Source of the DNA: Marinifilaceae bacterium
Lineage (GTDB): Bacteria > Bacteroidota > Bacteroidia > Bacteroidales > Marinifilaceae
Assembly (NCBI GenBank): GCA_016936255.1
Contig: JAFGYE010000120.1
Location: forward strand, 1 to 62,624
Direction of reading: 5' to 3'
Length of the DNA stretch: 62,624 nt
The translations under genes were made by a program, and so were the position numbers. Numbering within the stretch: position 1 is the first letter of the stretch; each line of letters begins with the position of its first letter. A model generated the notes under the pieces. The model saw only the letters and a list, made by a program, of their open reading frames with translations. It searched no databases and had not been told where the DNA came from. Of the stretch, positions 1 to 62,624 are shown piece after piece.

Positions 1-50
1 CAAATAAGCAGTATAAGGCAGTTTAATCTCAAAAAAACAAAAGATCATGA

Positions 51-85
51 AAAAGAGGATGTCTACTTTGTTATGAGACATCCTC
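51..85 (-). terminator. Rho-independent terminator of aspS
   Basis: A perfect 10-bp stem (55-64 with 76-85, GAGGATGTCT/AGACATCCTC) lies just beyond the aspS stop. On the minus strand it is followed by a run of T, so it reads as the aspS terminator. Confidence 0.75.
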
Positions 86-108
86 CTGTACTAATATTTT
101 CAAGATCC

Positions 109-1866
109 TTACTTCAATTTCTTTCTGTAGTCAAGACCCAATTCAACCATTTGTGCTTCGGCAATCGGCGATGGAGAATCAATCATTACATCACGACCCG
201 AATTGTTTTTTGGGAATGCAATAACGTCTCTGATTGATTCGATACCTGCAAACATAGATGCCAAGCGGTCAAATCCAAAAGCGATTCCGCCGTGTGGTGG
301 CGCACCATATTTAAATGCATTCATTAAGAAACCAAACTGAGCTTGTGCTTCTTCATCGGTAAAACCAAGATGCTTGAACATTCGAGCCTGAAGTTCTGTA
401 TCGTGAATACGAATAGAACCGCCGCCAATTTCAACACCATTAATTACCAAATCGTAAGCATTGGCACGAACTTTACCAGGATCAGTTTCCAGCATATGCA
501 AATCTTCTTTCTTAGGCGAAGTAAATGGATGGTGCATGGCGTGGAAACGTTCTGAATCTTCATCCCACTCTAAAAGAGGGAAATCAACAACCCAAAGCGG
601 AGCGTAAACATTCTTATCGCGCAAGCCTAACTGATTACCCATTTCCAAACGCAGTTCGCTTAGTTGAGGTAATGTTTTGGCTTTTTCACCCACCAAAATC
701 AAAATCAAATCGCCTGGTTTTGCGTTACAAGCTTCCGCCCATTTCTGCAATTGCTCTTCTCCGTAAAATTTATCAACCGATGATTTATATGAACCATCCT
801 CATTGTATCGCAGGTAAACCAATCCTTTGGCTCCAATTTGCGGTTTTTTCACAAAATCAGTCAGCGCATCCAGTTGTTTACGAGTATAAGTAGCACATCC
901 GGCAGCACAAATTGCTCCGATATATTCTGCTTCATCAAAAACTTTAAAGTCACTTCCTTTCGCAATTACGCTTAAGTCAACAAACTTCATATCAAAACGG
1001 ATATCAGGCTTATCGTTACCATAAAATTCCATGGCATCAGCGTAATCCAATCTTGGGAATTTGAAGTTCATCTCCACATTTTTCAATTTCTTGAATAAAT
1101 GTTTGGTCAATCCTTCAAAAGTATCTAAAATGTCATCTTGCTCAACAAAGGCCATTTCGCAATCAATCTGCGTAAATTCAGGCTGACGGTCGGCACGTAA
1201 ATCTTCATCGCGGAAACATTTTACAATCTGATAGTAACGGTCGAAACCGGAAATCATCAACAATTGTTTAAATACCTGCGGTGACTGTGGCAAAGCATAA
1301 AACTCACCCTGATTCATTCTCGAAGGAACAATAAAGTCACGCGCACCTTCCGGAGTCGATTTTATCAATACAGGAGTTTCTGTTTCAATAAAATTCAACT
1401 GATCCAAATAGTTACGAACCTCGATACCCATTTTGTGACGCAAAATTAAATTTTCGCGAACACAAGAACGACGTAAATCGAGGTAGCGATATTTCATTCT
1501 TAATTCATCACCACCATCTGTATTGTCTTCAATGGTAAAAGGAGGGATTGCCGATTTGCTCAAAATATTTATATCGTCAGCAATAATCTCAACGGCTCCT
1601 GTAGGTATTTTGTCGTTTTTACTTTGTCTTTCAGCAACTTTTCCAGTAATTGCAACAACGAACTCACGGCCCAGTTTTCTAGCCTTTTCGCATAGTTCTG
1701 CATTGCTTTCCATATCGAAAACAAACTGAGTTATGCCATATCGATCACGAAGATCAACAAAGGTCATTCCTCCCAGATTACGTGCTTTTTGCACCCAACC
1801 GCTAAGCGTTACCGTATCGTTTACATTCTGAATTCTTAATTCTCCACAAGTATGAGTCCTGTACAT
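109..1866 (-). CDS. aspS: Aspartyl-tRNA synthetase
   Basis: Class II aminoacyl-tRNA synthetase that charges tRNA-Asp in the cytosol. The 585-residue length fits the bacterial type with the extra GAD insertion domain. The N-terminus is an OB-fold anticodon-binding domain ([15 protein letters not shown]). Motif 2 is visible in [16 protein letters not shown] and motif 3 in [15 protein letters not shown] near the C-terminus; the QSPQ flipping-loop signature is also present. The ATG at 1866 gives the usual [11 protein letters not shown] start. It is divergent from tadA and appears monocistronic with its own terminator. Whether it also charges tRNA-Asn cannot be told from the sequence alone. Confidence 0.97.
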
Positions 1867-2261
1867 CTTATACCATTTAATGATTTAACAAGCTTTAAGC
1901 TGATCCCTTTATTTCGGGTCGTTTAGTTGCTTTCAAACTTTTGATTAAGGTGAAAAGCAACAATGCATGATAATAATCCAGCAATTTTCCGTCAAACAAA
2001 ATAAATTCTCTAACGAACGACTAATTGTCAAAAGCTTTCTGATATCAACAGCGTTCTTTTTATTACTGGTTTTGTTAACTTTGCGAAATTACTAACAATT
2101 TGCGAAATTGAATACGCTTTTATTAATAGATTGTTAGATTTTAGCGATAAGAAATGAAATTAGGTCTTGAATTGTATGAAAACAGTAGTTTATGAAGCTT
2201 TGTTTTGGAGGATAATTACAATATGAAGTATCTGCAGTAGTTCTGAATTAAGCTTTCTTTT
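1867..2261. other. Divergent intergenic region aspS/tadA
   Basis: This gap of about 400 bp separates divergent genes. I see no ORF. It contains the 11-mer TTTGCGAAATT twice (2080-2090 and 2099-2109, 19 bp apart), and a TAACTTTG (2076-2083) matching the Bacteroidota -7 consensus on the plus strand, without a convincing -33 element. Confidence 0.4.
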
Positions 2262-2291
2262 TTTGATCAAAAATCTTACATCTTATATTTT
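2262..2291 (+). promoter_or_regulatory. Promoter of tadA (TTTG-N18-TATATTTT)
   Basis: TTTG (2262-2265), an 18-nt spacer and TATATTTT (2284-2291) match the Bacteroidota sigma-70 promoter except for the last base. The expected start of transcription falls within a few bases of the ATG at 2299, so the mRNA may be leaderless. The TTG at 2263 lies inside the -33 box and cannot be the start codon. Confidence 0.6.
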
Positions 2292-2298
2292 TACTACA

Positions 2299-2766
2299 AT
2301 GAACGAAGAGTCAATCATATCCCCATTTTCCGATGAATATTTTATGAAGCAGGCAATGCAGGAAGCTCATAAAGCTTTTGAGGCCGACGAGATTCCAGTG
2401 GGCGCTATTGTTGTGTGCAGCAATCGAATCATTGCACGATCGCATAATTTGACTGAACGACTGAATGATGTGACCGCTCATGCCGAAATGCAGGCCATAA
2501 CTGCAGCAGCCAATTTTTTGGGCGGAAAGTATTTAATTGATTGTACTTTATATGTAACGCTTGAACCATGCAATATGTGTGCAGGCGCTTTGGCATGGTC
2601 GCAAATTTCGAAAATTGTTTACGGCGCAGCAGATGATAAACGTGGATATTCCCGCTTTTCGCCCAATCCTCTGCACCCAAGAACAGAAGTCGTTTCAGGT
2701 ATTATGGAACAGGAAAGTGCTGCTTTAATTCGCGATTTCTTCGCTCGTAAAAGAATGTCTCTGTAG
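2299..2766 (+). CDS. tadA: tRNA adenosine(34) deaminase / CMP-dCMP deaminase-family protein
   Basis: Zinc-dependent deaminase that converts A34 to inosine in the tRNA-Arg(ACG) anticodon. The zinc ligands are in the HAE motif (AHAEMQAI) and the PCxxC motif (PCNMCAGAL), with HAE glutamate as proton shuttle. From the ATG at 2299 the protein is 155 residues, normal for TadA; a longer reading from a TTG at 2263 is rejected because that codon overlaps the promoter. It stands alone between divergent aspS and co-directional deoD. Guanine or cytosine deaminase is a less likely alternative. Confidence 0.88.
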   Translation: MNEESIISPFSDEYFMKQAMQEAHKAFEADEIPVGAIVVCSNRIIARSHNLTERLNDVTAHAEMQAITAAANFLGGKYLIDCTLYVTLEPCNMCAGALAWSQISKIVYGAADDKRGYSRFSPNPLHPRTEVVSGIMEQESAALIRDFFARKRMSL

Positions 2767-3034
2767 AAATAAAGGAGAAAAGTGTAACGTAAAAAGGACA
2801 AAGTCCGATAAAATTATTATTTTTGCCGACAGCAGGTAAAAAGTGATTCGTAAAGTTTAGTTGGGATAATTCTACATTTTAGCACGATTACTTGCCAAAC
2901 TACCATCCAACCAATTTGTAATCCATATTCTTTTTCGAAAATGAATAGTATATAATGCTGTTTCTGCGTTTGGTTCTTGCGATCCTTATCAGAAATCCAT
3001 TATCTTTATTTGTAAATCTATAAATCAATATATC

Positions 3035-3751
3035 ATGAGTGCACACAATGAAGCCAAAATGGGCGATATTGCTGAAACTATCCTTTTACCTGGAGATCCT
3101 TTACGGGCAAAATACATAGCCGATAATTTCCTGGAAGATGTGGTTTGTTACAACAAAGTAAGAAACATGCTGGGTTTCACAGGAACTTATAAAGGCAAAC
3201 GCATTTCTGTGCAGGGAACGGGAATGGGCGTACCGTCAATTTCAATTTATTCTCATGAGCTGATTACGCAATATGGTGTGAAAAACCTGATTCGTATCGG
3301 AACCTGTGGATCATTTAACGAAGATGTGCACGTTCGCGACGTAATTTTGGCGATGACATCCTGTACCGACTCAGCCATCAATAAGAATTTATTTAAAGGC
3401 ATGGATTATTCTCCATGTGCCGATTTTGGTTTGCTGAGCGATGCCCATAAGGCGGCCACCGAACAAGGCGTAAATATTAAAGTGGGCAGTACATTAACGT
3501 CCGATATTTTTTACCACGATTTAGAAAATAATCCTGAACCATTCAAAATTTGGGCAGATTACGGCGTTTTAGCGGTAGAAATGGAAGCAACAGCTTTGTA
3601 CACAATCGCAGCCCGAAACAAGGCGAAAGCGTTGGCTATTCTTACCGTTAGCGATCATATCCTAACCGGCGAGGAGACAAGTGCCGAAGAGCGCCAAACA
3701 ACTCTTCATACCATGATAAAAATTGGTTTGGAGACAGCAATCAGACAATAA
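3035..3751 (+). CDS. deoD: Purine-nucleoside phosphorylase DeoD type
   Basis: Reversibly phosphorolyses purine (deoxy)nucleosides to base and (deoxy)ribose-1-phosphate in purine salvage. The 238-residue length and the motifs [40 protein letters not shown] and SDH are those of the hexameric, broad-specificity DeoD family; the Asp in SDH fits the catalytic Asp that accepts 6-aminopurines. It starts with ATG at 3035 and ends before a strong hairpin, so it is probably a single-gene transcript. Confidence 0.95.
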
Positions 3752-3782
3752 TTTTAGATCAGATATATTTATTGTAAGTAAG

Positions 3783-3813
3783 GGAGAAACTTTGGGGAGT
3801 TTCTCCTTTTTTT
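3783..3813 (+). terminator. Terminator of deoD
   Basis: Perfect 9-bp stem GGAGAAACT/AGTTTCTCC (3783-3791 with 3798-3806) followed by a seven-T run. Confidence 0.85.
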
Positions 3814-3856
3814 ATTTAGGTGATTTGACTTTTTTTCAATAAGCGAATTAAAGTTC

Positions 3857-3864
3857 TATATTTG
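3857..3864 (+). promoter_or_regulatory. -7 box TATATTTG upstream of the TPR/HTH gene
   Basis: A perfect TAnnTTTG -7 element. No TTTG stands 18-20 bp upstream. An ATG at 3867 is only two bases after the box and would precede the transcription start, which favours the ATG at 3888 as the true start of the next gene. Confidence 0.5.
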
Positions 3865-3887
3865 GGATGGATGAAAAATTAGTACCC

Positions 3888-5750
3888 ATGAGAATTCTAT
3901 TTAGCTTTTTACTCGTTTTTTTATTTGTGTTCTCTTTTGCAGAGGATGTGACTTTTATTGATGAGGAAAGAGTTGATAGTTTGGAAACAAGACTGATGCT
4001 TATTGATGGTGATGAGAAGCTGGAACTATTATTAAAAATTTGTCAGGAACTGGTTGAGAAAGATTCTGAGAAATGCATTGCCTATGCAGAGGAAGCTTTA
4101 AGTCTATCACAAAAGCTAAATCGACCCCAGGAGCAGGTTGAGGCATTGATTTTTATGGGTAGGGAGGATTCTAATTTAGGCAATTATTTTGAAGGTTTAC
4201 AACACTTTAAAGAAGCGGCTGGCATTGCTGAGCATGAAAATGACGGGAAAGCATTGGTAGATTCCTGGAACGAAATTGGAATTACCTATTTCAATATGAG
4301 CAGCTACGAAGAGGCACAGACCTTTTATTTTAAAGCCCTCAAGAAAGCTGAAGAAATTGCTTATAAGGAACGGGTGACAGGAGTGAAGAACAATATTGCC
4401 ATTATCTATTCCATTTATAAAGACCACGAAAAGGCTTTGGAATTATTTAATAAGCTTCTGGAAACTTATGAAAAAGAAAAGGATTCGTTTCATTTTGCGC
4501 TAACCTCGGTAAACATTGCCAATATTTATGATGAGATTGGTGAGTACGAAAAAGGATTTCAGTATTTGGACAAGGCGATACCCATTTTCACAGAGTCTGG
4601 TAATAATCTGATGCTCACATCTACCTTGAATAATAGGGGTGTAATTTATTTAAAGTTGAATAAAAGAAAAGAAGCACTTGCTGACTACCACAAAGCCCTT
4701 GAAATTTCAGAACAAAACAATTACGAGAGTGGAATTATATCTTCGTCGATCAATATAGGGGAGTATTTTGTAGATGAAAATAAATTGGAAAAGGCTTTGG
4801 ACTTTTTTGAAAAAGCACTGAAAATTGCTTTGGAGGATGTGAATAAGACCGGCATTAAAGATTGTTATGCCGGAATGGCAAAGGTTTATACTCTACAGGG
4901 CAATTATCAGAAGGCTCTGGATAAAACCAAGCTGTTTATGGCTTATAAAGATGAAATCTACAACGAACGAACTCAAAAGCAAATCAATGAACTTCAGATA
5001 AAATACGAAACTGAAAAGAAAGAGGAAGAAATAGAGTTGTTGCAATTAAGAATGAGAATTCAGAAAAGGAATCAGATCATTCTTATTGTTGGCTTGTTGA
5101 TTATATCTTTTCTATTTCTTCGGGTCTTGCATTTAAAACAACTCAATCTTAAAAGAAAAAATCTATTGCTTGAACAGGTTAGTTTAATGGATAAATTGGC
5201 TCTTGAAAAAATGGATTCAGAAAAAAGGGAGAAAGATCTTGAGAATTTAAGGCTGCAGGAAGAGATTCATGCCAAAGAGGAGATTAACCGCTTAAAACAG
5301 TTGACGTATTTAGAAGATCTAAAGCATAAAGAACGTGAATTGGCAGCGAATGCCTTACATGTTGTTAGTAAAAATGAAACCCTTGATAGTCTGAAAAAAT
5401 CGGTTGAATCTGTCCTTGGATCTGATAAAGAGGAGGTTCAACGTTTTCTAAAAAGACTTATTCAAGAGATCGATAGTAACATTAATCTCGATGAGGATTG
5501 GGAGATGTTTAAAATGCACTTCGAGGAAGTTCATCAAGACTTCTTTAAGCGTTTGGTTGAGAAATATATCGATTTAAATACAACAGATTTAAGATTTTGT
5601 GCTTACCTAAGGTTGAATTTAGATGCTAAGGAAATTGCACGCATCCTCAACATATCAGTTAATGCGATTGAAAAACGCCGCTATCGTTTAAGGAAAAAAT
5701 TGGAGTTGAGCTCCTCTGATAATCTCTTCGAATTCCTCAGGAATTTTTAG
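3888..5750 (+). CDS. TPR-repeat membrane regulator with C-terminal LuxR-like helix-turn-helix
   Basis: A signal peptide (MRILFSFLLVFLFVFSFA) is followed by tetratricopeptide repeats up to about residue 365, seen as recurring 40-residue units with A/Y/F positions (KALELFNKLL, KALDFFEKALK). A transmembrane segment at about residues 395-416 (IILIVGLLIISFLFL) follows, then a charged coiled coil, and a C-terminal helix-turn-helix (LDAKEIARILNISVNAIEKRR). This is the architecture of Bacteroidota sensors with a periplasmic TPR domain and a cytoplasmic DNA-binding end. Starting at 3888 gives 620 residues; an upstream ATG at 3867 adds seven residues but sits too near the promoter. It lies just upstream of an ECF sigma/FecR/SusCD locus and may regulate it, which is inference from position only. 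No kinase domain is present. Confidence 0.8.
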   Translation: MRILFSFLLVFLFVFSFAEDVTFIDEERVDSLETRLMLIDGDEKLELLLKICQELVEKDSEKCIAYAEEALSLSQKLNRPQEQVEALIFMGREDSNLGNYFEGLQHFKEAAGIAEHENDGKALVDSWNEIGITYFNMSSYEEAQTFYFKALKKAEEIAYKERVTGVKNNIAIIYSIYKDHEKALELFNKLLETYEKEKDSFHFALTSVNIANIYDEIGEYEKGFQYLDKAIPIFTESGNNLMLTSTLNNRGVIYLKLNKRKEALADYHKALEISEQNNYESGIISSSINIGEYFVDENKLEKALDFFEKALKIALEDVNKTGIKDCYAGMAKVYTLQGNYQKALDKTKLFMAYKDEIYNERTQKQINELQIKYETEKKEEEIELLQLRMRIQKRNQIILIVGLLIISFLFLRVLHLKQLNLKRKNLLLEQVSLMDKLALEKMDSEKREKDLENLRLQEEIHAKEEINRLKQLTYLEDLKHKERELAANALHVVSKNETLDSLKKSVESVLGSDKEEVQRFLKRLIQEIDSNINLDEDWEMFKMHFEEVHQDFFKRLVEKYIDLNTTDLRFCAYLRLNLDAKEIARILNISVNAIEKRRYRLRKKLELSSSDNLFEFLRNF

Positions 5751-5856
5751 AAACAAAGAATTTACTGAGCAAAATTTCGTACTGTTTCGTATTTGATATT
5801 CATTTTTCATCTTCTTTTCTGAAGCTTGAATGGCCTGTTATTCCAGCCGTTTTCCA

Positions 5857-5910
5857 TGTGCGACCTCTTTTGTCTATGTTGAAAAAAGGCTGTGACCCCT
5901 TTTGTCCAGC
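5857..5910 (+). repeat. Imperfect direct repeat upstream of the ECF sigma gene
   Basis: TGTGCGACCTCTTTTGTCTA (from 5857) and TGTGACCCCTTTTGTCCA (from 5891) are near copies about 34 bp apart, centred some 140 bp before the GTG start of the sigma factor. They could be operator or sigma-recognition sites; the function is unproven. Confidence 0.45.
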
Positions 5911-6023
5911 CAGTATATTAGGCGGTTTTGTTTGGTCTTAATAGTTTTAAGCACAGTTTTTGGAAAGTCCCTAATTCTTTCCGAATTCTCTTAAACTCTA
6001 TTAACCCAAAAACAATAGCCACA

Positions 6024-6539
6024 GTGAAAAGGAAAGAATTTAAATCATTTTTTGAAAGCTTCTATTCAAGTTTGTGTTTGTTTGCAAAAAAGTATGTTGA
6101 TGACAGCGATGTCGCGGCAGATATGGCTCAGGAATCTTTTATTAAATTATGGAACGGTAAGGAGGCATTTGATAACGAGAATGCCATGAAGGGTTTTTTG
6201 TATATGGTAACCCGAAACTCTTGTTTAAACTATATCAAGCATCACAAAGTCATAGAAAATTACGTAGTGCAGGCTTTGGAGAAGGAGTTGTTTTTTAGGG
6301 ATAATATTCTTGAGGAAGAAACCTATTATGAAATCCATAGGGCCATTGAAGTATTGCCAGCACAAGGGAAACGGGTGGTTCAAATGAGTATGAAAGGGAT
6401 TAAAAATCCTGAGATTGCCCTTCGTTTAAATATTTCTGTCAATACAGTAAAGTCAGTAAAATCCAATGCCTACCGCTTGCTTCGTTTGCAGTTGCAGGAT
6501 GTTGTTCTTGTTTTGCTGGTAATGCTTGGCTTTTATTGA
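6024..6539 (+). CDS. ECF RNA polymerase sigma factor (RpoE-like, Bacteroidota SusCD-associated)
   Basis: Alternative sigma factor. Region 2 is seen in SDVAADMAQESFIKLW and region 4 in PAQGKRVVQMSMKGIKN followed by an HTH (ALRLNISVNTVKS). The open frame extends upstream to a TTG at 5928, but starting at the GTG at 6024 gives 171 residues, the normal size for this family, and begins right at region 2 (VKRKEFKSFFESFY). The hydrophobic C-terminal tail (VVLVLLVMLGFY) is common in SusC-linked ECF factors. The neighbouring FecR gene is its likely anti-sigma factor, and the SusC STN domain downstream is the likely input. Confidence 0.87.
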   Translation: MKRKEFKSFFESFYSSLCLFAKKYVDDSDVAADMAQESFIKLWNGKEAFDNENAMKGFLYMVTRNSCLNYIKHHKVIENYVVQALEKELFFRDNILEEETYYEIHRAIEVLPAQGKRVVQMSMKGIKNPEIALRLNISVNTVKSVKSNAYRLLRLQLQDVVLVLLVMLGFY

Positions 6540-6722
6540 TACTCCCCTTTTTTAGAACTTACTATAAATTGATGTCGGAATCTGTTTGGTTCTGACTTTT
6601 TTTTGAAAAAAATAATTCTTACCCATTCCCTTTTATTTCTGAGTTGTTTTAGTTGTAGAATGTATGGAGCGAGAGGTTTGTAACTGAACCAAAGTCCCAC
6701 TTAAATAATATAAATTTTTCCA

Positions 6723-7901
6723 GTGAATAGAATTGACCATCATATAAGAATATCTCAACTGATTGCACTGGAAGTGAATTTTGGTTTGGATGAAAACGAG
6801 AAGCATGAGTTGTACTCCTGGATCAATGACAGTGAAGAGAATAAACAGGTTTACGGTCGGATTCGGAGTCAGGAGGGATTTCTGAAATGGGATGAAGATT
6901 TTCATCAGGTGAATGTTGAGGAAGGATGGAAAAGATTTGATGAGGCGGTAAAGCTTAGTAGGACTGTGTCAGTGTTTCAGACAATACTCCGTTATGCTGC
7001 AGTTGTATTTATTTCTTTGTTTTTAGCAGGGGGCGGTTATTATTTATACAACGATTTGATTAATCAAACTCAACAACATTTTGCAGAACTGGAGTCGCGA
7101 AATCCGCAAGTTCAGTTGATTTTGGCTGATGGACGGAAGCTGAATCTGGATGGTGTCAAAGGTATTGCATTTAAGGAAAAGGATGGGACCCGGATTGAGA
7201 ACGGAGAAGGTAATCTAAAATATCAGGCAGGGGAAGAAAAGGGGAAGTCACTGTATAACACAGTTGAAATTCCCAGGGGGTGTCAGTATAAGTTGGTCCT
7301 TTCTGATGGTACAAAAGTTCATTTGAATGCCATGAGTTCATTGAGATTTCCTGTTCAGTTTTCCGGGAAAATAAGAGAAGTTGAGTTGTGTGGAGAGGCC
7401 TACTTTGATGTGACAAAAGATGTAAAACATCCCTTTGTAGTCAATGTTCTGGGAACAAGAGTTGAAGTGATGGGAACCTCGTTCAATGTGAAGGCTTATG
7501 CCAGGGATGAAGAAGTTGTAACCACTTTGGTCGAGGGAAGCGTGAAGGTTCAATCTTCAGGTTTTAAGGCAGAGTCGATGTTGTTGGAATCAGGTCAGCA
7601 GGCCATCGTGGATGGGAAAACCGGAGATATGGATAGGTGTGAAGTCGATGTGGCTTTGTTTACTTCCTGGAAGGAAGGCGTATTCTTGTTTAAAAATCAG
7701 CGGATGGAGGATATCATGAAGGAATTAGCCCGATGGTACGGATTAAAGGTCTTTTACAAAAATTCAGTAGTAAAGGAATACCGTTTCGGAGGACATTTCG
7801 ATAAAAATAGTGATATCAGTGCCATCATGGAGATGTTTGAATTGACTCGTAAAGTGGAGGTAAGCAGCAATGGTAAAACTATTGTAATTAGCGAAAAATA
7901 A
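6723..7901 (+). CDS. FecR-family anti-sigma factor with DUF4974 domain
   Basis: Inner-membrane anti-sigma/sigma-regulator. The order is a cytoplasmic N-terminus (residues 1-80), one transmembrane helix at about 84-106 (YAAVVFISLFLAGGGYYLY), a periplasmic FecR domain with the diagnostic stretch VEIPRGCQYKLVLSDGTKV, and a C-terminal DUF4974 region (MEDIMKELARWYGLKVFY) that resembles the receptor STN fold. The start is a GTG at 6723. By family knowledge it holds the ECF sigma until the SusC receptor signals. It sits between the sigma gene and susC. Confidence 0.9.
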   Translation: MNRIDHHIRISQLIALEVNFGLDENEKHELYSWINDSEENKQVYGRIRSQEGFLKWDEDFHQVNVEEGWKRFDEAVKLSRTVSVFQTILRYAAVVFISLFLAGGGYYLYNDLINQTQQHFAELESRNPQVQLILADGRKLNLDGVKGIAFKEKDGTRIENGEGNLKYQAGEEKGKSLYNTVEIPRGCQYKLVLSDGTKVHLNAMSSLRFPVQFSGKIREVELCGEAYFDVTKDVKHPFVVNVLGTRVEVMGTSFNVKAYARDEEVVTTLVEGSVKVQSSGFKAESMLLESGQQAIVDGKTGDMDRCEVDVALFTSWKEGVFLFKNQRMEDIMKELARWYGLKVFYKNSVVKEYRFGGHFDKNSDISAIMEMFELTRKVEVSSNGKTIVISEK

Positions 7902-7902
7902 A

Positions 7903-7956
7903 ACAGGAAATGCTGTAACATTTCCTGTCAGTAATATTTCTGCATTCACAGAAATA
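7903..7956 (+). promoter_or_regulatory. Two tandem hairpins between fecR and susC
   Basis: Hairpin one is a perfect 10-bp stem ACAGGAAATG/CATTTCCTGT (7903-7912 with 7919-7928). Hairpin two is a perfect 8-bp stem TATTTCTG/CAGAAATA (7935-7942 with 7949-7956). Neither is followed by a T run, so they look more like RNA processing or stability elements than terminators. Confidence 0.6.
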
Positions 7957-7989
7957 GAATTTAAGTGTAACCTAAATATCTACAAAGTT

Positions 7990-10900
7990 ATGAAAAAATG
8001 TTTGAATTATGGTTTTCGACCCCGGAAGCTGTTTAAACTATTATTAGTTATGAAAATGCTGGTAGTTTTTCTGTTTGTTTCTGTATTCAGTGCATCTGCC
8101 AATACATTAGCTCAGGATGCAAAAGTGACATTAAGCATGGAAGGTGCTGAGCTGGAACAAGTGTTGTGGGAAATACATGAGCAAACTGGTCTTGTGTTTC
8201 TTTACAGTTCTTCGGATGTGGAGCATATAAAAGAAATTAGTGTAAATGCTGATGATGAAACTGTGAAATCGGTTTTGAATCGTTGTTTAAAGGACAGTGA
8301 TTTGGAATATGAGTTCAAGAACACAGCAGTTACTTTGCGAAAAGTGGCTGCTCCTCTGACTTCTCCTTCTAATAGAACAGAACAACAGCAAGAGAAAAAG
8401 AAATTATCGGGTGTGGTTGTCGATGATCAGGGGCTATCTCTGCCCGGTGTTTCAGTTCTTGTGAAAGGAACAGCTACGGGGGTGTCTACCGATTTTGACG
8501 GGAAGTTTACAATTGAGATTCCAACTGATGGGAAAGTCATTATGGTTTTTTCATTCATTGGAATGGAATCTCAGGAGGTGTCTGTTAAAGATCAGAAAGA
8601 TCTGAAAATTACTATGAGAACTGATTCTGAGCAACTTTCAGAGGTTGTGGTTGTTTCGGACGGTTTCAGAAAAACGGATCGTCGATTATTTACAGGTTCG
8701 GCTACTTCAATAAAGTCTGAGGAAGTGAAAGTAGATGGTATTGTTGATGTTGCTCAGATGCTTGAGGGGAAGGCTGCTGGTGTATCGGTTCAAACTGTTT
8801 CCGGTACTTTTGGTACTGCTCCTAAAATTAGAGTTCGTGGTGCTTCTTCTATTTATGGTGATTCAAAACCATTGTGGGTGGTTGATGGTGTTATTCTCGA
8901 GGATGTTGTTGATGTTTCTCCTGACGATCTTTCTTCGGGTGATGCTACTACTTTGATTAGTTCGGCAGTTGCCGGTTTGAATTCTGACGATATTGATAAG
9001 TTTGAAATTCTGAAAGATGCTTCGGCTACAGCTCTTTATGGTGCTCGTGCCATGAATGGGGTGATTGTTATCACGACTAAAAGAGGTAAATCAGGTATTA
9101 CAAAAGTTTCTTATTCGGGTGAATATACCATGAGGATGAAACCTTCTTATTCGAGTTACAATATCATGAATTCTCGTGATCAGATGTCTGTTTACAGGGA
9201 GCTTGAGGCTAAAGGATGGTTAAACCATGCTGAAATATCCCGTCAGAAAGACGGTGGTATTTACAAGAAGATGTACGACCTGATCAATACTTATGATAAT
9301 ACATCTGGCGAATTTGGTATTGAAAATACACCAGAGGGCAGAGCAAAATTTTTACAGAAATACGAAATGCAGAATACGGACTGGTTTGATGTGTTATTTA
9401 AAAACACGATCACTCAAAACCATTCTGTAAGTCTTTCGGGTGGTACTGATAAGTCTAACTTCTATTTTTCAACCAGTTATTACGGTGACAAAGGCTGGTC
9501 GATTGCAGACAAAGTGGATAGATATACAATCAATGCAAACGGCAACGTAAAAATCAATGATAAAGTAAAAATTGGTTTCCTAACTGCCGGTTCTTTTAGA
9601 CAGCAGAGGGCACCAGGATCTGTAAATCGTACAGAGGATCCTATTAATGGAGAATACAGCCGCGATTTTGATATCAATCCTTTCTCTTATGCATTGAATA
9701 CAAGTCGTGTTCTTCGTCCCTATGATGATAAAGGTAATTTAGAATATTATCGTATGAATTATGCCGAGTTCAATATCATCAACGAGATGCAAAACAATTT
9801 CCTCGATTTAGATGTACTTGATTTGAAGCTTCAGTCTAATTTAGATTATACACCGATAAAAGGTTTGGATTTAAGTGCTGTTGGTTCTATCCGATATGTA
9901 AAATCGACTCAGGAACATAAAGTTCTTGAAAATTCGAATATGGCTTCTGCTTACCGTGCTGCTGACACTTACGAAATTGCTAAGAATAATAAGTTTTTAT
10001 TCAAGGATTTAGAGGTGCCAAACTCGCTGCCTGAAGTTGTTTTGCCAAAGGGTGGATTTTACAACCGAAGTGATAATACATTACTGAACTACTACTTTAG
10101 AGGAACTGCTAACTGGAACAAAATATTTAATGAAATACATATCGTTAATGCTTTTGCCGGGATGGAAGTGAAATCTGCCGATCGTAAAAATAGTTCGTTT
10201 GATGGTATCGGCTATCAGTATGAAAGAGGAGGTGTTCCTTTTATCAATCCTAATTTTGTAAAACAACAATTACAAAGTGGATATTCTTACTACGGAATGG
10301 AAGAGTTTCGCGATCGTTTCGCCGCATTTTTTGCTACCGCGAGTTATTCCTATGCTGGTAAGTACACTGTGAACGGAACCTTCAGGTATGATGGATCTAA
10401 TAAATTAGGCATATCTAATTCTGCCCGTTGGTTACCTACATGGAACGTAAGTGGATCATGGAATGCTAAGGAAGAAGATTTCCTAAAAGATAATGAGACA
10501 ATTTCATACCTTTCTTTTAGAGCAACTTATGGTTTAACAGCGAGTATGGGTAATGCTCAAAATTCAACGCTGGTATTAAAGAACAAAGTGACTGATCGTC
10601 CTTATCTTTCTGAGCAGGAATCTCAAATGTATATTGATGCTTTGGAGAATTCGGAACTGACTTGGGAAAAACAATACGAAACCAACATTGGTTTGGATCT
10701 TGGATTGTTCGATAACCGCGTTAATATCAGTATGGATGCTTATCAACGAAAAGGTTTCGATTTGATTGGTTATGTGAAGACTTCGGGTATTGGTGGAGAA
10801 TTTTGGAAGTTCGCCAACTATGCTGATATGAAATCTCATGGTATTGAGTTTACCTTATCGACTAAGAATATCAAAACTGTAGATTTCAATTGGAATACAA

Positions 10901-11661
10901 ATTTCACTTTTGCCTACAATCATAACGAGATTACAAATTTGAAGTCGTTTCCTAAAATGATCTCTTTAATCAGAGATACCGGCGGACCATTAGAAGGATA
11001 TCCTGTAAGAGGCTTATTCTCTATTGAATACAAAGGCTTAAACAGCAATGGTTTGCCAACTTTTATCAATGAAGAGGGTGACTTAACGGTTAACGATTTT
11101 GATTTCCAATCAAATAACATTGAACATTTAAAGTATGAAGGTTCTATCGATCCATCGATTACTGGTGGTTTTGGTAATACATTCTCTTACAAGAATTGGA
11201 AATTGAATGTATTCATGACTTACCAGTATGGTAATAAAGTGAGATTATATCCTGAATTTAAGTCGAGATATTCTGACTTGGATGCGATGCCTAAGGAATT
11301 TTTCGATCGTTGGATGTTAGCAGGTGATGAGAATGTAACTGATATTCCTACCATTTTATCTCAACGTCAGCACAATGTAAATGATCAGAAGGCATATAAT
11401 GCCTATAATATGTCAACAGCCAGAGTTGCAGATGGTTCTTTTGCCAGAATGAAAGAGATATCATTAGCCTACCAATTGCCTAAAACTTTTGCGGCTAAAC
11501 TTGGCGTAAGCGATCTTTCATTAAAAGTGCAGGGGTCAAATTTATTCCTGATTTACTCTGACAAGAAACTGAATGGCCAGGATCCTGAGTTCTTAGGTTC
11601 TGGAGGTGTGGCTATGCCAGTTCCAAAACAATATACTTTCACATTAAAAGCTAGCTTTTAG
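7990..11661 (+). CDS. SusC/RagA-family TonB-dependent outer-membrane receptor with STN domain
   Basis: Large TonB-linked outer-membrane transporter of 1223 residues. Order: signal peptide (cleavage near ANTLAQ, residue 42), STN signal-transduction domain (about 45-110), carboxypeptidase-like beta-sandwich (about 138-215, LSGVVVDDQGLSLPGVSV), plug domain (about 225-365, with KIRVRGASSI and PLWVVDGVI), then a beta-barrel ending in a terminal Phe (LKASF). The STN domain marks it as a transducer that talks to FecR. The plug start GFRKTDRRLFTGSATS belongs to a conserved SusC subgroup that, from memory, travels with Mx1-type metallopeptidase lipoproteins, as it does here. Substrate is unknown; nothing in the locus is a glycoside hydrolase, so a glycan is not implied. 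Confidence 0.95.
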   Translation: MKKCLNYGFRPRKLFKLLLVMKMLVVFLFVSVFSASANTLAQDAKVTLSMEGAELEQVLWEIHEQTGLVFLYSSSDVEHIKEISVNADDETVKSVLNRCLKDSDLEYEFKNTAVTLRKVAAPLTSPSNRTEQQQEKKKLSGVVVDDQGLSLPGVSVLVKGTATGVSTDFDGKFTIEIPTDGKVIMVFSFIGMESQEVSVKDQKDLKITMRTDSEQLSEVVVVSDGFRKTDRRLFTGSATSIKSEEVKVDGIVDVAQMLEGKAAGVSVQTVSGTFGTAPKIRVRGASSIYGDSKPLWVVDGVILEDVVDVSPDDLSSGDATTLISSAVAGLNSDDIDKFEILKDASATALYGARAMNGVIVITTKRGKSGITKVSYSGEYTMRMKPSYSSYNIMNSRDQMSVYRELEAKGWLNHAEISRQKDGGIYKKMYDLINTYDNTSGEFGIENTPEGRAKFLQKYEMQNTDWFDVLFKNTITQNHSVSLSGGTDKSNFYFSTSYYGDKGWSIADKVDRYTINANGNVKINDKVKIGFLTAGSFRQQRAPGSVNRTEDPINGEYSRDFDINPFSYALNTSRVLRPYDDKGNLEYYRMNYAEFNIINEMQNNFLDLDVLDLKLQSNLDYTPIKGLDLSAVGSIRYVKSTQEHKVLENSNMASAYRAADTYEIAKNNKFLFKDLEVPNSLPEVVLPKGGFYNRSDNTLLNYYFRGTANWNKIFNEIHIVNAFAGMEVKSADRKNSSFDGIGYQYERGGVPFINPNFVKQQLQSGYSYYGMEEFRDRFAAFFATASYSYAGKYTVNGTFRYDGSNKLGISNSARWLPTWNVSGSWNAKEEDFLKDNETISYLSFRATYGLTASMGNAQNSTLVLKNKVTDRPYLSEQESQMYIDALENSELTWEKQYETNIGLDLGLFDNRVNISMDAYQRKGFDLIGYVKTSGIGGEFWKFANYADMKSHGIEFTLSTKNIKTVDFNWNTNFTFAYNHNEITNLKSFPKMISLIRDTGGPLEGYPVRGLFSIEYKGLNSNGLPTFINEEGDLTVNDFDFQSNNIEHLKYEGSIDPSITGGFGNTFSYKNWKLNVFMTYQYGNKVRLYPEFKSRYSDLDAMPKEFFDRWMLAGDENVTDIPTILSQRQHNVNDQKAYNAYNMSTARVADGSFARMKEISLAYQLPKTFAAKLGVSDLSLKVQGSNLFLIYSDKKLNGQDPEFLGSGGVAMPVPKQYTFTLKASF

Positions 11662-11703
11662 AAATTGTCATATCTAAAGAATAAACAGATGAAACGAGCA
11701 GAA

Positions 11704-11775
11704 GTAAATCTTTCTCATGTAGGGAAATGATTATTCTGCGACTTCCATATGGCAAAAGCATAAAATTATAAACAT
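11704..11775 (+). repeat. Intergenic element copy A (before susD)
   Basis: The gap before susD shares ATCTTTCTC, TGATTATT, the 14-mer GCGACTTCCATATG (11738-11751) and AAAATTATAA, in the same order, with the gap before the DUF4302-like gene. The first part can fold as AATC-TTTCTC/GGGAAA-GATT. Function unknown; probably a leader or processing element of the polycistronic mRNA. Confidence 0.6.
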
Positions 11776-13284
11776 ATGAAAAATATAAAGAATAAAGTCT
11801 TGGTTTTGATGGGGATAGCCTTACTATCGTCATGCAACGACTTTTTAGATGAAACACCTGACAACAGGACAAAATTAGATTCGCCGGAAGCCGTAAGTGA
11901 ATTGTTGGTATCTTCTTATCCGGAAGGAGGATGTCTTGCATTTACTGAAGTGATGTCGGATAATGCCTCGGACAAAGGAATAGGAGGTTATATTGCAGAA
12001 TACCAGGCTAACGAAGATGCTTTCTTTTGGAAAGACAGCGGGGCAGAAGATTATGATACGCCTGTTTTTTATTGGAATGCATGTTATGGTGCTATTGCAG
12101 CTGCCAACGAAGCTCTAACTGCTATAGAACTAGCTCCGGACAAAGAGAATTACACGGCACAAAAGGGTGAAGCTTTGGCAACAAGAGCCTATACTCACTT
12201 TATGCTGGTTAATCTTTTTGCAAAGCATTACAATCCTGAAACGGCCAAAACTGATTTAGGGGTTCCTTTTATCGAGAAATCGGAAAAGGTTGTTTTTCAA
12301 CACTATGAAAGAGCTACTGTTCAGGAAGTTTATGACAATATCGAAAGAGATCTTAATTTGGCTTTCAATTTGATTCGTGATGAATCCTATTCAGTACCCA
12401 AATATCATATGAACCTAAATGCTCTGCATGCATTTGCTTCACGTTTTTATTTGTATAAAGGAGACTGGGACAAGGTAATTGAACATTCTAATTATGTGTT
12501 GGCAACCAATGCAGCTTCTAAATTAAGAGATTGGAATGGGAAGTACATGACCTATGAGGCTATGGAATTGTGGGCACAGTACACAAAATCTGACGAATCA
12601 TCAAATTTATTGCTTAACAGACAATATACCAATTGGGGGGGCGGTCTTGTTGTATTCAGATATTCGTTAGCTTCATCAAAGGCAACCGAATTGTTTGGTG
12701 CGTCTGATGCCGGAGAGGCAAATTTCGATTTGATTATTGGTGATAAAATCCTTTATGCTGCAGGAGAACTTCAGCTGGGTTTTATTCCCAAATTTCAAAA
12801 TCGTATTGAATCGCACGACGGGAATTCTGATATCGGTTATCCCAATTCAATTGTACCCATATTTACTGCCGAAGAAGTTCTTTTTAATCGAGCTGAAGCT
12901 TATGCCATGAAAGCTGATTATACATCTGTTCTTTCTGATTTGGATGCTTATTATTCAAAAAGAAAAAGGGGTTATAATCCTGATAACAAAATTGATTTGG
13001 ATCAAATCAAGGGCGCTTATGATAAGGTTGAAGCACCCGATTTAACTCCTTTCTATGCTGTTAATGCCGATCAGAAGTTTTACGTATCCTATCTGCTTGA
13101 TTTACGTCGTAGAGAATTCGTTCACGAAGGTTTAAGATGGTTCGATATTAAGAGGCATAATATTGAAGTTATTCACACTCTTGTAGATGGTTCTACGGTG
13201 ACTTTACCCAAAAGTGATTTGAGAAGAGCCATTCAGATTCCTGCTCAGGCAGTAGCAATAGGATTACAAGCAAACCCACGATAA
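11776..13284 (+). CDS. SusD/RagB-family surface lipoprotein
   Basis: Outer-membrane, surface-exposed substrate-binding lid of the SusC transporter. The N-terminus is a lipoprotein signal (ALLSSC, Cys lipidation) followed by the SusD start NDFLDETPDNRTKLDSPE. The helical TPR-like SusD fold is indicated by TRAYTHFMLVNLFAKHYNP and the C-terminal motif LDLRRREFVHEGLRWFDIKR. At 502 residues it is of normal size. It follows susC after a 114-bp gap carrying a repeated intergenic element and is almost certainly co-transcribed. Confidence 0.95.
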   Translation: MKNIKNKVLVLMGIALLSSCNDFLDETPDNRTKLDSPEAVSELLVSSYPEGGCLAFTEVMSDNASDKGIGGYIAEYQANEDAFFWKDSGAEDYDTPVFYWNACYGAIAAANEALTAIELAPDKENYTAQKGEALATRAYTHFMLVNLFAKHYNPETAKTDLGVPFIEKSEKVVFQHYERATVQEVYDNIERDLNLAFNLIRDESYSVPKYHMNLNALHAFASRFYLYKGDWDKVIEHSNYVLATNAASKLRDWNGKYMTYEAMELWAQYTKSDESSNLLLNRQYTNWGGGLVVFRYSLASSKATELFGASDAGEANFDLIIGDKILYAAGELQLGFIPKFQNRIESHDGNSDIGYPNSIVPIFTAEEVLFNRAEAYAMKADYTSVLSDLDAYYSKRKRGYNPDNKIDLDQIKGAYDKVEAPDLTPFYAVNADQKFYVSYLLDLRRREFVHEGLRWFDIKRHNIEVIHTLVDGSTVTLPKSDLRRAIQIPAQAVAIGLQANPR

Positions 13285-13303
13285 TTATTAAAATTAGATA
13301 CAT

Positions 13304-14215
13304 ATGAAAAAGATATTATTTCTATTTTTTTCTATTTCCATACTTTTTACTTCATGTACTAAGGATGATGAATTAGGAAAGTCATTAATAGATACCTCCA
13401 CACCGGAGTTAAATGATGTAGATGAGTGGATCAGAGAAAATTATACTTACACTTTCAATGTTGAAGTAAAATACAGATGGGACAATTCAGAGGTTGATAA
13501 TTCTAAAATTTTAACACCTCCTGCTAAAGCAGATGTGATTCCTTTTTTGGATAATATGAAGAAAATATGGATCGATCCTTATGTGAATGCCGGAGGTATT
13601 GACTTTATGAAAAGGTTTATTCCTAAACAAATGATTCTGATCGGAAGCCATAACTACAACGATAATGGATCCATTGTATTAGGTCAGGCAGAGGGTGGTC
13701 GAAAAATCTCTTTGTTCGATTTGAATTATATCAATTTTGATTTTACAGGTATGGGCAGTTGGGAGAAGGGTAAAGCTATGGAGCCTATCCTTCGCGTTTT
13801 CAAAACAATGCATCACGAGTTTGGGCACATTCTGCACCAAACCGTAGCTTATCCTATCGAGTATAAGAAGATTTGCACTGAATATACGTCAAACTGGATG
13901 AATTTCAATGATATGGATGCGAACCGATTGGGCTTTATTACAGGCTATTCGATGTTGAATCCTGATGAGGATTTTGTTGAAATGTTATCGGTGTTTCTAA
14001 TGTCGGGTGATGCGGGTTGGAATAAGATTATTGATGGTATTAAAATCTATGATGATTCTTGGAATACAGATGAGGCAGCAAGCAAGATTCCAAGAGACAA
14101 AATCCGCCTGAAGGAGAAAATCATGGCTGACTATATGCTGCAGGTTTGGAATATAAATATCTACGATCTTCAGGCTGAGATTGAAGGTATTTTAACAGAG
14201 ATCAAAGGTGAATAA
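13304..14215 (+). CDS. Putative zinc-metallopeptidase lipoprotein (Peptidase_Mx1-like)
   Basis: A 303-residue lipoprotein (signal ending LFTSC). The zincin motif HEFGH is at residues 171-175, with a further His at 178, and Glu172 would be the catalytic base. The overall sequence matches what I know of the Bacteroidota putative zinc-binding metallopeptidase family that accompanies SusCD pairs. It begins 19 bp after susD, so it is in the same operon. It may process a peptide or protein ligand at the cell surface before uptake; that role is inferred from the fold and position. Confidence 0.82.
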   Translation: MKKILFLFFSISILFTSCTKDDELGKSLIDTSTPELNDVDEWIRENYTYTFNVEVKYRWDNSEVDNSKILTPPAKADVIPFLDNMKKIWIDPYVNAGGIDFMKRFIPKQMILIGSHNYNDNGSIVLGQAEGGRKISLFDLNYINFDFTGMGSWEKGKAMEPILRVFKTMHHEFGHILHQTVAYPIEYKKICTEYTSNWMNFNDMDANRLGFITGYSMLNPDEDFVEMLSVFLMSGDAGWNKIIDGIKIYDDSWNTDEAASKIPRDKIRLKEKIMADYMLQVWNINIYDLQAEIEGILTEIKGE

Positions 14216-14240
14216 ATAGAGTTTATTATGGAATGAGCCA

Positions 14241-14316
14241 TAAAGATCTTTCTCAAAAAGAGTTTGATTATTGTTTGGCGACTTCCATATGACCTTAATA
14301 CAAAAATTATAATCAG
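14241..14316 (+). repeat. Intergenic element copy B (before the DUF4302-like gene)
   Basis: Second copy of the element found before susD, with the identical 14-mer GCGACTTCCATATG at 14278-14291 and the flanking words ATCTTTCTC, TGATTATT and AAAATTATAA. The two copies are about 2.5 kb apart and both end at a start codon followed by AAAAA. Confidence 0.6.
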
Positions 14317-15639
14317 ATGAAAAAAATAAATTTATATATGATTTCTTTCATATTACTTGCATTTGTTGCTTGTGATAATGATTTTGAAAGTGAGTTTGAT
14401 CGTTCTCCGGACGAGAGAGCAAATGAAGCTGTTAAGGAGTTCAAGGAGGCCTTAAACTCATCGGAGTATGGCTGGTTAACGCATTATTATCCTAATCCGG
14501 AAAAGTTAGGTGCACTTACCTATATGCTTAAATTTGAGGAGTCAGGTACCGTAAGCATGAATTGGGATCAATATGATTATCCTGATGAAGCGGAGTATTC
14601 AGTGAAAATGATTGATCAACCCTTATTGGTTTTCGATACCTATAGTAAATTTTCGAAGATGACAGATCCTGAAATTGGTGAGCCAGGTAAGGGATCTGGC
14701 GGTGAGCTCGAGTTTGGTTTCATTGGAAAATCGGCTGATGGAGATACCTTGTATCTTGAAGAGAGAGTGAATAAAGACCCTATGGTTCTGGTAAAAGCAA
14801 CGGCCGAAACAGCTTCTCAGCTTCGGGAATATGCAAAGCATACTGAGTATTTGGAAAGGCTGAATGAAACAGTTGTAGTCCCTTTTTATCTCAACTTATC
14901 GGTTGAAGGTTGGGATGCTAAAGTTAATATGGTATACAGTGGTGATAAGATGATTGCATTTTTAACCTATCTGGATGCAGGGGTAACGAAGCATGATTTG
15001 ATGCCAATCAACTTTACGCACGAAGGTTTTGAATTTCATCATCCATTGGTGCGCAATGGTATCGCTGTTAAATCTTTTAAATATGATGCTGCAAAGAACC
15101 AGTTTGATGTAAGTGATGCTGGCGTAGTGGGTGCTTTCAAGTATGAAGGGGTTTGTCCTGCTCATTTGGATGGCATGACTGATAAGTTTTTTGGTTCCAA
15201 ATCATTTGGTGATGATGCAAAGATATTTAGTCCTAAATTATTTAATTTGATTGATGGGATATATCCTGATGCCGCATTTAATTATATTTCCCCAAGTCCT
15301 TATGTACATTCATGGACTCCTTGTACTTTACAGTTAGTTTTTAAAGATTATAATGCTATAAGAATGGCTGTTAATTATGTGAAAGTAACTGAGGATGTTG
15401 TTATGATAGAGCCTTTGGGCTATGAAACAGAATATTCAGGACCATTTGCTGATTTGGCTTATATCGAGAGCTTAATGGCCACTGAGAAAGGCCAGGCAAT
15501 ACTAGCATTGATAACAAGTACAAAGGGATGGACTATTGTTCCTGTAGAGTTTAAGGAGTATGGTTCTTCTTATTGCATGGTAAGTAATGAAGATCCGGAA
15601 ATGTATATGACCTTTGGATTGACATATGCTGATGATTAG
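14317..15639 (+). CDS. DUF4302-like surface lipoprotein
   Basis: A 440-residue lipoprotein; the signal ends LAFVAC at about residue 19. The start of the mature part (FDRSPDERANEAVKEFKEAL, then SSEYGWLTHYYP) is typical of the DUF4302 family found in Bacteroidota SusCD loci. The biochemical function of the family is unknown to me. It follows the metallopeptidase gene and precedes a strong terminator-like hairpin, so it may be the last gene of the main transcript. Confidence 0.75.
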   Translation: MKKINLYMISFILLAFVACDNDFESEFDRSPDERANEAVKEFKEALNSSEYGWLTHYYPNPEKLGALTYMLKFEESGTVSMNWDQYDYPDEAEYSVKMIDQPLLVFDTYSKFSKMTDPEIGEPGKGSGGELEFGFIGKSADGDTLYLEERVNKDPMVLVKATAETASQLREYAKHTEYLERLNETVVVPFYLNLSVEGWDAKVNMVYSGDKMIAFLTYLDAGVTKHDLMPINFTHEGFEFHHPLVRNGIAVKSFKYDAAKNQFDVSDAGVVGAFKYEGVCPAHLDGMTDKFFGSKSFGDDAKIFSPKLFNLIDGIYPDAAFNYISPSPYVHSWTPCTLQLVFKDYNAIRMAVNYVKVTEDVVMIEPLGYETEYSGPFADLAYIESLMATEKGQAILALITSTKGWTIVPVEFKEYGSSYCMVSNEDPEMYMTFGLTYADD

Positions 15640-15699
15640 TCTATATAGAGTACTAGTTAATTAAAATTGTTAAATCTGAATGATTAGCTAGTGGCTGAA

Positions 15700-15752
15700 A
15701 GCCCTCCTGCCGATGTATTCCCTAATACCAATGGCAGGGGGGCTTTTTTTCT
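15700..15752 (+). terminator. Terminator after the susCD operon core
   Basis: A 12-bp stem AGCCCTCCTGCC/GGCAGGGGGGCT (15700-15711 with 15733-15744, one T-G wobble), 21-nt loop, then seven T. It separates the sigma-to-DUF4302 block from the two genes downstream, unless there is read-through. Confidence 0.8.
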
Positions 15753-15783
15753 TGAAATAGTAAGAATCTTAAAAAGTATAAAA

Positions 15784-16044
15784 ATGTTTGATACTGGTTT
15801 TGGTTTAAAAACATGGATTTATCCGGGCTTGTTTTGGGGAGTTTTCATGTTTCTTGGCTTGACCATACTTTTGCCTGTAATGGATGGAGAGATTATTACC
15901 TGGGAAAAAGTGTATACTCTTCTAACAGGTAAAAAATTGTATACACTTCCTATTTGGGTAATATGTGGTTTGGTGATGCAATACTTTCTGCATAAGTGGA
16001 TCTATAAAAAGGGCAGAAGAGAAATAGGCGAAAAAACCGATTAA
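15784..16044 (+). CDS. Small two-helix membrane protein, unknown function
   Basis: From the ATG at 15784 this is 86 residues with two hydrophobic stretches (YPGLFWGVFMFLGLTILLPV and LPIWVICGLVMQYFLHKWIY) and a basic C-terminal tail. The frame is open further upstream but that part runs through the terminator hairpin, so the internal ATG is preferred. I do not recognise the family. It lies between the DUF4302-like gene and the CxxCH lipoprotein in the same direction. Confidence 0.6.
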   Translation: MFDTGFGLKTWIYPGLFWGVFMFLGLTILLPVMDGEIITWEKVYTLLTGKKLYTLPIWVICGLVMQYFLHKWIYKKGRREIGEKTD

Positions 16045-16106
16045 GAAGTCTTCTTTATCGAACTGTGTTCAAGCTGCTTTTTAAATAGAATTATAAAAAA
16101 ATAAAT

Positions 16107-17126
16107 ATGTTTTACACTCATAACACTAAGTCTGGAATGGCATCTACAATTTTATCAAGTTTAGGCGAACAAGCCGCATTAGCCATTATTTTGCTCGTTT
16201 GTGCCTTTGGCTGCCAAAAGGAAGACGACACAAGTGTTCCCCTAAGTATCACGTCGACTAATATTGCTGATGGTGCTACCGAGGTGGATGTTTTTACAGA
16301 CATTACGGTTCTCTTCAGCGAAGAGGTGGATGTTGCCTCAGTCAATGAAAATAGTTTTGTTGTGAACAAAGGTCAGTATCCAATTTACGGTAAGCTAAGC
16401 TGTACAGGAAAAACGGCAGTCTTTAAGCCTTCTCAACAACTCGCCGACAACAAAGAGTACAATTGTACCATTACAGCAGAAGTTAAAGGTTTAAATGGTC
16501 AATCAATAGCTCAGGATTACCATTGGAGCTTTACCTCGGGTGCAGAGCCTGATCTGATTGCGCCAACGATAATGGAGCATACGCCTTTGAATTCGGAAAT
16601 ATGGGTGTTTGCGGACAGTAAAATTAAAGTGTCTTTTGATGAGGAAATAGATCCCGAGACTATCAATACGAGTTCATTTACAATCAAAAATGGAACGACT
16701 GATGTCTCCGGAGAATTTACTTATGGGAAAAAAACCGCAACATTTACTCCTGATACTGAGTTGGCACCAGGGGCTTTGTATACCTGTGTTGTAACGACTG
16801 GAATTAAGGATTTGGCTGGTAATCCGTTGAAAAGCAATTTTGAATGGAGTTTTACAACCATCCCAGGGGAGCTTAGTTTTAGTGAAATGATTAGACCTAT
16901 TTTTAAGGATCAGTCTTGTTATCTTTGTCACGGGGGTACTCAAGATCCTAACTTAACTGAGTCGGAGGCATATGCTTCCTTAGTGAATGGAAATTACGTG
17001 AATGTTGACTCTCCTGCTGACAGTCGTATTGTGAAGCAGCTGAAAGATAGACATCCGGGATATGCGACTCAAAAAGAGGAGGCACTTATTCTGGAATGGA
17101 TAAAGCAGGGAGCAAAAGATAATTAG
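16107..17126 (+). CDS. Ig-like (Big_5) lipoprotein with C-terminal CxxCH haem-type motif
   Basis: A hydrophobic N-terminus ending in CAFGC (weak lipobox) precedes two bacterial Ig-like modules of about 105 residues each, both with the pattern DITVLFSEEVD/KIKVSFDEEID and ending W-S-F-T. The C-terminus (from about residue 258) holds C271-x-x-C274-H275 in a short stretch that resembles the CxxCH-containing 'planctomycete cytochrome C-like' tails. A covalent haem would need distal ligands that I cannot assign. It lies 60 bp beyond the small membrane gene and could be an electron-transfer or metal-binding accessory of the uptake locus. Function is not established. Confidence 0.7.
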   Translation: MFYTHNTKSGMASTILSSLGEQAALAIILLVCAFGCQKEDDTSVPLSITSTNIADGATEVDVFTDITVLFSEEVDVASVNENSFVVNKGQYPIYGKLSCTGKTAVFKPSQQLADNKEYNCTITAEVKGLNGQSIAQDYHWSFTSGAEPDLIAPTIMEHTPLNSEIWVFADSKIKVSFDEEIDPETINTSSFTIKNGTTDVSGEFTYGKKTATFTPDTELAPGALYTCVVTTGIKDLAGNPLKSNFEWSFTTIPGELSFSEMIRPIFKDQSCYLCHGGTQDPNLTESEAYASLVNGNYVNVDSPADSRIVKQLKDRHPGYATQKEEALILEWIKQGAKDN

Positions 17127-17526
17127 CATGAATTACTCTGTTGAAATTGCCGATTGACAAATGATATGATACAAAATAAATTGAAACGGAATCATTTTGC
17201 TTACAAATGAGATGTTTCGACAAGCTATTAGATTTGTAATCTGCAGGTTTCGAGTTGAGGATCTGTGATGCTCTTGTTAAACGAGTTTGCTTGGATGCGG
17301 GTGACTCAAAATCACCAATACCATGGCCTTCCATTACAAATTTCAGGCCGTGAAATAGACTGAGAGTCTCTCAATGTGTTTTATAAGGCATGTTTGATGG
17401 TAATTAGAAACAATATCCTGATGAGTTTCGCCGAAGACTTACAGGATTCTTATCTGTAAATCATCCGCTAAGTACTTTTTGGTATTGCCTTCATTATCTT
17501 TTAAATTTTTTATCCTTGTTAAAATA

Positions 17527-17585
17527 TATTTTGATGTACATCAAGTTGTATTTTGATGTACATGAAACTTATTTTTGATGTACAT
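17527..17585 (+). repeat. Three direct repeats of TTTTGATGTACAT at 22-bp period
   Basis: TATTTTGATGTACAT occurs at 17527-17541 and 17549-17563, and TATTTTTGATGTACAT at 17570-17585. The ends fall at 17541, 17563 and 17585, exactly 22 bp apart, about two helical turns. Each carries the palindrome ATGTACAT (the first extends to GATGTACATC). This is the geometry of a cooperative operator. Confidence 0.7.
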
Positions 17586-17775
17586 TAAATTTATATTTTA
17601 TTACTAGTGTTTGATCAACTTGTGCTTACAGCAGTTTAAGATCATCAGGATATAACCATAGACAACAAGGTGGTTCTGCTTACCAAAATATTGAGGAGAT
17701 CACTTTAAGTGTGGTTCTCAGTGTATTTTGTGAGAGCATCAAGTTCAAATTAAAAGACTGGAGTTTATAAAAAGG

Positions 17776-17808
17776 AAAACCCGCTGGTTTTGACTCTAAC
17801 GGGTTTTT
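17776..17808. terminator. Terminator for aroA and/or a plus-strand transcript
   Basis: Stem AAAACCCG/CGGGTTTT (17776-17783 with 17800-17807) with T runs on the plus strand after it and T-rich sequence on the minus strand, so it can work in both directions. Confidence 0.75.
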
Positions 17809-17827
17809 TAATATTATCACTTTGGAT

Positions 17828-19051
17828 TTACTCCTTCACTTCAAAACCCAATTCTTTTAGTTGTTCCCAAAAATTAGGGTACGATTTTTTCACCACATCG
17901 GGCGAATCGATAATCACATCGGGGCGAACCAATGCGATGGGTGCAAATGCCATGGCCATCCGGTGATCGTGGTAAGTTTCGATCACAATATTTTCCTCTT
18001 TTGCTTTTCGTTCACCATCCCAGGCCAATTCGCCATCGGCAGGTTCGGTAAGAACGTAACCTAATTTTCCCAATTCGGTAATCAGAGCAAAAATACGATC
18101 GGTTTCTTTAATCTTTAAAGTCTCCAAACCGGTAAAATGAAAAGGAATGTCCTTTAAACAGGCACAAACGGCAAATGTCTGCGCCAAATCGGGCATCTGA
18201 TTAAAATCGAACTTTAGTTTTGTGCACTTGCCTGCCATTTTTTCTATGAACATTCCCCGTTTCGAGAATTGAGCTTTTACACCCAGCTTCTCAAAAACCG
18301 GAACCAATCCGGAATCACCCTGAAAACTGTTTCGTCTCAATCCGTCTAGATATAGTTTTCCTTCATCGGCCAAAGCCATAAAAGCGAACCAATAAGATGC
18401 TCCTGACCAATCGCCCTCAACTACATAAGGAATCCGCTGATAGGCTTGATTTGCAATAAAAATTTCCTGCCCTTTAAATTCCGATTTAATCCCAAATTCG
18501 GACATAATGTTCAGAGTCATTTCGATATAGGAGCGCGAAACAATTTTTCCCGTGAGCTTAATCCGCAAGCCTTTTTCAAGAGTTGGTGCAATTAAAAGCA
18601 ATGCAGTAATGTACTGAGAGCTGGTAGTTCCTTTTAATTCAACTTCGTCGCCGGTAAGATTCGAACCAAAAATTTTAAGTGGCGGATAACCCTCTTTTTC
18701 CAAATAGGAGATTTGAGCGCCTATTGAGTTTAGTGCATCGACCAAAACACCAATAGGTCTTTCTTTCATTCTATGCGAACCGGTTAGGGTCCATTCGCCA
18801 ACAATTTTAGAAAGGTAAGCAGTTAGAAAACGCATGGTAGTTCCTGCATGTCCAACATCAAAACTGTTGGTATTGGAATTTAGAATGCTCTGCATTGCTT
18901 TAGAATCGTCGCAATCCGAAAGATTTTTAATCGGCTCAAAATTGTAGCTTAAAGCATTAATGATTTGAACTCGGTTTGAAATGCTTTTAGAGGCGGGAAG
19001 AACAATTCTTCCTTCCAGTAAATTATTTTTTTTCGAAATGGAGTATTGCAT
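17828..19051 (-). CDS. aroA: 3-phosphoshikimate 1-carboxyvinyltransferase (EPSP synthase)
   Basis: Joins shikimate-3-phosphate and phosphoenolpyruvate in the shikimate pathway. Family motifs are LPASKSISNR near the N-terminus, HAGTTMRFLTA, GSHRMKERPIG, KETDRI and DHRMAMAFA. Starting at the ATG at 19051 (MQYSISKK) gives 407 residues, right for the family; a longer reading begins with a TTG at 19093 and adds a non-homologous-looking tail. It follows apt on the same strand after about 100 bp that include an inverted repeat (19096-19104 with 19122-19130). Confidence 0.95.
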   Translation of the reverse strand: MQYSISKKNNLLEGRIVLPASKSISNRVQIINALSYNFEPIKNLSDCDDSKAMQSILNSNTNSFDVGHAGTTMRFLTAYLSKIVGEWTLTGSHRMKERPIGVLVDALNSIGAQISYLEKEGYPPLKIFGSNLTGDEVELKGTTSSQYITALLLIAPTLEKGLRIKLTGKIVSRSYIEMTLNIMSEFGIKSEFKGQEIFIANQAYQRIPYVVEGDWSGASYWFAFMALADEGKLYLDGLRRNSFQGDSGLVPVFEKLGVKAQFSKRGMFIEKMAGKCTKLKFDFNQMPDLAQTFAVCACLKDIPFHFTGLETLKIKETDRIFALITELGKLGYVLTEPADGELAWDGERKAKEENIVIETYHDHRMAMAFAPIALVRPDVIIDSPDVVKKSYPNFWEQLKELGFEVKE

Positions 19052-19095
19052 CGAACTCAGTTTTGATCTATGGAAAATATCGGGATAGCGCAAAT

Positions 19096-19130
19096 CAGGT
19101 CATCAAAACCATTTGAGTTAAGATGACCTG
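19096..19130 (-). promoter_or_regulatory. Inverted repeat between apt and aroA
   Basis: CAGGTCATC/GATGACCTG, 9 bp each, 17-nt loop. No clear T run follows on the minus strand, so a role as intrinsic terminator is weak. Confidence 0.4.
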
Positions 19131-19151
19131 AATGATAAGGTTATGCTTTTT

Positions 19152-19682
19152 TTAAAAGTGAAACACAGAATCAACTTGGTATTGAGTCGCCAATTTATTG
19201 CGGCCATTCAAAAAGTCAAGTTCTATTAAAAAGTTTACAAAAACATTTTTTAATTTAAATCGATTCAATAAATCGATAGAAGCTTTTGCTGTTCCACCTG
19301 TTGCCAGTAAATCATCGTGCAGCAAAACTACATCGTCAGAGTTTAAAGCATCTTGGTGAATGAAAATTTCATCTTCTCCGTATTCTAAAGAATATTTCTC
19401 AGAGAAAGTTGGCGATGGTAATTTTCCTGGCTTTCGAACAGGAACAAATCCAGCACCTAAGCGATAGGCTAAAACGGTTCCTAAAATAAATCCACGGCTT
19501 TCTAAACCAACAACCTTTGTTATTCCTTTGTCTTTATATTGATTGTAAAGAGCATCAACTAAGGTTGTCAGATGTTTATCATCTTTCAACATTGTTGTGA
19601 TATCCTTAAATACGATTCCCGTTTTAGGAAAATCAATTACGTCTCTTATCGAATCTTTTGCTTCTTGAAGTTTTACTTCCAT
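19152..19682 (-). CDS. apt: Adenine phosphoribosyltransferase
   Basis: Purine salvage enzyme that makes AMP from adenine and PRPP. The PRPP-binding loop VLLHDDLLATGGTAKAS and the N-terminal DVIDFPKTGIVFKDITTML are diagnostic. The ATG at 19682 (MEVKLQEAK) gives 176 residues, normal for the family; the frame extends upstream by 16 residues to another ATG at 19730 but that extension is hydrophobic and unlike other family members. Located upstream of aroA on the same strand. Confidence 0.95.
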   Translation of the reverse strand: MEVKLQEAKDSIRDVIDFPKTGIVFKDITTMLKDDKHLTTLVDALYNQYKDKGITKVVGLESRGFILGTVLAYRLGAGFVPVRKPGKLPSPTFSEKYSLEYGEDEIFIHQDALNSDDVVLLHDDLLATGGTAKASIDLLNRFKLKNVFVNFLIELDFLNGRNKLATQYQVDSVFHF

Positions 19683-19997
19683 TTTTATTTTCTTTTTCCA
19701 AACCAGGAGTACGAAAACATCCAATTTCATACTGTTTTTTCAGTCTGTAAGACGCGAAAAAGCAGAAGAAGTGGAACATTCACCCCCTCCTCACTTAATT
19801 ATTCTACAATTACTAACTTGATATAGTGTGGGATAATTCCGGGTAAAAATAAAAAAGTCTGAGTAAATATTCGTTATATATTAGCAAAAACTGCAATTAT
19901 GACTTGAAATGAGAAACTATTTTTCAGATCCTTGGATTTTCATTGTTGAACTCCACTTTAGTTTTTACCTTTGATTAAATTCAATTTTAGAATTAAA

Positions 19998-20462
19998 ATG
20001 ACAATAAATAATCAAAATCGCGCAGCCTGGATTAAGCTTTTTTACTACGTGTTCGTATTTTTATATCTGGCAACAACAATTTTCTTGATTTATCTGCAGG
20101 TAAAACCAATTTATCCAATTGTTGGAGCAATCAGTGGTTTTGTTTTTGCCTGCATTGTAATTAGTTTATCGCTTAATTTGAATTATATTATCTATCAGGA
20201 ATCCGAACAGAAAATAATTTTGAGATATTATCCATTGCACCCTTTTCATCAGAAGTTCAAATCTATTGAAATTCCCAAAAGTCAATTGTCTCATTTCGAT
20301 CTAAAAAGAAAACTGTTTGGTTTTAGGCCTGAAGTTACTTTGTATCAGCAAACAGAAAGAGGATTAGCAAAATATCCATCAGTAAGTATCGCTTCTCTTT
20401 CAAAATCAAGTCAGGCGGAAATGATTAAATCATTGCAAAAAAACTCCATGAAAAAGCAATAA
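19998..20462 (+). CDS. Two-helix membrane protein, unknown function
   Basis: From the ATG at 19998 the protein is 154 residues. Two hydrophobic helices near the N-terminus (LFYYVFVFLYLATTIFLIYL and YPIVGAISGFVFACIVISLS) precede a soluble C-terminal part with beta-rich character that resembles a small PH-like/bPH domain, though I cannot confirm this. The upstream TTG start at 19971 is less likely. The next gene, 84 bp downstream, is an envelope protein in the same direction. Confidence 0.65.
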   Translation: MTINNQNRAAWIKLFYYVFVFLYLATTIFLIYLQVKPIYPIVGAISGFVFACIVISLSLNLNYIIYQESEQKIILRYYPLHPFHQKFKSIEIPKSQLSHFDLKRKLFGFRPEVTLYQQTERGLAKYPSVSIASLSKSSQAEMIKSLQKNSMKKQ

Positions 20463-20546
20463 CATTTACTTTTGTGATTGAGCGTACTAAAATATAATTG
20501 TATACGTTATCAGTTTTGTAAATCCTTTATTGAAGATTATTATAAT

Positions 20547-21149
20547 ATGATTAAAAAAATTAGAAGTCAGTTAGCGCTGTTAATTATGTTGCTTGTGTTG
20601 CCAACAACTATATTGGCTCAAGAAAATGATGTAAGACTTAATGTTGGAATTCCTTTAGGAAAATATGGGAAGTTTGACCACAATTTTATAGGAACAAATG
20701 AAACCAATTCGCCATCTTTCATTATTCAATTAGAGAAGAATTGGAAACCCGATTTAAGTATTGGTGCTTATGTTGGCTATGCAGGACAAAAGCATGAGTT
20801 TAATTTAGGTTTTGATGAGGTGAAATATAATTACTATCGATTTGGAACGGTATTAACTTATGAATTGAATTTATGGCTTTCGGAAATGAATATTGCACCT
20901 GATAATGGGATTGAAATGTATGCCAGTGTAAAAACAGGTCTTTCTCTTGAGAGCCGAAAATCCACAATTTCTAAATTGGATGGAGGAAATATTCCTAATG
21001 TTAGAACGAACAGAAATAACGAATTGCTTTTCGATTTAGGGGTTTTACTGGGCACCCGCTATCATTTTTCAAATCAGTTTGGCATTTTTGCAGAACTGGG
21101 TTGGGGAAATGCAGGATTTTTTACAATCGGCACGACCTTTACCTTATAA
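20547..21149 (+). CDS. Outer-membrane beta-barrel-like protein
   Basis: A clear signal peptide (IRSQLALLIMLLVLPTTILA, cut before QEND) is followed by about 175 residues with alternating hydrophobic strands (SIGAYVGYAG, YYRFGTVLTYELN) and a C-terminus ending in FTIGTTFTL, the pattern of a small outer-membrane barrel. The frame is open to 20478, but the ATG at 20547 puts the signal peptide at the N-terminus. I do not recognise a specific family. Confidence 0.65.
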   Translation: MIKKIRSQLALLIMLLVLPTTILAQENDVRLNVGIPLGKYGKFDHNFIGTNETNSPSFIIQLEKNWKPDLSIGAYVGYAGQKHEFNLGFDEVKYNYYRFGTVLTYELNLWLSEMNIAPDNGIEMYASVKTGLSLESRKSTISKLDGGNIPNVRTNRNNELLFDLGVLLGTRYHFSNQFGIFAELGWGNAGFFTIGTTFTL

Positions 21150-21192
21150 ATATTTTGTAAATTAAACCTCGTTTATTTAATTCGATGAATAT

Positions 21193-22296
21193 ATGGAGGA
21201 TATTTATAAAATAGCTATTAGTTTTTTGAATGGGATAGGTCCGGTTAATACAAAGAAAGTAATTGCTTATACTGGAAGTGTTGAGGGCCTGTTTAAAGAG
21301 AAAAAGCAAAATTTGTTAAAAATTCCGGGGATAGGAATGTCTTTTATCGATAAGTTGGATCGGGATAATGCGGTTCAATCGGCTGAAGAAGAGCTAAAGT
21401 TTATTGCAGATAATCATATTCGTGTTAGTTTCTATTTAGAGAAAGATTATCCGCAAAGATTACTGAATTGTGCCGATTCGCCTTGCACACTATATTATAA
21501 AGGAAATACGGATTTTAATGCGGCACGTACTATTAGTATCGTAGGCACTAGAAATGCCAGCGATTACGGACGAGAGATCTGCAATAAGTTGATACAGGAT
21601 TTATCCGGAAAGGAGATTAAGCCTATAATTATAAGTGGCCTTGCATATGGTGTTGATATTTGTGCCCATAAAGCAGCTTTGCGAAACCAATTGCAAACTA
21701 TTGCTGCAATTGGTCACGGATTGCATATAATGTATCCTTCGCAACATAAAAGATATGCTGAGGAAATTGTGAATCAGGGTGCCTTAATTAGTGAATTTAC
21801 ATCCAAAAGTAAATTTGATCCTAAAAATTTCGTTCGGAGGAACAGAATCATTGCAGGGATGTCAGATGCTACAATTGTTATTGAATCGGCGGCGAAGGGA
21901 GGTTCTTTGGTAACTGCTGATATTGCCAATTCTTACAACAGAGATGTTTTTGCATTTCCCGGACGAATAAATGATAAGAGTTCTGCGGGTTGTAATAAGC
22001 TAATAAAAACCAATCAGGCACACCTTATAGAAAGTGTTGCCGATTTGGAATACATATTGGGATGGGAAAATAAGACTGAAAGTTCTAAAACAATTCAGAC
22101 AAAATTATTTATTGAACTGAGTCCCGAGGAAAAGTCACTTGTTCAGATACTTAAAGAGAAGGGCAGCATGCCTATTGATAGTATTAGTATGAAAACCTCA
22201 TTTTCCATGAGTAAGGTGTCTGGTTTGCTTCTAAAATTGGAATTTGAAGGCATAATCAAATCACTTCCGGGGAAAATCTACACTTTGAATACATGA
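21193..22296 (+). CDS. dprA: DNA-processing protein DprA
   Basis: Loads RecA on incoming single-stranded DNA during natural transformation. An N-terminal HhH region (about 1-70, LLKIPGIGMSF) precedes the Rossmann-like core with ISGLAYGVDICAHKAAL and RRNRIIAGMSDATIVIE, and the C-terminal winged-helix DprA domain (about 305-365). At 367 residues it is complete. It follows the barrel protein after 43 bp. Confidence 0.95.
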   Translation: MEDIYKIAISFLNGIGPVNTKKVIAYTGSVEGLFKEKKQNLLKIPGIGMSFIDKLDRDNAVQSAEEELKFIADNHIRVSFYLEKDYPQRLLNCADSPCTLYYKGNTDFNAARTISIVGTRNASDYGREICNKLIQDLSGKEIKPIIISGLAYGVDICAHKAALRNQLQTIAAIGHGLHIMYPSQHKRYAEEIVNQGALISEFTSKSKFDPKNFVRRNRIIAGMSDATIVIESAAKGGSLVTADIANSYNRDVFAFPGRINDKSSAGCNKLIKTNQAHLIESVADLEYILGWENKTESSKTIQTKLFIELSPEEKSLVQILKEKGSMPIDSISMKTSFSMSKVSGLLLKLEFEGIIKSLPGKIYTLNT

Positions 22297-22410
22297 ATTT
22301 TATCATTTTTTATTGGTTAATGTTGTAGAGCAGATGTTCTTATTGTGTAAATATCTGATTATCAATTATAAAAAGTTTACGAAAACGTTGTAAAAAAAAT
22401 ATTAATTTAA

Positions 22411-22440
22411 TTTGCGATTATGAAAAAATATATACTTTTG
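22411..22440 (+). promoter_or_regulatory. Promoter of gdhA (TTTG-N18-TACTTTTG)
   Basis: TTTG (22411-22414), 18-nt spacer, TACTTTTG (22433-22440): a full match to the Bacteroidota consensus. Transcription would begin near 22447, leaving a leader of about 53 nt. Confidence 0.75.
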
Positions 22441-22499
22441 AACCAAGAACTAATATTTAAAACAACACAATCTAATTTAATTTCATAACATAGTTTGGC

Positions 22500-23834
22500 A
22501 TGGAAGCAAAGATTAATGAATTCATGGAAGGCCTAAAGGCCAAAACTCCTGGAGAAGCAGAATTTCATCAGGCAGTTCAAGAAGTAGTAGAAACAGTTTG
22601 GGAAACTTATGATGCAAATCCTAAGTACAAAGCTGCGAAGATTCTTGATAAAATGTGTGAGCCGGAACGTACAATCATGTTCCGTGTGCCATGGATTAAT
22701 GATAATGGTGAAGTAGAAATCAACCGCGGATACCGTGTTGAATTCAATAGTGCAATTGGACCCTATAAAGGTGGATTACGTTTTCACCCATCGGTTACAT
22801 TAAGTGCATTAAAATTTTTAGGCTTTGAGCAGACATTCAAAAACTCTTTGACAACATTACCTATGGGTGGTGGAAAAGGAGGTTCTGATTTCAACGCTAA
22901 AGGAAGATCAGATAACGAAATTATGCGTTTTTGTCAAAGTTTCATGACTGAGCTTTGCAGACACATCGGTCCTAATACAGATGTTCCTGCCGGTGATATC
23001 GGAGTAGGTGGTCGTGAGATTGGATATTTATTCGGACAGTACAAGAGAATTCGTAACGAATTTGTTGGTGTATTGACAGGTAAAGGTCTGGAATTTGGCG
23101 GATCATTAATTCGTCCTGAAGCAACTGGTTTTGGTTCTGTGTATTTTGCTCAACACATGCTGGCTGAAAACAATGAAACTTTAGAGGGTAAAATTGTTGC
23201 TCTTTCAGGTTTTGGTAATGTTACTTGGGGTGCAGCTCTTAAGTTAGTGGAACTTGGTGCAAAAGTTGTTACTGTTTCCGGTCCTGACGGATATATATAT
23301 GATCAAGAAGGTTTAAATGCTGAAAAGATCGATTATTTATTGGATTTGAGAGCTTCTAATAATGATGTTGTTGCTCCTTATGCTGAAAAATTTGGTGCTA
23401 AATTCTTCCCAGGTAAAAAACCTTGGGAGGTGAAAGTAGATTTGGCTTTCCCTTGTGCAATTCAAAATGAGTTGAATTTAGAGGATGCTAAATTATTGGA
23501 AGCAAACGGATGTAAATATGTTGTTGAGACTTCAAACATGGGTTGTACTGCAGATGCTGCTTTCTATTTAGTGGATGCTATGGCTTTCGCTCCTGGTAAA
23601 GCTGCTAATGCTGGTGGAGTTGCTGTGTCTGGTTTAGAGATGTCACAAAATTCTATGCGTTTCAACTGGTCTACTGAAGAGGTAGATGAGAAGTTGGGTC
23701 GTATCATGAAAGATATTCACGATACTTGTGTTAAATTCGGTACTGAGAATGGACACATCAACTATATTAAAGGTGCTAATATTGGTGGCTTCGTAAAAGT
23801 TGCTGAAGCAATGTTGGCTCAGGGCTGCGTATAA
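22500..23834 (+). CDS. gdhA: Glutamate dehydrogenase (probable NADP type)
   Basis: Interconverts glutamate and 2-oxoglutarate plus ammonia. The 444-residue length and the signatures PMGGGKGGSDFNAKG (catalytic Lys), GPNTDVPAGDIGVGGREIG and GFGNV (Rossmann dinucleotide site) identify the hexameric small-subunit class. It has its own promoter and terminator. In an amino-acid fermenter it handles the ammonia released by other pathways, including the lysine operon in this window; that link is inference. Confidence 0.96.
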   Translation: MEAKINEFMEGLKAKTPGEAEFHQAVQEVVETVWETYDANPKYKAAKILDKMCEPERTIMFRVPWINDNGEVEINRGYRVEFNSAIGPYKGGLRFHPSVTLSALKFLGFEQTFKNSLTTLPMGGGKGGSDFNAKGRSDNEIMRFCQSFMTELCRHIGPNTDVPAGDIGVGGREIGYLFGQYKRIRNEFVGVLTGKGLEFGGSLIRPEATGFGSVYFAQHMLAENNETLEGKIVALSGFGNVTWGAALKLVELGAKVVTVSGPDGYIYDQEGLNAEKIDYLLDLRASNNDVVAPYAEKFGAKFFPGKKPWEVKVDLAFPCAIQNELNLEDAKLLEANGCKYVVETSNMGCTADAAFYLVDAMAFAPGKAANAGGVAVSGLEMSQNSMRFNWSTEEVDEKLGRIMKDIHDTCVKFGTENGHINYIKGANIGGFVKVAEAMLAQGCV

Positions 23835-23856
23835 TATACTATATTGCCACTATATA

Positions 23857-23882
23857 AAAGCCGGCTTTGCCGGCTTTTTTTA
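23857..23882 (+). terminator. Terminator of gdhA
   Basis: AAAGCCGGC-ttt-GCCGGCTTT stem followed by a T run. Confidence 0.9.
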
Positions 23883-23953
23883 ATTGATATTCGCCCAATA
23901 TTCGTTTGGCAAGTCACTACTGTTTATATATGTTTGCAGAAAAGTTGTGAAAG

Positions 23954-24730
23954 ATGAAATTGATTGATACTCATTCCCATATATATTCAGATGATTTTAA
24001 AGATGATATTGAAGAAATTATCTCTAATTGCAGGAAAGTAAATATTGGGAAAATCCTGCTTCCTAATATTGATTCGGAATCTATACCAAAAATGAATCGC
24101 TTGGTTCAACGTTTTCCTGATATGTGTGTTCCTATGATGGGGCTTCATCCTACATCAGTGAAAGAAAACTACAGGGAAGAGTTAGAGAACTGTAAAGCCT
24201 GGCTTGCAAAAGGAGCTTATTGTGCGATTGGTGAAATAGGGATGGATTTGTATTGGGACAAAGCTTTTGTGAAAGAACAGCAAATTGTTTTCGATACTCA
24301 AATTAATTGGGCATTGGAAAGGGAGCTTCCGATTGTTATTCATGCCAGAGACTCATTCGATGAGATTTTTGAAATATTAGAAGCTTACCGCAATAGCAAT
24401 TTAAAAGGTGTGTTTCATAGTTTTACCGGAAATTCAGAGCAAGCCGAAAAGGCTATTGGCCTGGGATTTCTGTTGGGGATTAATGGAATTGTAACCTTTA
24501 AGAATTCCGGACTTGATAAAACAATCGAATCTCTTGGATTGGAGAATTTGATTTTGGAAACTGATGCACCTTACCTGGCGCCTGTTCCAAAGCGGGGAAA
24601 AAGAAACGAAAGTTCGTACTTGGTTCATATAGCCAGTAAACTTTCTGAAATTTATCAGCTTAGCTTGGATGAGGTGGCCAAAACAACAAGTGCAAATGCG
24701 GAAAAATTATTCAACATTGAATTCAAATAA
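23954..24730 (+). CDS. TatD-family metal-dependent hydrolase
   Basis: Metal-dependent nuclease/hydrolase of the TatD family. The metal-binding motif is THSHIYS near residue 6-8, with the conserved GEIGMDLYW, HARDS, HSFTG and ETDAPYL blocks in the right order. At 258 residues it is full length. The next gene (type I asparaginase) starts one base after its stop, so the two are co-transcribed. The family has DNase activity in other bacteria; the precise role here is unknown. Confidence 0.92.
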   Translation: MKLIDTHSHIYSDDFKDDIEEIISNCRKVNIGKILLPNIDSESIPKMNRLVQRFPDMCVPMMGLHPTSVKENYREELENCKAWLAKGAYCAIGEIGMDLYWDKAFVKEQQIVFDTQINWALERELPIVIHARDSFDEIFEILEAYRNSNLKGVFHSFTGNSEQAEKAIGLGFLLGINGIVTFKNSGLDKTIESLGLENLILETDAPYLAPVPKRGKRNESSYLVHIASKLSEIYQLSLDEVAKTTSANAEKLFNIEFK

Positions 24731-24731
24731 A

Positions 24732-25766
24732 ATGGAACAAAAACAAACTTCTATTTTAATAATATATACCGGAGGAACAATTGGTATGGTGAACGACCCT
24801 AAAACAGGTTCGTTAAAACCTTTTGATTTTGATCATATCTTAAAACAGGTTCCTGAATTGAATGAATTTGGGTTTAAATTGGAATCAATAGCTTTTGACC
24901 CACTTATCGATTCATCAAACTTAAATCCTAAGGTATGGATAAAGATTGTTGAAATAATAAAGGAGAATTATCAGAAATTTGATGGCTTTGTTGTGTTGCA
25001 TGGAACGGATACGATGTCTTACACTGCTTCGGCTTTAAGTTTTATGCTGGATAATTTACAGAAACCAGTTATCCTCACCGGGTCTCAACTGCCAATAGGA
25101 ACATTAAGAACAGATGGGAAGGAAAATTTAATTACAGCTATTGAAATTGCAGCGGCCTATCAAAATGGACAAGCCATGGTTCCTGAAGTTTGTGTTGTGT
25201 TTGAAAATAAGCTTTTCCGGGGAAACAGGACTACAAAGCACAATGCAGAGCATTTTAATGCATTTCATTCATATAATTATCCTGATTTGGCAAAGATTGG
25301 AATCCATATCAATTATAATTATGCAGCTATTCATTACCCCAGTCAGCCGGGAGAATTAGAAATATCAACATCTTTGGATCTCAATATTGCGATCTTAAAA
25401 ATATTTCCGGGTATTAATAAGACTGTTGTTGATTCAATTCTTAACAGTAAAGGATTGAAAGCTGTAATAATGGAAACATATGGGGCGGGAAATGCACCTA
25501 CAGATAAGTGGTTTATCGACTCAATAAAAGATGCAATTGAAAAGGGAATAATAGTATACAATGTCACTCAATGTGCAGCTGGAAGTGTTGAAATGGGTTT
25601 GTATGAAACTAGTCTGGAGCTATTACGTGCTGGTGTTGTAAGTGGTAGAGATATAACTACCGAGGCAGCAGTAACCAAACTTATGTATGTGTTGGGGAAA
25701 AACTTAAATTCAGAACAAATCAAATTCCTTTTAAATAAATCTTTGAAAGGCGAATTAAGCCAATAG
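24732..25766 (+). CDS. ansA: Type I (cytosolic) L-asparaginase
   Basis: Hydrolyses asparagine to aspartate and ammonia. The N-terminal catalytic-Thr motif YTGGTIGM and the second motif HGTDTMSYTASALSF are clear. The start at 24732 gives 344 residues with no signal peptide, so the protein is cytosolic; an overlapping upstream start inside tatD is rejected. Starts immediately after tatD. Confidence 0.93.
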   Translation: MEQKQTSILIIYTGGTIGMVNDPKTGSLKPFDFDHILKQVPELNEFGFKLESIAFDPLIDSSNLNPKVWIKIVEIIKENYQKFDGFVVLHGTDTMSYTASALSFMLDNLQKPVILTGSQLPIGTLRTDGKENLITAIEIAAAYQNGQAMVPEVCVVFENKLFRGNRTTKHNAEHFNAFHSYNYPDLAKIGIHINYNYAAIHYPSQPGELEISTSLDLNIAILKIFPGINKTVVDSILNSKGLKAVIMETYGAGNAPTDKWFIDSIKDAIEKGIIVYNVTQCAAGSVEMGLYETSLELLRAGVVSGRDITTEAAVTKLMYVLGKNLNSEQIKFLLNKSLKGELSQ

Positions 25767-25909
25767 TTTATTTGTTTTTCACATTTTTTTTGTAATTTGG
25801 TGCACTGTTTAGTCACTTCTGTATTACATAAAATTAAATTCATGATTATCGTGAAAAACTGATGTAGAAAGACTTTATTTAATAAAAATGACATGCAACT
25901 AATAAATTA

Positions 25910-25941
25910 GTTGTATTAAAGATCGCAATCGTTTAATTTTG
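25910..25941 (+). promoter_or_regulatory. Probable promoter of the exbB operon
   Basis: TAATTTTG (25934-25941) is a perfect -7 box, with GTTG at 25910-25913 as an imperfect -33 element 20 bp upstream. It stands 41 bp before the exbB ATG. Confidence 0.5.
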
Positions 25942-25981
25942 TAAAAAATAATTTCGTTAATTAAAATTTGAAAAACAGACT

Positions 25982-26803
25982 ATGAAAAAGTTATTTGCAT
26001 TTATAGCAGTTATCGGGATGCTAAGCTTAGGAGCGTCAACAAACGTATTTGCTCAGGATGAGACAGCAGAACAAGCTACCGTAGATACAACGCAAGTTGC
26101 TGAGGAAGTTGCAGAAGAAGTTGTTGAAAAAGCTACCCCAGTAATGGAAGAAGAAGTGATTGAAAGTACTTCTTTTCACCAAGTTGTGAAAAAGCAGTTC
26201 ATCCAAGGTGGTGCAATGTTTATGAGTTTTGTATTGTTAACACTTATTTTAGGTTTGGCTCTTTCTATCGAAAGAATCATTTACTTAAATATGTCGACAA
26301 CTAATACTAAAAAATTGTTTGCTAATCTTGAAGATGCATTGAACAACGGTGGTGTTGAAGCAGCTAAAGAAGTTTGTAGAAACACTCGTGGTCCTATTGC
26401 CAGTATCTTCTACCAAGGTCTTGATCGTATTGATGAAGGTATTGAAGTAGTTGAGAAATCAGTTGTTTCTTACGGTTCTGTTCAAATGGGTCTTTTAGAG
26501 AAAGGTCTTTCCTGGATTGGTTTGATGATTGGTTTGGCTCCTATGTTAGGATTTATGGGTACTGTAATTGGTATGATCGACGCTTTCGATTCTATCCAGT
26601 CTATGGGTACTATTTCTCCGGCAGCTGTAGCAGGTGGTATTAAAGTTGCTTTGATTACTACTGTATCTGGTTTGATCGTTGCTATGATCCTTCAGGTATT
26701 CTATAACTACTGTACTTCAAAAATTGACAGTATCGTGAACAACATGGAAGATGCGTCTATCTCTCTTCTTGATATCCTTGTAAAATACAACATGAAAAAA
26801 TAA
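25982..26803 (+). CDS. exbB: MotA/TolQ/ExbB proton-channel family protein
   Basis: Inner-membrane proton-channel subunit that drives TonB-type transport. A signal-like N-terminus (ending NVFAQ) and an acidic linker precede three transmembrane helices; the family core is visible in GLAPMLGFMGTVIGMIDAF and the last helix VALITTVSGLIVAMILQVFY. At 273 residues it is full length. It heads an operon with a small membrane protein and two ExbD proteins, which would energise SusC-type receptors such as the one at 8-11.7 kb. Confidence 0.93.
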   Translation: MKKLFAFIAVIGMLSLGASTNVFAQDETAEQATVDTTQVAEEVAEEVVEKATPVMEEEVIESTSFHQVVKKQFIQGGAMFMSFVLLTLILGLALSIERIIYLNMSTTNTKKLFANLEDALNNGGVEAAKEVCRNTRGPIASIFYQGLDRIDEGIEVVEKSVVSYGSVQMGLLEKGLSWIGLMIGLAPMLGFMGTVIGMIDAFDSIQSMGTISPAAVAGGIKVALITTVSGLIVAMILQVFYNYCTSKIDSIVNNMEDASISLLDILVKYNMKK

Positions 26804-26812
26804 TTTTAGACT

Positions 26813-27262
26813 ATGTCAAATACATTGAGTAAATATTTAAATATTCTCACCTATGTAATGATTGGTCTAACAGCAATTTTTGTTGCCATGTTTTACTTAG
26901 GTGGAGAGCTGCCAAATCAGCCATATCCAACGCCTGTTTATACTGATGTTTTATTGCAATGGGCAAAAGCATTATTTATTATTTGTGCTGGTTTGTCTTT
27001 GGTTTTTCCTATCATTCAGTTAGTAACTAACCCTAAGGGTGCTGTTAAAGGTTTGGGTGGATTAGTTGGTTTGGGTTTGGTAATCCTTATTGCTTATTCA
27101 TTATCAGATGCAACTTTGTTAGATCTTCCTGGTTATACTGGTGCTGATAACACTCCAGGAGCATTACAATTTGCAGATACTGTACTTTACACCATGTACA
27201 TTTTAGGTGTTGGAACAGTTGTTGCTATTGTTGCAACCGAAGTATTAAGAAAATTACGTTAA
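26813..27262 (+). CDS. Four-helix membrane protein of the exbB operon
   Basis: A 149-residue protein with four hydrophobic helices (YVMIGLTAIFVAMFYLGG, ALFIICAGLSLVFPIIQLV, GLVGLGLVILIAYSL, MYILGVGTVVAIVATEVL). It sits 9 bp after exbB and 53 bp before exbD. Genes of this type between exbB and exbD are common in Bacteroidota, but I know of no defined function. Confidence 0.8.
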   Translation: MSNTLSKYLNILTYVMIGLTAIFVAMFYLGGELPNQPYPTPVYTDVLLQWAKALFIICAGLSLVFPIIQLVTNPKGAVKGLGGLVGLGLVILIAYSLSDATLLDLPGYTGADNTPGALQFADTVLYTMYILGVGTVVAIVATEVLRKLR

Positions 27263-27315
27263 GTAAATGATTCGGATTTTTTATTCGGATCGATATACCT
27301 TTAGATTATAATATT

Positions 27316-27891
27316 ATGGCAAGAAAAACACCAGAGATTAATTCTAGTTCGATGGCCGATATTGCATTCTTGTTGTTAATTTTCTTCTTGGTTTCGACTA
27401 CTATGGACATTGATACAGGTATCTATAAAAAGTTACCGCCAATTCCAGAGGAAGAGGAAATAGACGCACCAAAGGTTAAACAACGTAATGTTTTAGCTAT
27501 TTTGGTGAACCGCAACGATGACTTATTGGTTAATGGAGAAATTCTTAGTATTTCGCAATTGCGTGAAAAAACAAAAGAATTTATCCTGAACCCGCTAAAT
27601 AGTGCAGATTTACCTGAGAAAAAATTGACTACAATTCCGTATTTTGGAGATGTAATGGTTTCGAAAGGTTTGGTTTCTTTGCAAAATGACCGCGGAACTA
27701 GTTACGAAATGTACATTAAAGTACAGGACGAACTTGCAGCTGCATCTCGTGAATTAAAAGATGAGAAGGCAATGCAGAAGTGGAATATGAAATATGCAGA
27801 CTTGGACGAAGATCAGCAGAGTGCTGTTAGGGATTATGTGCCAATGCAAATTTCTGAAGCTGAACCTAAAAATGTGGGAGGAAAAAAATAA
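27316..27891 (+). CDS. exbD: ExbD/TolR-family biopolymer transport protein (first copy)
   Basis: ExbD-like subunit with one N-terminal transmembrane helix (MADIAFLLLIFFLVSTTM) whose Asp lies near the membrane start, followed by a periplasmic domain. The 191-residue length is longer than classical ExbD because of a C-terminal extension. Its stop overlaps the start of the second exbD by one base (TAATG), so the two are translationally coupled. Confidence 0.92.
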   Translation: MARKTPEINSSSMADIAFLLLIFFLVSTTMDIDTGIYKKLPPIPEEEEIDAPKVKQRNVLAILVNRNDDLLVNGEILSISQLREKTKEFILNPLNSADLPEKKLTTIPYFGDVMVSKGLVSLQNDRGTSYEMYIKVQDELAAASRELKDEKAMQKWNMKYADLDEDQQSAVRDYVPMQISEAEPKNVGGKK

Positions 27892-28358
27892 TGGGAAAAT
27901 TTAAAAAAGGTGGTTCTAAGGAACTTCCGGAAATTTCAACAGCTTCTCTTCCTGATATCGTATTCATGCTTTTATTTTTCTTCATGGTTAGTACAACCAT
28001 GCGTGAAGTGGAATTGAATGTTGATGTTATGGTTCCAAGTGCAAAAGAAATCGTGAAATTGGAGAAAAAGGATCTTGTTAGTAACATTTATGTAGGTATT
28101 CCAATGAGAAAATTTGCAAAAACGATGGGTACTGAACCACAAATCCAATTGAACGATCAGTTTTCTACAGTTGATGATATTCAGGCCTTTATTGCTGCTG
28201 AAAGAGAAGCAAGAAAAGAGGAATTACGAAACAAGTTAACTACTTCTCTTAAAGTTGATCAATATACTAAGATGGGTATTATTATCGACATTAAGCAAGA
28301 GCTTAGAAAAGCTAGTTCGTTAAAACTGAACTATTCTACACGTGAAACAGCGGAATAA
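27891..28358 (+). CDS. exbD: ExbD/TolR-family biopolymer transport protein (second copy)
   Basis: Second ExbD homologue, 155 residues, with the helix SLPDIVFMLLFFFMVSTTM that resembles that of the first copy. Two diverged ExbD genes in tandem are usual in Bacteroidota and may form a heteromeric complex with ExbB. It ends before a perfect terminator. Confidence 0.92.
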   Translation: MGKFKKGGSKELPEISTASLPDIVFMLLFFFMVSTTMREVELNVDVMVPSAKEIVKLEKKDLVSNIYVGIPMRKFAKTMGTEPQIQLNDQFSTVDDIQAFIAAEREARKEELRNKLTTSLKVDQYTKMGIIIDIKQELRKASSLKLNYSTRETAE

Positions 28359-28380
28359 TATTCCAGGTTTATACATATTT

Positions 28381-28411
28381 AAAAGGAGTCCAATTTGGAC
28401 TCCTTTTTTTT
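28381..28411 (+). terminator. Terminator of the exb operon
   Basis: AAAGGAGTCC-aattt-GGACTCCTTT with an eight-T tail. Confidence 0.9.
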
Positions 28412-28499
28412 GCTGATTTTTTTATTTCTTCACACTAAAAAGCATTGTTTGTCATGAGAGTGTATTCCTTTAAAAACTTCTGTCGCAATGATAAAATAG

Positions 28500-28530
28500 A
28501 AAAGCCAATCAAAAAATATGATTGGCTTTT
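28500..28530 (-). terminator. Terminator of tRNA-Arg
   Basis: AAAAGCCAATC/GATTGGCTTTT perfect inverted repeat just beyond the 3' end of the tRNA on the minus strand. Confidence 0.8.
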
Positions 28531-28537
28531 CTATTTG

Positions 28538-28611
28538 TGACCCGTACAGGATTCAAACCTGTGACCTTCAGAACCGGAATCTGACGTTCTATTCAGCTGA
28601 ACTAACGGGCC
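28538..28611 (-). tRNA. tRNA-Arg, anticodon CCG
   Basis: Read on the minus strand it folds as a full cloverleaf of 74 nt: acceptor GGCCCGT/ACGGGTC (one G-T pair), D stem GTTC/GAAC, anticodon stem TCAGA/TCTGA with loop TTCCGGT (anticodon CCG, codon CGG), T stem ACAGG/CCTGT with loop TTTGAAT, discriminator A. CCA is not encoded. Confidence 0.95.
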
Positions 28612-28833
28612 GATTACGAGTGCAAATTTAGAAAAATATTTTGTTCTGCATCACATCTAAACTCATTCGTGTAAATAAATATAATTCATTGTTTTAAACT
28701 TGCATGTCTAAACCATTAAAATCCAAATCTTAATAAAATAAGACTTCCTTCTTAAACTCAGTAAATATTTATAAACTTTTGTTAATTTTGCGCTTTGAAA
28801 TGCAAGAAATAACCATATTTTATCAACATTACC

Positions 28834-31596
28834 ATGGAGTACAACTTTAAAGAAATAGAACAAAAGTGGCAGAAGTATTGGACTGAAGAGAAAACCTACA
28901 AAGTTGAAGTGAATTCTGAGAAGCCCAAATTTTATGTGCTCGATATGTTTCCATATCCTTCGGGGGCTGGTTTACATGTTGGTCATCCACTTGGATATAT
29001 CGCTTCGGATATATATTCCCGCTATAAAACTTTAAAGGGTTTTAATGTGCTTCATCCAATGGGATATGATGCTTATGGTTTGCCTGCTGAGCAATATGCG
29101 ATACAAACAGGACAGCACCCTGCTATTACAACAGAAACAAATATTAACAGATATCGTGAGCAATTAAATAAAATTGGCTTTTCATACGACTGGGATCGCG
29201 AAGTTCGTACTTGTGATCCTGAGTATTATAAATGGACCCAATGGGCATTTATTCAAATGTTCAATCACTATTTCAATATCGATTCTCAAAAAGCAGAATC
29301 AATTGAGTCTTTGGTTGCGCAGTTTGAGCTTTTAGGCAATGGAAAAGTAAATGCTGCTTGTTCAGAAACAGATGTGTTTACTGCTGATGAGTGGAACGCT
29401 TTTTCTGATATCGAAAAACAGACTGTTCTTTTAAGCTACAGGTTGGCATATTTGGCTGATACAATGGTAAACTGGTGTCCTAAATTAGGGACTGTTTTAG
29501 CGAATGATGAGGTGAAAGATGGTGCTTCGGTCCGGGGAGGACACCCTGTTGAGCAAAAGAAGATGCGTCAATGGTCATTGCGTGTTTCTGCCTATGCAAA
29601 ACGTTTATTGGATGGTTTGGATAATTTGGAATGGACTGACTCTTTAAAAGAGATTCAGAAAAACTGGATTGGGCGTTCTGTTGGTGCTGAAGTTAATTTT
29701 GGAGTGAAAGGTTCTGATTTAAAAATGGAGATTTTCACTACCCGTCCTGACACAATTTTCGGTGTTACTTTCATGGTTTTAGCTCCGGAGAGCGATTTGG
29801 TGAAGGAATTAACAACAGCAGATTGTCAGGTGAATATTGATGCTTATATAGAGGCAACAAGCAAAAGAACAGAAAGAGAGCGTTTAGCTGATGTTAAAAC
29901 GGTGAGCGGTGCATTTACAGGTGCATATGCAGTTCATCCTTTTACAGGCGAGGAAATACCTGTCTGGGTGAGTGATTATGTGCTTGCTGGATATGGAACG
30001 GGTGCAATTATGGCGGTTCCTGCCCATGATAGCCGCGATTACGCATTTGCGAAACATTTCAATTTGCCGATTGTTCAGGTGGTCTCAGGCGGTGATATTT
30101 CGGAGGAATCTTACGATGCCAAAGAAGGACAATCAATGAACTCTGATTTTTTGAATGGATTGGATGTAAAAGATGCGATTGTAAAAGCAAACGAGGAAGT
30201 TGAAGCAAGAGGTTTAGGAAAGAAAAAAATCAACTACAGATTGAGAGATGCAATTTTCTCACGACAAAGATATTGGGGAGAACCTTTCCCTGTCTATTTT
30301 AAAGACGGAATGCCTCAAATGATGGATTTGGACAAGTTGCCTTTAGAACTGCCAGAGATTGATAAATACTTGCCAACAGAGAGCGGGGAACCACCTTTGG
30401 GTCGTGCAAAAGATTGGGTTACCGAAGATGGATATCCAATTGAATTGAATACAATGCCTGGTTTTGCAGGATCATCTGCTTACTACTTGCGATATATGGA
30501 TCCTCGTAACAATGATTCATTGGTTTCTGCCGAAGCAAATGAATATTGGCAGGATGTTGATTTGTATATTGGTGGTACCGAGCATGCTACGGGCCACTTA
30601 ATTTATTCTCGTTTTTGGAATAAATTCCTTTTTGATATCAATGAAGTATGTAAAGATGAGCCTTTCAAGAAATTGATCAACCAAGGAATGATTCAGGGAC
30701 GATCGAATTTTGTTTATCGTGATAAGAAATCCAATAAATACGTTTCTTACGGATTAATAGAGGGGTATGATACAACTGCAATTCATGTTGATGTGAATAT
30801 TGTGAAAAATGATGTTCTTGATTTGGAAGCCTTTAAAAACTGGATGCCTGAATATAAGAAGGCTGAATTCATTTTAGAGGATGGAAAATATCATTGTGGC
30901 TGGGCTGTCGAAAAAATGTCTAAATCCATGTTTAATGTGGTAAACCCTGATGTAATTGTAGAAGAATACGGAGCTGATACTTTGCGTTTATACGAAATGT
31001 TTTTGGGTCCGTTGGAAGCGCATAAACCATGGGATACAAACGGAATAGATGGTGTTCATAAATTTCTGAAGAAATTATGGCGGTTGTTTCATAATGAAGC
31101 AGGTGAATTTGAATTGGCAAGCAGTGAGCCAACACAAGACGAATTAAAGGTTCTTCATAAAACCATTAAGAAAATACAGGATGATATTGAGCGTTTTTCA
31201 TTCAATACCTCAGTTTCAGCTTTCATGATTTGTGTGAATGAGTTGTATACTTTGAAGTGTAACAATAAAGCCGTTCTTGAAAATCTTTTGGTTATTCTTG
31301 CTCCTTTTGCACCTCATGTTGCTGAAGAATTATGGGCTTTATGTGGAAATGCAACAAGTATAACAAAGGCAGATTTCCCGGAGTTCAACGAAAGTTTCGT
31401 TCAGGAAAATATTCATAAATATCCTGTTTCATTTAATGGTAAAATGAGATTTATACTTGAATTACCCGTAAATCTAAGCAGAGATGAAATAGAAAAGGAA
31501 GTTCTTTCTTTAGAAAGATCTCAAAAATGGATCGATGGAAAAACGCCTAAGAAAATTATAATCGTTCCTAATAAGATCATTAATATAGTAGTATAA
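28834..31596 (+). CDS. leuS: Leucyl-tRNA synthetase
   Basis: Class I synthetase that charges tRNA-Leu. The HIGH-type motif is HVGH (residues 48-51) in [15 protein letters not shown], and KMSKS is at residues 694-698. The CP1 editing domain is present ([18 protein letters not shown]). At 920 residues it is complete. A perfect TAATTTTG -7 box lies at 28783-28790. Followed by a strong terminator. Confidence 0.97.
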
Positions 31597-31620
31597 ATAA
31601 ATTATTCAAATAAGTTTCAG

Positions 31621-31670
31621 GCTTTAAGCTTTGTTGACTGTTTGACAACAAAACTTAAAGCTTTTTTTTT
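31621..31670 (+). terminator. Terminator of leuS
   Basis: Long stem GCTTTAAG-c-TTTGTTG / CAACAAA-a-CTTAAAGC (31621-31636 with 31646-31661) and a T run. It lies close to the start of the next gene at 31679. Confidence 0.88.
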
Positions 31671-31678
31671 AATACGAG

Positions 31679-32539
31679 ATGAAAATAAATTATTCTGAAA
31701 TAAAATCCCTGGTAGTAATTACTATTGGGATGGCAATATATTGCTTTAGTTGGGCAGCCTTTTTAATCCCATCTGGTATAATTGGAGGAGGGGTTAGTGG
31801 TATTGGTACATTAATTTATTTTGCGAGTGCAAAAGCAATTCCTGTTGGTTATTCTTATTTTATTATTAATGCCTTTTTAATACTGATAGCTCTAAAAATA
31901 TTGGGTAGTAAATTTGGTGTTAAAACAGTATTTGCAATTATTGTGGGGTCGGTATTACTTTCAGTTTTGCCGAAGCTTATTCCTGAACCTTTAGTGAATG
32001 AGAAATTTATGGCTGCAATTATCGGAGGTGCCTTATCCGGAATTGGAGTTGGTATCACGATATCTCAAGGAGGTAGTTCCGGAGGTACTGATATTATAGC
32101 AATGATTATCAATAAATACAAAAATATCAGTCCCGGACGTATTATATTATATCTTGATATTTTTATCATTGCTTCATCTTATATCGTGTTTAAAGATGTA
32201 CCTACTATTGTGTATGGCTACGTAGTAATGTCTATTACAGCTTATGCTATTGATATGGTGATTTCTGGATCGAAACAATCTGCTCAGCTTTTTATTATTT
32301 CAACAGAGTTTGAAAAGATTGCCAATGAAATTACCGGGACTATGAACAGGGGAGTGTCTGTGGTGGATGCAACCGGCTGGTATTCAAAGGAAAGCAAAAA
32401 GATATTGATGGTTGTGGTTCGAAAACATGAAGCTCCATCGATCTTTAAATTAGTAAAACAAATTGATGGAAATGCCTTTATATCAATGGGATCGGTAATG
32501 GGGGTTTATGGCTTAGGTTTTGAAGAAATAAGAGGGTAG
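31679..32539 (+). CDS. YitT-family membrane protein (first of two tandem copies)
   Basis: Integral membrane protein of 286 residues with about five transmembrane helices (DUF161/YitT part) and a C-terminal DUF2179 domain (about residues 220-280, with AFISMGSVMGVYGLGF). Substrate of the family is unknown. The second copy begins five bases later and shares long matches (GGxSxGGTDIxAMxINKYKNxSPG), so this is a tandem duplication. Confidence 0.88.
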   Translation: MKINYSEIKSLVVITIGMAIYCFSWAAFLIPSGIIGGGVSGIGTLIYFASAKAIPVGYSYFIINAFLILIALKILGSKFGVKTVFAIIVGSVLLSVLPKLIPEPLVNEKFMAAIIGGALSGIGVGITISQGGSSGGTDIIAMIINKYKNISPGRIILYLDIFIIASSYIVFKDVPTIVYGYVVMSITAYAIDMVISGSKQSAQLFIISTEFEKIANEITGTMNRGVSVVDATGWYSKESKKILMVVVRKHEAPSIFKLVKQIDGNAFISMGSVMGVYGLGFEEIRG

Positions 32540-32544
32540 TTATT

Positions 32545-33414
32545 ATGAAAAAAAGCAGTTCGATACAAATGTCAAAATTTGATTTTCAGTCATACCTAAT
32601 TATCACAATAGGCTTGTTGGTCGGTTCGCTTGCGTGGACCGGATTCATTATTCCTGCAGAAATTGTAGGTTCGGGTGTTGGTGGTATTGCAACCATGATT
32701 TACTATGTAACAGGTTTTAAGGTTGGATATAGTGTTTTCCTTATCAATTCTGTTTTTCTTCTTGTTGCATTGCGCGTTTTGGGTTTCGGTTTTGGTGTTA
32801 AAACCATTTATGGAATTACTGTTCTTTCCTTTTTTCTTTGGCTGTTTCAGTCCTTAATAACAGAGCCCTTGGTTTCCGATCGATTCATGTGTGCTATCAT
32901 TGGAGGAATACTGGCTGGAGCCAGTGCCGGAATGATATTGTCACGCGGAGGGAGTACAGGGGGAACTGATATTCTGGCCATGATGATTAATAAGTATAAG
33001 AATTACAGCCCCGGACAATTGTTACTTACAATTGATGTTGTTATTATTTCGTCTTCGTATTTGTTAGAGCATTCCATTGAACAGGTTGTATATGGATTTG
33101 TTACTATGGGAGTAAGTGCCTATTGTGTTGATATGATTATTGAGGGAAGCAAACAGTCTGTACAGATCTTTATTTTTACACGAAAGCCTGATGAGATTAG
33201 AAAAGAGGTTGTTTATTCTCTTGATCAGGGAATAACTGTTCTTAGCGCAACAGGTGGTTTTAGTGGGGAAGATGTTAAAGTATTAATGCTGTTGGCCAGG
33301 AAAAGAGAATCTCAGACTATTTTGAATATGATTAAGCTGGTGGATCCGGATGCATTTATTTCTCTGGGAAGCGTAATGGGAGTTTACGGAAAGGGATTCG
33401 ATAAGATTAAATAA
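32545..33414 (+). CDS. YitT-family membrane protein (second tandem copy)
   Basis: 289-residue paralogue of the preceding gene, with the same membrane part and C-terminal DUF2179 domain (DAFISLGSVMGVYGKGF). The copies are well diverged at most positions, so the duplication is old. The two probably work as a pair or a heteromer; that is inference. Confidence 0.88.
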   Translation: MKKSSSIQMSKFDFQSYLIITIGLLVGSLAWTGFIIPAEIVGSGVGGIATMIYYVTGFKVGYSVFLINSVFLLVALRVLGFGFGVKTIYGITVLSFFLWLFQSLITEPLVSDRFMCAIIGGILAGASAGMILSRGGSTGGTDILAMMINKYKNYSPGQLLLTIDVVIISSSYLLEHSIEQVVYGFVTMGVSAYCVDMIIEGSKQSVQIFIFTRKPDEIRKEVVYSLDQGITVLSATGGFSGEDVKVLMLLARKRESQTILNMIKLVDPDAFISLGSVMGVYGKGFDKIK

Positions 33415-33516
33415 CAATTTCTTAAAAAAGCTTAAAACGTTGTGGATACTCTGAGGGCTATTGTTCAACTATTATAATAGTAATACCTTTATGCTTCTCA
33501 AAAATAAATATCCACG

Positions 33517-34788
33517 ATGAAAAAAATCTTGAACTATAAGTTTCTATTAATTGCATGTGCTGTGCTTTTAGGTTTAATTGTTCTTAAATGGTACTCAAGC
33601 AAACGATCAATAAAACAAATTGAACAGGAAGAAGTTGTAATTGACACCACTGAGATAGTTCAGGTGCATTTAAAATATGGATTTCCCATTGAAGAATTTG
33701 CCGTGGAGACTAACAAGGTAAAACGTAATCATAGCTTATCAACCATATTGCGGCAATATGATATTAGTTTTGGTACCATTGATGATATAGCAAGGAAAGC
33801 AAAGAAGGTTTTTAATGTCAGAAGGATTAAGTCAGGACATGAGTATTCAGTTCTTTTCACTAAAGATAGTTTGAAAACACCGGAGTATTTTATTTATGAA
33901 AATACCCCCGTTGAATACATCGTATTCGATTTGCGCGACACTTTAAATGTATTTAAGGGTGAGAAGAAAATTATTAAACATAGGAAGCAGATAAAAGGAA
34001 GTATTGAGTCGTCGTTGTGGAATGCAATGGTTGAAGCCAATTCGGATCCTTTACTATCTGTTGAACTTTCTGATATTTATGCCTGGACTATTGATTTTTT
34101 TGGTGTTGGGAAAGGTGATCAATTCAATATCATTTACGAAGAATCATTTGTTGATGAAAAACCCATACATCAAATAAAAGTGATCGCTGCAAATTTTATA
34201 CATCATAACTCAAATAATTATGCCTTTGCCTTTGTTGAAGGTGATAAAGAAGGTTATTTTGATGAAGAAGGGAAAAGTCTGCAAAAAGCATTTTTGAAAG
34301 CCCCTCTTCGCTTTTCAAGAATTAGCTCAAAGTTTTCTAATAATAGGTTTCATCCGGTTTTAAAAAGGTATCGGGCTCATCATGGTGTCGATTATGCAGC
34401 GCCTACAGGTACGCCCGTTCACACAATTGGCGATGGTGTTATTACCAAAAGAGGATATCAGGCAAATGGTGGAGGAAACTATCTTACTATTAAGCACAAT
34501 AGTGTTTACTCAACAACTTATATGCATCTTTCCCGGTTTGCTAAAAGAATGAATGCCGGCACCAGAGTTAAGCAGGGCGAAACAATCGGATATGTTGGAG
34601 CAACTGGTCTTGCAACAGGTCCTCATTTAGATTTCAGAGTTTATAAAAATGGAACTCCAATAAATCCATTGAATATAAAATCGCCTCCTGTGTCACCCGT
34701 GAAAGAAGAAAACGTGGCCAGATATAAGCAGGAAATGGAAAAATTAATGCAGGAGCTAAGCCCGAAGGAAGCAATGACTTTAGAGTAA
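33517..34788 (+). CDS. M23-family peptidase (LytM-like) with N-terminal membrane anchor
   Basis: Cell-wall endopeptidase-like protein of 423 residues. An N-terminal hydrophobic helix (FLLIACAVLLGLIVL) anchors it; residues 50-250 resemble the OapA/LysM-like region that precedes M23 in Bacteroidota; the M23 domain at about 275-380 has HHGVDYAAPTGTPV and GPHLDFRVY with the metal-binding His and Asp. The final bases overlap the 3' end of purN on the other strand by nine bases. Confidence 0.9.
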   Translation: MKKILNYKFLLIACAVLLGLIVLKWYSSKRSIKQIEQEEVVIDTTEIVQVHLKYGFPIEEFAVETNKVKRNHSLSTILRQYDISFGTIDDIARKAKKVFNVRRIKSGHEYSVLFTKDSLKTPEYFIYENTPVEYIVFDLRDTLNVFKGEKKIIKHRKQIKGSIESSLWNAMVEANSDPLLSVELSDIYAWTIDFFGVGKGDQFNIIYEESFVDEKPIHQIKVIAANFIHHNSNNYAFAFVEGDKEGYFDEEGKSLQKAFLKAPLRFSRISSKFSNNRFHPVLKRYRAHHGVDYAAPTGTPVHTIGDGVITKRGYQANGGGNYLTIKHNSVYSTTYMHLSRFAKRMNAGTRVKQGETIGYVGATGLATGPHLDFRVYKNGTPINPLNIKSPPVSPVKEENVARYKQEMEKLMQELSPKEAMTLE

Positions 34789-35340
34789 TTGCTCAATTAT
34801 TTTGGGGAAGAATTCATGTTCCAGTTTATGAATTTTTTCAGCAACATCTTCTGCAGAATCATTTGGTGAGATACTGCATTTGGCTTGAAATACGATTTTT
34901 CCTTCATCGTATTTCTCATTTACCAAATGAATGGTAATGCCACTTTCTGTTTCTTTATTTTCGACAACTGCCTGATGAACCTTCATGCCATACATCCCTT
35001 TTCCACCATATTTTGGTAAAAGAGCAGGGTGAATATTGATAATAGAATTGGGATATTTACGCAGTAAATTAAGAGGAAGCAACCAAAGAAATCCTGCTAA
35101 AACAATAAAATCGACCTTTTTTTCAGCCAAAAAATCAATTATTTTATCCGTTTCGTTGAATTCTGATCGGGAAAAAACTAAAATTGGAATATTTAGGCTT
35201 CTTGCTCTGGAAAGTACAAAGGCATTGGCGTTGTTGGAAAGAATTGCCGAAATCTCAAATTCGGGTTTATCGCTAAAATATCTTGCGATATTTTCAGCAT
35301 TACTCCCTGATCCAGAAGCAAATATAGCTAGTCGTTTCAT
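34780..35340 (-). CDS. purN: Phosphoribosylglycinamide formyltransferase
   Basis: Transfers a formyl group from 10-formyl-tetrahydrofolate to GAR in purine synthesis. The formyltransferase fold is marked by IFASGSGSNAENI, NIHPALLPKYGGKGMYG (catalytic Asn-His region) and YDEGKIVFQ. At 186 residues it is of normal size. It converges on the M23 gene with a nine-base overlap of the coding ends. Confidence 0.94.
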   Translation of the reverse strand: MKRLAIFASGSGSNAENIARYFSDKPEFEISAILSNNANAFVLSRARSLNIPILVFSRSEFNETDKIIDFLAEKKVDFIVLAGFLWLLPLNLLRKYPNSIINIHPALLPKYGGKGMYGMKVHQAVVENKETESGITIHLVNEKYDEGKIVFQAKCSISPNDSAEDVAEKIHKLEHEFFPKIIEQLL

Positions 35341-35456
35341 GTTGGGTTTTCAAATTTAACTAAAACACACAAATATATGCAAAAGGCATTTCGCAGTGAA
35401 ATAATTTCGCAGAAAAGGAAAAAGAATTACCTTTGACCGCAACTTTGTGAAATAAA

Positions 35457-35488
35457 TTTGAATTATTTAGAGTAAATTTATTTCTTTG
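35457..35488 (+). promoter_or_regulatory. Probable promoter of acpP-fabF-rnc
   Basis: TTTG (35457-35460), 20-nt spacer, TTTCTTTG (35481-35488). It matches the consensus at all but one -7 position and lies 53 bp before acpP. Confidence 0.45.
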
Positions 35489-35541
35489 CACAGTTGAAAA
35501 TTAATTAGTTTAAATATTTAATCACTTAAAATTTTAAAGTT

Positions 35542-35778
35542 ATGTCTGATATTGCATCTAGAGTAAAAGCTATCATAGTTGATAAGTTGGGTGTGGACGA
35601 AACTGAGGTAACACTTGAGGCTAGTTTCACTAACGATCTTGGAGCTGATTCATTGGATACAGTTGAGCTTATTATGGAATTCGAAAAAGAATTTAACATC
35701 GCTATTCCAGACGATCAAGCAGAAAACATTGGTACTGTAGGTGACGCTATTTCTTACATCGGAGAAAACGCTAAGTAA
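35542..35778 (+). CDS. acpP: Acyl carrier protein
   Basis: 78-residue acidic carrier of acyl chains in fatty acid synthesis. The phosphopantetheine serine is Ser37 in GADSLDTVE. It is followed 21 bp later by fabF, the usual order. Confidence 0.97.
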
Positions 35779-35799
35779 TTATTAACCAGAACCTTTTTT

Positions 35800-37053
35800 A
35801 TGGAATTTAGAAGAGTAGTAGTAACTGGGCTTGGAACAATAAACCCAATTGGTAATTCTATTGCCGAATATTGGGATAACTTGGAGAATGGAGTGGGTGG
35901 ATCAGGAATGATTACTCATTTTGATGCTTCAAAGTTCAAAACTCAGTTTGCTTGCGAAGTTAAAAATTTCGAGCCTAATGATCATTTCGACCGCAAGGAA
36001 GTTAGAAAATTAGATTTGTATGCTCAGTATGCTTTGGTTGCGGCCAAACAAGCTATTGAAGATTCAAATCTGGACCTTGAATCGGAAGATTTAACAAAGG
36101 CTGGAGTAATCTGGGGTTCTGGTATTGGCGGAATTAAAACTTTCTTAGATGAAGTAACAGGATATGCAAACGGGGATGGAACTCCTCGTTTCTCTCCTTT
36201 CTTCATTCCTAAGATGATTTCTGATATTGCCGCCGGTCATATTTCAATGAAATATGGATTCCAAGGACCTAATTATGGTACTGTTTCTGCATGCGCTTCG
36301 GCTTCACATGCAATGATTGATGCAATGAATTACATCCGTTTGGGTAAAGCTAATATCTTTATTACAGGAGGTTCTGAAGCATCTATCAATGAAGCAGGTT
36401 TGGGTGGATTTAATTCTATGCAGGCATTATCTACAAACAACGAAGAGTATAAAACTGCATCTCGTCCATTTTGTAAAACCCGTGATGGTTTTGTTATGGG
36501 TGAAGGAAGTGGTTGCTTGATTTTTGAAGAATATGAGCACGCTAAAAAACGAGGAGCAAAAATTTACGCCGAAATTGTTGGTGGTGGAATGTCTGGTGAT
36601 GCTTATCACCTAACAGCAACTCATCCAGAAGGAAGAGGTGCTATTAACGCTATGAAAATGGCGTTAGAAGACGCTTGTCTGAAACCGGAAGAAATTGATT
36701 ATATCAATGTTCATGGAACTTCAACACCAGTAGGTGATATTCCTGAAACAAAAGCGGTTCAGACTGTGTTTGGCGATCATGCCTATAAATTGAACATTAG
36801 TGCTACAAAATCAATGACTGGTCACTTGCTGGGAGCAGCAGGAGCTGTTGAAGCTATTGCCTGTATTTTGGCAATAAACAATCAAACAGTTCCTCCTACA
36901 ATTAACTTTAGTGAGTCGGATCCTAACATTGATGAAAAACTAAACCTTACACTTCATAAGGCTCAGAAACGTGAAATTCGCACTGCCTTGAGCAATACAT
37001 TTGGGTTTGGTGGCCATAATGCTTCGGTTATTTTCAAATCATTCATTGAATAA
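35800..37053 (+). CDS. fabF: Beta-ketoacyl-ACP synthase II
   Basis: Condensing enzyme of fatty acid elongation. The Cys-His-His triad is visible: Cys165 in VSACASASHAM, His in VHGTSTPVGD and His in KSMTGHLLGAAG. At 417 residues it is complete. The acpP-fabF-rnc order is typical of bacterial fatty acid gene clusters. Confidence 0.97.
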   Translation: MEFRRVVVTGLGTINPIGNSIAEYWDNLENGVGGSGMITHFDASKFKTQFACEVKNFEPNDHFDRKEVRKLDLYAQYALVAAKQAIEDSNLDLESEDLTKAGVIWGSGIGGIKTFLDEVTGYANGDGTPRFSPFFIPKMISDIAAGHISMKYGFQGPNYGTVSACASASHAMIDAMNYIRLGKANIFITGGSEASINEAGLGGFNSMQALSTNNEEYKTASRPFCKTRDGFVMGEGSGCLIFEEYEHAKKRGAKIYAEIVGGGMSGDAYHLTATHPEGRGAINAMKMALEDACLKPEEIDYINVHGTSTPVGDIPETKAVQTVFGDHAYKLNISATKSMTGHLLGAAGAVEAIACILAINNQTVPPTINFSESDPNIDEKLNLTLHKAQKREIRTALSNTFGFGGHNASVIFKSFIE

Positions 37054-37056
37054 TTT

Positions 37057-37797
37057 GTGATAAAGTCTATATTTCAATCCATAAAACTTTTTTTCTATCC
37101 TGAAAGGGAGTTTTATGGATTGTTTTTTGATTCACTGGGGGTTAAACCTAATAATCCTGATTTGTATGAACTCGCTTTCATACACAAATCTGCAACCATC
37201 CAAAAAAAAGGTTACGGTTTAAATAATGAACGTCTCGAATATCTTGGAGATGCTATTCTTGGTGCCATAATCGCCGATATTCTTTACAAGTACTTTCCCA
37301 ATAAGGACGAAGGTTTTCTTACTCAAATCAGATCTAAAATTGTCAGCAGGCAATCCTTAAATAAGCTGGCGGTTAAAATTGAACTCGACAAGCAGGTTGT
37401 CTCCAATGTGAACTTGAATAATAACAAGCATATTTACGGAGATGCATTTGAAGCTTTTATTGGTGCTGTTTACCTTGATCAGGGCTACGATAAAACAAGA
37501 AAATTTATCGAGGATAAAATTTTTAGAACACACATCAATTTGGAGGAAGTGGTTACTGTTGAAACCAATTTTAAAAGCAAATTAATTGAGTGGGCTCAAA
37601 AAAATAAGAAAGATGTTTATTTTGATACACACGAAGGTGGTATTGATGATGCATTGAATTTGCCATTGTTTACTTCTGAAGTTGAGGTGGAAGAAGTGAA
37701 AATGGGTACGGGGATGGGTACATCTAAAAAGGAAGCTCAACAAAAAGCTGCGCAAGAGGCTCTTGCACGAATAAGTCAAATGGAATTGGCTTGCTAA
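37057..37797 (+). CDS. rnc: Ribonuclease III
   Basis: Cuts double-stranded RNA in rRNA and mRNA processing. The RNase III signature NERLEYLGDAILGAI and the second acidic cluster DAFEAFIGAVYLDQG are present, followed by a dsRNA-binding domain (about 175-240, GTSKKEAQQKAAQEAL). It begins with GTG at 37057, three bases after fabF ends, so it is translationally coupled. Because RNase III acts on hairpins, it may matter for the structured spacers of the lysine operon. Confidence 0.95.
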   Translation: MIKSIFQSIKLFFYPEREFYGLFFDSLGVKPNNPDLYELAFIHKSATIQKKGYGLNNERLEYLGDAILGAIIADILYKYFPNKDEGFLTQIRSKIVSRQSLNKLAVKIELDKQVVSNVNLNNNKHIYGDAFEAFIGAVYLDQGYDKTRKFIEDKIFRTHINLEEVVTVETNFKSKLIEWAQKNKKDVYFDTHEGGIDDALNLPLFTSEVEVEEVKMGTGMGTSKKEAQQKAAQEALARISQMELAC

Positions 37798-37903
37798 ATC
37801 TTTCCTGTTACACTCTGTTAGTGATTTTCAAAAAAAAGAAATTTGTGGTTGGTTTTAAGTTGAAGGTGGATTTTTTCGTCTCCTTTTGCGAATAAAACTG
37901 TAT

Positions 37904-37935
37904 AAAAAAAAGGACGGTAACCACAACCGCCCTTT
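37904..37935 (-). terminator. Terminator of the candidate small RNA
   Basis: On the minus strand: 10-bp stem with one mismatch, loop TGTGGTT, then a run of eight T. It has no T run on the plus strand, so it is not an rnc terminator. Confidence 0.7.
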
Positions 37936-37994
37936 CATCTAACTATTAACCAAAATTTTTAATCAAGGAGATTGTTTCTTATAGATTCGCTCTC
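37904..37994 (-). ncRNA. Candidate small RNA, about 90 nt
   Basis: On the minus strand, a consensus promoter (TTTG at 38027-38030, 18-nt spacer, TATATTTG at 38001-38008) is followed about 90 nt later by an intrinsic terminator: stem AAAGGGCGGT/ACCGTCCTTT (37909-37935 on the plus strand, one mismatch) and a T run. The interval has no ORF. I cannot assign it to a known RNA family. The 5' end is estimated at about seven bases after the -7 box. Confidence 0.65.
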
Positions 37995-38000
37995 CGATGG

Positions 38001-38030
38001 CAAATATAGTGTCAAATTATTAACTTCAAA
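38001..38030 (-). promoter_or_regulatory. Promoter of the candidate small RNA
   Basis: Minus strand TTTG-N18-TATATTTG, a full consensus match with the same spacer length as the gdhA promoter. Confidence 0.75.
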
Positions 38031-38197
38031 GTCGTTTTTGTGAAAATTTATCGAAAATTAGCTGTTTTTGTCTAAAATAGATTAAATCCAAATTTATTAA
38101 AGCGGCGATGTGTTTAGCAACTGAAATTTTGCGGATAGCGGCTATTTAAACTTGTGTTAAAGATTGTTAAGCTGGAATAGCTACAGCTGGTTTTTTT

Positions 38198-38205
38198 TAT
38201 ATTTG
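38198..38205 (+). promoter_or_regulatory. -7 box TATATTTG directly before the histidine kinase gene
   Basis: A perfect -7 box ends five bases before the ATG at 38211. No -33 TTTG lies at 18-20 bp. If used, transcription would begin at or next to the start codon, giving a leaderless message. Confidence 0.4.
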
Positions 38206-38210
38206 TATCT

Positions 38211-39704
38211 ATGAATCAAAAATATATTTGGCTTGTAACAATTGTACTCTGTATTTCCTTATCTGGATTGATATTGGTTCAGATTAACTTTTTTCAGTCA
38301 GCCTCTAAAATTAAAGAAGAGCAACTTGCTCTGACTGTTAGTAAGGCTTTGGATCAGGTTGTCTCAGAATTAGAAAGAGCAGAGAAAGAGCAGATTATTT
38401 TGGAAGGTGATGTTTCCAACTTTAATAATGGTACAATAATCAGCTCTAAAAGTTCAGGGTTTAGTATTAATATTCCTATGGACTTCACTCATGAAAAAGC
38501 CAGATTGAGTTTTTACTCCGAAAACAAAGAATATAATATTGGGGAGGGGTATTTAAATCCAGAAGGTATATCCGGACTTTCAAAAATGCAGTCTCAATTT
38601 AATAAAACTCTTAAGTCGGGTAATTCCAGATATGCTCTAATTGCAGGACAATTAGCCAACTCGCAGCTCTCTTTGAGTGAAAGGATAAAAATGGAAAAGT
38701 TGCCGCAACTTATTCAGGAAAAGCTTCGGGAGAACGGGATTAAGCTGAACTTCGAATATGCAGTGAAATCAAATAATAAATTTGAAAAGAGATCAAAAAA
38801 TTATTTTCGAAATCCTTCTTTTGAAAAATACAGTAAGCAATTGTTTCCCAATGATTTTTTCTCCAATTTAAATTTCTTATATATTTATTTTCCCGGACAA
38901 CAGAGGTATATGCTGCAATCATACTCTTTGTTACTTCCATCTTTTATATTGACTCTGGTTTTAATTCTTTCCAGTGCGTTCACTATTTTCATTATCTTTC
39001 GTCAGAAAAGGTTATCGAATATAAAGAATGACTTTATTAATAATATGACTCATGAGTTTAAAACTCCTATTGCAACTATTTCGTTAGCCTCTCAGATGCT
39101 GAAGGACAATACTGTTACCACAACCGCATCGACAAGAGATCATATTGCTAAGATTATTAATGATGAAAGCCGGCGACTTACCTATCAGGTTGAAAAGGTT
39201 CTGCAAATGGCTGTTTTTAATGAGGTTAGGATGAAATTAAAATTGAAGACAATTAGTGTTCATAAAATAATTCAAAATTTATTACCTAACTTTACAATAA
39301 GAGTTGAGGATAGAAAAGGGAACATGTATCAGAATATTGATGCAGAACATGATCTGGTACTGGCTGACGAGGTTCATTTAAGTAATGTAATCGCAAATCT
39401 ATTGGATAATGCCATTAAATACTGTAAAGATGCTCCCGAACTTAGTATTAGTACAAGGAATAAAAATAAGGGTATTGTTATAACCATTACTGATAACGGC
39501 ATCGGAATTTCTAAAGAAGATCAAAAAATGATTTTTGAACGTTTCTTTAGAGTGCATACAGGAAATGTTCATGACGTGAAAGGATTTGGTTTGGGATTGT
39601 CCTACGTAAAAAAAATAGTTGATGCCCACAATGGACAGGTTAGTGTTGATAGCATACCTGATAAAGGATCCAAATTTGAAATATATCTTCCCTTAAAAAA
39701 ATAG
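38211..39704 (+). CDS. Sensor histidine kinase
   Basis: Membrane-bound two-component kinase of 497 residues. Two transmembrane helices (about 5-27 and 240-262, SFILTLVLILSSAFTIFIIF) flank a periplasmic sensor domain. The phospho-acceptor is His281 in MTHEFKTPIATISLA (HisKA), followed by a HATPase_c domain with DNAIKYC (N box) and DNGIGI (G1 box). The response regulator gene begins six bases later. The signal sensed is unknown. Confidence 0.95.
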   Translation: MNQKYIWLVTIVLCISLSGLILVQINFFQSASKIKEEQLALTVSKALDQVVSELERAEKEQIILEGDVSNFNNGTIISSKSSGFSINIPMDFTHEKARLSFYSENKEYNIGEGYLNPEGISGLSKMQSQFNKTLKSGNSRYALIAGQLANSQLSLSERIKMEKLPQLIQEKLRENGIKLNFEYAVKSNNKFEKRSKNYFRNPSFEKYSKQLFPNDFFSNLNFLYIYFPGQQRYMLQSYSLLLPSFILTLVLILSSAFTIFIIFRQKRLSNIKNDFINNMTHEFKTPIATISLASQMLKDNTVTTTASTRDHIAKIINDESRRLTYQVEKVLQMAVFNEVRMKLKLKTISVHKIIQNLLPNFTIRVEDRKGNMYQNIDAEHDLVLADEVHLSNVIANLLDNAIKYCKDAPELSISTRNKNKGIVITITDNGIGISKEDQKMIFERFFRVHTGNVHDVKGFGLGLSYVKKIVDAHNGQVSVDSIPDKGSKFEIYLPLKK

Positions 39705-39710
39705 ATACAT

Positions 39711-40397
39711 ATGGAACAAGTTAAAATTTTATTAGCAGAAGATGATGCTAATCTAGGACTTCTATTAAAAGAGTATTTGGTTGCAAAAGGCTATAACACC
39801 ACACTGCGTGAAGATGGCGATAAGGCATACGATGAATTTTTAAAAAATCCATATGATCTGTGTATTTTTGATATCATGATGCCACATAGAGATGGTTTTA
39901 CTTTGGCTAAGGATATTCGCTTAATAAATAGTGAGATTCCAATCATTTTCCTAACTGCGAAGTCGATGAAAGAAGATGTTTTAGAGGGGTTTAAGTTGGG
40001 AGCCGATGATTATATGACTAAGCCTTTTAGTATGGAAGAACTGTTGGTTCGTATCGAAGCTGTTTTAAGAAGAACTTCAGGGGTGAAAAGTGAAAATACT
40101 CAGGAAGAGTTTAAATTAGGGCGCTTTTTATTTGATTCAAAGAAACAATTTCTTCAGGATGGCGAAGCGACAATTAAGCTGACAACGAAAGAATCAGAAT
40201 TGTTAAAACTTCTTTGTAATAATGTGAATAAAGTTTTGGAGCGGAATTTAGCTCTTAGAACGATCTGGTCCGACGATAATTATTTTAATGCCAGAAGTAT
40301 GGATGTATATATTACTAAGTTAAGAAAGCATTTAAAGCCTGAACCGGGCATTGAAATTATCAATGTTCATGGTAGAGGATACAAACTGATCATGTAA
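39711..40397 (+). CDS. OmpR-family response regulator
   Basis: 228-residue partner of the kinase. Receiver domain 1-120 with acidic pocket (LAEDD), phospho-acceptor Asp54 in IFDIMMP and Lys in TKPFS. C-terminal winged helix (about 135-228, MDVYITKLRKHL, NVHGRGYKL). It ends at a strong bidirectional terminator. Targets are not evident from the window. Confidence 0.95.
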   Translation: MEQVKILLAEDDANLGLLLKEYLVAKGYNTTLREDGDKAYDEFLKNPYDLCIFDIMMPHRDGFTLAKDIRLINSEIPIIFLTAKSMKEDVLEGFKLGADDYMTKPFSMEELLVRIEAVLRRTSGVKSENTQEEFKLGRFLFDSKKQFLQDGEATIKLTTKESELLKLLCNNVNKVLERNLALRTIWSDDNYFNARSMDVYITKLRKHLKPEPGIEIINVHGRGYKLIM

Positions 40398-40411
40398 TAG
40401 TTTTATGATAT

Positions 40412-40446
40412 AAAAAACGCCGGTCATTCGACCGGCGTTTTTTTTT
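40412..40446. terminator. Bidirectional terminator between response regulator and DUF3276 gene
   Basis: AAAAAACGCCGGTC-attc-GACCGGCGTTTTTT, a 14-bp perfect stem with T runs on both strands. It serves the converging genes. Confidence 0.92.
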
Positions 40447-40455
40447 ATGAGATAT

Positions 40456-40761
40456 TTATTCTGAAACCTTTTCAGTAGAATCAGATTGTTCTGCTTTTTT
40501 TTCTTTTTTCTCGACTTCTTTTTCGCGTTGTATCATATCCTGATACATACTCCGCATGAATTTGATCCCAAATTGCAAAGCGTCTTTTTTGCTCTGAAAA
40601 TTTGATTTGATCAATTGATGCATGCTTAATTCTTCACTCGGATCATCGGTATAATAGAAAATATCGATATTGGGTCTGTTCCCTTTCTTTTTAATTTCCA
40701 TTCCGAACCAGGTTTCAAATTCCTGATCTCCTACTTTAATATGACGTACAAATTTTATCAT
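40456..40761 (-). CDS. DUF3276/PUR-family nucleic-acid-binding protein
   Basis: From the ATG at 40761 the protein has 101 residues. The PUR-domain pattern is seen in IKVGDQEFETWFGMEIKKKG and YTDDPSEELSMHQLI; the C-terminal third is a charged, Lys/Glu-rich tail. Bacteroidota DUF3276 proteins are homologous to the PUR-alpha-like DNA/RNA-binding proteins. A longer frame to 40851 is open but the added N-terminus looks non-coding. It is probably regulated with the short gene upstream. Confidence 0.82.
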   Translation of the reverse strand: MIKFVRHIKVGDQEFETWFGMEIKKKGNRPNIDIFYYTDDPSEELSMHQLIKSNFQSKKDALQFGIKFMRSMYQDMIQREKEVEKKEKKAEQSDSTEKVSE

Positions 40762-40891
40762 CTTCTGATTTTTTTTCCGATGCGAAGATACTTCATTTTT
40801 TTTAAAGGATAGATATTCAAATTTTAAGATGGTAAAAAAAAAAGAGGACACCCAATCTAAGATTCCCTGAATTGATAGAGCAATTTACTTT

Positions 40892-41086
40892 TTATAATGA
40901 AAGCTGAGGTTTGGTAACATCAGAAAGTATCTCGTGATAACGACCTGAATAATTTTCCAGGCACCAATTTTTAAGCTTCTCAAAATCCGATGGAGTTAAC
41001 CACTGAATGGCTTTTGTCAACTCTTTGCGAAAAAGAGCAAAATCAAAACTTACATTAGCGAGTACGATTTTTGTTTGTTCGAGCAT
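40892..41086 (-). CDS. Small conserved-looking protein, unknown function
   Basis: 64 residues, mainly helical (LFRKELTKAIQWLTPSDFEKLKNW), no membrane segment or signal. It has a plausible ATG and lies 130 bp upstream of the DUF3276 gene on the same strand. I do not recognise the family; its composition is that of a real soluble protein rather than a random frame. Confidence 0.6.
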   Translation of the reverse strand: MLEQTKIVLANVSFDFALFRKELTKAIQWLTPSDFEKLKNWCLENYSGRYHEILSDVTKPQLSL

Positions 41087-41234
41087 AATTATTCAAGTTT
41101 AAAGTTTTTATCAGAACTTGTTCCACTAAGCTACAATTTTCTTTGAGGTTTGAAGAATACATTAAGAAGTCTTAACATTTTTAACAGTTTAATTAATGTA
41201 ATGTTGTTCATTTGTTATTGCCAAATTGAAGGCG

Positions 41235-41260
41235 TAAAAAAAGGAGCTGTTATAGCTCCT
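41235..41260 (-). terminator. Terminator overlapping the stop codon of the 71-residue gene
   Basis: AGGAGCT-gttat-AGCTCCT (41242-41248 with 41254-41260) contains the TAA stop at 41250-41252 in its loop and is followed on the minus strand by seven T. Confidence 0.8.
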
Positions 41261-41465
41261 CATTCTGTTTTTTTTCCAATTCTTTAATCTTCTTTTCCTG
41301 ATTGTTCAACAATACCATTGATATCGTAAGGATGAACATGACTACCAGTTCAATATAGATTCCGCTTCTGTCAGGGGTTTCTGCCGAAGAGTTCAGGAGG
41401 TTTAATATTGCAGCCACCATAATTAAAAAGGTGGACATGATTAGCAGGAGTTTAATTAGTTTCAT
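41250..41465 (-). CDS. Small two-helix membrane protein
   Basis: 71 residues with two hydrophobic helices (LIKLLLIMSTFLIMVAAIL and YIELVVMFILTISMVLL) and a charged coiled-coil tail (QEKKIKELEKKQNEEL). It has its own terminator, which overlaps its stop codon. The function is unknown. Confidence 0.65.
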   Translation of the reverse strand: MKLIKLLLIMSTFLIMVAAILNLLNSSAETPDRSGIYIELVVMFILTISMVLLNNQEKKIKELEKKQNEEL

Positions 41466-41561
41466 GTGTTTTTAATTTTAACCAATCTTAGTAGGTGAAT
41501 TGTGGAGTATTTATTTCAGATGAATTTTATTTATAGAATGAAATTATTAAAAAATCAGCTC

Positions 41562-41591
41562 AAAAAAAAATGGCCTTCATAAGAAAGCCAT
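41562..41591 (-). terminator. Terminator of the acyltransferase gene
   Basis: On the minus strand ATGGCTTTC-ttat-GAAGGCCAT (41570-41591) followed by eight T. Confidence 0.8.
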
Positions 41592-41597
41592 AGTATT

Positions 41598-42761
41598 CTA
41601 TTTTTCCGGGACAAAGTCCGGTTTTTTTAATTCCAATCTGTTTTTTACAGGATTAGCATAGATTTCCAGGAATATCTGATTTAATCTTTCTAGATTTCCT
41701 TCATCCGGATTAATTTTCTTTTCCATGTGCTTTAGGAAAAGATCTTTTTCTTCAGATGTATATTTATCTGCGAACTCATTCGTATTGTTTACGATATCAT
41801 AGGCAATGTAGTTGTCAGGCCAAAGTTTGTAGTTCTTGTGTATTCTGTAATCAATCAAATCTGCAAGAGCTTTGAATTTATCTCTGCTGTCGTCCATCTC
41901 TTCAATAACATCGAGCATTGCAGAAATTGGTTTTCCGATTACAAAATTAACACGGCCTTTTTCATTAACCATTCCTTTGATCATACTTCGTAAATCGTCC
42001 TTAGGAGTTTTCTTAAAACCTTCGTCGGTTTCTTTTTTGTACACTTCTATGGTTTTCATTGCATCGCATGGCTCGTATTCGTATGAAATAGCAACAGGAA
42101 CAATTCGTAAACTTTTAAAGTGCTCCGAGAAAGTAACATCTCCACTCATTTGAAGCATTTTCAACAAACTTTGTTGAGTTCTGTCATCACCATCTTTAGT
42201 TCGCCCTTCTCGTTGTGCTATCCAAATAGATGATTTTTTAGTGTTTAAGGCATACTGTATGTAAGATGATAATTGCTTTGAGCTGGTAAGCATCTGACGA
42301 ACAGTTACGTTTCTTTGCACAACAAAGCTTTTGTTTAGTTTAACTAAATCGGCTATCCACGGTTGGATTAAAAGGTTGCTGCCAATAGCGATTTCAGTTG
42401 TTTCAAAACCATTGTTGTGAAGCATCACGTTAAGCAAGGCAGAATCCAAAATGATATCTCTATGATCCGAAATAAATAAATAGCTTTCTTTTGGATCAAG
42501 ATTTTCCAGTCCATCAATGGTTATCCCTTTGGTGGTGTGGTCAATAATGTGTTGTGCCAGTCGTACAATGAAGTTGCTCTGAAATTCTTTTATTGTTTTT
42601 ACTTCTCCCAATGCTTTCACAATCATCTCTTTCGAAAATCCTGGGAATAACTGTTGAGAGAATCGAATAAAAGCTTCTTCTTTTATTAAACGTCCTATGG
42701 TTTCTACAACCTCGGAATCGTTATATGGTCGAATAGCATCAAAATCTGAGTCGGTGAACAT
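41598..42761 (-). CDS. 1-acyl-sn-glycerol-3-phosphate acyltransferase-like protein (PlsC superfamily)
   Basis: 387-residue member of the glycerophosphate acyltransferase superfamily, probably in phospholipid synthesis. The expected catalytic box is SDHRDIILDSALL; here His and the second Asp are separated by five residues (HX5D) rather than four, unless the first Asp is used. Downstream blocks FVVQRNVTVRQM, IWIAQREGRTKDGDD (substrate-binding EGRTK) and VPVAISYEYEP follow the family order. No transmembrane anchor is clear. Confidence 0.82.
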   Translation of the reverse strand: MFTDSDFDAIRPYNDSEVVETIGRLIKEEAFIRFSQQLFPGFSKEMIVKALGEVKTIKEFQSNFIVRLAQHIIDHTTKGITIDGLENLDPKESYLFISDHRDIILDSALLNVMLHNNGFETTEIAIGSNLLIQPWIADLVKLNKSFVVQRNVTVRQMLTSSKQLSSYIQYALNTKKSSIWIAQREGRTKDGDDRTQQSLLKMLQMSGDVTFSEHFKSLRIVPVAISYEYEPCDAMKTIEVYKKETDEGFKKTPKDDLRSMIKGMVNEKGRVNFVIGKPISAMLDVIEEMDDSRDKFKALADLIDYRIHKNYKLWPDNYIAYDIVNNTNEFADKYTSEEKDLFLKHMEKKINPDEGNLERLNQIFLEIYANPVKNRLELKKPDFVPEK

Positions 42762-43046
42762 TGCTTGGTTCTTTTTGTTTTAAGGAATGGCAAAAATAAG
42801 CAAATTATATGGAATGTCTAGGAAATGGTACCTGCTTTTTGTTTTTATTGATGTTTAACTCCCTTGAAATTCAAATATTTGCATGTGTGAATAGGTGTAC
42901 TATCTTGCTGTGTTTGGGGAGGATGGCTATTAATCAGGGTGTTCCAATAGCTGTCAAATCGACATGAAATGTATTTGAATCAATCTTGGCAGAGAATTTG
43001 AGTTTTTACAGCTAAAAGGTCTGTTAAACTAATTGGAGGAATTATA

Positions 43047-43727
43047 ATGGGAGGAATTTGGATTATATTTATTGCTTTTACCTTGTTAAGCTGGTTGGTA
43101 GCTAACCAATTGAAAACAAGATTTAAAAGGTATTCTCAAATGCCTACTGCGAATGGAATGACAGGACGCGAGGTGGTTGAGCAGATGTTAAGGGATCATG
43201 GTGTGAGAGGGGTAAGGATTGGTTCTGTTGATGGACAGTTGTTCGATCATTACAATCCGGCAGACAAAACCATTAATCTTAGCAAGGATGTTTATCATGG
43301 CAGAAGTATTGGTGCTGCAGCTGTAGCTGCGCATGAAACCGGTCATGCAATTCAACATGCCGAAGCATATGCGTGGTTGCAAATGCGATCGGCTTTAGTG
43401 CCTATTGTTAGTTTTGGTTCTAAGTGGGTACAGTGGGTGCTTTTAGCTGGAATTGTCATGGTGAATACTTTCCCTCAACTACTTTTGACAGGGATAGTAC
43501 TGTTTGCCGGCACTACCCTTTTTAGTATTATCACCTTGCCTGTAGAGGTGGATGCTAGTCGAAGAGCCTTGGTTTGGTTGAAAACATCAGGTATTACAAC
43601 CTATGAAACACAGAAAAGCGCTTTTGATGCATTGAAATGGGCGGCATATACTTATTTTATTGCAGCTCTGTCTTCCTTGGCAACATTACTTTACTATGTA
43701 ATGATTTATATGGGAAGAAGGAATTAG
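43047..43727 (+). CDS. YugP-type membrane zinc metallopeptidase
   Basis: 226-residue integral membrane protein with the zinc motif AAHETGHAIQHAEAY (HETGH) in the middle and hydrophobic helices at the N-terminus, about 125-170 and 200-220. These are features of the zinc metallopeptidase family 2 (YugP). Its substrate is unknown. A terminator follows. Confidence 0.9.
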   Translation: MGGIWIIFIAFTLLSWLVANQLKTRFKRYSQMPTANGMTGREVVEQMLRDHGVRGVRIGSVDGQLFDHYNPADKTINLSKDVYHGRSIGAAAVAAHETGHAIQHAEAYAWLQMRSALVPIVSFGSKWVQWVLLAGIVMVNTFPQLLLTGIVLFAGTTLFSIITLPVEVDASRRALVWLKTSGITTYETQKSAFDALKWAAYTYFIAALSSLATLLYYVMIYMGRRN

Positions 43728-43760
43728 ACTCTTAAATGTGTGAAAAAAATTAAAAGTATT

Positions 43761-43812
43761 GTCCTTTTACTATCAGAAAATTCAGTGGCTGATGTAAAAG
43801 GACTTTTTTTTG
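43761..43812 (+). terminator. Terminator of the YugP-type gene
   Basis: GTCCTTTTAC-t-ATCAG / CTGAT-GTAAAAGGAC stem followed by eight T. Confidence 0.88.
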
Positions 43813-43964
43813 CTTATATCAATTTTATTTAAAGTCTGTTTTGATGTTAATTTGGTATTATTTCCGTATCGATTGATTCCAAGTGTTTGTAATAGTTCTG
43901 CTAAAAAGTAAAGAATTAGAATCCTTTTTCTTATTTTTAATCTTTCAAAATAAGAAAAAGAGAT

Positions 43965-44402
43965 ATGACTAAAATAGCAAAATACGGATTTGTGCTTTCC
44001 TTCGTTTGGGTAGGGTTTTTATTGGCGATTAGCTTTATGGAAGCCTGGGTTAAGTTTCGGGCTGTGTCGCTCGACCTGCCAACAGGATTGGATGTGGGAG
44101 TTCATGTATTTGGCGCTTTAAATATGGTTGAGCGCATTTTTTCAGCAATGCTTTTGGTTTATGTGTTTATCTATTATACCGATAAAGTTGTTGTGCTTAC
44201 TGGCTTAACGATTTTCACCTTTGTAGTTGCTCAGTCGGGATATTTGCTCCCTGAATTAAATCAGCATGCACAGTTAATTATTATGGGAATGGTACCTGAG
44301 AAAAATTCAATTCATCACATATACGTACTTATGGAAGTTTTGAAATTGGTGGCATTGCTGGTTTTGGGTTTCAGACAAGTTCGAATATTTAAACAAGCAT
44401 AG
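43965..44402 (+). CDS. Four-helix membrane protein, unknown function
   Basis: 145 residues with four predicted helices (YGFVLSFVWVGFLLAISFM, IFSAMLLVYVFIYYT, VVVLTGLTIFTFVVAQSGYLL, LKLVALLVLGFRQVRIF). I do not recognise the family. It lies alone between the YugP gene and the lysine operon and is separated from both by long gaps. Confidence 0.7.
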   Translation: MTKIAKYGFVLSFVWVGFLLAISFMEAWVKFRAVSLDLPTGLDVGVHVFGALNMVERIFSAMLLVYVFIYYTDKVVVLTGLTIFTFVVAQSGYLLPELNQHAQLIIMGMVPEKNSIHHIYVLMEVLKLVALLVLGFRQVRIFKQA

Positions 44403-44739
44403 TTTTCTCGAAATTTTATAAAGCTCTGTATTCCTACAAATACAGATGGAAACCGAGTGGAGTTTTGTTTCTTCCGCATTTGTTAAAAAATAAACAAATA
44501 TGTTTGTGGGGCAATTCCGGTTCCCCAAAAATATTTTTAATAGCTGTTGCTTAAAAATCTGTAGTTTATATTCTGAATTTAATTGATTGTCGGATAGTAA
44601 GGTTCAAAATTTAATGGTTGTTTGAGAAAAGCATCTAAAATATTAAATAATGTTGTAAAACATACAGGTAAATGAGCAGTGGAACATGTGTTGTGCGGCA
44701 GGTTTTGGGTGTGGCAGTCCGTGTGTAAAATGATTAAAA

Positions 44740-44770
44740 TTAACATTAATGTTAAAATAATAACATTAAT
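44740..44770. promoter_or_regulatory. Palindromic operator-like site TTAACATTAATGTTAA
   Basis: A perfect 16-bp palindrome at 44740-44755. Its left part TAACATTAAT (44741-44750) is repeated at 44761-44770, exactly 20 bp on. About 140 bp upstream of the -7 box of the lysine operon. Proposed as a regulator binding site; no regulator gene is adjacent. Confidence 0.55.
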
Positions 44771-44911
44771 AGGATCGAAAATGGCCTTTTTGAGTCTTTT
44801 GAGAAGTTTGTTTAGAATGAATAAAAAGACGGAAGTGTGTCATGTTGTTGTCATTTAGAATTGGTCTTAATATGGAATGATGCAATCGTTTTCATCCATG
44901 ATTTAAAAAAT

Positions 44912-44919
44912 TATCTTTG
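44912..44919 (+). promoter_or_regulatory. Promoter -7 box of the lysine fermentation operon
   Basis: TATCTTTG is a perfect TAnnTTTG box. A T-rich -33 region (TTTTC at 44889-44893) stands about 18 bp upstream with one mismatch. The leader to the first ATG would be about 70 nt. Confidence 0.55.
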
Positions 44920-44995
44920 TTTCGTAAATAGACTGAAAGCTTCTGTTTTATTGATTTTAGAAGCTTATAAGTAAAACGGTAAAAACTATTTTTCG

Positions 44996-45643
44996 ATGAA
45001 CAAGATAATCTCAATAAAAGAGGCAGTTGCTAAACTGCAGGATGGAATGACCATCATGATCGGAGGATTTCTTTCGGTTGGAACTGCGAATAATATGATC
45101 GATCAGATTGTTTCTTCTAATGTTAAAAATTTAACTATCATTTGTAACGATACAGCTTTCGCAGATAAAGGTCTTGGTAAATTGATTGCCAACAGACAGG
45201 TTGTTAAGGTGATTACTTCTCATATTGGAACAAATCCAGCCACGATTGAACAAATGAATAATGGCGAAATAGAAGTGGAATTTAGTCCTCAGGGTACTTT
45301 GGCTGAGCGTGTTCGTTCAGGTGGCGCAGGGTTAGGTGGAGTTCTTACTCCAACAGGTTTGGGAACCATGGTGGCCGATGGGAAGGAGATTATAACCGTT
45401 GATGGTAAAGAGTTTTTATTGGAAAAACCTTTGCGGGCTGATGTTGCTTTGATTGGTGCAAGTATATCTGATACTCAGGGTAATCTTACATATAGAGGTA
45501 CTACCCAGAATTTTAATCCATTAATGGCGACTGCTGCCGATTTGGTAATTGTAGAAGCTAAGCAGATGGTAGAGGCTGGAACACTGAAGCCGGAAGAGGT
45601 AAAAACTCCATCTATTTTTGTAGATTTTATTGTAAACAACTAA
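44996..45643 (+). CDS. atoD: Acetate/butyrate-acetoacetate CoA-transferase subunit alpha
   Basis: 215-residue alpha subunit of a family I CoA-transferase (GGFLSVGTANNMIDQI, AGLGGVLTPTGLGTMV, SPQGTLAERVRSGGAG). With the beta subunit encoded at 54312 it moves CoA from butyryl-CoA to acetoacetate, releasing butyrate. It is the first gene of the lysine operon and is separated from its partner by eight genes, an unusual arrangement for a heteromeric enzyme. Kal follows after 13 bp. Confidence 0.92.
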   Translation: MNKIISIKEAVAKLQDGMTIMIGGFLSVGTANNMIDQIVSSNVKNLTIICNDTAFADKGLGKLIANRQVVKVITSHIGTNPATIEQMNNGEIEVEFSPQGTLAERVRSGGAGLGGVLTPTGLGTMVADGKEIITVDGKEFLLEKPLRADVALIGASISDTQGNLTYRGTTQNFNPLMATAADLVIVEAKQMVEAGTLKPEEVKTPSIFVDFIVNN

Positions 45644-45656
45644 CTAATATAGACAA

Positions 45657-46040
45657 ATGGAAAAGGCAATGATAAGAATGCGCATGAGTTCTCATGACGC
45701 TCATTATGGTGGAAATTTGGTTGATGGAGCAAAAATGCTTCAGTTATTTGGTGACGTAGCAACAGAATTATTAATCCGTCGCGATGGTGATGAAGGATTG
45801 TTTGCAGGATACGAAAGTGTTGAATTTTTAGCTCCTGTTTATGCAGGTGATTACATCGAAGCAGTTGGCGAAATTATAAAAGAAGGCAACTCAAGCCGTA
45901 AGATGACTTTCGAGGCCCGCAAAGTAATTGTGCCAAGAACAGATATTTCTGAATCTGCAGCTGATTTTTTAGAAGAGCCAGTTGTAGTTTGCAGAGCTGT
46001 AGGAACATGTGTTACTCCAAAGAAATCTCAACGTAAATAA
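45657..46040 (+). CDS. kal: 3-aminobutyryl-CoA ammonia-lyase
   Basis: 127-residue hotdog-fold enzyme that removes ammonia from L-3-aminobutyryl-CoA to give crotonyl-CoA. The start [20 protein letters not shown] and the block [17 protein letters not shown] match the Kal family, and the genetic context (kce, kdd, kam genes) fixes the identity. It is nine bases upstream of kce. Confidence 0.94.
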
Positions 46041-46049
46041 TTATAAGCC

Positions 46050-46874
46050 ATGGAAAAACTGATCATCACAGCAGCCATTTGTGGCGCAGAGGTTACTAAG
46101 GAGCACAATCCAAATGTTCCTTACACTATTGAAGAATGTGTACGTGAAGCAGGTTTGGCTTATGAAGCTGGAGCAAGTATAATTCATCTTCATGTGAGAA
46201 CCGATGATGGAACTCCTACCCAAGATAAGAATCGTTTCAAAATGGTGATGGATGCAATTCACGCTAAATATCCTGAGGTAATTATTCAGCCATCAACTGG
46301 TGGTGCTGTGGGAATGACCAACGATGAAAGACTGCAACCAACAGAGTTGAATCCTGAAATGGCAACTTTAGATTGCGGTACTTTGAATTTTGGCGGCGAT
46401 GAAATCTTCGAGAATACTGAAAACACCATTAAGTATTTTGGTGAGAGAATGATTGAGAGAGGAATTAAACCAGAATTGGAAGTGTTCGATAAATCTATGA
46501 TTGATATGGCTCTTCGTCTTCATAAGAAAGGTTTTATTAAATCTCCAATGCATTTCGATTTTGTAATGGGAGTGAATGGAGGCATTTCAGGTACACTTCG
46601 CGATTTTGTTTTTCTGAGAGAAAGTATTCCTGCTGATGCAACTTATACTGTTGCAGGTATTGGTCGTTTTGAATTTCCACTGGCAGTTGCTGCTATTGTT
46701 GACGGTGGTCATGTACGTGTTGGATTTGAAGACAATACAATGATTTCAAGAGGTGTTGTTGCAGAATCGAATGGTCAATTGGTTGAGAAAGTAGTTCGTT
46801 TGGCGAAGGAATTAGGCCGCGAGATTGCAACACCAGCCGAAGCACGGGAAATTTTAGGGTTAAAGCAAAAATAA
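46050..46874 (+). CDS. kce: 3-keto-5-aminohexanoate cleavage enzyme
   Basis: 274-residue beta-keto acid cleavage enzyme (BKACE fold). It condenses 3-keto-5-aminohexanoate with acetyl-CoA to make L-3-aminobutyryl-CoA and acetoacetate. The zinc-binding HLHVR (HxH) motif is in SIIHLHVRTDDGTPT, and the C-terminal GHVRVGFEDN loop is conserved. Start at 46050 follows kal closely; the 75-bp gap to kdd is a structured spacer. Confidence 0.95.
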   Translation: MEKLIITAAICGAEVTKEHNPNVPYTIEECVREAGLAYEAGASIIHLHVRTDDGTPTQDKNRFKMVMDAIHAKYPEVIIQPSTGGAVGMTNDERLQPTELNPEMATLDCGTLNFGGDEIFENTENTIKYFGERMIERGIKPELEVFDKSMIDMALRLHKKGFIKSPMHFDFVMGVNGGISGTLRDFVFLRESIPADATYTVAGIGRFEFPLAVAAIVDGGHVRVGFEDNTMISRGVVAESNGQLVEKVVRLAKELGREIATPAEAREILGLKQK

Positions 46875-46949
46875 GATTAGATCAAGGAAGTTGAGCAGGA
46901 GTCTTTTTCTCATGTCTCAAATTTCAAATCTCAAATCTAATAATAGGAA
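46875..46949 (+). repeat. Structured spacer kce-kdd
   Basis: The right part (TCTCAAATTTCAAATCTCAAATCTAAT) is built of TCTCAAAT words. Its reverse complement resembles the left part (ATTAGAT, TTGA and GA blocks shared). The spacer can fold back on itself. Confidence 0.6.
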
Positions 46950-47984
46950 ATGAACAAAGGAAATAAATACGGAACACACAGAGTACTTGAACCAAAAGGT
47001 ACTCTTCCACAACCAGCTCAAAAGTTGGATAACAACATGTCGGTTTACGACAATGAGGTTTTAATTGATGTTCAAACATTGAATATTGATTCGGCAAGTT
47101 TTACTCAGATTAAGGGCGCTTGTGATGCTGACACTGCAAAAATGGAAGAAATGATTCTTTCTATTGTTGCTGAACGTGGTAAAATGCAAAATCCGGTAAC
47201 GGGTTCTGGTGGAATGTTGATAGGAACGGTTAAGGCAGTTGGTCCTAACTTCCCAAATCAGGATTTAAAAGTTGGTGATAAGATAGCCACATTGGTTTCT
47301 TTATCCTTAACTCCTTTAAATATTCAAAAAATTAAAAATATTAATCTGTCTAACGATCAGGTTGATGTAGACGCTCAGGCGATTCTTTTTGCGAGTGGTT
47401 TGTATGCAGTTCTTCCAACAGACTTGCCTGAGAAATTGGCTTTGGCAGCTCTTGATGTTGCAGGTGCTCCTGCTCAGGTAGATCGTTTGGTGAAAGAAGG
47501 CGACACGGTTTGTATTATCGGTGGTGGTGGAAAATCGGGTGTGCTTTGCTGCTATCAGGCAATGCAGAAGGTTGGGCCAAAAGGAAAAGTGATTGTTGTG
47601 GAGTATTCGAAAGAAAATGCACAGCGCATTAAAAATCTTGGTTTGGCTACTGATGTTTTGGTTGGTGATGCAACAGATGTAATGGATGTTTACACACGAG
47701 TAACCGAAATAACTGGTGAGGAAGGATGCGATGTGGTAATCAACAATGTAAATGTTGCTTCTACCGAAATGTCATCAATCTTAATCACTAAAGACAGAGG
47801 ATGCGTTTACTTCTTCTCAATGGCCACATCGTTTAGTAAAGCAGCTCTTGGAGCAGAGGGTGTGGGTAAAGATGTTGATATGATTGTTGGGAATGGTTAT
47901 GCAATTGGACATGCCGACCTAACATTAGATATTATCAGAAATTCAAAAGGAATTAGAGAATTGTTCGAAAAATTATACGTGTAA
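46950..47984 (+). CDS. kdd: L-erythro-3,5-diaminohexanoate dehydrogenase
   Basis: 344-residue dehydrogenase that converts 3,5-diaminohexanoate to 3-keto-5-aminohexanoate plus ammonia with NAD(P). The Rossmann stretch CIIGGGGKSGVLCCYQAM is clear in a medium-chain-dehydrogenase-like fold, and the N-terminus (KYGTHRVLEPKGTLPQPA) is typical of Kdd. The stop overlaps the kamA start by one base. Confidence 0.94.
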   Translation: MNKGNKYGTHRVLEPKGTLPQPAQKLDNNMSVYDNEVLIDVQTLNIDSASFTQIKGACDADTAKMEEMILSIVAERGKMQNPVTGSGGMLIGTVKAVGPNFPNQDLKVGDKIATLVSLSLTPLNIQKIKNINLSNDQVDVDAQAILFASGLYAVLPTDLPEKLALAALDVAGAPAQVDRLVKEGDTVCIIGGGGKSGVLCCYQAMQKVGPKGKVIVVEYSKENAQRIKNLGLATDVLVGDATDVMDVYTRVTEITGEEGCDVVINNVNVASTEMSSILITKDRGCVYFFSMATSFSKAALGAEGVGKDVDMIVGNGYAIGHADLTLDIIRNSKGIRELFEKLYV

Positions 47985-49246
47985 TGACTAACAACGACAG
48001 ACGCAGAGAAATGTTTCCTGAGGTAACCGATATTCAGTGGAATGACTGGAAATGGCAGGTGCGTAACCGTATTGAAACATTGGATCAGTTAAAGAAATAC
48101 ATTAGTTTGACTGAAGAGGAAGAAGAAGGAGTTCGCAGATCATTGGCATCATTGCGTATGGCTATTACTCCATATTACATGACTCTAATTGATCAGAATA
48201 ACCCAAATTGTCCGGTTCGTAAGCAGGCAATTCCAACAGCCGCAGAAGTATATCATTCTCCGGCAGATCTTTTGGATCCATTGCATGAGGATGAAGATTC
48301 TCCTGTTCCTGGTTTAACTCACCGTTATCCGGATCGTGTTTTGTTTCTGATAACTGATATGTGTTCGATGTATTGCCGTCATTGTACCCGTCGTCGTTTT
48401 GCCGGACAGTCCGATGCTTCAACTCCTCAGGATAATATCGAGAAAGCAATTGAGTACATCGCAAATACGCCGCAGGTAAGAGATGTTGTTCTTTCAGGTG
48501 GGGATGCTTTGTTGATCAGCGATGATAAATTAGAATATATTATCAGCCGTTTGCGAGCTATTCCTCATGTTGAGATTATTCGTATTGGAACACGTACTCC
48601 TGTTGTTTTGCCACAACGTATTACCGATAATTTGGTGAAAATGTTGAGTAAATATCATCCAATTTGGCTGAATACTCATTTTAATCACTCCGACGAGATG
48701 ACTGAGGATTCTAAAAATGCATTGGCTCGCATGGCAAATGCAGGAATCCCTTTGGGAAATCAATCGGTTCTTTTAAAAGGGGTGAACGATTGTGTTCACA
48801 TCATGAAAAAGTTGATGCACAACCTTGTAATGAACAGGGTTCGTCCGTATTATATTTATCAGTGTGATCTTTCGATGGGATTGGAGCATTTCAGAACTCC
48901 GGTTTCTAAAGGCATTGAGATCATTGAAAATCTTCGTGGTCATACTTCTGGTTTTGCAGTGCCTACTTTTGTGGTTGATGCTCCGGGAGGAGGAGGAAAA
49001 ACTCCGGTGATGCCTCAGTATGTAATTTCTCAGAGTCCTGGAAAAGTGGTAATGAGAAATTTTGAAGGAGTGATTACAACTTATACTGAACCTTCTCATT
49101 ACGATAATAAATGCACTTGTCCTGATTGTACGATGAATGAGAAACACGAAGGGGTTGCATCTCTTTTAAATGGAGATAGATTATCAATAGAACCAGATCA
49201 TTTGGCTAGAAAAGACAGAAATAAAAAAATAGATGCCGTTTCTTAA
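47984..49246 (+). CDS. kamA: L-lysine 2,3-aminomutase
   Basis: Radical-SAM, PLP-dependent enzyme that moves the alpha-amino group of lysine to carbon 3 to give beta-lysine. The [4Fe-4S] cysteines are C127, C131 and C134 in DMCSMYCRHCTRRRF. The PLP lysine is in GGGGKTPVMPQY, and a C-terminal zinc-type cluster CTCPDC is present. At 420 residues it is complete. It overlaps kdd by one base and kamB by 14. Confidence 0.97.
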   Translation: MTNNDRRREMFPEVTDIQWNDWKWQVRNRIETLDQLKKYISLTEEEEEGVRRSLASLRMAITPYYMTLIDQNNPNCPVRKQAIPTAAEVYHSPADLLDPLHEDEDSPVPGLTHRYPDRVLFLITDMCSMYCRHCTRRRFAGQSDASTPQDNIEKAIEYIANTPQVRDVVLSGGDALLISDDKLEYIISRLRAIPHVEIIRIGTRTPVVLPQRITDNLVKMLSKYHPIWLNTHFNHSDEMTEDSKNALARMANAGIPLGNQSVLLKGVNDCVHIMKKLMHNLVMNRVRPYYIYQCDLSMGLEHFRTPVSKGIEIIENLRGHTSGFAVPTFVVDAPGGGGKTPVMPQYVISQSPGKVVMRNFEGVITTYTEPSHYDNKCTCPDCTMNEKHEGVASLLNGDRLSIEPDHLARKDRNKKIDAVS

Positions 49247-50240
49247 CGACATAGAAAATTATAAGAGTCTTTCGATTGTAGGACTTGAGAAAAATACCGG
49301 GAAGACCGAGTGTTTGAATTACGTGCTGTCCCGGCTTAGGGACAGCCGTAAACAAATAGCTCTTACTTCAATTGGTATTGATGGCGAAAGCTGTGATCAG
49401 GTTACACAAACAAATAAGCCCGAAATAGAGCTTCGTGAAGGGATGATTTTTGTGACTTCGGAATTGCATTACAAACAGCGAAAGCTGATATCTGAAGTGA
49501 TAGATGTATCCCGTCAATCAACAAGTTTAGGTCGGTTGGTAAGCGCAAAAGTTTTAAGCAAGGGTAAGGTTCTTTTGTCAGGACCCGTTAGCAATCATTC
49601 CATTAAGGAGTTAATTGCTGATTTAAAAAATAAAGGAGTAGAGCTGTGCATTGTTGATGGTGCTTTATCCCGCAAAAGTATAGGTTCGCCAGCTGTAACC
49701 GAGGCCATGATTTTGGCAACAGGAGCAGCTCTTTCGGCAAATATTACGCAATTGGTTTATAAGACTAAATATGTGTATGATTTGATTCAGTTGCCGGAAA
49801 TTGAAATGAATTTGAAAGCTCAATTATCTGAAGTAGATAATGGCATTTGGGCAATCGATTCGGAATGCAAGTTTCAGGATACTGGAATTAGTTCTGTTTT
49901 GCTGATTCAAAAAGAAAAGGATAAGCTTTTTCAGCATGGCAATAGCTTTTTTGTGAGTGGCGCTGTAACCGATCAGTTTTTAGATTTTCTGAAGAATCAG
50001 AAACAGATTTCTGAAATAGAGCTGATTGTCAGAGATTTTACAAGAGTATTTGCAAATCCTGAAACCTATTATGCTTTTGTAAAGCGAGGCGGAAGAATAC
50101 AGGTTTTAAATAAAACCAATTTGTTGGCGATTACAATTAATCCTGTTTCGCCTGATGGATACCGATTGAATTCGGATGAGTTGAAAAGTGCATTGCAGGA
50201 TAAAGTAAATGTGCCGGTTTACGATATAAAAAGATTGTAG
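49233..50240 (+). CDS. kamB: KamB: P-loop subunit of the lysine 5,6-aminomutase reactivase
   Basis: 335-residue protein with a Walker A motif GLEKNTGKT at residues 17-25, near the N-terminus, reminiscent of small P-loop NTPases. It overlaps the end of kamA by 14 bp and stands two bases before kamC. In Bacteroidota and relatives the pair kamB-kamC lies in this operon; the reported role is reactivation of the B12-dependent aminomutase KamDE, which I recall but cannot verify here. The rest of the protein shows no other familiar domain. Confidence 0.78.
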   Translation: MPFLNDIENYKSLSIVGLEKNTGKTECLNYVLSRLRDSRKQIALTSIGIDGESCDQVTQTNKPEIELREGMIFVTSELHYKQRKLISEVIDVSRQSTSLGRLVSAKVLSKGKVLLSGPVSNHSIKELIADLKNKGVELCIVDGALSRKSIGSPAVTEAMILATGAALSANITQLVYKTKYVYDLIQLPEIEMNLKAQLSEVDNGIWAIDSECKFQDTGISSVLLIQKEKDKLFQHGNSFFVSGAVTDQFLDFLKNQKQISEIELIVRDFTRVFANPETYYAFVKRGGRIQVLNKTNLLAITINPVSPDGYRLNSDELKSALQDKVNVPVYDIKRL

Positions 50241-50242
50241 AA

Positions 50243-51640
50243 ATGTTTCGGGAAGTAGTATCACATACAAGCGGATTGCAATTTCTGATGGAGAATCTGG
50301 ATTTAAGATCTCCCATGGGAAGACGTTGTTTGCTGGATTCGAAAATGATGTGCTGCGAAAAGGAAATTACTGCCGAATTGAACTTGGTGGATCGGATAGT
50401 ACAAGCTTTGGAGTTGAATTCAGATTTTATTTTTCAAATTCAGAATAAATTAGCTCAGTTGCGCGATATCCGTGGAAGCGTGAATAATTTGCTTGGTAAT
50501 TTGGTGCTTGATGATGTTGAACTGTTCGAAATTAAGGTGTTTGCTTTAGTGGCTCAGGATATTGTTGAACTTCAAAAAGAAGGAAAGCAGAGTTTTCTGG
50601 AAATTCAGGATCTGAGTCAATTGATTCGTTTGCTGGATCCTCAAAATACAAAAATTCCATCTTTTTACATCTACGATAATTATTCAGAGGAATTAGCTGT
50701 AGCTCGTAAAGAGTTGAGATTCGCTAAGAGTAAAAATGGAGATTCTGAATTGGATATTGAAGTTTTATTTAGCAAATCACAAGAAATTGAGGCAAAGGTT
50801 CGTGAGGATCTATGTTCTAAAATCTCCTTACACGGATCCGGTTTAGCAAATGCCTTGCAGCAATTGGCTCATTTGGATTTATTGATCGCGAAAGCTGTTC
50901 AAGCTAAAAGTTTACAGCTGAGTAAGGGAGAAGTATCTAAGGGAAATACAATATATAGGGGCTTGTTCAACCCAATGATCAAAAATGAACTGGCAAACCA
51001 GAATAAAGATTACCAGACTATAGATATTGAGCTTGAAAGTTCGGTTTGTGTAATTACAGGAGCGAATATGGCTGGGAAAACGGTGGTGTTAAAAACACTT
51101 GCTCTTTGTCAGTATTTGTTTCAGTTTGGATTTTTTGTTCCGGCCGCATCGGCACAAATCAGCATTGTAGATAAAGTTATGATATCGGTTGGCGATGAGC
51201 AATCAGAATTAAATGGCTTATCTTCATTCGCCTCTGAAATGTTGAATGTGAGCCGTATGGTAAAAGATTCTAAAAGCCATAAAAATGTTTTGGTTTTGAT
51301 TGATGAATTGGCTCGGACAACAAATCCGGTAGAAGGTTTGGCAATTGTAAATGCCGTAGCGGATATTTTTTATCAAGGAAAAATAAAAAGCGTAATCACT
51401 ACACATTACAGTGGTTTAAAATCCAAGTTCAGAAAACTTCGGGTGAAAGGTCTGGACAAGGATTTGGGTGCAAATGTAATCACCCGCAAAAATATAAACA
51501 GTTATATGGATTATTCATTGGTAGAGGATCTGGAAGGGGAAGTTCCTCACGAAGCGCTTCGGATTGCTTCTTTATTGGGAATCGATAAAGAGATTATTGA
51601 AAAAGCGCAGAACCAATTAGCGAGTAAGAATAAATTATGA
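50243..51640 (+). CDS. kamC: KamC: MutS-like ATPase of the lysine 5,6-aminomutase reactivase
   Basis: 465-residue ATPase with the MutS-type nucleotide site: Walker A GANMAGKT at residues 273-280, Walker B VLVLIDELARTTNP, and TTHYSGL. The N-terminal half is helical and lacks a MutS DNA-binding domain, so it is not a mismatch-repair protein. The operon position next to kamB and kamD supports a reactivase for KamDE. The following 81-bp gap is a structured spacer. Confidence 0.82.
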   Translation: MFREVVSHTSGLQFLMENLDLRSPMGRRCLLDSKMMCCEKEITAELNLVDRIVQALELNSDFIFQIQNKLAQLRDIRGSVNNLLGNLVLDDVELFEIKVFALVAQDIVELQKEGKQSFLEIQDLSQLIRLLDPQNTKIPSFYIYDNYSEELAVARKELRFAKSKNGDSELDIEVLFSKSQEIEAKVREDLCSKISLHGSGLANALQQLAHLDLLIAKAVQAKSLQLSKGEVSKGNTIYRGLFNPMIKNELANQNKDYQTIDIELESSVCVITGANMAGKTVVLKTLALCQYLFQFGFFVPAASAQISIVDKVMISVGDEQSELNGLSSFASEMLNVSRMVKDSKSHKNVLVLIDELARTTNPVEGLAIVNAVADIFYQGKIKSVITTHYSGLKSKFRKLRVKGLDKDLGANVITRKNINSYMDYSLVEDLEGEVPHEALRIASLLGIDKEIIEKAQNQLASKNKL

Positions 51641-51721
51641 GTTATTAATTATAAATGATGAATTGTGTAATACAGTTTCCTGATTTATAATTCATAATTC
51701 TTAAATCATAATTAGGAAGAA
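51641..51721 (+). repeat. Structured spacer kamC-kamD
   Basis: AT-only-like arms TTATTAATTATAAATGATGAAT and TTATAATTCATAATTCTTAAAT fold as an imperfect hairpin. Word content differs from the other spacers of this operon. Confidence 0.55.
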
Positions 51722-53275
51722 ATGGAGAGGAGTAAACTAGGTCTTGACTTTGAGAAAGTTGGACACGCAAAAGAGGTGTCGAAGCGAATTGCAGACGAGG
51801 TTCAGAAATTCGTAGAGAACTATTCAACTGTTTCGGTTGAGAGAACTTTGTGTCGTCTTTTGGGAATCGATGGAGTTGATAACAACGAGGTGCCGTTACC
51901 AAATGTTGTTGTTGATGAATTGCAGGAAAAAGGAGTTTTGAGCGAAGGTGTAATGTTCTTTTTGGGAAATGCTGTTTTGGAAACAGGTTTAAACCCGCAG
52001 GAAATTGCAGAGAAAATCGCTGTTGGAGAATTGGATCTAACTAAGATTCCGGTTCATTCAACTGAAGAAATTCACAAGGCAATTCAACCTTTTGTAATGA
52101 AAAGTATTCAGGTGATTAAGGATCGCAAAGCGAAAAGAGATAATTACATAGAAACAATAGGTGAAGGACCAAAGCCTTATTTATATGTAATTGTGGCAAC
52201 TGGTAATATCTACGAAGATGTTGTTCAGGCAGAGGCTGCAGCTCGTCAGGGTGCCGATATTATTGCTGTAATTCGTACTACCGGACAAAGTTTGCTTGAC
52301 TACGTTCCTTACGGAGCAACAACCGAAGGTTTTGGTGGAACTGTGGCAACTCAAGAAAATTTCCGAATTATGCGTACTCACCTTGATAAAATTGGTGAGG
52401 AAGAAGGCAAATACATCCGTTTGTGTAACTACTGTTCTGGTTTGTGTATGCCAGAGATTGCTGCAATGGGAGCGATTGAAGGTTTGGACGTGATGTTGAA
52501 CGATGCATTGTACGGTATCCTTTTCCGCGATATCAACATGCAACGTACTATTGTCGATCAGTACTTTTCAAGATTATTGAATGGTTTTGCCGGTGTAATT
52601 ATTAACACCGGAGAAGATAATTACCTGACAACTGCTGATGCATTTGATGAGGCTCACACTGTGTTGGCTTCCGATTTTATTAACGAGCAGTTGGCTTTGG
52701 TAGCAGGTTTACCTGAAGAACAAATGGGGTTAGGTCACGCTTTCGAAATGGAACCGGGACTAGAGAATGGTTTCCTTTATGAGTTGGGTCAAGCTCAAAT
52801 GATCCGAGAGATTTTTCCTAAGGCTCCTCTAAAATATATGCCTCCAACAAAATTCATGACCGGGAATGTATTTAAAGGCCATGTTCAGGATGCATTGTTC
52901 AATCAAATTTCAATTTGGACCGGACAAGGAATTCAGTTGCTGGGAATGCTTACTGAAGCAATTCACACACCATTCATGTCCGACAGATATCTTTCTATTG
53001 AAAACGCTAAATACATTTTCAACAACATGAAGAGTATTGGTGATGAAATGGAATTCAAAGAAGGCGGAATCATTCGTCAGCGTGCAGCAAAAGTTCTTGA
53101 TGATGCAACTGAATTGGTTGAGAAAATCGAAAAAGAAGGATTGTTTACAGCACTTGAAAAAGGGATTTTTGCTGATATCAAACGTCCGAAAAACGGCGGT
53201 AAAGGTTTAGCCGGAGTTGTGGAAAAAGGAAGCAACTACTTCAATCCGTTTATTGAATTATTGCATAAAAAGTAA
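51722..53275 (+). CDS. kamD: Lysine 5,6-aminomutase alpha subunit
   Basis: 517-residue large subunit of the adenosylcobalamin- and PLP-dependent aminomutase that shifts the terminal amino group of beta-lysine (or D-lysine) to carbon 5. The N-terminal SKLGLDFEKVGHAKEVSKRI and the TIM-barrel part (AAARQGADIIAVIRTTGQS, VPYGATTEGFGGT) are those of KamD. The beta subunit follows. Confidence 0.96.
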   Translation: MERSKLGLDFEKVGHAKEVSKRIADEVQKFVENYSTVSVERTLCRLLGIDGVDNNEVPLPNVVVDELQEKGVLSEGVMFFLGNAVLETGLNPQEIAEKIAVGELDLTKIPVHSTEEIHKAIQPFVMKSIQVIKDRKAKRDNYIETIGEGPKPYLYVIVATGNIYEDVVQAEAAARQGADIIAVIRTTGQSLLDYVPYGATTEGFGGTVATQENFRIMRTHLDKIGEEEGKYIRLCNYCSGLCMPEIAAMGAIEGLDVMLNDALYGILFRDINMQRTIVDQYFSRLLNGFAGVIINTGEDNYLTTADAFDEAHTVLASDFINEQLALVAGLPEEQMGLGHAFEMEPGLENGFLYELGQAQMIREIFPKAPLKYMPPTKFMTGNVFKGHVQDALFNQISIWTGQGIQLLGMLTEAIHTPFMSDRYLSIENAKYIFNNMKSIGDEMEFKEGGIIRQRAAKVLDDATELVEKIEKEGLFTALEKGIFADIKRPKNGGKGLAGVVEKGSNYFNPFIELLHKK

Positions 53276-53431
53276 CAAGTATAAAGTAACAAGTACAAAG
53301 CATCAAGTAAAAAGTTCCAAAAAAATAAGTTTTGGGAGCTGGGAAGTCCCCCTTTCAGGGGGGATTAGGGGGGTGTTAAAAGACACGGGTGCGATTGCAT
53401 TTGATATTTAAAATATAAAGGAGACAAAAAA
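53276..53431 (+). repeat. Structured spacer kamD-kamE with a TCCCCC/GGGGGG hairpin
   Basis: The left part is AAGTAACAAGTACAAAGCATC-like short repeats. A hairpin TCCCCC-tttca-GGGGGG (53347-53363) is followed by GATTAGGGGGGTGT, similar to repeats I remember from other Bacteroidota genomes. It ends in a strong Shine-Dalgarno-like AAAGGAGAC (about ten bases before the ATG of kamE). Confidence 0.65.
53418..53427 (+). promoter_or_regulatory. Shine-Dalgarno-like AAAGGAG before kamE
   Basis: AAAGGAGAC stands about ten bases before the kamE ATG. Such clear purine-rich sites are not seen before most genes of the window. Confidence 0.5.
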
Positions 53432-54220
53432 ATGAGTGGAGGTCTTTATTCAACTGATTCCAACGAATTTGATAAAACACTTGATCTAACTAAGATCAAG
53501 CCTTACGGCGATACCATGAACGATGGTAAAACTCAGGTTAGTTTTACTTTGCCGGTAGCCAAAGGTGACGAAGCCATCGAAGCAGCCAAACAAATGATGA
53601 GGGAAATGGGTTTTGAAAATCCTCAGGTTGTATATGTGCAGGAGCTAATGGCAGGATTTACATTTTTCAATTGTTATGGAAATTGTATTCATACTGTCGA
53701 TTTTACAGGAATTACTGTTCCTAAAGTGGAAGCAACGGCTATGGATATGCACGAAACGGATGATTTCATTAAAGAAAACATTGGTCGTCCGATTCGTGTT
53801 TTAGGCGCCAGTACAGGTTCCGATGCGCATACTGTTGGAATCGATGCCATCATGAATATGAAAGGTTTTGCCGGACACTATGGTTTGGAGCGTTACGAAA
53901 TGATGGAAGCTTTAAACATGGGAAGTCAGGTGCCAAACGAAGAGTTTATTGCGAAAGCAATAGAATTTGAAGCTGATGTTCTTTTGGTATCACAAACAGT
54001 TACTCAAAAAGATGTTCATATTAAGAATTTGGTAGAACTGGTTGAGCTAATGGAAGCTGAAGGATTGCGCGAGAAAGTAATTTTAATTTGCGGCGGACCG
54101 CGGATTTCTCATGAGTTGGCAAAAGAATTGGGTTACGATGCCGGTTTTGGAATGAATAAATATGCCGATGATGTTGCATCATACGCAGCTCAGGAATTAA
54201 GCAGAAGAATAAATAAATAG
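53432..54220 (+). CDS. kamE: Lysine 5,6-aminomutase beta subunit
   Basis: 262-residue subunit that binds cobalamin and PLP. The B12-binding DxHxxG motif is D131-A-H133-T-V-G136. A typical B12-fold segment (KVILICGGPRISHELAKELG) follows. It pairs with KamD encoded upstream; the 91-bp gap behind it is a structured spacer. Confidence 0.95.
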   Translation: MSGGLYSTDSNEFDKTLDLTKIKPYGDTMNDGKTQVSFTLPVAKGDEAIEAAKQMMREMGFENPQVVYVQELMAGFTFFNCYGNCIHTVDFTGITVPKVEATAMDMHETDDFIKENIGRPIRVLGASTGSDAHTVGIDAIMNMKGFAGHYGLERYEMMEALNMGSQVPNEEFIAKAIEFEADVLLVSQTVTQKDVHIKNLVELVELMEAEGLREKVILICGGPRISHELAKELGYDAGFGMNKYADDVASYAAQELSRRINK

Positions 54221-54311
54221 TACAGAGTCGTTAGTACTTGGTAGCTAGTCAAACTGGTTACTAAAGTCTAAAACTAGTTACTGATAACTAACTACTTATT
54301 ACTCATAAGAT
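54221..54311 (+). repeat. Structured spacer kamE-atoA
   Basis: GTTAGTACTTGGTAGCTAGT (54230-54249) pairs with ACTAGTTACTGATAACTAAC (54273-54292): 15 of 20 bases complementary plus G-U pairs. Also ACTGGTTACT/ACTAGTTACT direct copies. Confidence 0.65.
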
Positions 54312-54974
54312 ATGGATAAAAATGAAATCAGAGAGGTAATTGCCAGAAGAGCAGCTCTCGAATTACACAATGGTGATGTAGTAAATCTTGGAATCGGATT
54401 GCCAACAATTATCCCAAATTACGTTCCTGAAGATGTGAATGTGATTTTACAATCGGAGAATGGATTGTTGGGGATGGGTGTTGCTCCTGCTGAAGGAGAA
54501 GAAGATCCTGATTTTGTAAATGCCGGTGGTGGATTTATTACTTGTAAAAATGGCGCCAGTAGTTTCGATAGTTCTGTTTCTTTTGGAATTATTAGAGGTG
54601 GTCATGTTGATGTTACTATTTTGGGAGCCCTTCAGGTAGACGAAAAAGGAAATTTAGCAAACTGGATTATTCCAGGCAAAAAAACTCCGGGAATGGGAGG
54701 AGCTATGGATTTGATCGTTGGAGCCAAGCGTGTGATTCTTGCCATGGAGCATACTGCACGCGGAAGTCATAAGATCATGACGGATTGTAATCTTCCATTA
54801 ACTGCGGCAGGTCAGGTAAATATGATTATCACAGAAATGGGTGTTATGGATATCGTTCCGGAAGGAATTCTTTTAAAAGAGATCAATCCCTTATTTACCA
54901 TTGAGCAAATTCAGGAAGCTACCGATGCAAAATTAATTATTACTGAGGATTTAATTGAAATGAGAAAAAACTAG
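54312..54974 (+). CDS. atoA: Acetate/butyrate-acetoacetate CoA-transferase subunit beta
   Basis: 220-residue beta subunit with the catalytic Glu49 in SENGLLGMG, the hallmark of family I CoA-transferases. N-terminal NGDVVNLGIGLPTIIPNYV is typical. Its partner atoD lies at 44996. The split order, with eight genes between the subunits, is also what I recall from related lysine clusters. Confidence 0.94.
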   Translation: MDKNEIREVIARRAALELHNGDVVNLGIGLPTIIPNYVPEDVNVILQSENGLLGMGVAPAEGEEDPDFVNAGGGFITCKNGASSFDSSVSFGIIRGGHVDVTILGALQVDEKGNLANWIIPGKKTPGMGGAMDLIVGAKRVILAMEHTARGSHKIMTDCNLPLTAAGQVNMIITEMGVMDIVPEGILLKEINPLFTIEQIQEATDAKLIITEDLIEMRKN

Positions 54975-55124
54975 ATATGAGAAAATAGATATGAGATATC
55001 AGACATGAGATATTAGATTTAAGAAATTAAATAGTCGTAAAGACAGATGGTTTTAATTTTAGGTCTCATATTTCAGTTTTCAGTTCTCACATCTTTCATC
55101 TCAAATCTCAAATCTAAAAAAGAT
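54975..55124 (+). repeat. Structured spacer atoA-thiolase
   Basis: The left half is built of ATATGAGA words and the right half of TCTCAAAT/TCTCATAT words, so the two halves are mutually complementary (18 of 24 in the best block). Same word family as the kce-kdd and thiolase-bcd spacers. Confidence 0.65.
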
Positions 55125-56330
55125 ATGAGCAAAGTATATATTGTTGCAGCCAAGCGAACTGCAATCGGGAAATTTTTAGGAGCATTAACTCCTGTTAAAG
55201 CCACTGATTTGGCAGCCACAGTAATCAAGAACATCATTGAAGAAACCGGCGTTGACGCGGCTAAAATTGATGAGGTTGTTGTTGGTAATATCCTTATGGC
55301 TGGTCAAGGTCAGGGGATTGCCCGTCAGGCTTCCATTAAAGCAGGTATTCCTCAGGAAGTTCCTGCTTACGGAATCAACATGATTTGTGGTTCAGGTATG
55401 AAAACAATCAATTTGGCCTATGCGAACATTAAAGCCGGGGAAGCGAATTTGATACTTGCCGGAGGAACCGAGAACATGTCGGATGCTGGTTTTGTAATGC
55501 CGGGAACTGTTCGTACAGGACACAAAATGATGGATTTGAAAGCAGTTGACCACATGGTTTTTGATGGTTTAACAGATGCTTTTGAAGGATACCATATGGG
55601 AATTACGGCAGAAAACATTGCTGCTAAATATAACTTAACCCGCGAAGAGCAGGATGCTTTTTCTTTTGCTTCTCAGCAAAAAGCAATGGCCGCTCAGGAT
55701 AAGGGAAATTTTAAGAATGAAATTGTTCCTGTAGAGATAAAATCCCGCAGAGAAACAATCATTTTTGATGCGGATGAATTCATTAATCGCGGAACCAGCG
55801 CTGAAAAATTAGCTGGCTTACGTCCCGCTTTTAAAAAGGATGGAACTGTAACAGCAGGCAATGCATCGGGTATAAATGATGGTGCGGCCTTTGTATTGGT
55901 TGCTTCGGAAGAGGCCGTTAAAGAATTTGGATTAACTCCTCTTGCTGAGATTGTAGCTACCGGTCAGGGTGGTGTTGATCCGGCAATTATGGGGATGGGA
56001 CCTGTTCCTGCAATTGCAAGTGCATTGAAGAAAGCGAATATGAAATTGGAGCAAATGGAAGTGCTTGAATTGAATGAAGCTTTTGCGGCTCAATCATTAG
56101 GAGTGGTAAAACAATTGTGCGAAGATCACGCTGTTGATGCTGATTTCTTTGCTGAAAGATGCAATGTGAACGGAGGAGCTATCGCTTTAGGTCATCCAAT
56201 TGGAGCATCAGGAACCCGTATTACCGTAAGTTTAATTCACGAAATGAAGCGTACTGGAAAAGAGTTTGGTTTGGCTTCGCTTTGTATTGGTGGCGGAATG
56301 GGTACTGCAATTATTTTGAAAAACGTGTAA
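55125..56330 (+). CDS. atoB: Acetyl-CoA acetyltransferase (thiolase)
   Basis: Cleaves acetoacetyl-CoA into two acetyl-CoA. The ATG at 55125 (MSKVYIVAAKRTAIGKF) gives 401 residues; an upstream frame begins inside the spacer and is rejected. Active-site Cys88 is in NMICGSGMKTIN, the His in GHPIGASGTR and the second Cys in CIGGGMGTA. In this operon it finishes the lysine pathway. Confidence 0.96.
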   Translation: MSKVYIVAAKRTAIGKFLGALTPVKATDLAATVIKNIIEETGVDAAKIDEVVVGNILMAGQGQGIARQASIKAGIPQEVPAYGINMICGSGMKTINLAYANIKAGEANLILAGGTENMSDAGFVMPGTVRTGHKMMDLKAVDHMVFDGLTDAFEGYHMGITAENIAAKYNLTREEQDAFSFASQQKAMAAQDKGNFKNEIVPVEIKSRRETIIFDADEFINRGTSAEKLAGLRPAFKKDGTVTAGNASGINDGAAFVLVASEEAVKEFGLTPLAEIVATGQGGVDPAIMGMGPVPAIASALKKANMKLEQMEVLELNEAFAAQSLGVVKQLCEDHAVDADFFAERCNVNGGAIALGHPIGASGTRITVSLIHEMKRTGKEFGLASLCIGGGMGTAIILKNV

Positions 56331-56423
56331 ACAGATAGGAGATATGAGATGTTAGATATGAGATTTTTCTCATGTCCTGATCTTTTAGTCTCATATCTAG
56401 TATCTCAAATCTATATTTAAAGA
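56331..56423 (+). repeat. Structured spacer thiolase-bcd
   Basis: GAGATGTTAGATATGAGA (56346-56363) and TCTCATATCTAGTATCTC (56389-56406) form an 18-bp stem with 16 Watson-Crick pairs and two G-U pairs. No T run follows, so it is not a terminator. Confidence 0.75.
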
Positions 56424-57563
56424 ATGGATTTTAGCTTAACAAAAGAACAGGAATTATTCCAGCAGATGATTAAGGATTTTGCTGAGAATGAAGTGAAACC
56501 TTTGGCTGCTGAAGTAGATGATTTGGAAAGATTTCCGGTTGAAACAGTTGAGAAGATGGCCAAAATTGGAATTATGGGCATTCCTATTCCAAAGCAATAT
56601 GGTGGTGCAGGCGGAACAAATGTAATGTACTCGATGGCCGTTGAAGAACTGTCGGCAGTGTGTGCAACTACAGGGGTTATTGTATCGGCTCACACATCAT
56701 TGTGTGCGGCTCCTATTTTGGAGTACGGAACAGAGGCACAAAAGCAAAAATACCTTCCAAAACTTGCTTCAGGAGAATGGATTGGGGCTTTTGGTTTGAC
56801 TGAACCTAACGCGGGTACCGATGCTGCAGGACAACAGACAACCGCAATTGAGGATGGCGATAATTATATCATCAACGGAAGTAAAATATTTATTACCAAT
56901 GCAGAATTTGCTCACGTTTATGTGATTTTGGCAATGACTGATAAATCACAAGGTACACGTGGTATCACTGCTTTTATCATTGAAAAGGGAACTCCTGGTT
57001 TTTCTATCGGAAAAAAAGAAAAGAAAATGGGTATCCGCGGATCTGCAACCTGCGAATTGGTATTCGAAAACTGTATTGTTCCTAAGGAAAACATGTTGGG
57101 TAAATTGAGTAAAGGTTTTGGTATTGCGATGAAAACTTTAGATGGCGGACGTATTGGTATTGCCGCTCAGGCTTTGGGTATTGCGCAGGGAGCTATCGAC
57201 GAAACAGTGAAATATGTGAAAGAAAGAAAGCAGTTCGGTCGACCGATTTCTGCCTTCCAAAACACACAATTTCAGTTGGCTGATATGAATACCAAAACGG
57301 AAGCGTCGCGTATGCTGGTTCGCAAAGCAGCTTACAAAAAAGATGCTAAACTTCCTTATTCGGTTGATGCTGCAATGGCTAAACTATACGCTGCTGAAAC
57401 AGCAATGGAAGTGACCAATAAGGCAGTTCAACTTCACGGTGGATATGGTTATACCAGAGAATATCCGGTGGAGCGTATGATGCGTGATGCAAAAATCACA
57501 GAAATCTACGAAGGAACATCAGAAGTTCAGAGAATGGTAATTTCAGCCAATATGTTAAAATAA
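56424..57563 (+). CDS. bcd: Butyryl-CoA dehydrogenase (short-chain acyl-CoA dehydrogenase)
   Basis: 379-residue FAD enzyme that reduces crotonyl-CoA to butyryl-CoA with electrons from EtfAB. The catalytic Glu363 is in IYEGTSEVQRMVI, the typical Bcd position, and the FAD/substrate signatures ITNAEFA and KKEKKMGIRGSATCEL are present. Directly upstream of etfB and etfA, so a Bcd-Etf complex is likely; electron bifurcation is possible but not shown. Confidence 0.93.
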   Translation: MDFSLTKEQELFQQMIKDFAENEVKPLAAEVDDLERFPVETVEKMAKIGIMGIPIPKQYGGAGGTNVMYSMAVEELSAVCATTGVIVSAHTSLCAAPILEYGTEAQKQKYLPKLASGEWIGAFGLTEPNAGTDAAGQQTTAIEDGDNYIINGSKIFITNAEFAHVYVILAMTDKSQGTRGITAFIIEKGTPGFSIGKKEKKMGIRGSATCELVFENCIVPKENMLGKLSKGFGIAMKTLDGGRIGIAAQALGIAQGAIDETVKYVKERKQFGRPISAFQNTQFQLADMNTKTEASRMLVRKAAYKKDAKLPYSVDAAMAKLYAAETAMEVTNKAVQLHGGYGYTREYPVERMMRDAKITEIYEGTSEVQRMVISANMLK

Positions 57564-57577
57564 GGATTTAATTATTC

Positions 57578-57646
57578 GTAGGGACACGACATGTCGTGTC
57601 CGTTTAACACGAAACGATTTAAGGACACAACATGTCGTGTCCCTAC
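57578..57646 (+). repeat. Double palindrome spacer bcd-etfB
   Basis: GGACACGACATGTCGTGTCC (57582-57601) is a perfect 20-bp palindrome. GGACACAACATGTCGTGTCC (57623-57642) is a near copy. The flanks GTAGG and CCTAC are complementary, so the element can fold as one long hairpin or as two crosses. I remember similar GTAGGGACACG repeats in unrelated genomes. Confidence 0.75.
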
Positions 57647-57669
57647 AATCCCAATAAAAAGAAAACAAA

Positions 57670-58455
57670 ATGAATATAGTTGTCTGTATTAAACAGGTAC
57701 CGGATACAACCGAAATCAAAATTGATCCGATTACGGGAACTTTGATCCGTGACGGTGTGCCAAGTATTATGAACCCTGATGATAAGAGTGGTTTGGAAAT
57801 GGCATTGCAATTGAAAGATGAAAAAGGAGCTCATGTTACTGTGATTACTATGGGACCTCCTCAGGCCGATTTAATTCTTCGTGAGGCTTACGCTATGGGC
57901 GTTGATCGGGCGATTCACTTAACGGATCGAAAATTTGCAGGAGCAGATACTTTGGCTACTTCGCATGCTTTGGCAGGTGCATTGCGGAAGATCGATTTTG
58001 ATCTTTTGATTACAGGCCGTCAGGCGATTGATGGTGATACAGCTCAGGTAGGTCCACAAATTGCTGAACATCTGGATTTGCCTCAGGTATCTTATTTGGA
58101 AGATTTAAAATTCGACGGAGATAAGACATTCACAATGAAACGTCATATCGAAGACGGATACCAAATGCTGGAGGTAGAAGCTCCTTGTGTGGTAACCGTT
58201 CTTTCATCGGCAAACACTCCACGTTACATGAATGTTGGCGGCATTGTTGATGCCTACCAAAAAGAGGTTGAGGTTTGGGGATTCAACGAAATTGAAGTTG
58301 ATGAGAAAGATTTGGGATTAAAAGGATCACCAACAAGCGTACACAAAGCATTTGCCCGTGGCTTGAAACCAGCAGGTGAACTTTACGAAGTTGGTACTGA
58401 TGAGGCCGTAGGAATCATCATCAAGAAGTTAAAAGAGAAATTCATTCTAAACTAG
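57670..58455 (+). CDS. etfB: Electron transfer flavoprotein beta subunit
   Basis: 261-residue EtfB; MNIVVCIKQVPDTTEIKID start and DGDTAQVGPQIAEHL motif. It passes electrons between dehydrogenase and acceptor with EtfA, encoded eight bases downstream. Whether it is the NADH-bifurcating form cannot be decided by eye. Confidence 0.95.
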   Translation: MNIVVCIKQVPDTTEIKIDPITGTLIRDGVPSIMNPDDKSGLEMALQLKDEKGAHVTVITMGPPQADLILREAYAMGVDRAIHLTDRKFAGADTLATSHALAGALRKIDFDLLITGRQAIDGDTAQVGPQIAEHLDLPQVSYLEDLKFDGDKTFTMKRHIEDGYQMLEVEAPCVVTVLSSANTPRYMNVGGIVDAYQKEVEVWGFNEIEVDEKDLGLKGSPTSVHKAFARGLKPAGELYEVGTDEAVGIIIKKLKEKFILN

Positions 58456-58463
58456 TTACAGCT

Positions 58464-59462
58464 ATGAAATTAGAGGATTACAAAGGTATATACGTCTTCA
58501 TCGAACAACGTGAAGGTATCATTCAAAACGTAGCTTTGGAATTGTTAGGACAGGCTAGAAAGCTAGCTGATGAGTTGAACGACAAAGTGTATGCGATGCT
58601 ATTGGGGCATCATATTACTGATCAGGCGCAGAGCTTAATTGGCCGTGGTGCCGATGAGGTAATTGTTGTGGATGCTCCTGAACTAAAAGAATATACTACA
58701 GAACCATATACACAGGCAATCTGCCAAATTATCAGCGAAAGAAAACCGGAATCTTTATTTATCGGGGCAACCACTTTGGGTCGTGATTTGGGTCCAAGAG
58801 TTTCGGCTCGTGTAGGCACTGGTTTAACTGCTGATTGTACCAAAATTGAGATTGGCGAAAATGGCGAAATGTTAATGACTCGTCCTGCTTTTGGAGGTAA
58901 CCTTATGGCGACTATTGTTTGTAAAAACCATCGTCCGCAAATGGGAACGGTTCGTCCGGGAGTATTGTTTGCAATGGATACTGACGAAAGTCGTACCGGA
59001 GCTATCGTGAACTACGAGGTGAAATTCAATGCAGCTAAGTTTCGTGTGAAATTGTTGGAAACTGTGAAGGAAGACAACAATCTAATCGATATTACCGAAG
59101 CCAGAATTTTGGTTTCAGGCGGACGTGGAATTGGTAATAAAGAAGGGTTTGAAGCAATGGATGCATTAGCTCATACATTGAATGCAGAAGTTTCGGCTTC
59201 CCGTGCTATGGTTGATGCCGGTTACATTGGTCACGATCGTCAGGTGGGCCAGACAGGGAAAACTGTTCGTCCCGATTTGTACTTTGCATTCGGCATTTCA
59301 GGAGCCATTCAGCATGTTGCCGGTATGGAAGATTCTGATTTGATTATTGCCGTAAACAAAGACAAATACGCACCAATTTTTCAGGTTTCCGATTTGGGTA
59401 TTGTTGGCGATGCCAAACAAATCATTAAAAAGCTAACCGAGAGATTGGAAAAACAAAATTAA
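58464..59462 (+). CDS. etfA: Electron transfer flavoprotein alpha subunit
   Basis: 332-residue EtfA with the FAD-binding C-terminal block: SGGRGIGNKEGFEAM, VGQTGKTVRPDLYFAFGISG and AVNKDKYAPIFQVSDLGIVGD. Last gene of the lysine operon, followed by a terminator. Confidence 0.96.
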   Translation: MKLEDYKGIYVFIEQREGIIQNVALELLGQARKLADELNDKVYAMLLGHHITDQAQSLIGRGADEVIVVDAPELKEYTTEPYTQAICQIISERKPESLFIGATTLGRDLGPRVSARVGTGLTADCTKIEIGENGEMLMTRPAFGGNLMATIVCKNHRPQMGTVRPGVLFAMDTDESRTGAIVNYEVKFNAAKFRVKLLETVKEDNNLIDITEARILVSGGRGIGNKEGFEAMDALAHTLNAEVSASRAMVDAGYIGHDRQVGQTGKTVRPDLYFAFGISGAIQHVAGMEDSDLIIAVNKDKYAPIFQVSDLGIVGDAKQIIKKLTERLEKQN

Positions 59463-59486
59463 TCACACCATTAACTACAAGTTGAA

Positions 59487-59523
59487 AGACTCGCCCGATT
59501 TGTATCGGGCAGGTCTTTTTTTT
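59487..59523 (+). terminator. Terminator of the lysine operon
   Basis: AGAC-tc-GCCCGA...TCGGGC-ag-GTCT with an eight-T run. Confidence 0.88.
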
Positions 59524-59527
59524 GATG

Positions 59528-60628
59528 TTATCTTTTAAAAATAGATATGACTTTCTCAAAGCTTTTTGCTATTTCGGGAAGCGGATCTTTTATTACATAG
59601 TTCAACGAAGAATTTTTCAGACTCGTTAGTTTTCGTTTGCCGAGCAATTCTTTTCGGAAGCGGTGCAAAGCTGGTTTTGCAAGATAGAAGTCGGTTTTAC
59701 TGTAGCCCTTATATTCTATCTTTTCATTTTTGGCTGTTTTTAATAGTAACATCGGGAAATTGACTCCGGCGTACAAAGAGCCTATTAGCGTACTCCACAT
59801 ACGAGGATTAAAATCCAAAAGGTGATAAGAGTCCGATTTTTTGTGGTAGATGAAATCCAGATGCGCAATTCCACTCCAGTTTAGTTTGCTTACAATTGTT
59901 TCGGTTTGCTTTAGTAGTTTCTTGTCATCAACAAACTCTATTCCCGAAGCAAATGAAAAGGCTTCGCGAACCAATCCTTTTTGAATGGTATAAGCTATGA
60001 TATTGCCATTCTCAGCCAGCAGACTAATGTCGATGTCTTCTCCATCGATATTCTCCTGCATAACAAAGTCTTCGGAATTAAAATCAGGATTTTCGATTGT
60101 TTTAATAAGCTCTTGGTTATCGTTAAACAATTTTACCTGATATCCATTGGTGTCCAGACGTGGTTTGATGAGATACGGTAAGTCAAGTAAATTAATATTT
60201 GCGAGCGTTGCCGGATAAGTTTTCGGACTTGGAAAAGAGTTTTTATCCAGCCATTGCGAAAGCAGCCACTTGTCCGAAACAGTTTTCAGAATATCCCATT
60301 CGGCGATAGGTGGTAACAAGCAAGTCCCGAACCTGGATTTGTGTTTGGAGAAGAATAAATAAGTCTCTTGTTTTACCGGAAGGATGGCATCAATATGCCA
60401 GTTGCTTATAGCTGATGCAATTGCATTCACTCTTTCTTCTTCCTTCTCAGGACTGATGCAAAGGTGTTTTTTTACATATCTTGAATAGGGGATGGTGTTA
60501 AAATAGGCCTTTTTATCAGGCGAAAGAACAAAGATATTTACCTGTTGTTTGTCTCTCAAACAGCGTATGGTATCCAATAAATTAGGACCTCCCTTATCAT
60601 CAATCAGCAATACGTTCATTCTCCTCAT
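59528..60628 (-). CDS. ATP-grasp domain protein (carboxylate-amine ligase-like)
   Basis: 366 residues with a Rossmann-like N-terminus (MNVLLIDDKGGPNLLDTIRC), a nucleotide-binding lysine loop (YLIKPRLDTNGYQVKLF) and an ATP-grasp core with FVMQENIDGEDIDISLL and the metal-binding HLLDFNPRMWSTLIGS. It is in the group of uncharacterised ATP-grasp enzymes related to carbamoyl-phosphate synthase; substrate unknown. ATG at 60628 and at 60619 are both possible starts. Confidence 0.8.
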   Translation of the reverse strand: MRRMNVLLIDDKGGPNLLDTIRCLRDKQQVNIFVLSPDKKAYFNTIPYSRYVKKHLCISPEKEEERVNAIASAISNWHIDAILPVKQETYLFFSKHKSRFGTCLLPPIAEWDILKTVSDKWLLSQWLDKNSFPSPKTYPATLANINLLDLPYLIKPRLDTNGYQVKLFNDNQELIKTIENPDFNSEDFVMQENIDGEDIDISLLAENGNIIAYTIQKGLVREAFSFASGIEFVDDKKLLKQTETIVSKLNWSGIAHLDFIYHKKSDSYHLLDFNPRMWSTLIGSLYAGVNFPMLLLKTAKNEKIEYKGYSKTDFYLAKPALHRFRKELLGKRKLTSLKNSSLNYVIKDPLPEIAKSFEKVISIFKR

Positions 60629-60773
60629 TTTATTTACCTACATAAGGTAAGTTATTATGAGTTTTGAAGCAAAAAGAAATGATTGACAACTTAAATGTGT
60701 TGAGTAATTTGAATTATTGGTGGTGAAAGTAGTTTTTTGTGGAAGGAAAACCTGAGTGGTTCGATGGATTAAA

Positions 60774-61169
60774 TTAAATTTCCAGCCATTCATCCATCTC
60801 CATAAAATCGATCTGTTGCTGATGTATAAATCTGAAATTAGTTTCATCATCAAACCAAGCAACAACTTCTTTCTTTAATAGCTTTGTTGGTTTAACCGAT
60901 AAACAAGTTAGGTAGCTGCTCCACGGATAATCCACGGCAATATCCGTAAATCCGTGATGAATCGGGTTGTTGTGGATGTATAAGACCAGCGTTCGAAGAT
61001 AGGTCTCGTCTTCTACCAGTTTTCTTTTGAAAGGTCTTTCGAAAAGGGATCCTGTTCGTTGGTACTTTTTATTAATATATTTGGAGTAGGCATTAAAAAG
61101 ATGTGAAAAGTGTTTTGTAGGGTGGTGCCAGATCTTGTTGATACAAGGCTTTATACCATTGTGCTGATA
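60774..61169 (-). pseudogene. IS200-like / RAYT transposase fragment, N-terminally truncated
   Basis: On the minus strand an open frame from an in-frame TAA (61170-61172) to the stop at 60774 encodes the C-terminal half of a REP-associated tyrosine transposase: NKIWHHPTKHFSHLFNAY, QRTGSLFERPFKRKLV, YIHNNPIHHGFTD, YPWSSYLTCLS. The N-terminal half with the catalytic HUH motif (NHxH-type) is absent, and there is no suitable start codon. It is a dead remnant. The frame is free of stops, so the decay is recent or the truncation was a single event. Confidence 0.8.
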
Positions 61170-61200
61170 TTATTACTATATCAGAAGATTAAATGAGAGT

Positions 61201-61284
61201 GTTTGCGTAACAGATTGTATGCTCAGCTGAATAAATGATATTGTTTGCGAATGATTTTATATTATCAGCTGAATATATAATCTG
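61201..61284 (+). repeat. Degenerate 42-bp tandem repeat
   Basis: GTTTGCG occurs at 61201 and 61243, and TCAGCTGAATA at 61223 and 61265, both pairs exactly 42 bp apart. The stretches between them are diverged. Confidence 0.6.
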
Positions 61285-61623
61285 TTCAGATGACATCTGA
61301 GCACTGATTTTGATCATCGGAAGATGATATTTTATTAGCTGACGATGCGATTTAATAAAATGAACTTGTAATTATTTAGCAGAGTAGTTTAATTCATCAG
61401 TAGTATAAGATAATTATTAAGCTGAGTATATTATTTCATTTCGAATAAGTTGTGAGCCATGGCGGGCGAAAGAAATCTAAAAGTTTTAATAATTGCATGC
61501 CGTTTTGAAATCCAAAAAGGCAGATACATTTAACAATCAATAATAGCGGAATAGGTGTTGAGTTTGTTTCGATACAGAATTTTTGTGAAGCCTTTGCTGT
61601 ATGCAATTGAGATCGTAAATAAA

Positions 61624-61660
61624 AAGGGAACCCGTTACAAACAGATTCCCTTCCCTCTAA
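61624..61660 (-). terminator. Terminator of the T9SS protein gene
   Basis: On the minus strand GGGAATCTGTTTGTAACGGGTTCCC can fold (GGGAA/TTCCC with inner pairs) and is followed by T-rich sequence, 20-60 bp after the stop. Confidence 0.65.
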
Positions 61661-61681
61661 CTAAAATGTACTTCTACTACA

Positions 61682-62624
61682 TTATTGCTTAACAATTTTG
61701 AAGCTGACAGCTTCGTTTTGGTTGATAAAGTGAACAAAATACAATCCTGCCGGATAACTTGTCAAGTCTAGAGTGGTTGTTGGTTCCAGTTGTTTGTACA
61801 AGATTAGTTTTCCGGCTGAATCGAACAATTCTACCTGTATGTTGGTTGAGTAATTGAAATTTTCATGCAAATCGATCACCAACTTTCCTTTTGTTGGGTT
61901 CGGATAAATGGAGATGTTCTTTTTGATAAGCTCTTCAATTCCTACCAAAATGACTTCTACCTGTTCCGATATTTCTGATTTGCATCCATATTGATTCCAA
62001 ACCTCTACGGAATAATTTCCATCCTGCGATGGCGAGAATTCCTGATTGGTGGTTCCATTCTGCACCTCGTTGTTTCTGTACCATTGGTATTCAGTTGCAG
62101 ATGTAGAAGACAGAATGCCGTTGTTGTAAGTTGCGACAGGAATTTGCGGTAAGTCATGAACGGTTATCAATACCTGATCGGCAGCCGAACAGCCATTGCT
62201 GTTTTCTACACGAAGAGTGCAGGTGCCGGTTGAACCGATTTCATGCGCATTTGTGCCTTCCACGTCGTTCCAAAAGTAGTGAGCGTAGGCATCCGAAACC
62301 GTAAAAGTATGAGTTTCACCGTCGCAAAGATCAATATCGTCGCCCAAATTAATATCCGGACTTTCCTTAAAAGTTAGGCTCACCATGTCTGTTGCTTCGC
62401 AACCATTGGCATCAATCACTTTCAAGGTGTAATCTCCTTCAGCGGAAGCGATTAATTCATTGATGCCTTCTGTGTTGTTCCAGAAATACTGCGCAAAATT
62501 GTCTGCGGCACTAAAAGTATGCTCGCTGCCTTGGCAAATTTGCACATCAGCGCCCAAATCAACTGTTGGAGCAGTATGGAAAGAAAGATTTGCCACGTCA
62601 GTAGCTTCGCATCCGTTGTTGTCC
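61682..62624 (-). CDS. Type IX secretion substrate with Ig-like repeats (3' part only)
   Basis: The reading frame runs off the right edge of the window, so only the last 313 or so residues are seen. Modules of about 70 residues repeat: each begins near NGCEATD, followed by PTVDLGADVQICQG or PDINLGDDIDLCDG and then a YFWN aromatic block. The C-terminus is a type A sorting domain (SIYPNPTKGKLVIDL, SAGKLILYKQL, AGLYFVHF, SFKIVKQ) that directs export by the type IX system and cell-surface anchoring. The internal GTG start suggested by frame analysis is not the real start. Confidence 0.88.
   Translation of the reverse strand, partial: DNNGCEATDVANLSFHTAPTVDLGADVQICQGSEHTFSAADNFAQYFWNNTEGINELIASAEGDYTLKVIDANGCEATDMVSLTFKESPDINLGDDIDLCDGETHTFTVSDAYAHYFWNDVEGTNAHEIGSTGTCTLRVENSNGCSAADQVLITVHDLPQIPVATYNNGILSSTSATEYQWYRNNEVQNGTTNQEFSPSQDGNYSVEVWNQYGCKSEISEQVEVILVGIEELIKKNISIYPNPTKGKLVIDLHENFNYSTNIQVELFDSAGKLILYKQLEPTTTLDLTSYPAGLYFVHFINQNEAVSFKIVKQ

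Follow-up and report, generated by a model that had tools for sequence, protein, structure and literature searches.

The window, a stretch of 62,624 nucleotides from a Marinifilaceae bacterium, carries on its forward strand a lysine-fermentation operon of 14 genes (44996–59462), recognised by NCBIfam matches and arranged in the order atoD, kal, kce, kdd, kamA, kamB, kamC, kamD, kamE, atoA, thiolase, bcd, etfB and etfA, which is kept in the nearer relatives. The matches to kal, kce, kdd, kamA, KamB, KamC, KamD and KamE scored above the NCBIfam cut-off; atoD and atoA reached CoA-transferase subfamily cut-offs and the thiolase its subfamily cut-off; bcd, etfB and etfA gave family matches, but under the equivalog cut-offs.

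Junction lengths were determined from the open reading frames and by tblastn. Six of the 13 junctions are tight: atoD-kal (13 nt), kal-kce (9 nt), kdd-kamA (−1 nt), kamA-kamB (−14 nt), kamB-kamC (2 nt) and etfB-etfA (8 nt); the overlapping ones remain tight in the nearest genomes. The other seven are loose: kce-kdd (75 nt), kamC-kamD (81 nt), kamD-kamE (156 nt), kamE-atoA (91 nt), atoA-thiolase (150 nt, taking the thiolase start as 55125 and not as the longer ORF start, 55047), thiolase-bcd (93 nt) and bcd-etfB (106 nt). The preliminary description, which had divided the junctions into six tight and seven loose, repeat-filled ones, is borne out: the loose spacers span 75 to 156 nt and the repeat words named earlier are present in them.

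Seven-base arrays and palindromes in the spacers

A 7-base period, overlooked earlier, was found in six of the seven loose spacers: kce-kdd (z = 5.5), kamC-kamD (5.6), kamD-kamE (8.3), kamE-atoA (5.7), atoA-thiolase (9.4) and thiolase-bcd (6.0). The bcd-etfB spacer is the one without it (z = 0.1). TRF, also run on the spacers, reported period-7 arrays. The six spacers are degenerate heptad arrays of several families; we labelled the heptad families F1 to F6. As a rule, one array follows the upstream stop codon, and a complementary one from the same family precedes the start of the next gene. The earlier observation of different sequences with the same architecture holds, but can be explained more simply: most of the spacers belong to a single type, the fold-back array of period 7, in different families.

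Family F1 occupies kce-kdd, atoA-thiolase and thiolase-bcd, all on the + strand. The kce-kdd spacer (46875–46949) is a TCTCAAA array with a pyrimidine-rich arm before kdd and a degenerate 5' arm (TRF period 7 at 46915–46938). The atoA-thiolase spacer (54975–55124), analysed by TRF, folding and comparison with relatives, contains an ATATGAG array at 54968–55033 and a CTCAAAT array within 55071–55119, and has a direct repeat of 9 bases, AGATATGAG, at its borders. In the thiolase-bcd spacer (56331–56423), TRF located an ATATGAG array (56333–56364) that pairs with a CTCATAT array (56389–56412). The kamE-atoA spacer (54221–54311, + strand) is a fold-back of TTAGTAC/GTACTAA heptads, family F3.

The kamD-kamE spacer (53276–53431) has a 5' array of family F2, CAAGTAT type (53266–53315, + strand; TRF periods 7, 14 and 21), which starts within the last kamD codons. 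A C/G palindrome, CCCCCTTTCAGGGGGGATTAGGGGGG (53347–53373, + strand), is apparently nested in this older F2 element; it is recognisable in all seven species aligned, and similar C/G elements occur in trpB-trpA.

TRF and folding identified the kamC-kamD spacer (51641–51721, + strand) as a fold-back of ATTCATA heptads, family F5, with arms at about 51641–51667 and 51683–51721 and a middle at 51668–51682, divided by eye. In an alignment of five species, 3 of 66 columns varied in the arms versus 8 of 15 in the middle (p = 2.5e-5), a division that was set after viewing the alignment; some of the middle is paired in the predicted fold. Near-invariant arms around a variable middle look like the outcome of selection.

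The bcd-etfB spacer (57564–57669) holds a GTAG-tagged REP unit, GTAGGGACACGACATGTCGTGTCC (57578–57601, + strand), and a second, inverted unit (57623–57646, − strand); together they form an inverted dimer, of which the related genome G007 retains one unit. The unit consists of GTAG and GGACACGACATGTCGTGTCC, and has the form of a short palindrome that carries an unpaired GTAG tag at one of its ends. It is multicopy: 15 matches with at most three mismatches were found at about 10 places and none for the control, with a scan pattern that omitted the GTA of the tag and a palindrome that can match both strands. None of the three Y1_Tnp loci of the same genome had this REP in the approximately 0.5–1.5 kb of flank searched; according to PMC3733652, the terminal repeats that flank a RAYT can also be unrelated ones.

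Dispersal in the genome and turnover among relatives

The F1 heptad word gave 101 matches genome-wide, versus 2 for the reversed control. A 7-base period at z ≥ 5 was detected in 36 of 897 gaps, versus 3–9 for each of six control periods, and a lag-7 signal in none of 946 coding segments. Such a period was present in 30 of 629 co-directional gaps and in 6 of 268 convergent or divergent ones, an excess that is not significant (p = 0.09). The flanks of 12 of the 23 heptad gaps listed were annotated, and trp, aro, his, sdh, etf and acyl-CoA genes are among the neighbours.

In a manual tally of the F1 scan, the distance from the end of the array to the start codon that follows was 4–13 nt for 21 of 36 sense arrays, and 17 of 24 antisense arrays began between −10 and +20 nt relative to a stop codon. 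The scan criteria were loose: of 179 merged matches 100 fell inside genes, and of the 54 reversed-control matches 42 did. Purine-type arrays tended to come after stop codons and pyrimidine-type arrays before start codons. This polarity was dropped as an argument for transcription-coupled insertion, since an inverted repeat looks identical on both strands, and the rule thus follows from the fold-back.

The share of F1 words located in the lysine operon, counted as overlapping and therefore not independent words, was 11/101 in the genome under study (G000), 13/118 in G007, 18/132 in G003 and 20/108 in G013. The operon held 2–4 words in G002, G004, G015 and G023, and none in G005, G006 (partly covered), G016, G001 and G011. 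Neutral landing alone does not explain this hotspot in the operon of some genomes. An element specific to the lysine operon was rejected: the words occur genome-wide and the trp operon behaves alike.

In a 1.63-Mb sample there were no near-identical copies of the heptad spacers of the window; the longest matches, of 41–86 nt, showed 72–82% identity, and among short ones identity reached 100% over 24 nt. For this sample, therefore, the data do not show that the arrays were dispersed as a unit, and copy-paste of fixed units was rejected. A search that covered Y1 transposases identified no heptad-mobilising enzyme.

In Labilibaculum and near kin, the state of a junction varies between nearly empty and filled, and the filling may come from an unrelated heptad family. 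Between G000 and G007, kamE, atoA and the thiolase gene are 98.5–99.3% identical and bcd 97.4%; the kamE-atoA, atoA-thiolase and thiolase-bcd spacers differ wholly or mostly, or one is absent, and the bins of up to 100 nt adjoining them are 97–100% identical. The atoA-thiolase junction measures 2 nt in G007 and G002. Near-empty sites of 2–17 nt occur in some genomes at atoA-thiolase, kamC-kamD and etfB-etfA, the last a short, non-overlapping junction that is invaded by repeats. At kamD-kamE an array gap of 7 bases separates G002 from G005. The trp operon of eight Labilibaculum genomes showed the same turnover pattern.

Shared spacers diverge less than fourfold-degenerate sites and third codon positions: relative to G000, divergence was 0.099 and 0.120 with G003, and 0.025 and 0.088 with G002. 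The ordinary co-directional gaps of the window gave pooled values of 0.174 (G000-G003) and 0.086 (G000-G002). As these gaps diverge at similar rates, strong purifying selection on whole spacers was not counted as a sign of function.

Folding and pairing of the spacers

The sense strand of each spacer was folded and compared with 200 dinucleotide shuffles. The z values (in brackets, the shuffles at least as stable) were −1.1 (25, not significant) for kce-kdd, −2.0 (9) for kamC-kamD, −4.6 (0) for kamD-kamE, −2.6 (3) for kamE-atoA, −3.8 (0) for atoA-thiolase, −4.0 (0) for thiolase-bcd and −8.4 (0) for bcd-etfB. Self-complementarity, earlier ascribed to all seven, is strong in five and weak in kamC-kamD, and kce-kdd is not distinguishable from its shuffles.

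The median ratio of divergence at paired to unpaired sites was 0.61 in 11 spacer groups versus 0.94 in 13 control gaps (p = 0.013), a twelfth group, kce-kdd of G002/G004, being excluded with its single difference; the pooled ratios were equal (0.85 and 0.86). This test superseded an alifold comparison of the 12 groups, which was biased toward conserved pairs. Single changes kept the pair in 392 of 919 cases in spacers versus 535 of 1631 in controls. Compensatory double changes showed no excess, the pair being kept in 48 of 143 versus 147 of 287 in control gaps. In heptad arms, G.T and A.C mismatches were nearly equal (37 versus 29).

In an arm-swap test of 29 hand-picked representatives, from which 5 without a same-family partner and 3 of uncertain family were dropped, the natural partner of an arm gave better pairing than arms of the same family taken from elsewhere in 17 of 21 cases (p = 0.003), the latter coming from other junctions; before the uncertain families were removed, the own arm was favoured in 20 of 24 (p = 0.0007).

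Fold z values of −2 or lower were obtained for 67 of 92 operon spacers on the sense strand and 51 of 92 on the antisense strand, the sense value being the lower in 70 of 92 (41 of 51 heptad spacers). A sense bias was also present in ordinary co-directional gaps (207 of 337; heptad gaps 15 of 22). In the genome sample, the median fold z was −1.8 for heptad gaps (n = 22) and −1.35 for other co-directional gaps (n = 337). The search for intrinsic terminators (a G+C-rich hairpin followed by a T run) gave a weak sense-strand match in one of the seven spacers (56355–56376) and 15 matches overall versus 10.7 ± 3.4 expected. The three Rfam matches at E ≤ 1 were all under the gathering score.

Origin of the spacers and comparison with known repeats

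The preliminary description suggested selection for RNA structure. The hairpins could serve to process the polycistronic mRNA, to protect it or to fix the ratios of the subunits; any fold-back would then suffice, and the families would be interchangeable. Sense-strand stability, the lower divergence of paired sites, retention of pairs after single changes, the preference for the own arm, the conserved arms of kamC-kamD and the position of the spacers beside metabolic genes in apparent operons are in line with this. However, compensatory covariation is missing, the pooled ratios and the mismatch types are even, the weak sense-strand bias is shared by ordinary gaps, folding is ordinary genome-wide, kce-kdd folds no better than shuffles and some close sisters have nearly empty loose junctions. 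The structural idea thus finds partial support, but selected hairpins as the main cause are rather unlikely.

Between-species homologous recombination, with whole junctions exchanged among Labilibaculum strains and the repeats passive, would account for the shared fillings: the kamE-atoA spacer of G000 is common to G002 and G005 and its atoA-thiolase spacer to G003, and G007 has its thiolase-bcd spacer in common with G003 and its near-empty atoA-thiolase junction with G002. In addition, the 3' end of kamE in G000 is 99% like G005 and 97% like G007, and third-position divergence drops toward some junctions. The G000-G007 flanks, nearly identical up to three different spacers, would however demand very short exchange tracts, and recombination creates neither different heptad families nor 7-base length changes; we consider it improbable. 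The arrays might also bind a single-strand RNA-binding protein of the cold-shock type with a 7-nt footprint: the period spans unrelated unit families, pyrimidine-rich arrays often end just before start codons, and the suggestion published for TAACTGA repeats cites binding of heptamers by CspB (PMC4679880). The families share no common sequence, however, and complementary arms would be paired, so that such a role is hardly to be expected.

Insertion of short repeats, the other possibility raised earlier, is favoured, with a modest structural constraint added: the repeats are dispersed, the junctions turn over, some loose junctions are only 2–17 nt in close relatives, and GTAG and C/G elements lie in the same niche. 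On balance, we think it probable that dispersed, slippage-prone repeats turn over in permissive operon junctions, are transcribed as hairpins and are probably under mild constraint. The loose junctions would be a shared landing place for intercistronic repeats, filled mostly by interchangeable families of degenerate 7-base fold-back arrays, the second array typically ending 4–13 nt before the next start, and also open to GTAG-tagged REPs and C/G palindromes. Arrays may lengthen and shorten by 7-base slippage, be lost by recombination between units and be replaced by another heptad family; overlapping junctions are spared in the nearest genomes, but the short, non-overlapping etfB-etfA junction (8 nt) is invaded. 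Since the repeats lie inside operons, transcription would be expected to yield hairpins between the cistrons, in which pairing, once present, may be mildly maintained.

More speculatively, and in our opinion unlikely, the spacers of marine Marinifilaceae could be swappable cassettes: a loose junction would keep a fold-back of period 7, from whichever family, in the stretch that separates the stop codon from the ribosome entry site. The pairing of this fold-back, not its sequence, would tune or insulate translation and decay of the neighbouring cistrons, and species would retune the pathway by cassette exchange. Near-identical genes with near-empty, filled and refilled junctions in sister species offer a natural experiment on the role of intercistronic spacers. 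They are also a tractable system for studying how heptad repeats, which occur in giant sulfur bacteria and cyanobacteria as well, originate and move. At a single place one can read sites that are nearly empty, fillings from several families and length steps of 7 bases.

Degenerate heptanucleotide arrays are known as cyanobacterial STRR, and in the Nostoc tRNA-Leu intron complementary heptads form a stem; here, the heptads lie not in an intron but in operon junctions of Bacteroidota. The BIME and ERIC elements of enterobacteria, which are transcribed and strain-variable, are likewise dispersed inverted repeats between operon genes, but, unlike the heptad spacers, they are not known to have a 7-base period. 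The bcd-etfB and trpC-trpF spacers resemble the GTAG-tagged REPs described in 2013 (PMC3733652) as short, dispersed, GTAG-ended palindromes after genes; a passage there lists them in Proteobacteria, Cyanobacteria, Chloroflexi and PVC and does not include Bacteroidetes.

The TAACTGA heptamer direct repeats (MacGregor 2015, PMC4679880) are described as lying for the most part between genes, in many cases immediately before a start codon, with a patchy distribution that takes in Cyanobacteria, Beggiatoaceae and five Bacteroidetes. Indels between two Cyanothece strains are given there as mostly in 7-nt steps, relatives with shorter intergenic regions as having no obvious repeats, and direct repeats of up to six units as having no particular predicted RNA structure. 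Our 7-base intergenic arrays near start codons are similar; they differ in having degenerate units, several families and arrays in complementary pairs. Tandem TAACTGA itself was almost absent, with 3 matches to three units (at most four mismatches) in 1.63 Mb. Searches of the open-licence literature turned up no report that operon junctions in Bacteroidota contain complementary heptad arrays.

Fillings of the lysine operon junctions

The 14 genes of the operon were assigned to lysine fermentation with NCBIfam, and the 13 junctions between them were measured. Six of them are tight, at -14 to 13 nt, and the other seven are loose, in agreement to within one base with the preliminary description. 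A 7-base period was found by TRF and autocorrelation in six of the seven loose spacers, the exception being bcd-etfB, and the heptad units fall into several families. The F1 unit (CTCANAT/ATNTGAG) is common to kce-kdd (75 nt), atoA-thiolase (150 nt) and thiolase-bcd (93 nt); kamC-kamD (81 nt) holds F5 (unit TTCATAA), kamE-atoA (91 nt) holds F3 (unit TTACTAA), and kamD-kamE (156 nt) holds F2 (unit TACTTGN) together with a C/G palindrome apparently nested within the F2 element. The bcd-etfB spacer (106 nt) consists of two GTAG-tagged palindromes, one inverted relative to the other.

All seven spacers had been described as self-complementary. Folding against 200 shuffles bore this out clearly for five and marginally for kamC-kamD (9/200 shuffles), but kce-kdd did not fold better than its shuffles (25/200).

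The GTAG REP dimer at window positions 57578-57647 matches Rfam RF03564 (mir-9416) over its full length with an E of 7.5e-4, below the gathering score; bacterial repeats may be included in this miRNA family or look like its members.

Turnover of the fillings among relatives

KamE was present at E ≤ 1e-40 in 22 of 40 genomes, own genome included. Regions were taken for 20 of the 21 relatives (G026 omitted) and spacers were analyzed in 14 genomes, our own and 13 others, leaving out the distant G009, G012, G017, G020, G022, G024 and G028, some of which have gaps reaching 141 nt or beyond. Among spacers of 45-400 nt, period 7 reached z ≥ 4 in 51/92, against 0, 1, 1 and 0 for control periods; orthologues are counted among the 92, so they are not independent.

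Comparison across sister species, the check proposed in the preliminary description, showed that the fillings vary while the genes are kept. Some loose junctions are near-empty (2-17 nt). One and the same junction may be near-empty, filled, or occupied by other families, depending on the genome: kamC-kamD is an 81-nt F5 filling in five genomes, measures 6-17 nt in another six and is F1-like in G013. At atoA-thiolase, G000 (own genome), G003 and G013 have F1; G005 has other heptads; G004, G006 and G015 have GTAG-like elements; and the junction shrinks to 2-4 nt in G007, G002, G001 and G011. The kamD-kamE junctions of G001 and G015 (L033, L034) are filled by another palindrome, of TCCCGATAACTACGGGA type, and a similar one lies in an own-genome gap at C74:21352.

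Between G000 and its relative G007, three spacers differ although the genes are almost identical (kamE, atoA and thiolase 98.5-99.3%; bcd 97.4%) and the adjoining bins share 97-100%: kamE-atoA holds F3 in G000 and F1 in G007, thiolase-bcd measures 93 nt against 200 nt with just the last bases in common, and atoA-thiolase measures 150 nt against 2, the G007 site being identical to the G000 site with the segment from one AGATATGAG copy to the other removed.

Comparison of the tight junctions covered the nearest 12 of these genomes, G018 and G023 being excluded and G006 lacking the first genes. Wherever read, atoD-kal, kdd-kamA and kamA-kamB were tight. The kal-kce junction is filled in G013 (56 nt), and kamB-kamC has an apparent length of 120 nt in two genomes with a doubtful start call, G004 and G001. 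The etfB-etfA junction is tight in the window but has a filling in five of the 12. It measures 8-12 nt in eight listed genomes, holds an F4 fold-back (complementary arrays after the stop codon and before the next start codon) of 141-143 nt in G003, G002 and G005, and in G006 and G001 has a filling of 153 nt in which period 7 is not clear. The atoD-kal, kal-kce and kdd-kamA junctions of G023 measure 77-108 nt. Given these exceptions, real stability is confined to overlapping junctions and some of the very short ones.

As controls from the same window, 15 co-directional gaps that measure 40-300 nt and lie outside the operon were compared with orthologues in G007, G002, G003 and G005. Their length varied by ≤6 nt in 9/15 and by >75 nt in 3/15. 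Within the operon, where etfB-etfA was counted with the seven loose junctions, variation was >6 nt in 7/8 and >75 nt in 5/8. Junction turnover is thus concentrated in the lysine operon, yet not exclusive to it.

Window positions 3752-17827 carry TPR, ECF sigma factor, FecR, SusC/SusD-like, Mx1 metallopeptidase, DUF4302 and Ig-like genes. Counterparts of their junctions are absent from the sister stretches compared, and the region is perhaps a species-specific utilisation island.

Heptad repeats in the genome and the trp operon

In the own genome (genus Labilibaculum; 4.71 Mb, 120 contigs), 101 F1 words with ≤2 mismatches were counted, against 2 in the reversed control. F1 words exceeded this control in all eight Labilibaculum genomes (16-132 vs 0-3), in G013 (108 vs 5), in G015 (37 vs 1) and in Ancylomarina euxinus (G023; 50 vs 1). 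They were few in most other members of the family and patchy among 198 genomes of the phylum, in some of which the counts are meaningless because the reversed control is equally high.

In a 1.63-Mb sample (1325 genes called by script), period 7 at z ≥ 5 occurred in 30/629 co-directional, 3/118 convergent and 3/150 divergent gaps, an orientation enrichment that was not significant (p=0.09); six control periods yielded 3-9 gaps in all. The lysine operon was enriched, with period 7 in 6/13 junctions vs 24/616 other co-directional gaps (p=1e-5); the denominators are not exactly matched, and the test is conservative, because the 13 junctions include tight ones and the 629 gaps omit those <40 nt.

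Off the operon's contig, 23 co-directional gaps with period 7 were listed, 12 of them with annotated flanks: trpA/trpB, trpD/trpG, DAHP synthase/aroB, hisA, sdhA, glycyl-tRNA ligase (two gaps), etfB/etfA, a hydroxyacyl-CoA dehydrogenase/thiolase-like pair, an enoyl-CoA hydratase/biotin carboxylase pair, and a Dpp7-like peptidase and a SpoIID/LytB-like gene, each with unnamed neighbours. In the sdh region of the own genome (C89:117737-118210), a called ORF of ~117 codons lies between what appear to be the two arms of an F3-type heptad fold-back.

The trp operon was compared in eight Labilibaculum genomes. Its tight junctions are trpE-trpG (3 nt) and trpD-trpC (2 or -4) in 8/8 genomes, and trpF-trpB overlaps in 6/6 where read. 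The trpG-trpD, trpC-trpF and trpB-trpA junctions are loose in most, G001 having 13 nt at trpC-trpF and 35 nt at trpB-trpA; what they hold, with families assigned by eye, varies from species to species: F1, F2, F3, F5 or other heptad arrays, GTAG REPs, or CCCCTAAAGGGG elements. At trpC-trpF (L210-L217), the trpC stop codon TAG is part of the REP's GTAG tag in 7/8 genomes. The atoA stop codon of G004, G006 and G016 is likewise the TAG of a GTAG tag. The REP palindrome at trpC-trpF is degraded in G002 and G003; in G006 (L211) it is followed by a tandem array of ~13-base units, of GGTGTGTCCGAAC type, apparently grown from the REP's end. In the own genome, a Y1 transposase gene surrounded by its own palindromes lies directly downstream of trpA (C73:43140-43484, L206).

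RNA pairing and the nature of the spacers

The two arms belong to one family in 24/29 representatives, and in 17/21 of those of certain family an arm pairs better with its own partner than with arms of the same family taken from other junctions (p=0.003). When structures were predicted from individual sequences, the ratio of paired to unpaired divergence had a median of 0.61 in 11 spacer groups vs 0.94 in 13 control gaps (p=0.013). However, the pooled ratios were equal (0.85 and 0.86), kamD-kamE showed the opposite (1.13), and double changes had no preference for pairing (48/143 kept vs 147/287 in controls). Strong fold-backs favoured G.T over A.C weakly (60 vs 42; heptads 37 vs 29). Sense z was below antisense z in 70/92 spacers, and ordinary co-directional gaps lean likewise to the sense strand (207/337).

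Of the proposed selection for RNA structure, the own-arm pairing and the median ratio are in favour, while the pooled ratios, the double changes and the weak G.T excess are against. Pairing is likely to be under mild constraint; these results do not show that an RNA function is required. Known kinds of dispersed repeat make up the spacers and turn over fast; what is new is their arrangement in operon junctions as complementary heptad arrays, with families that are interchangeable.
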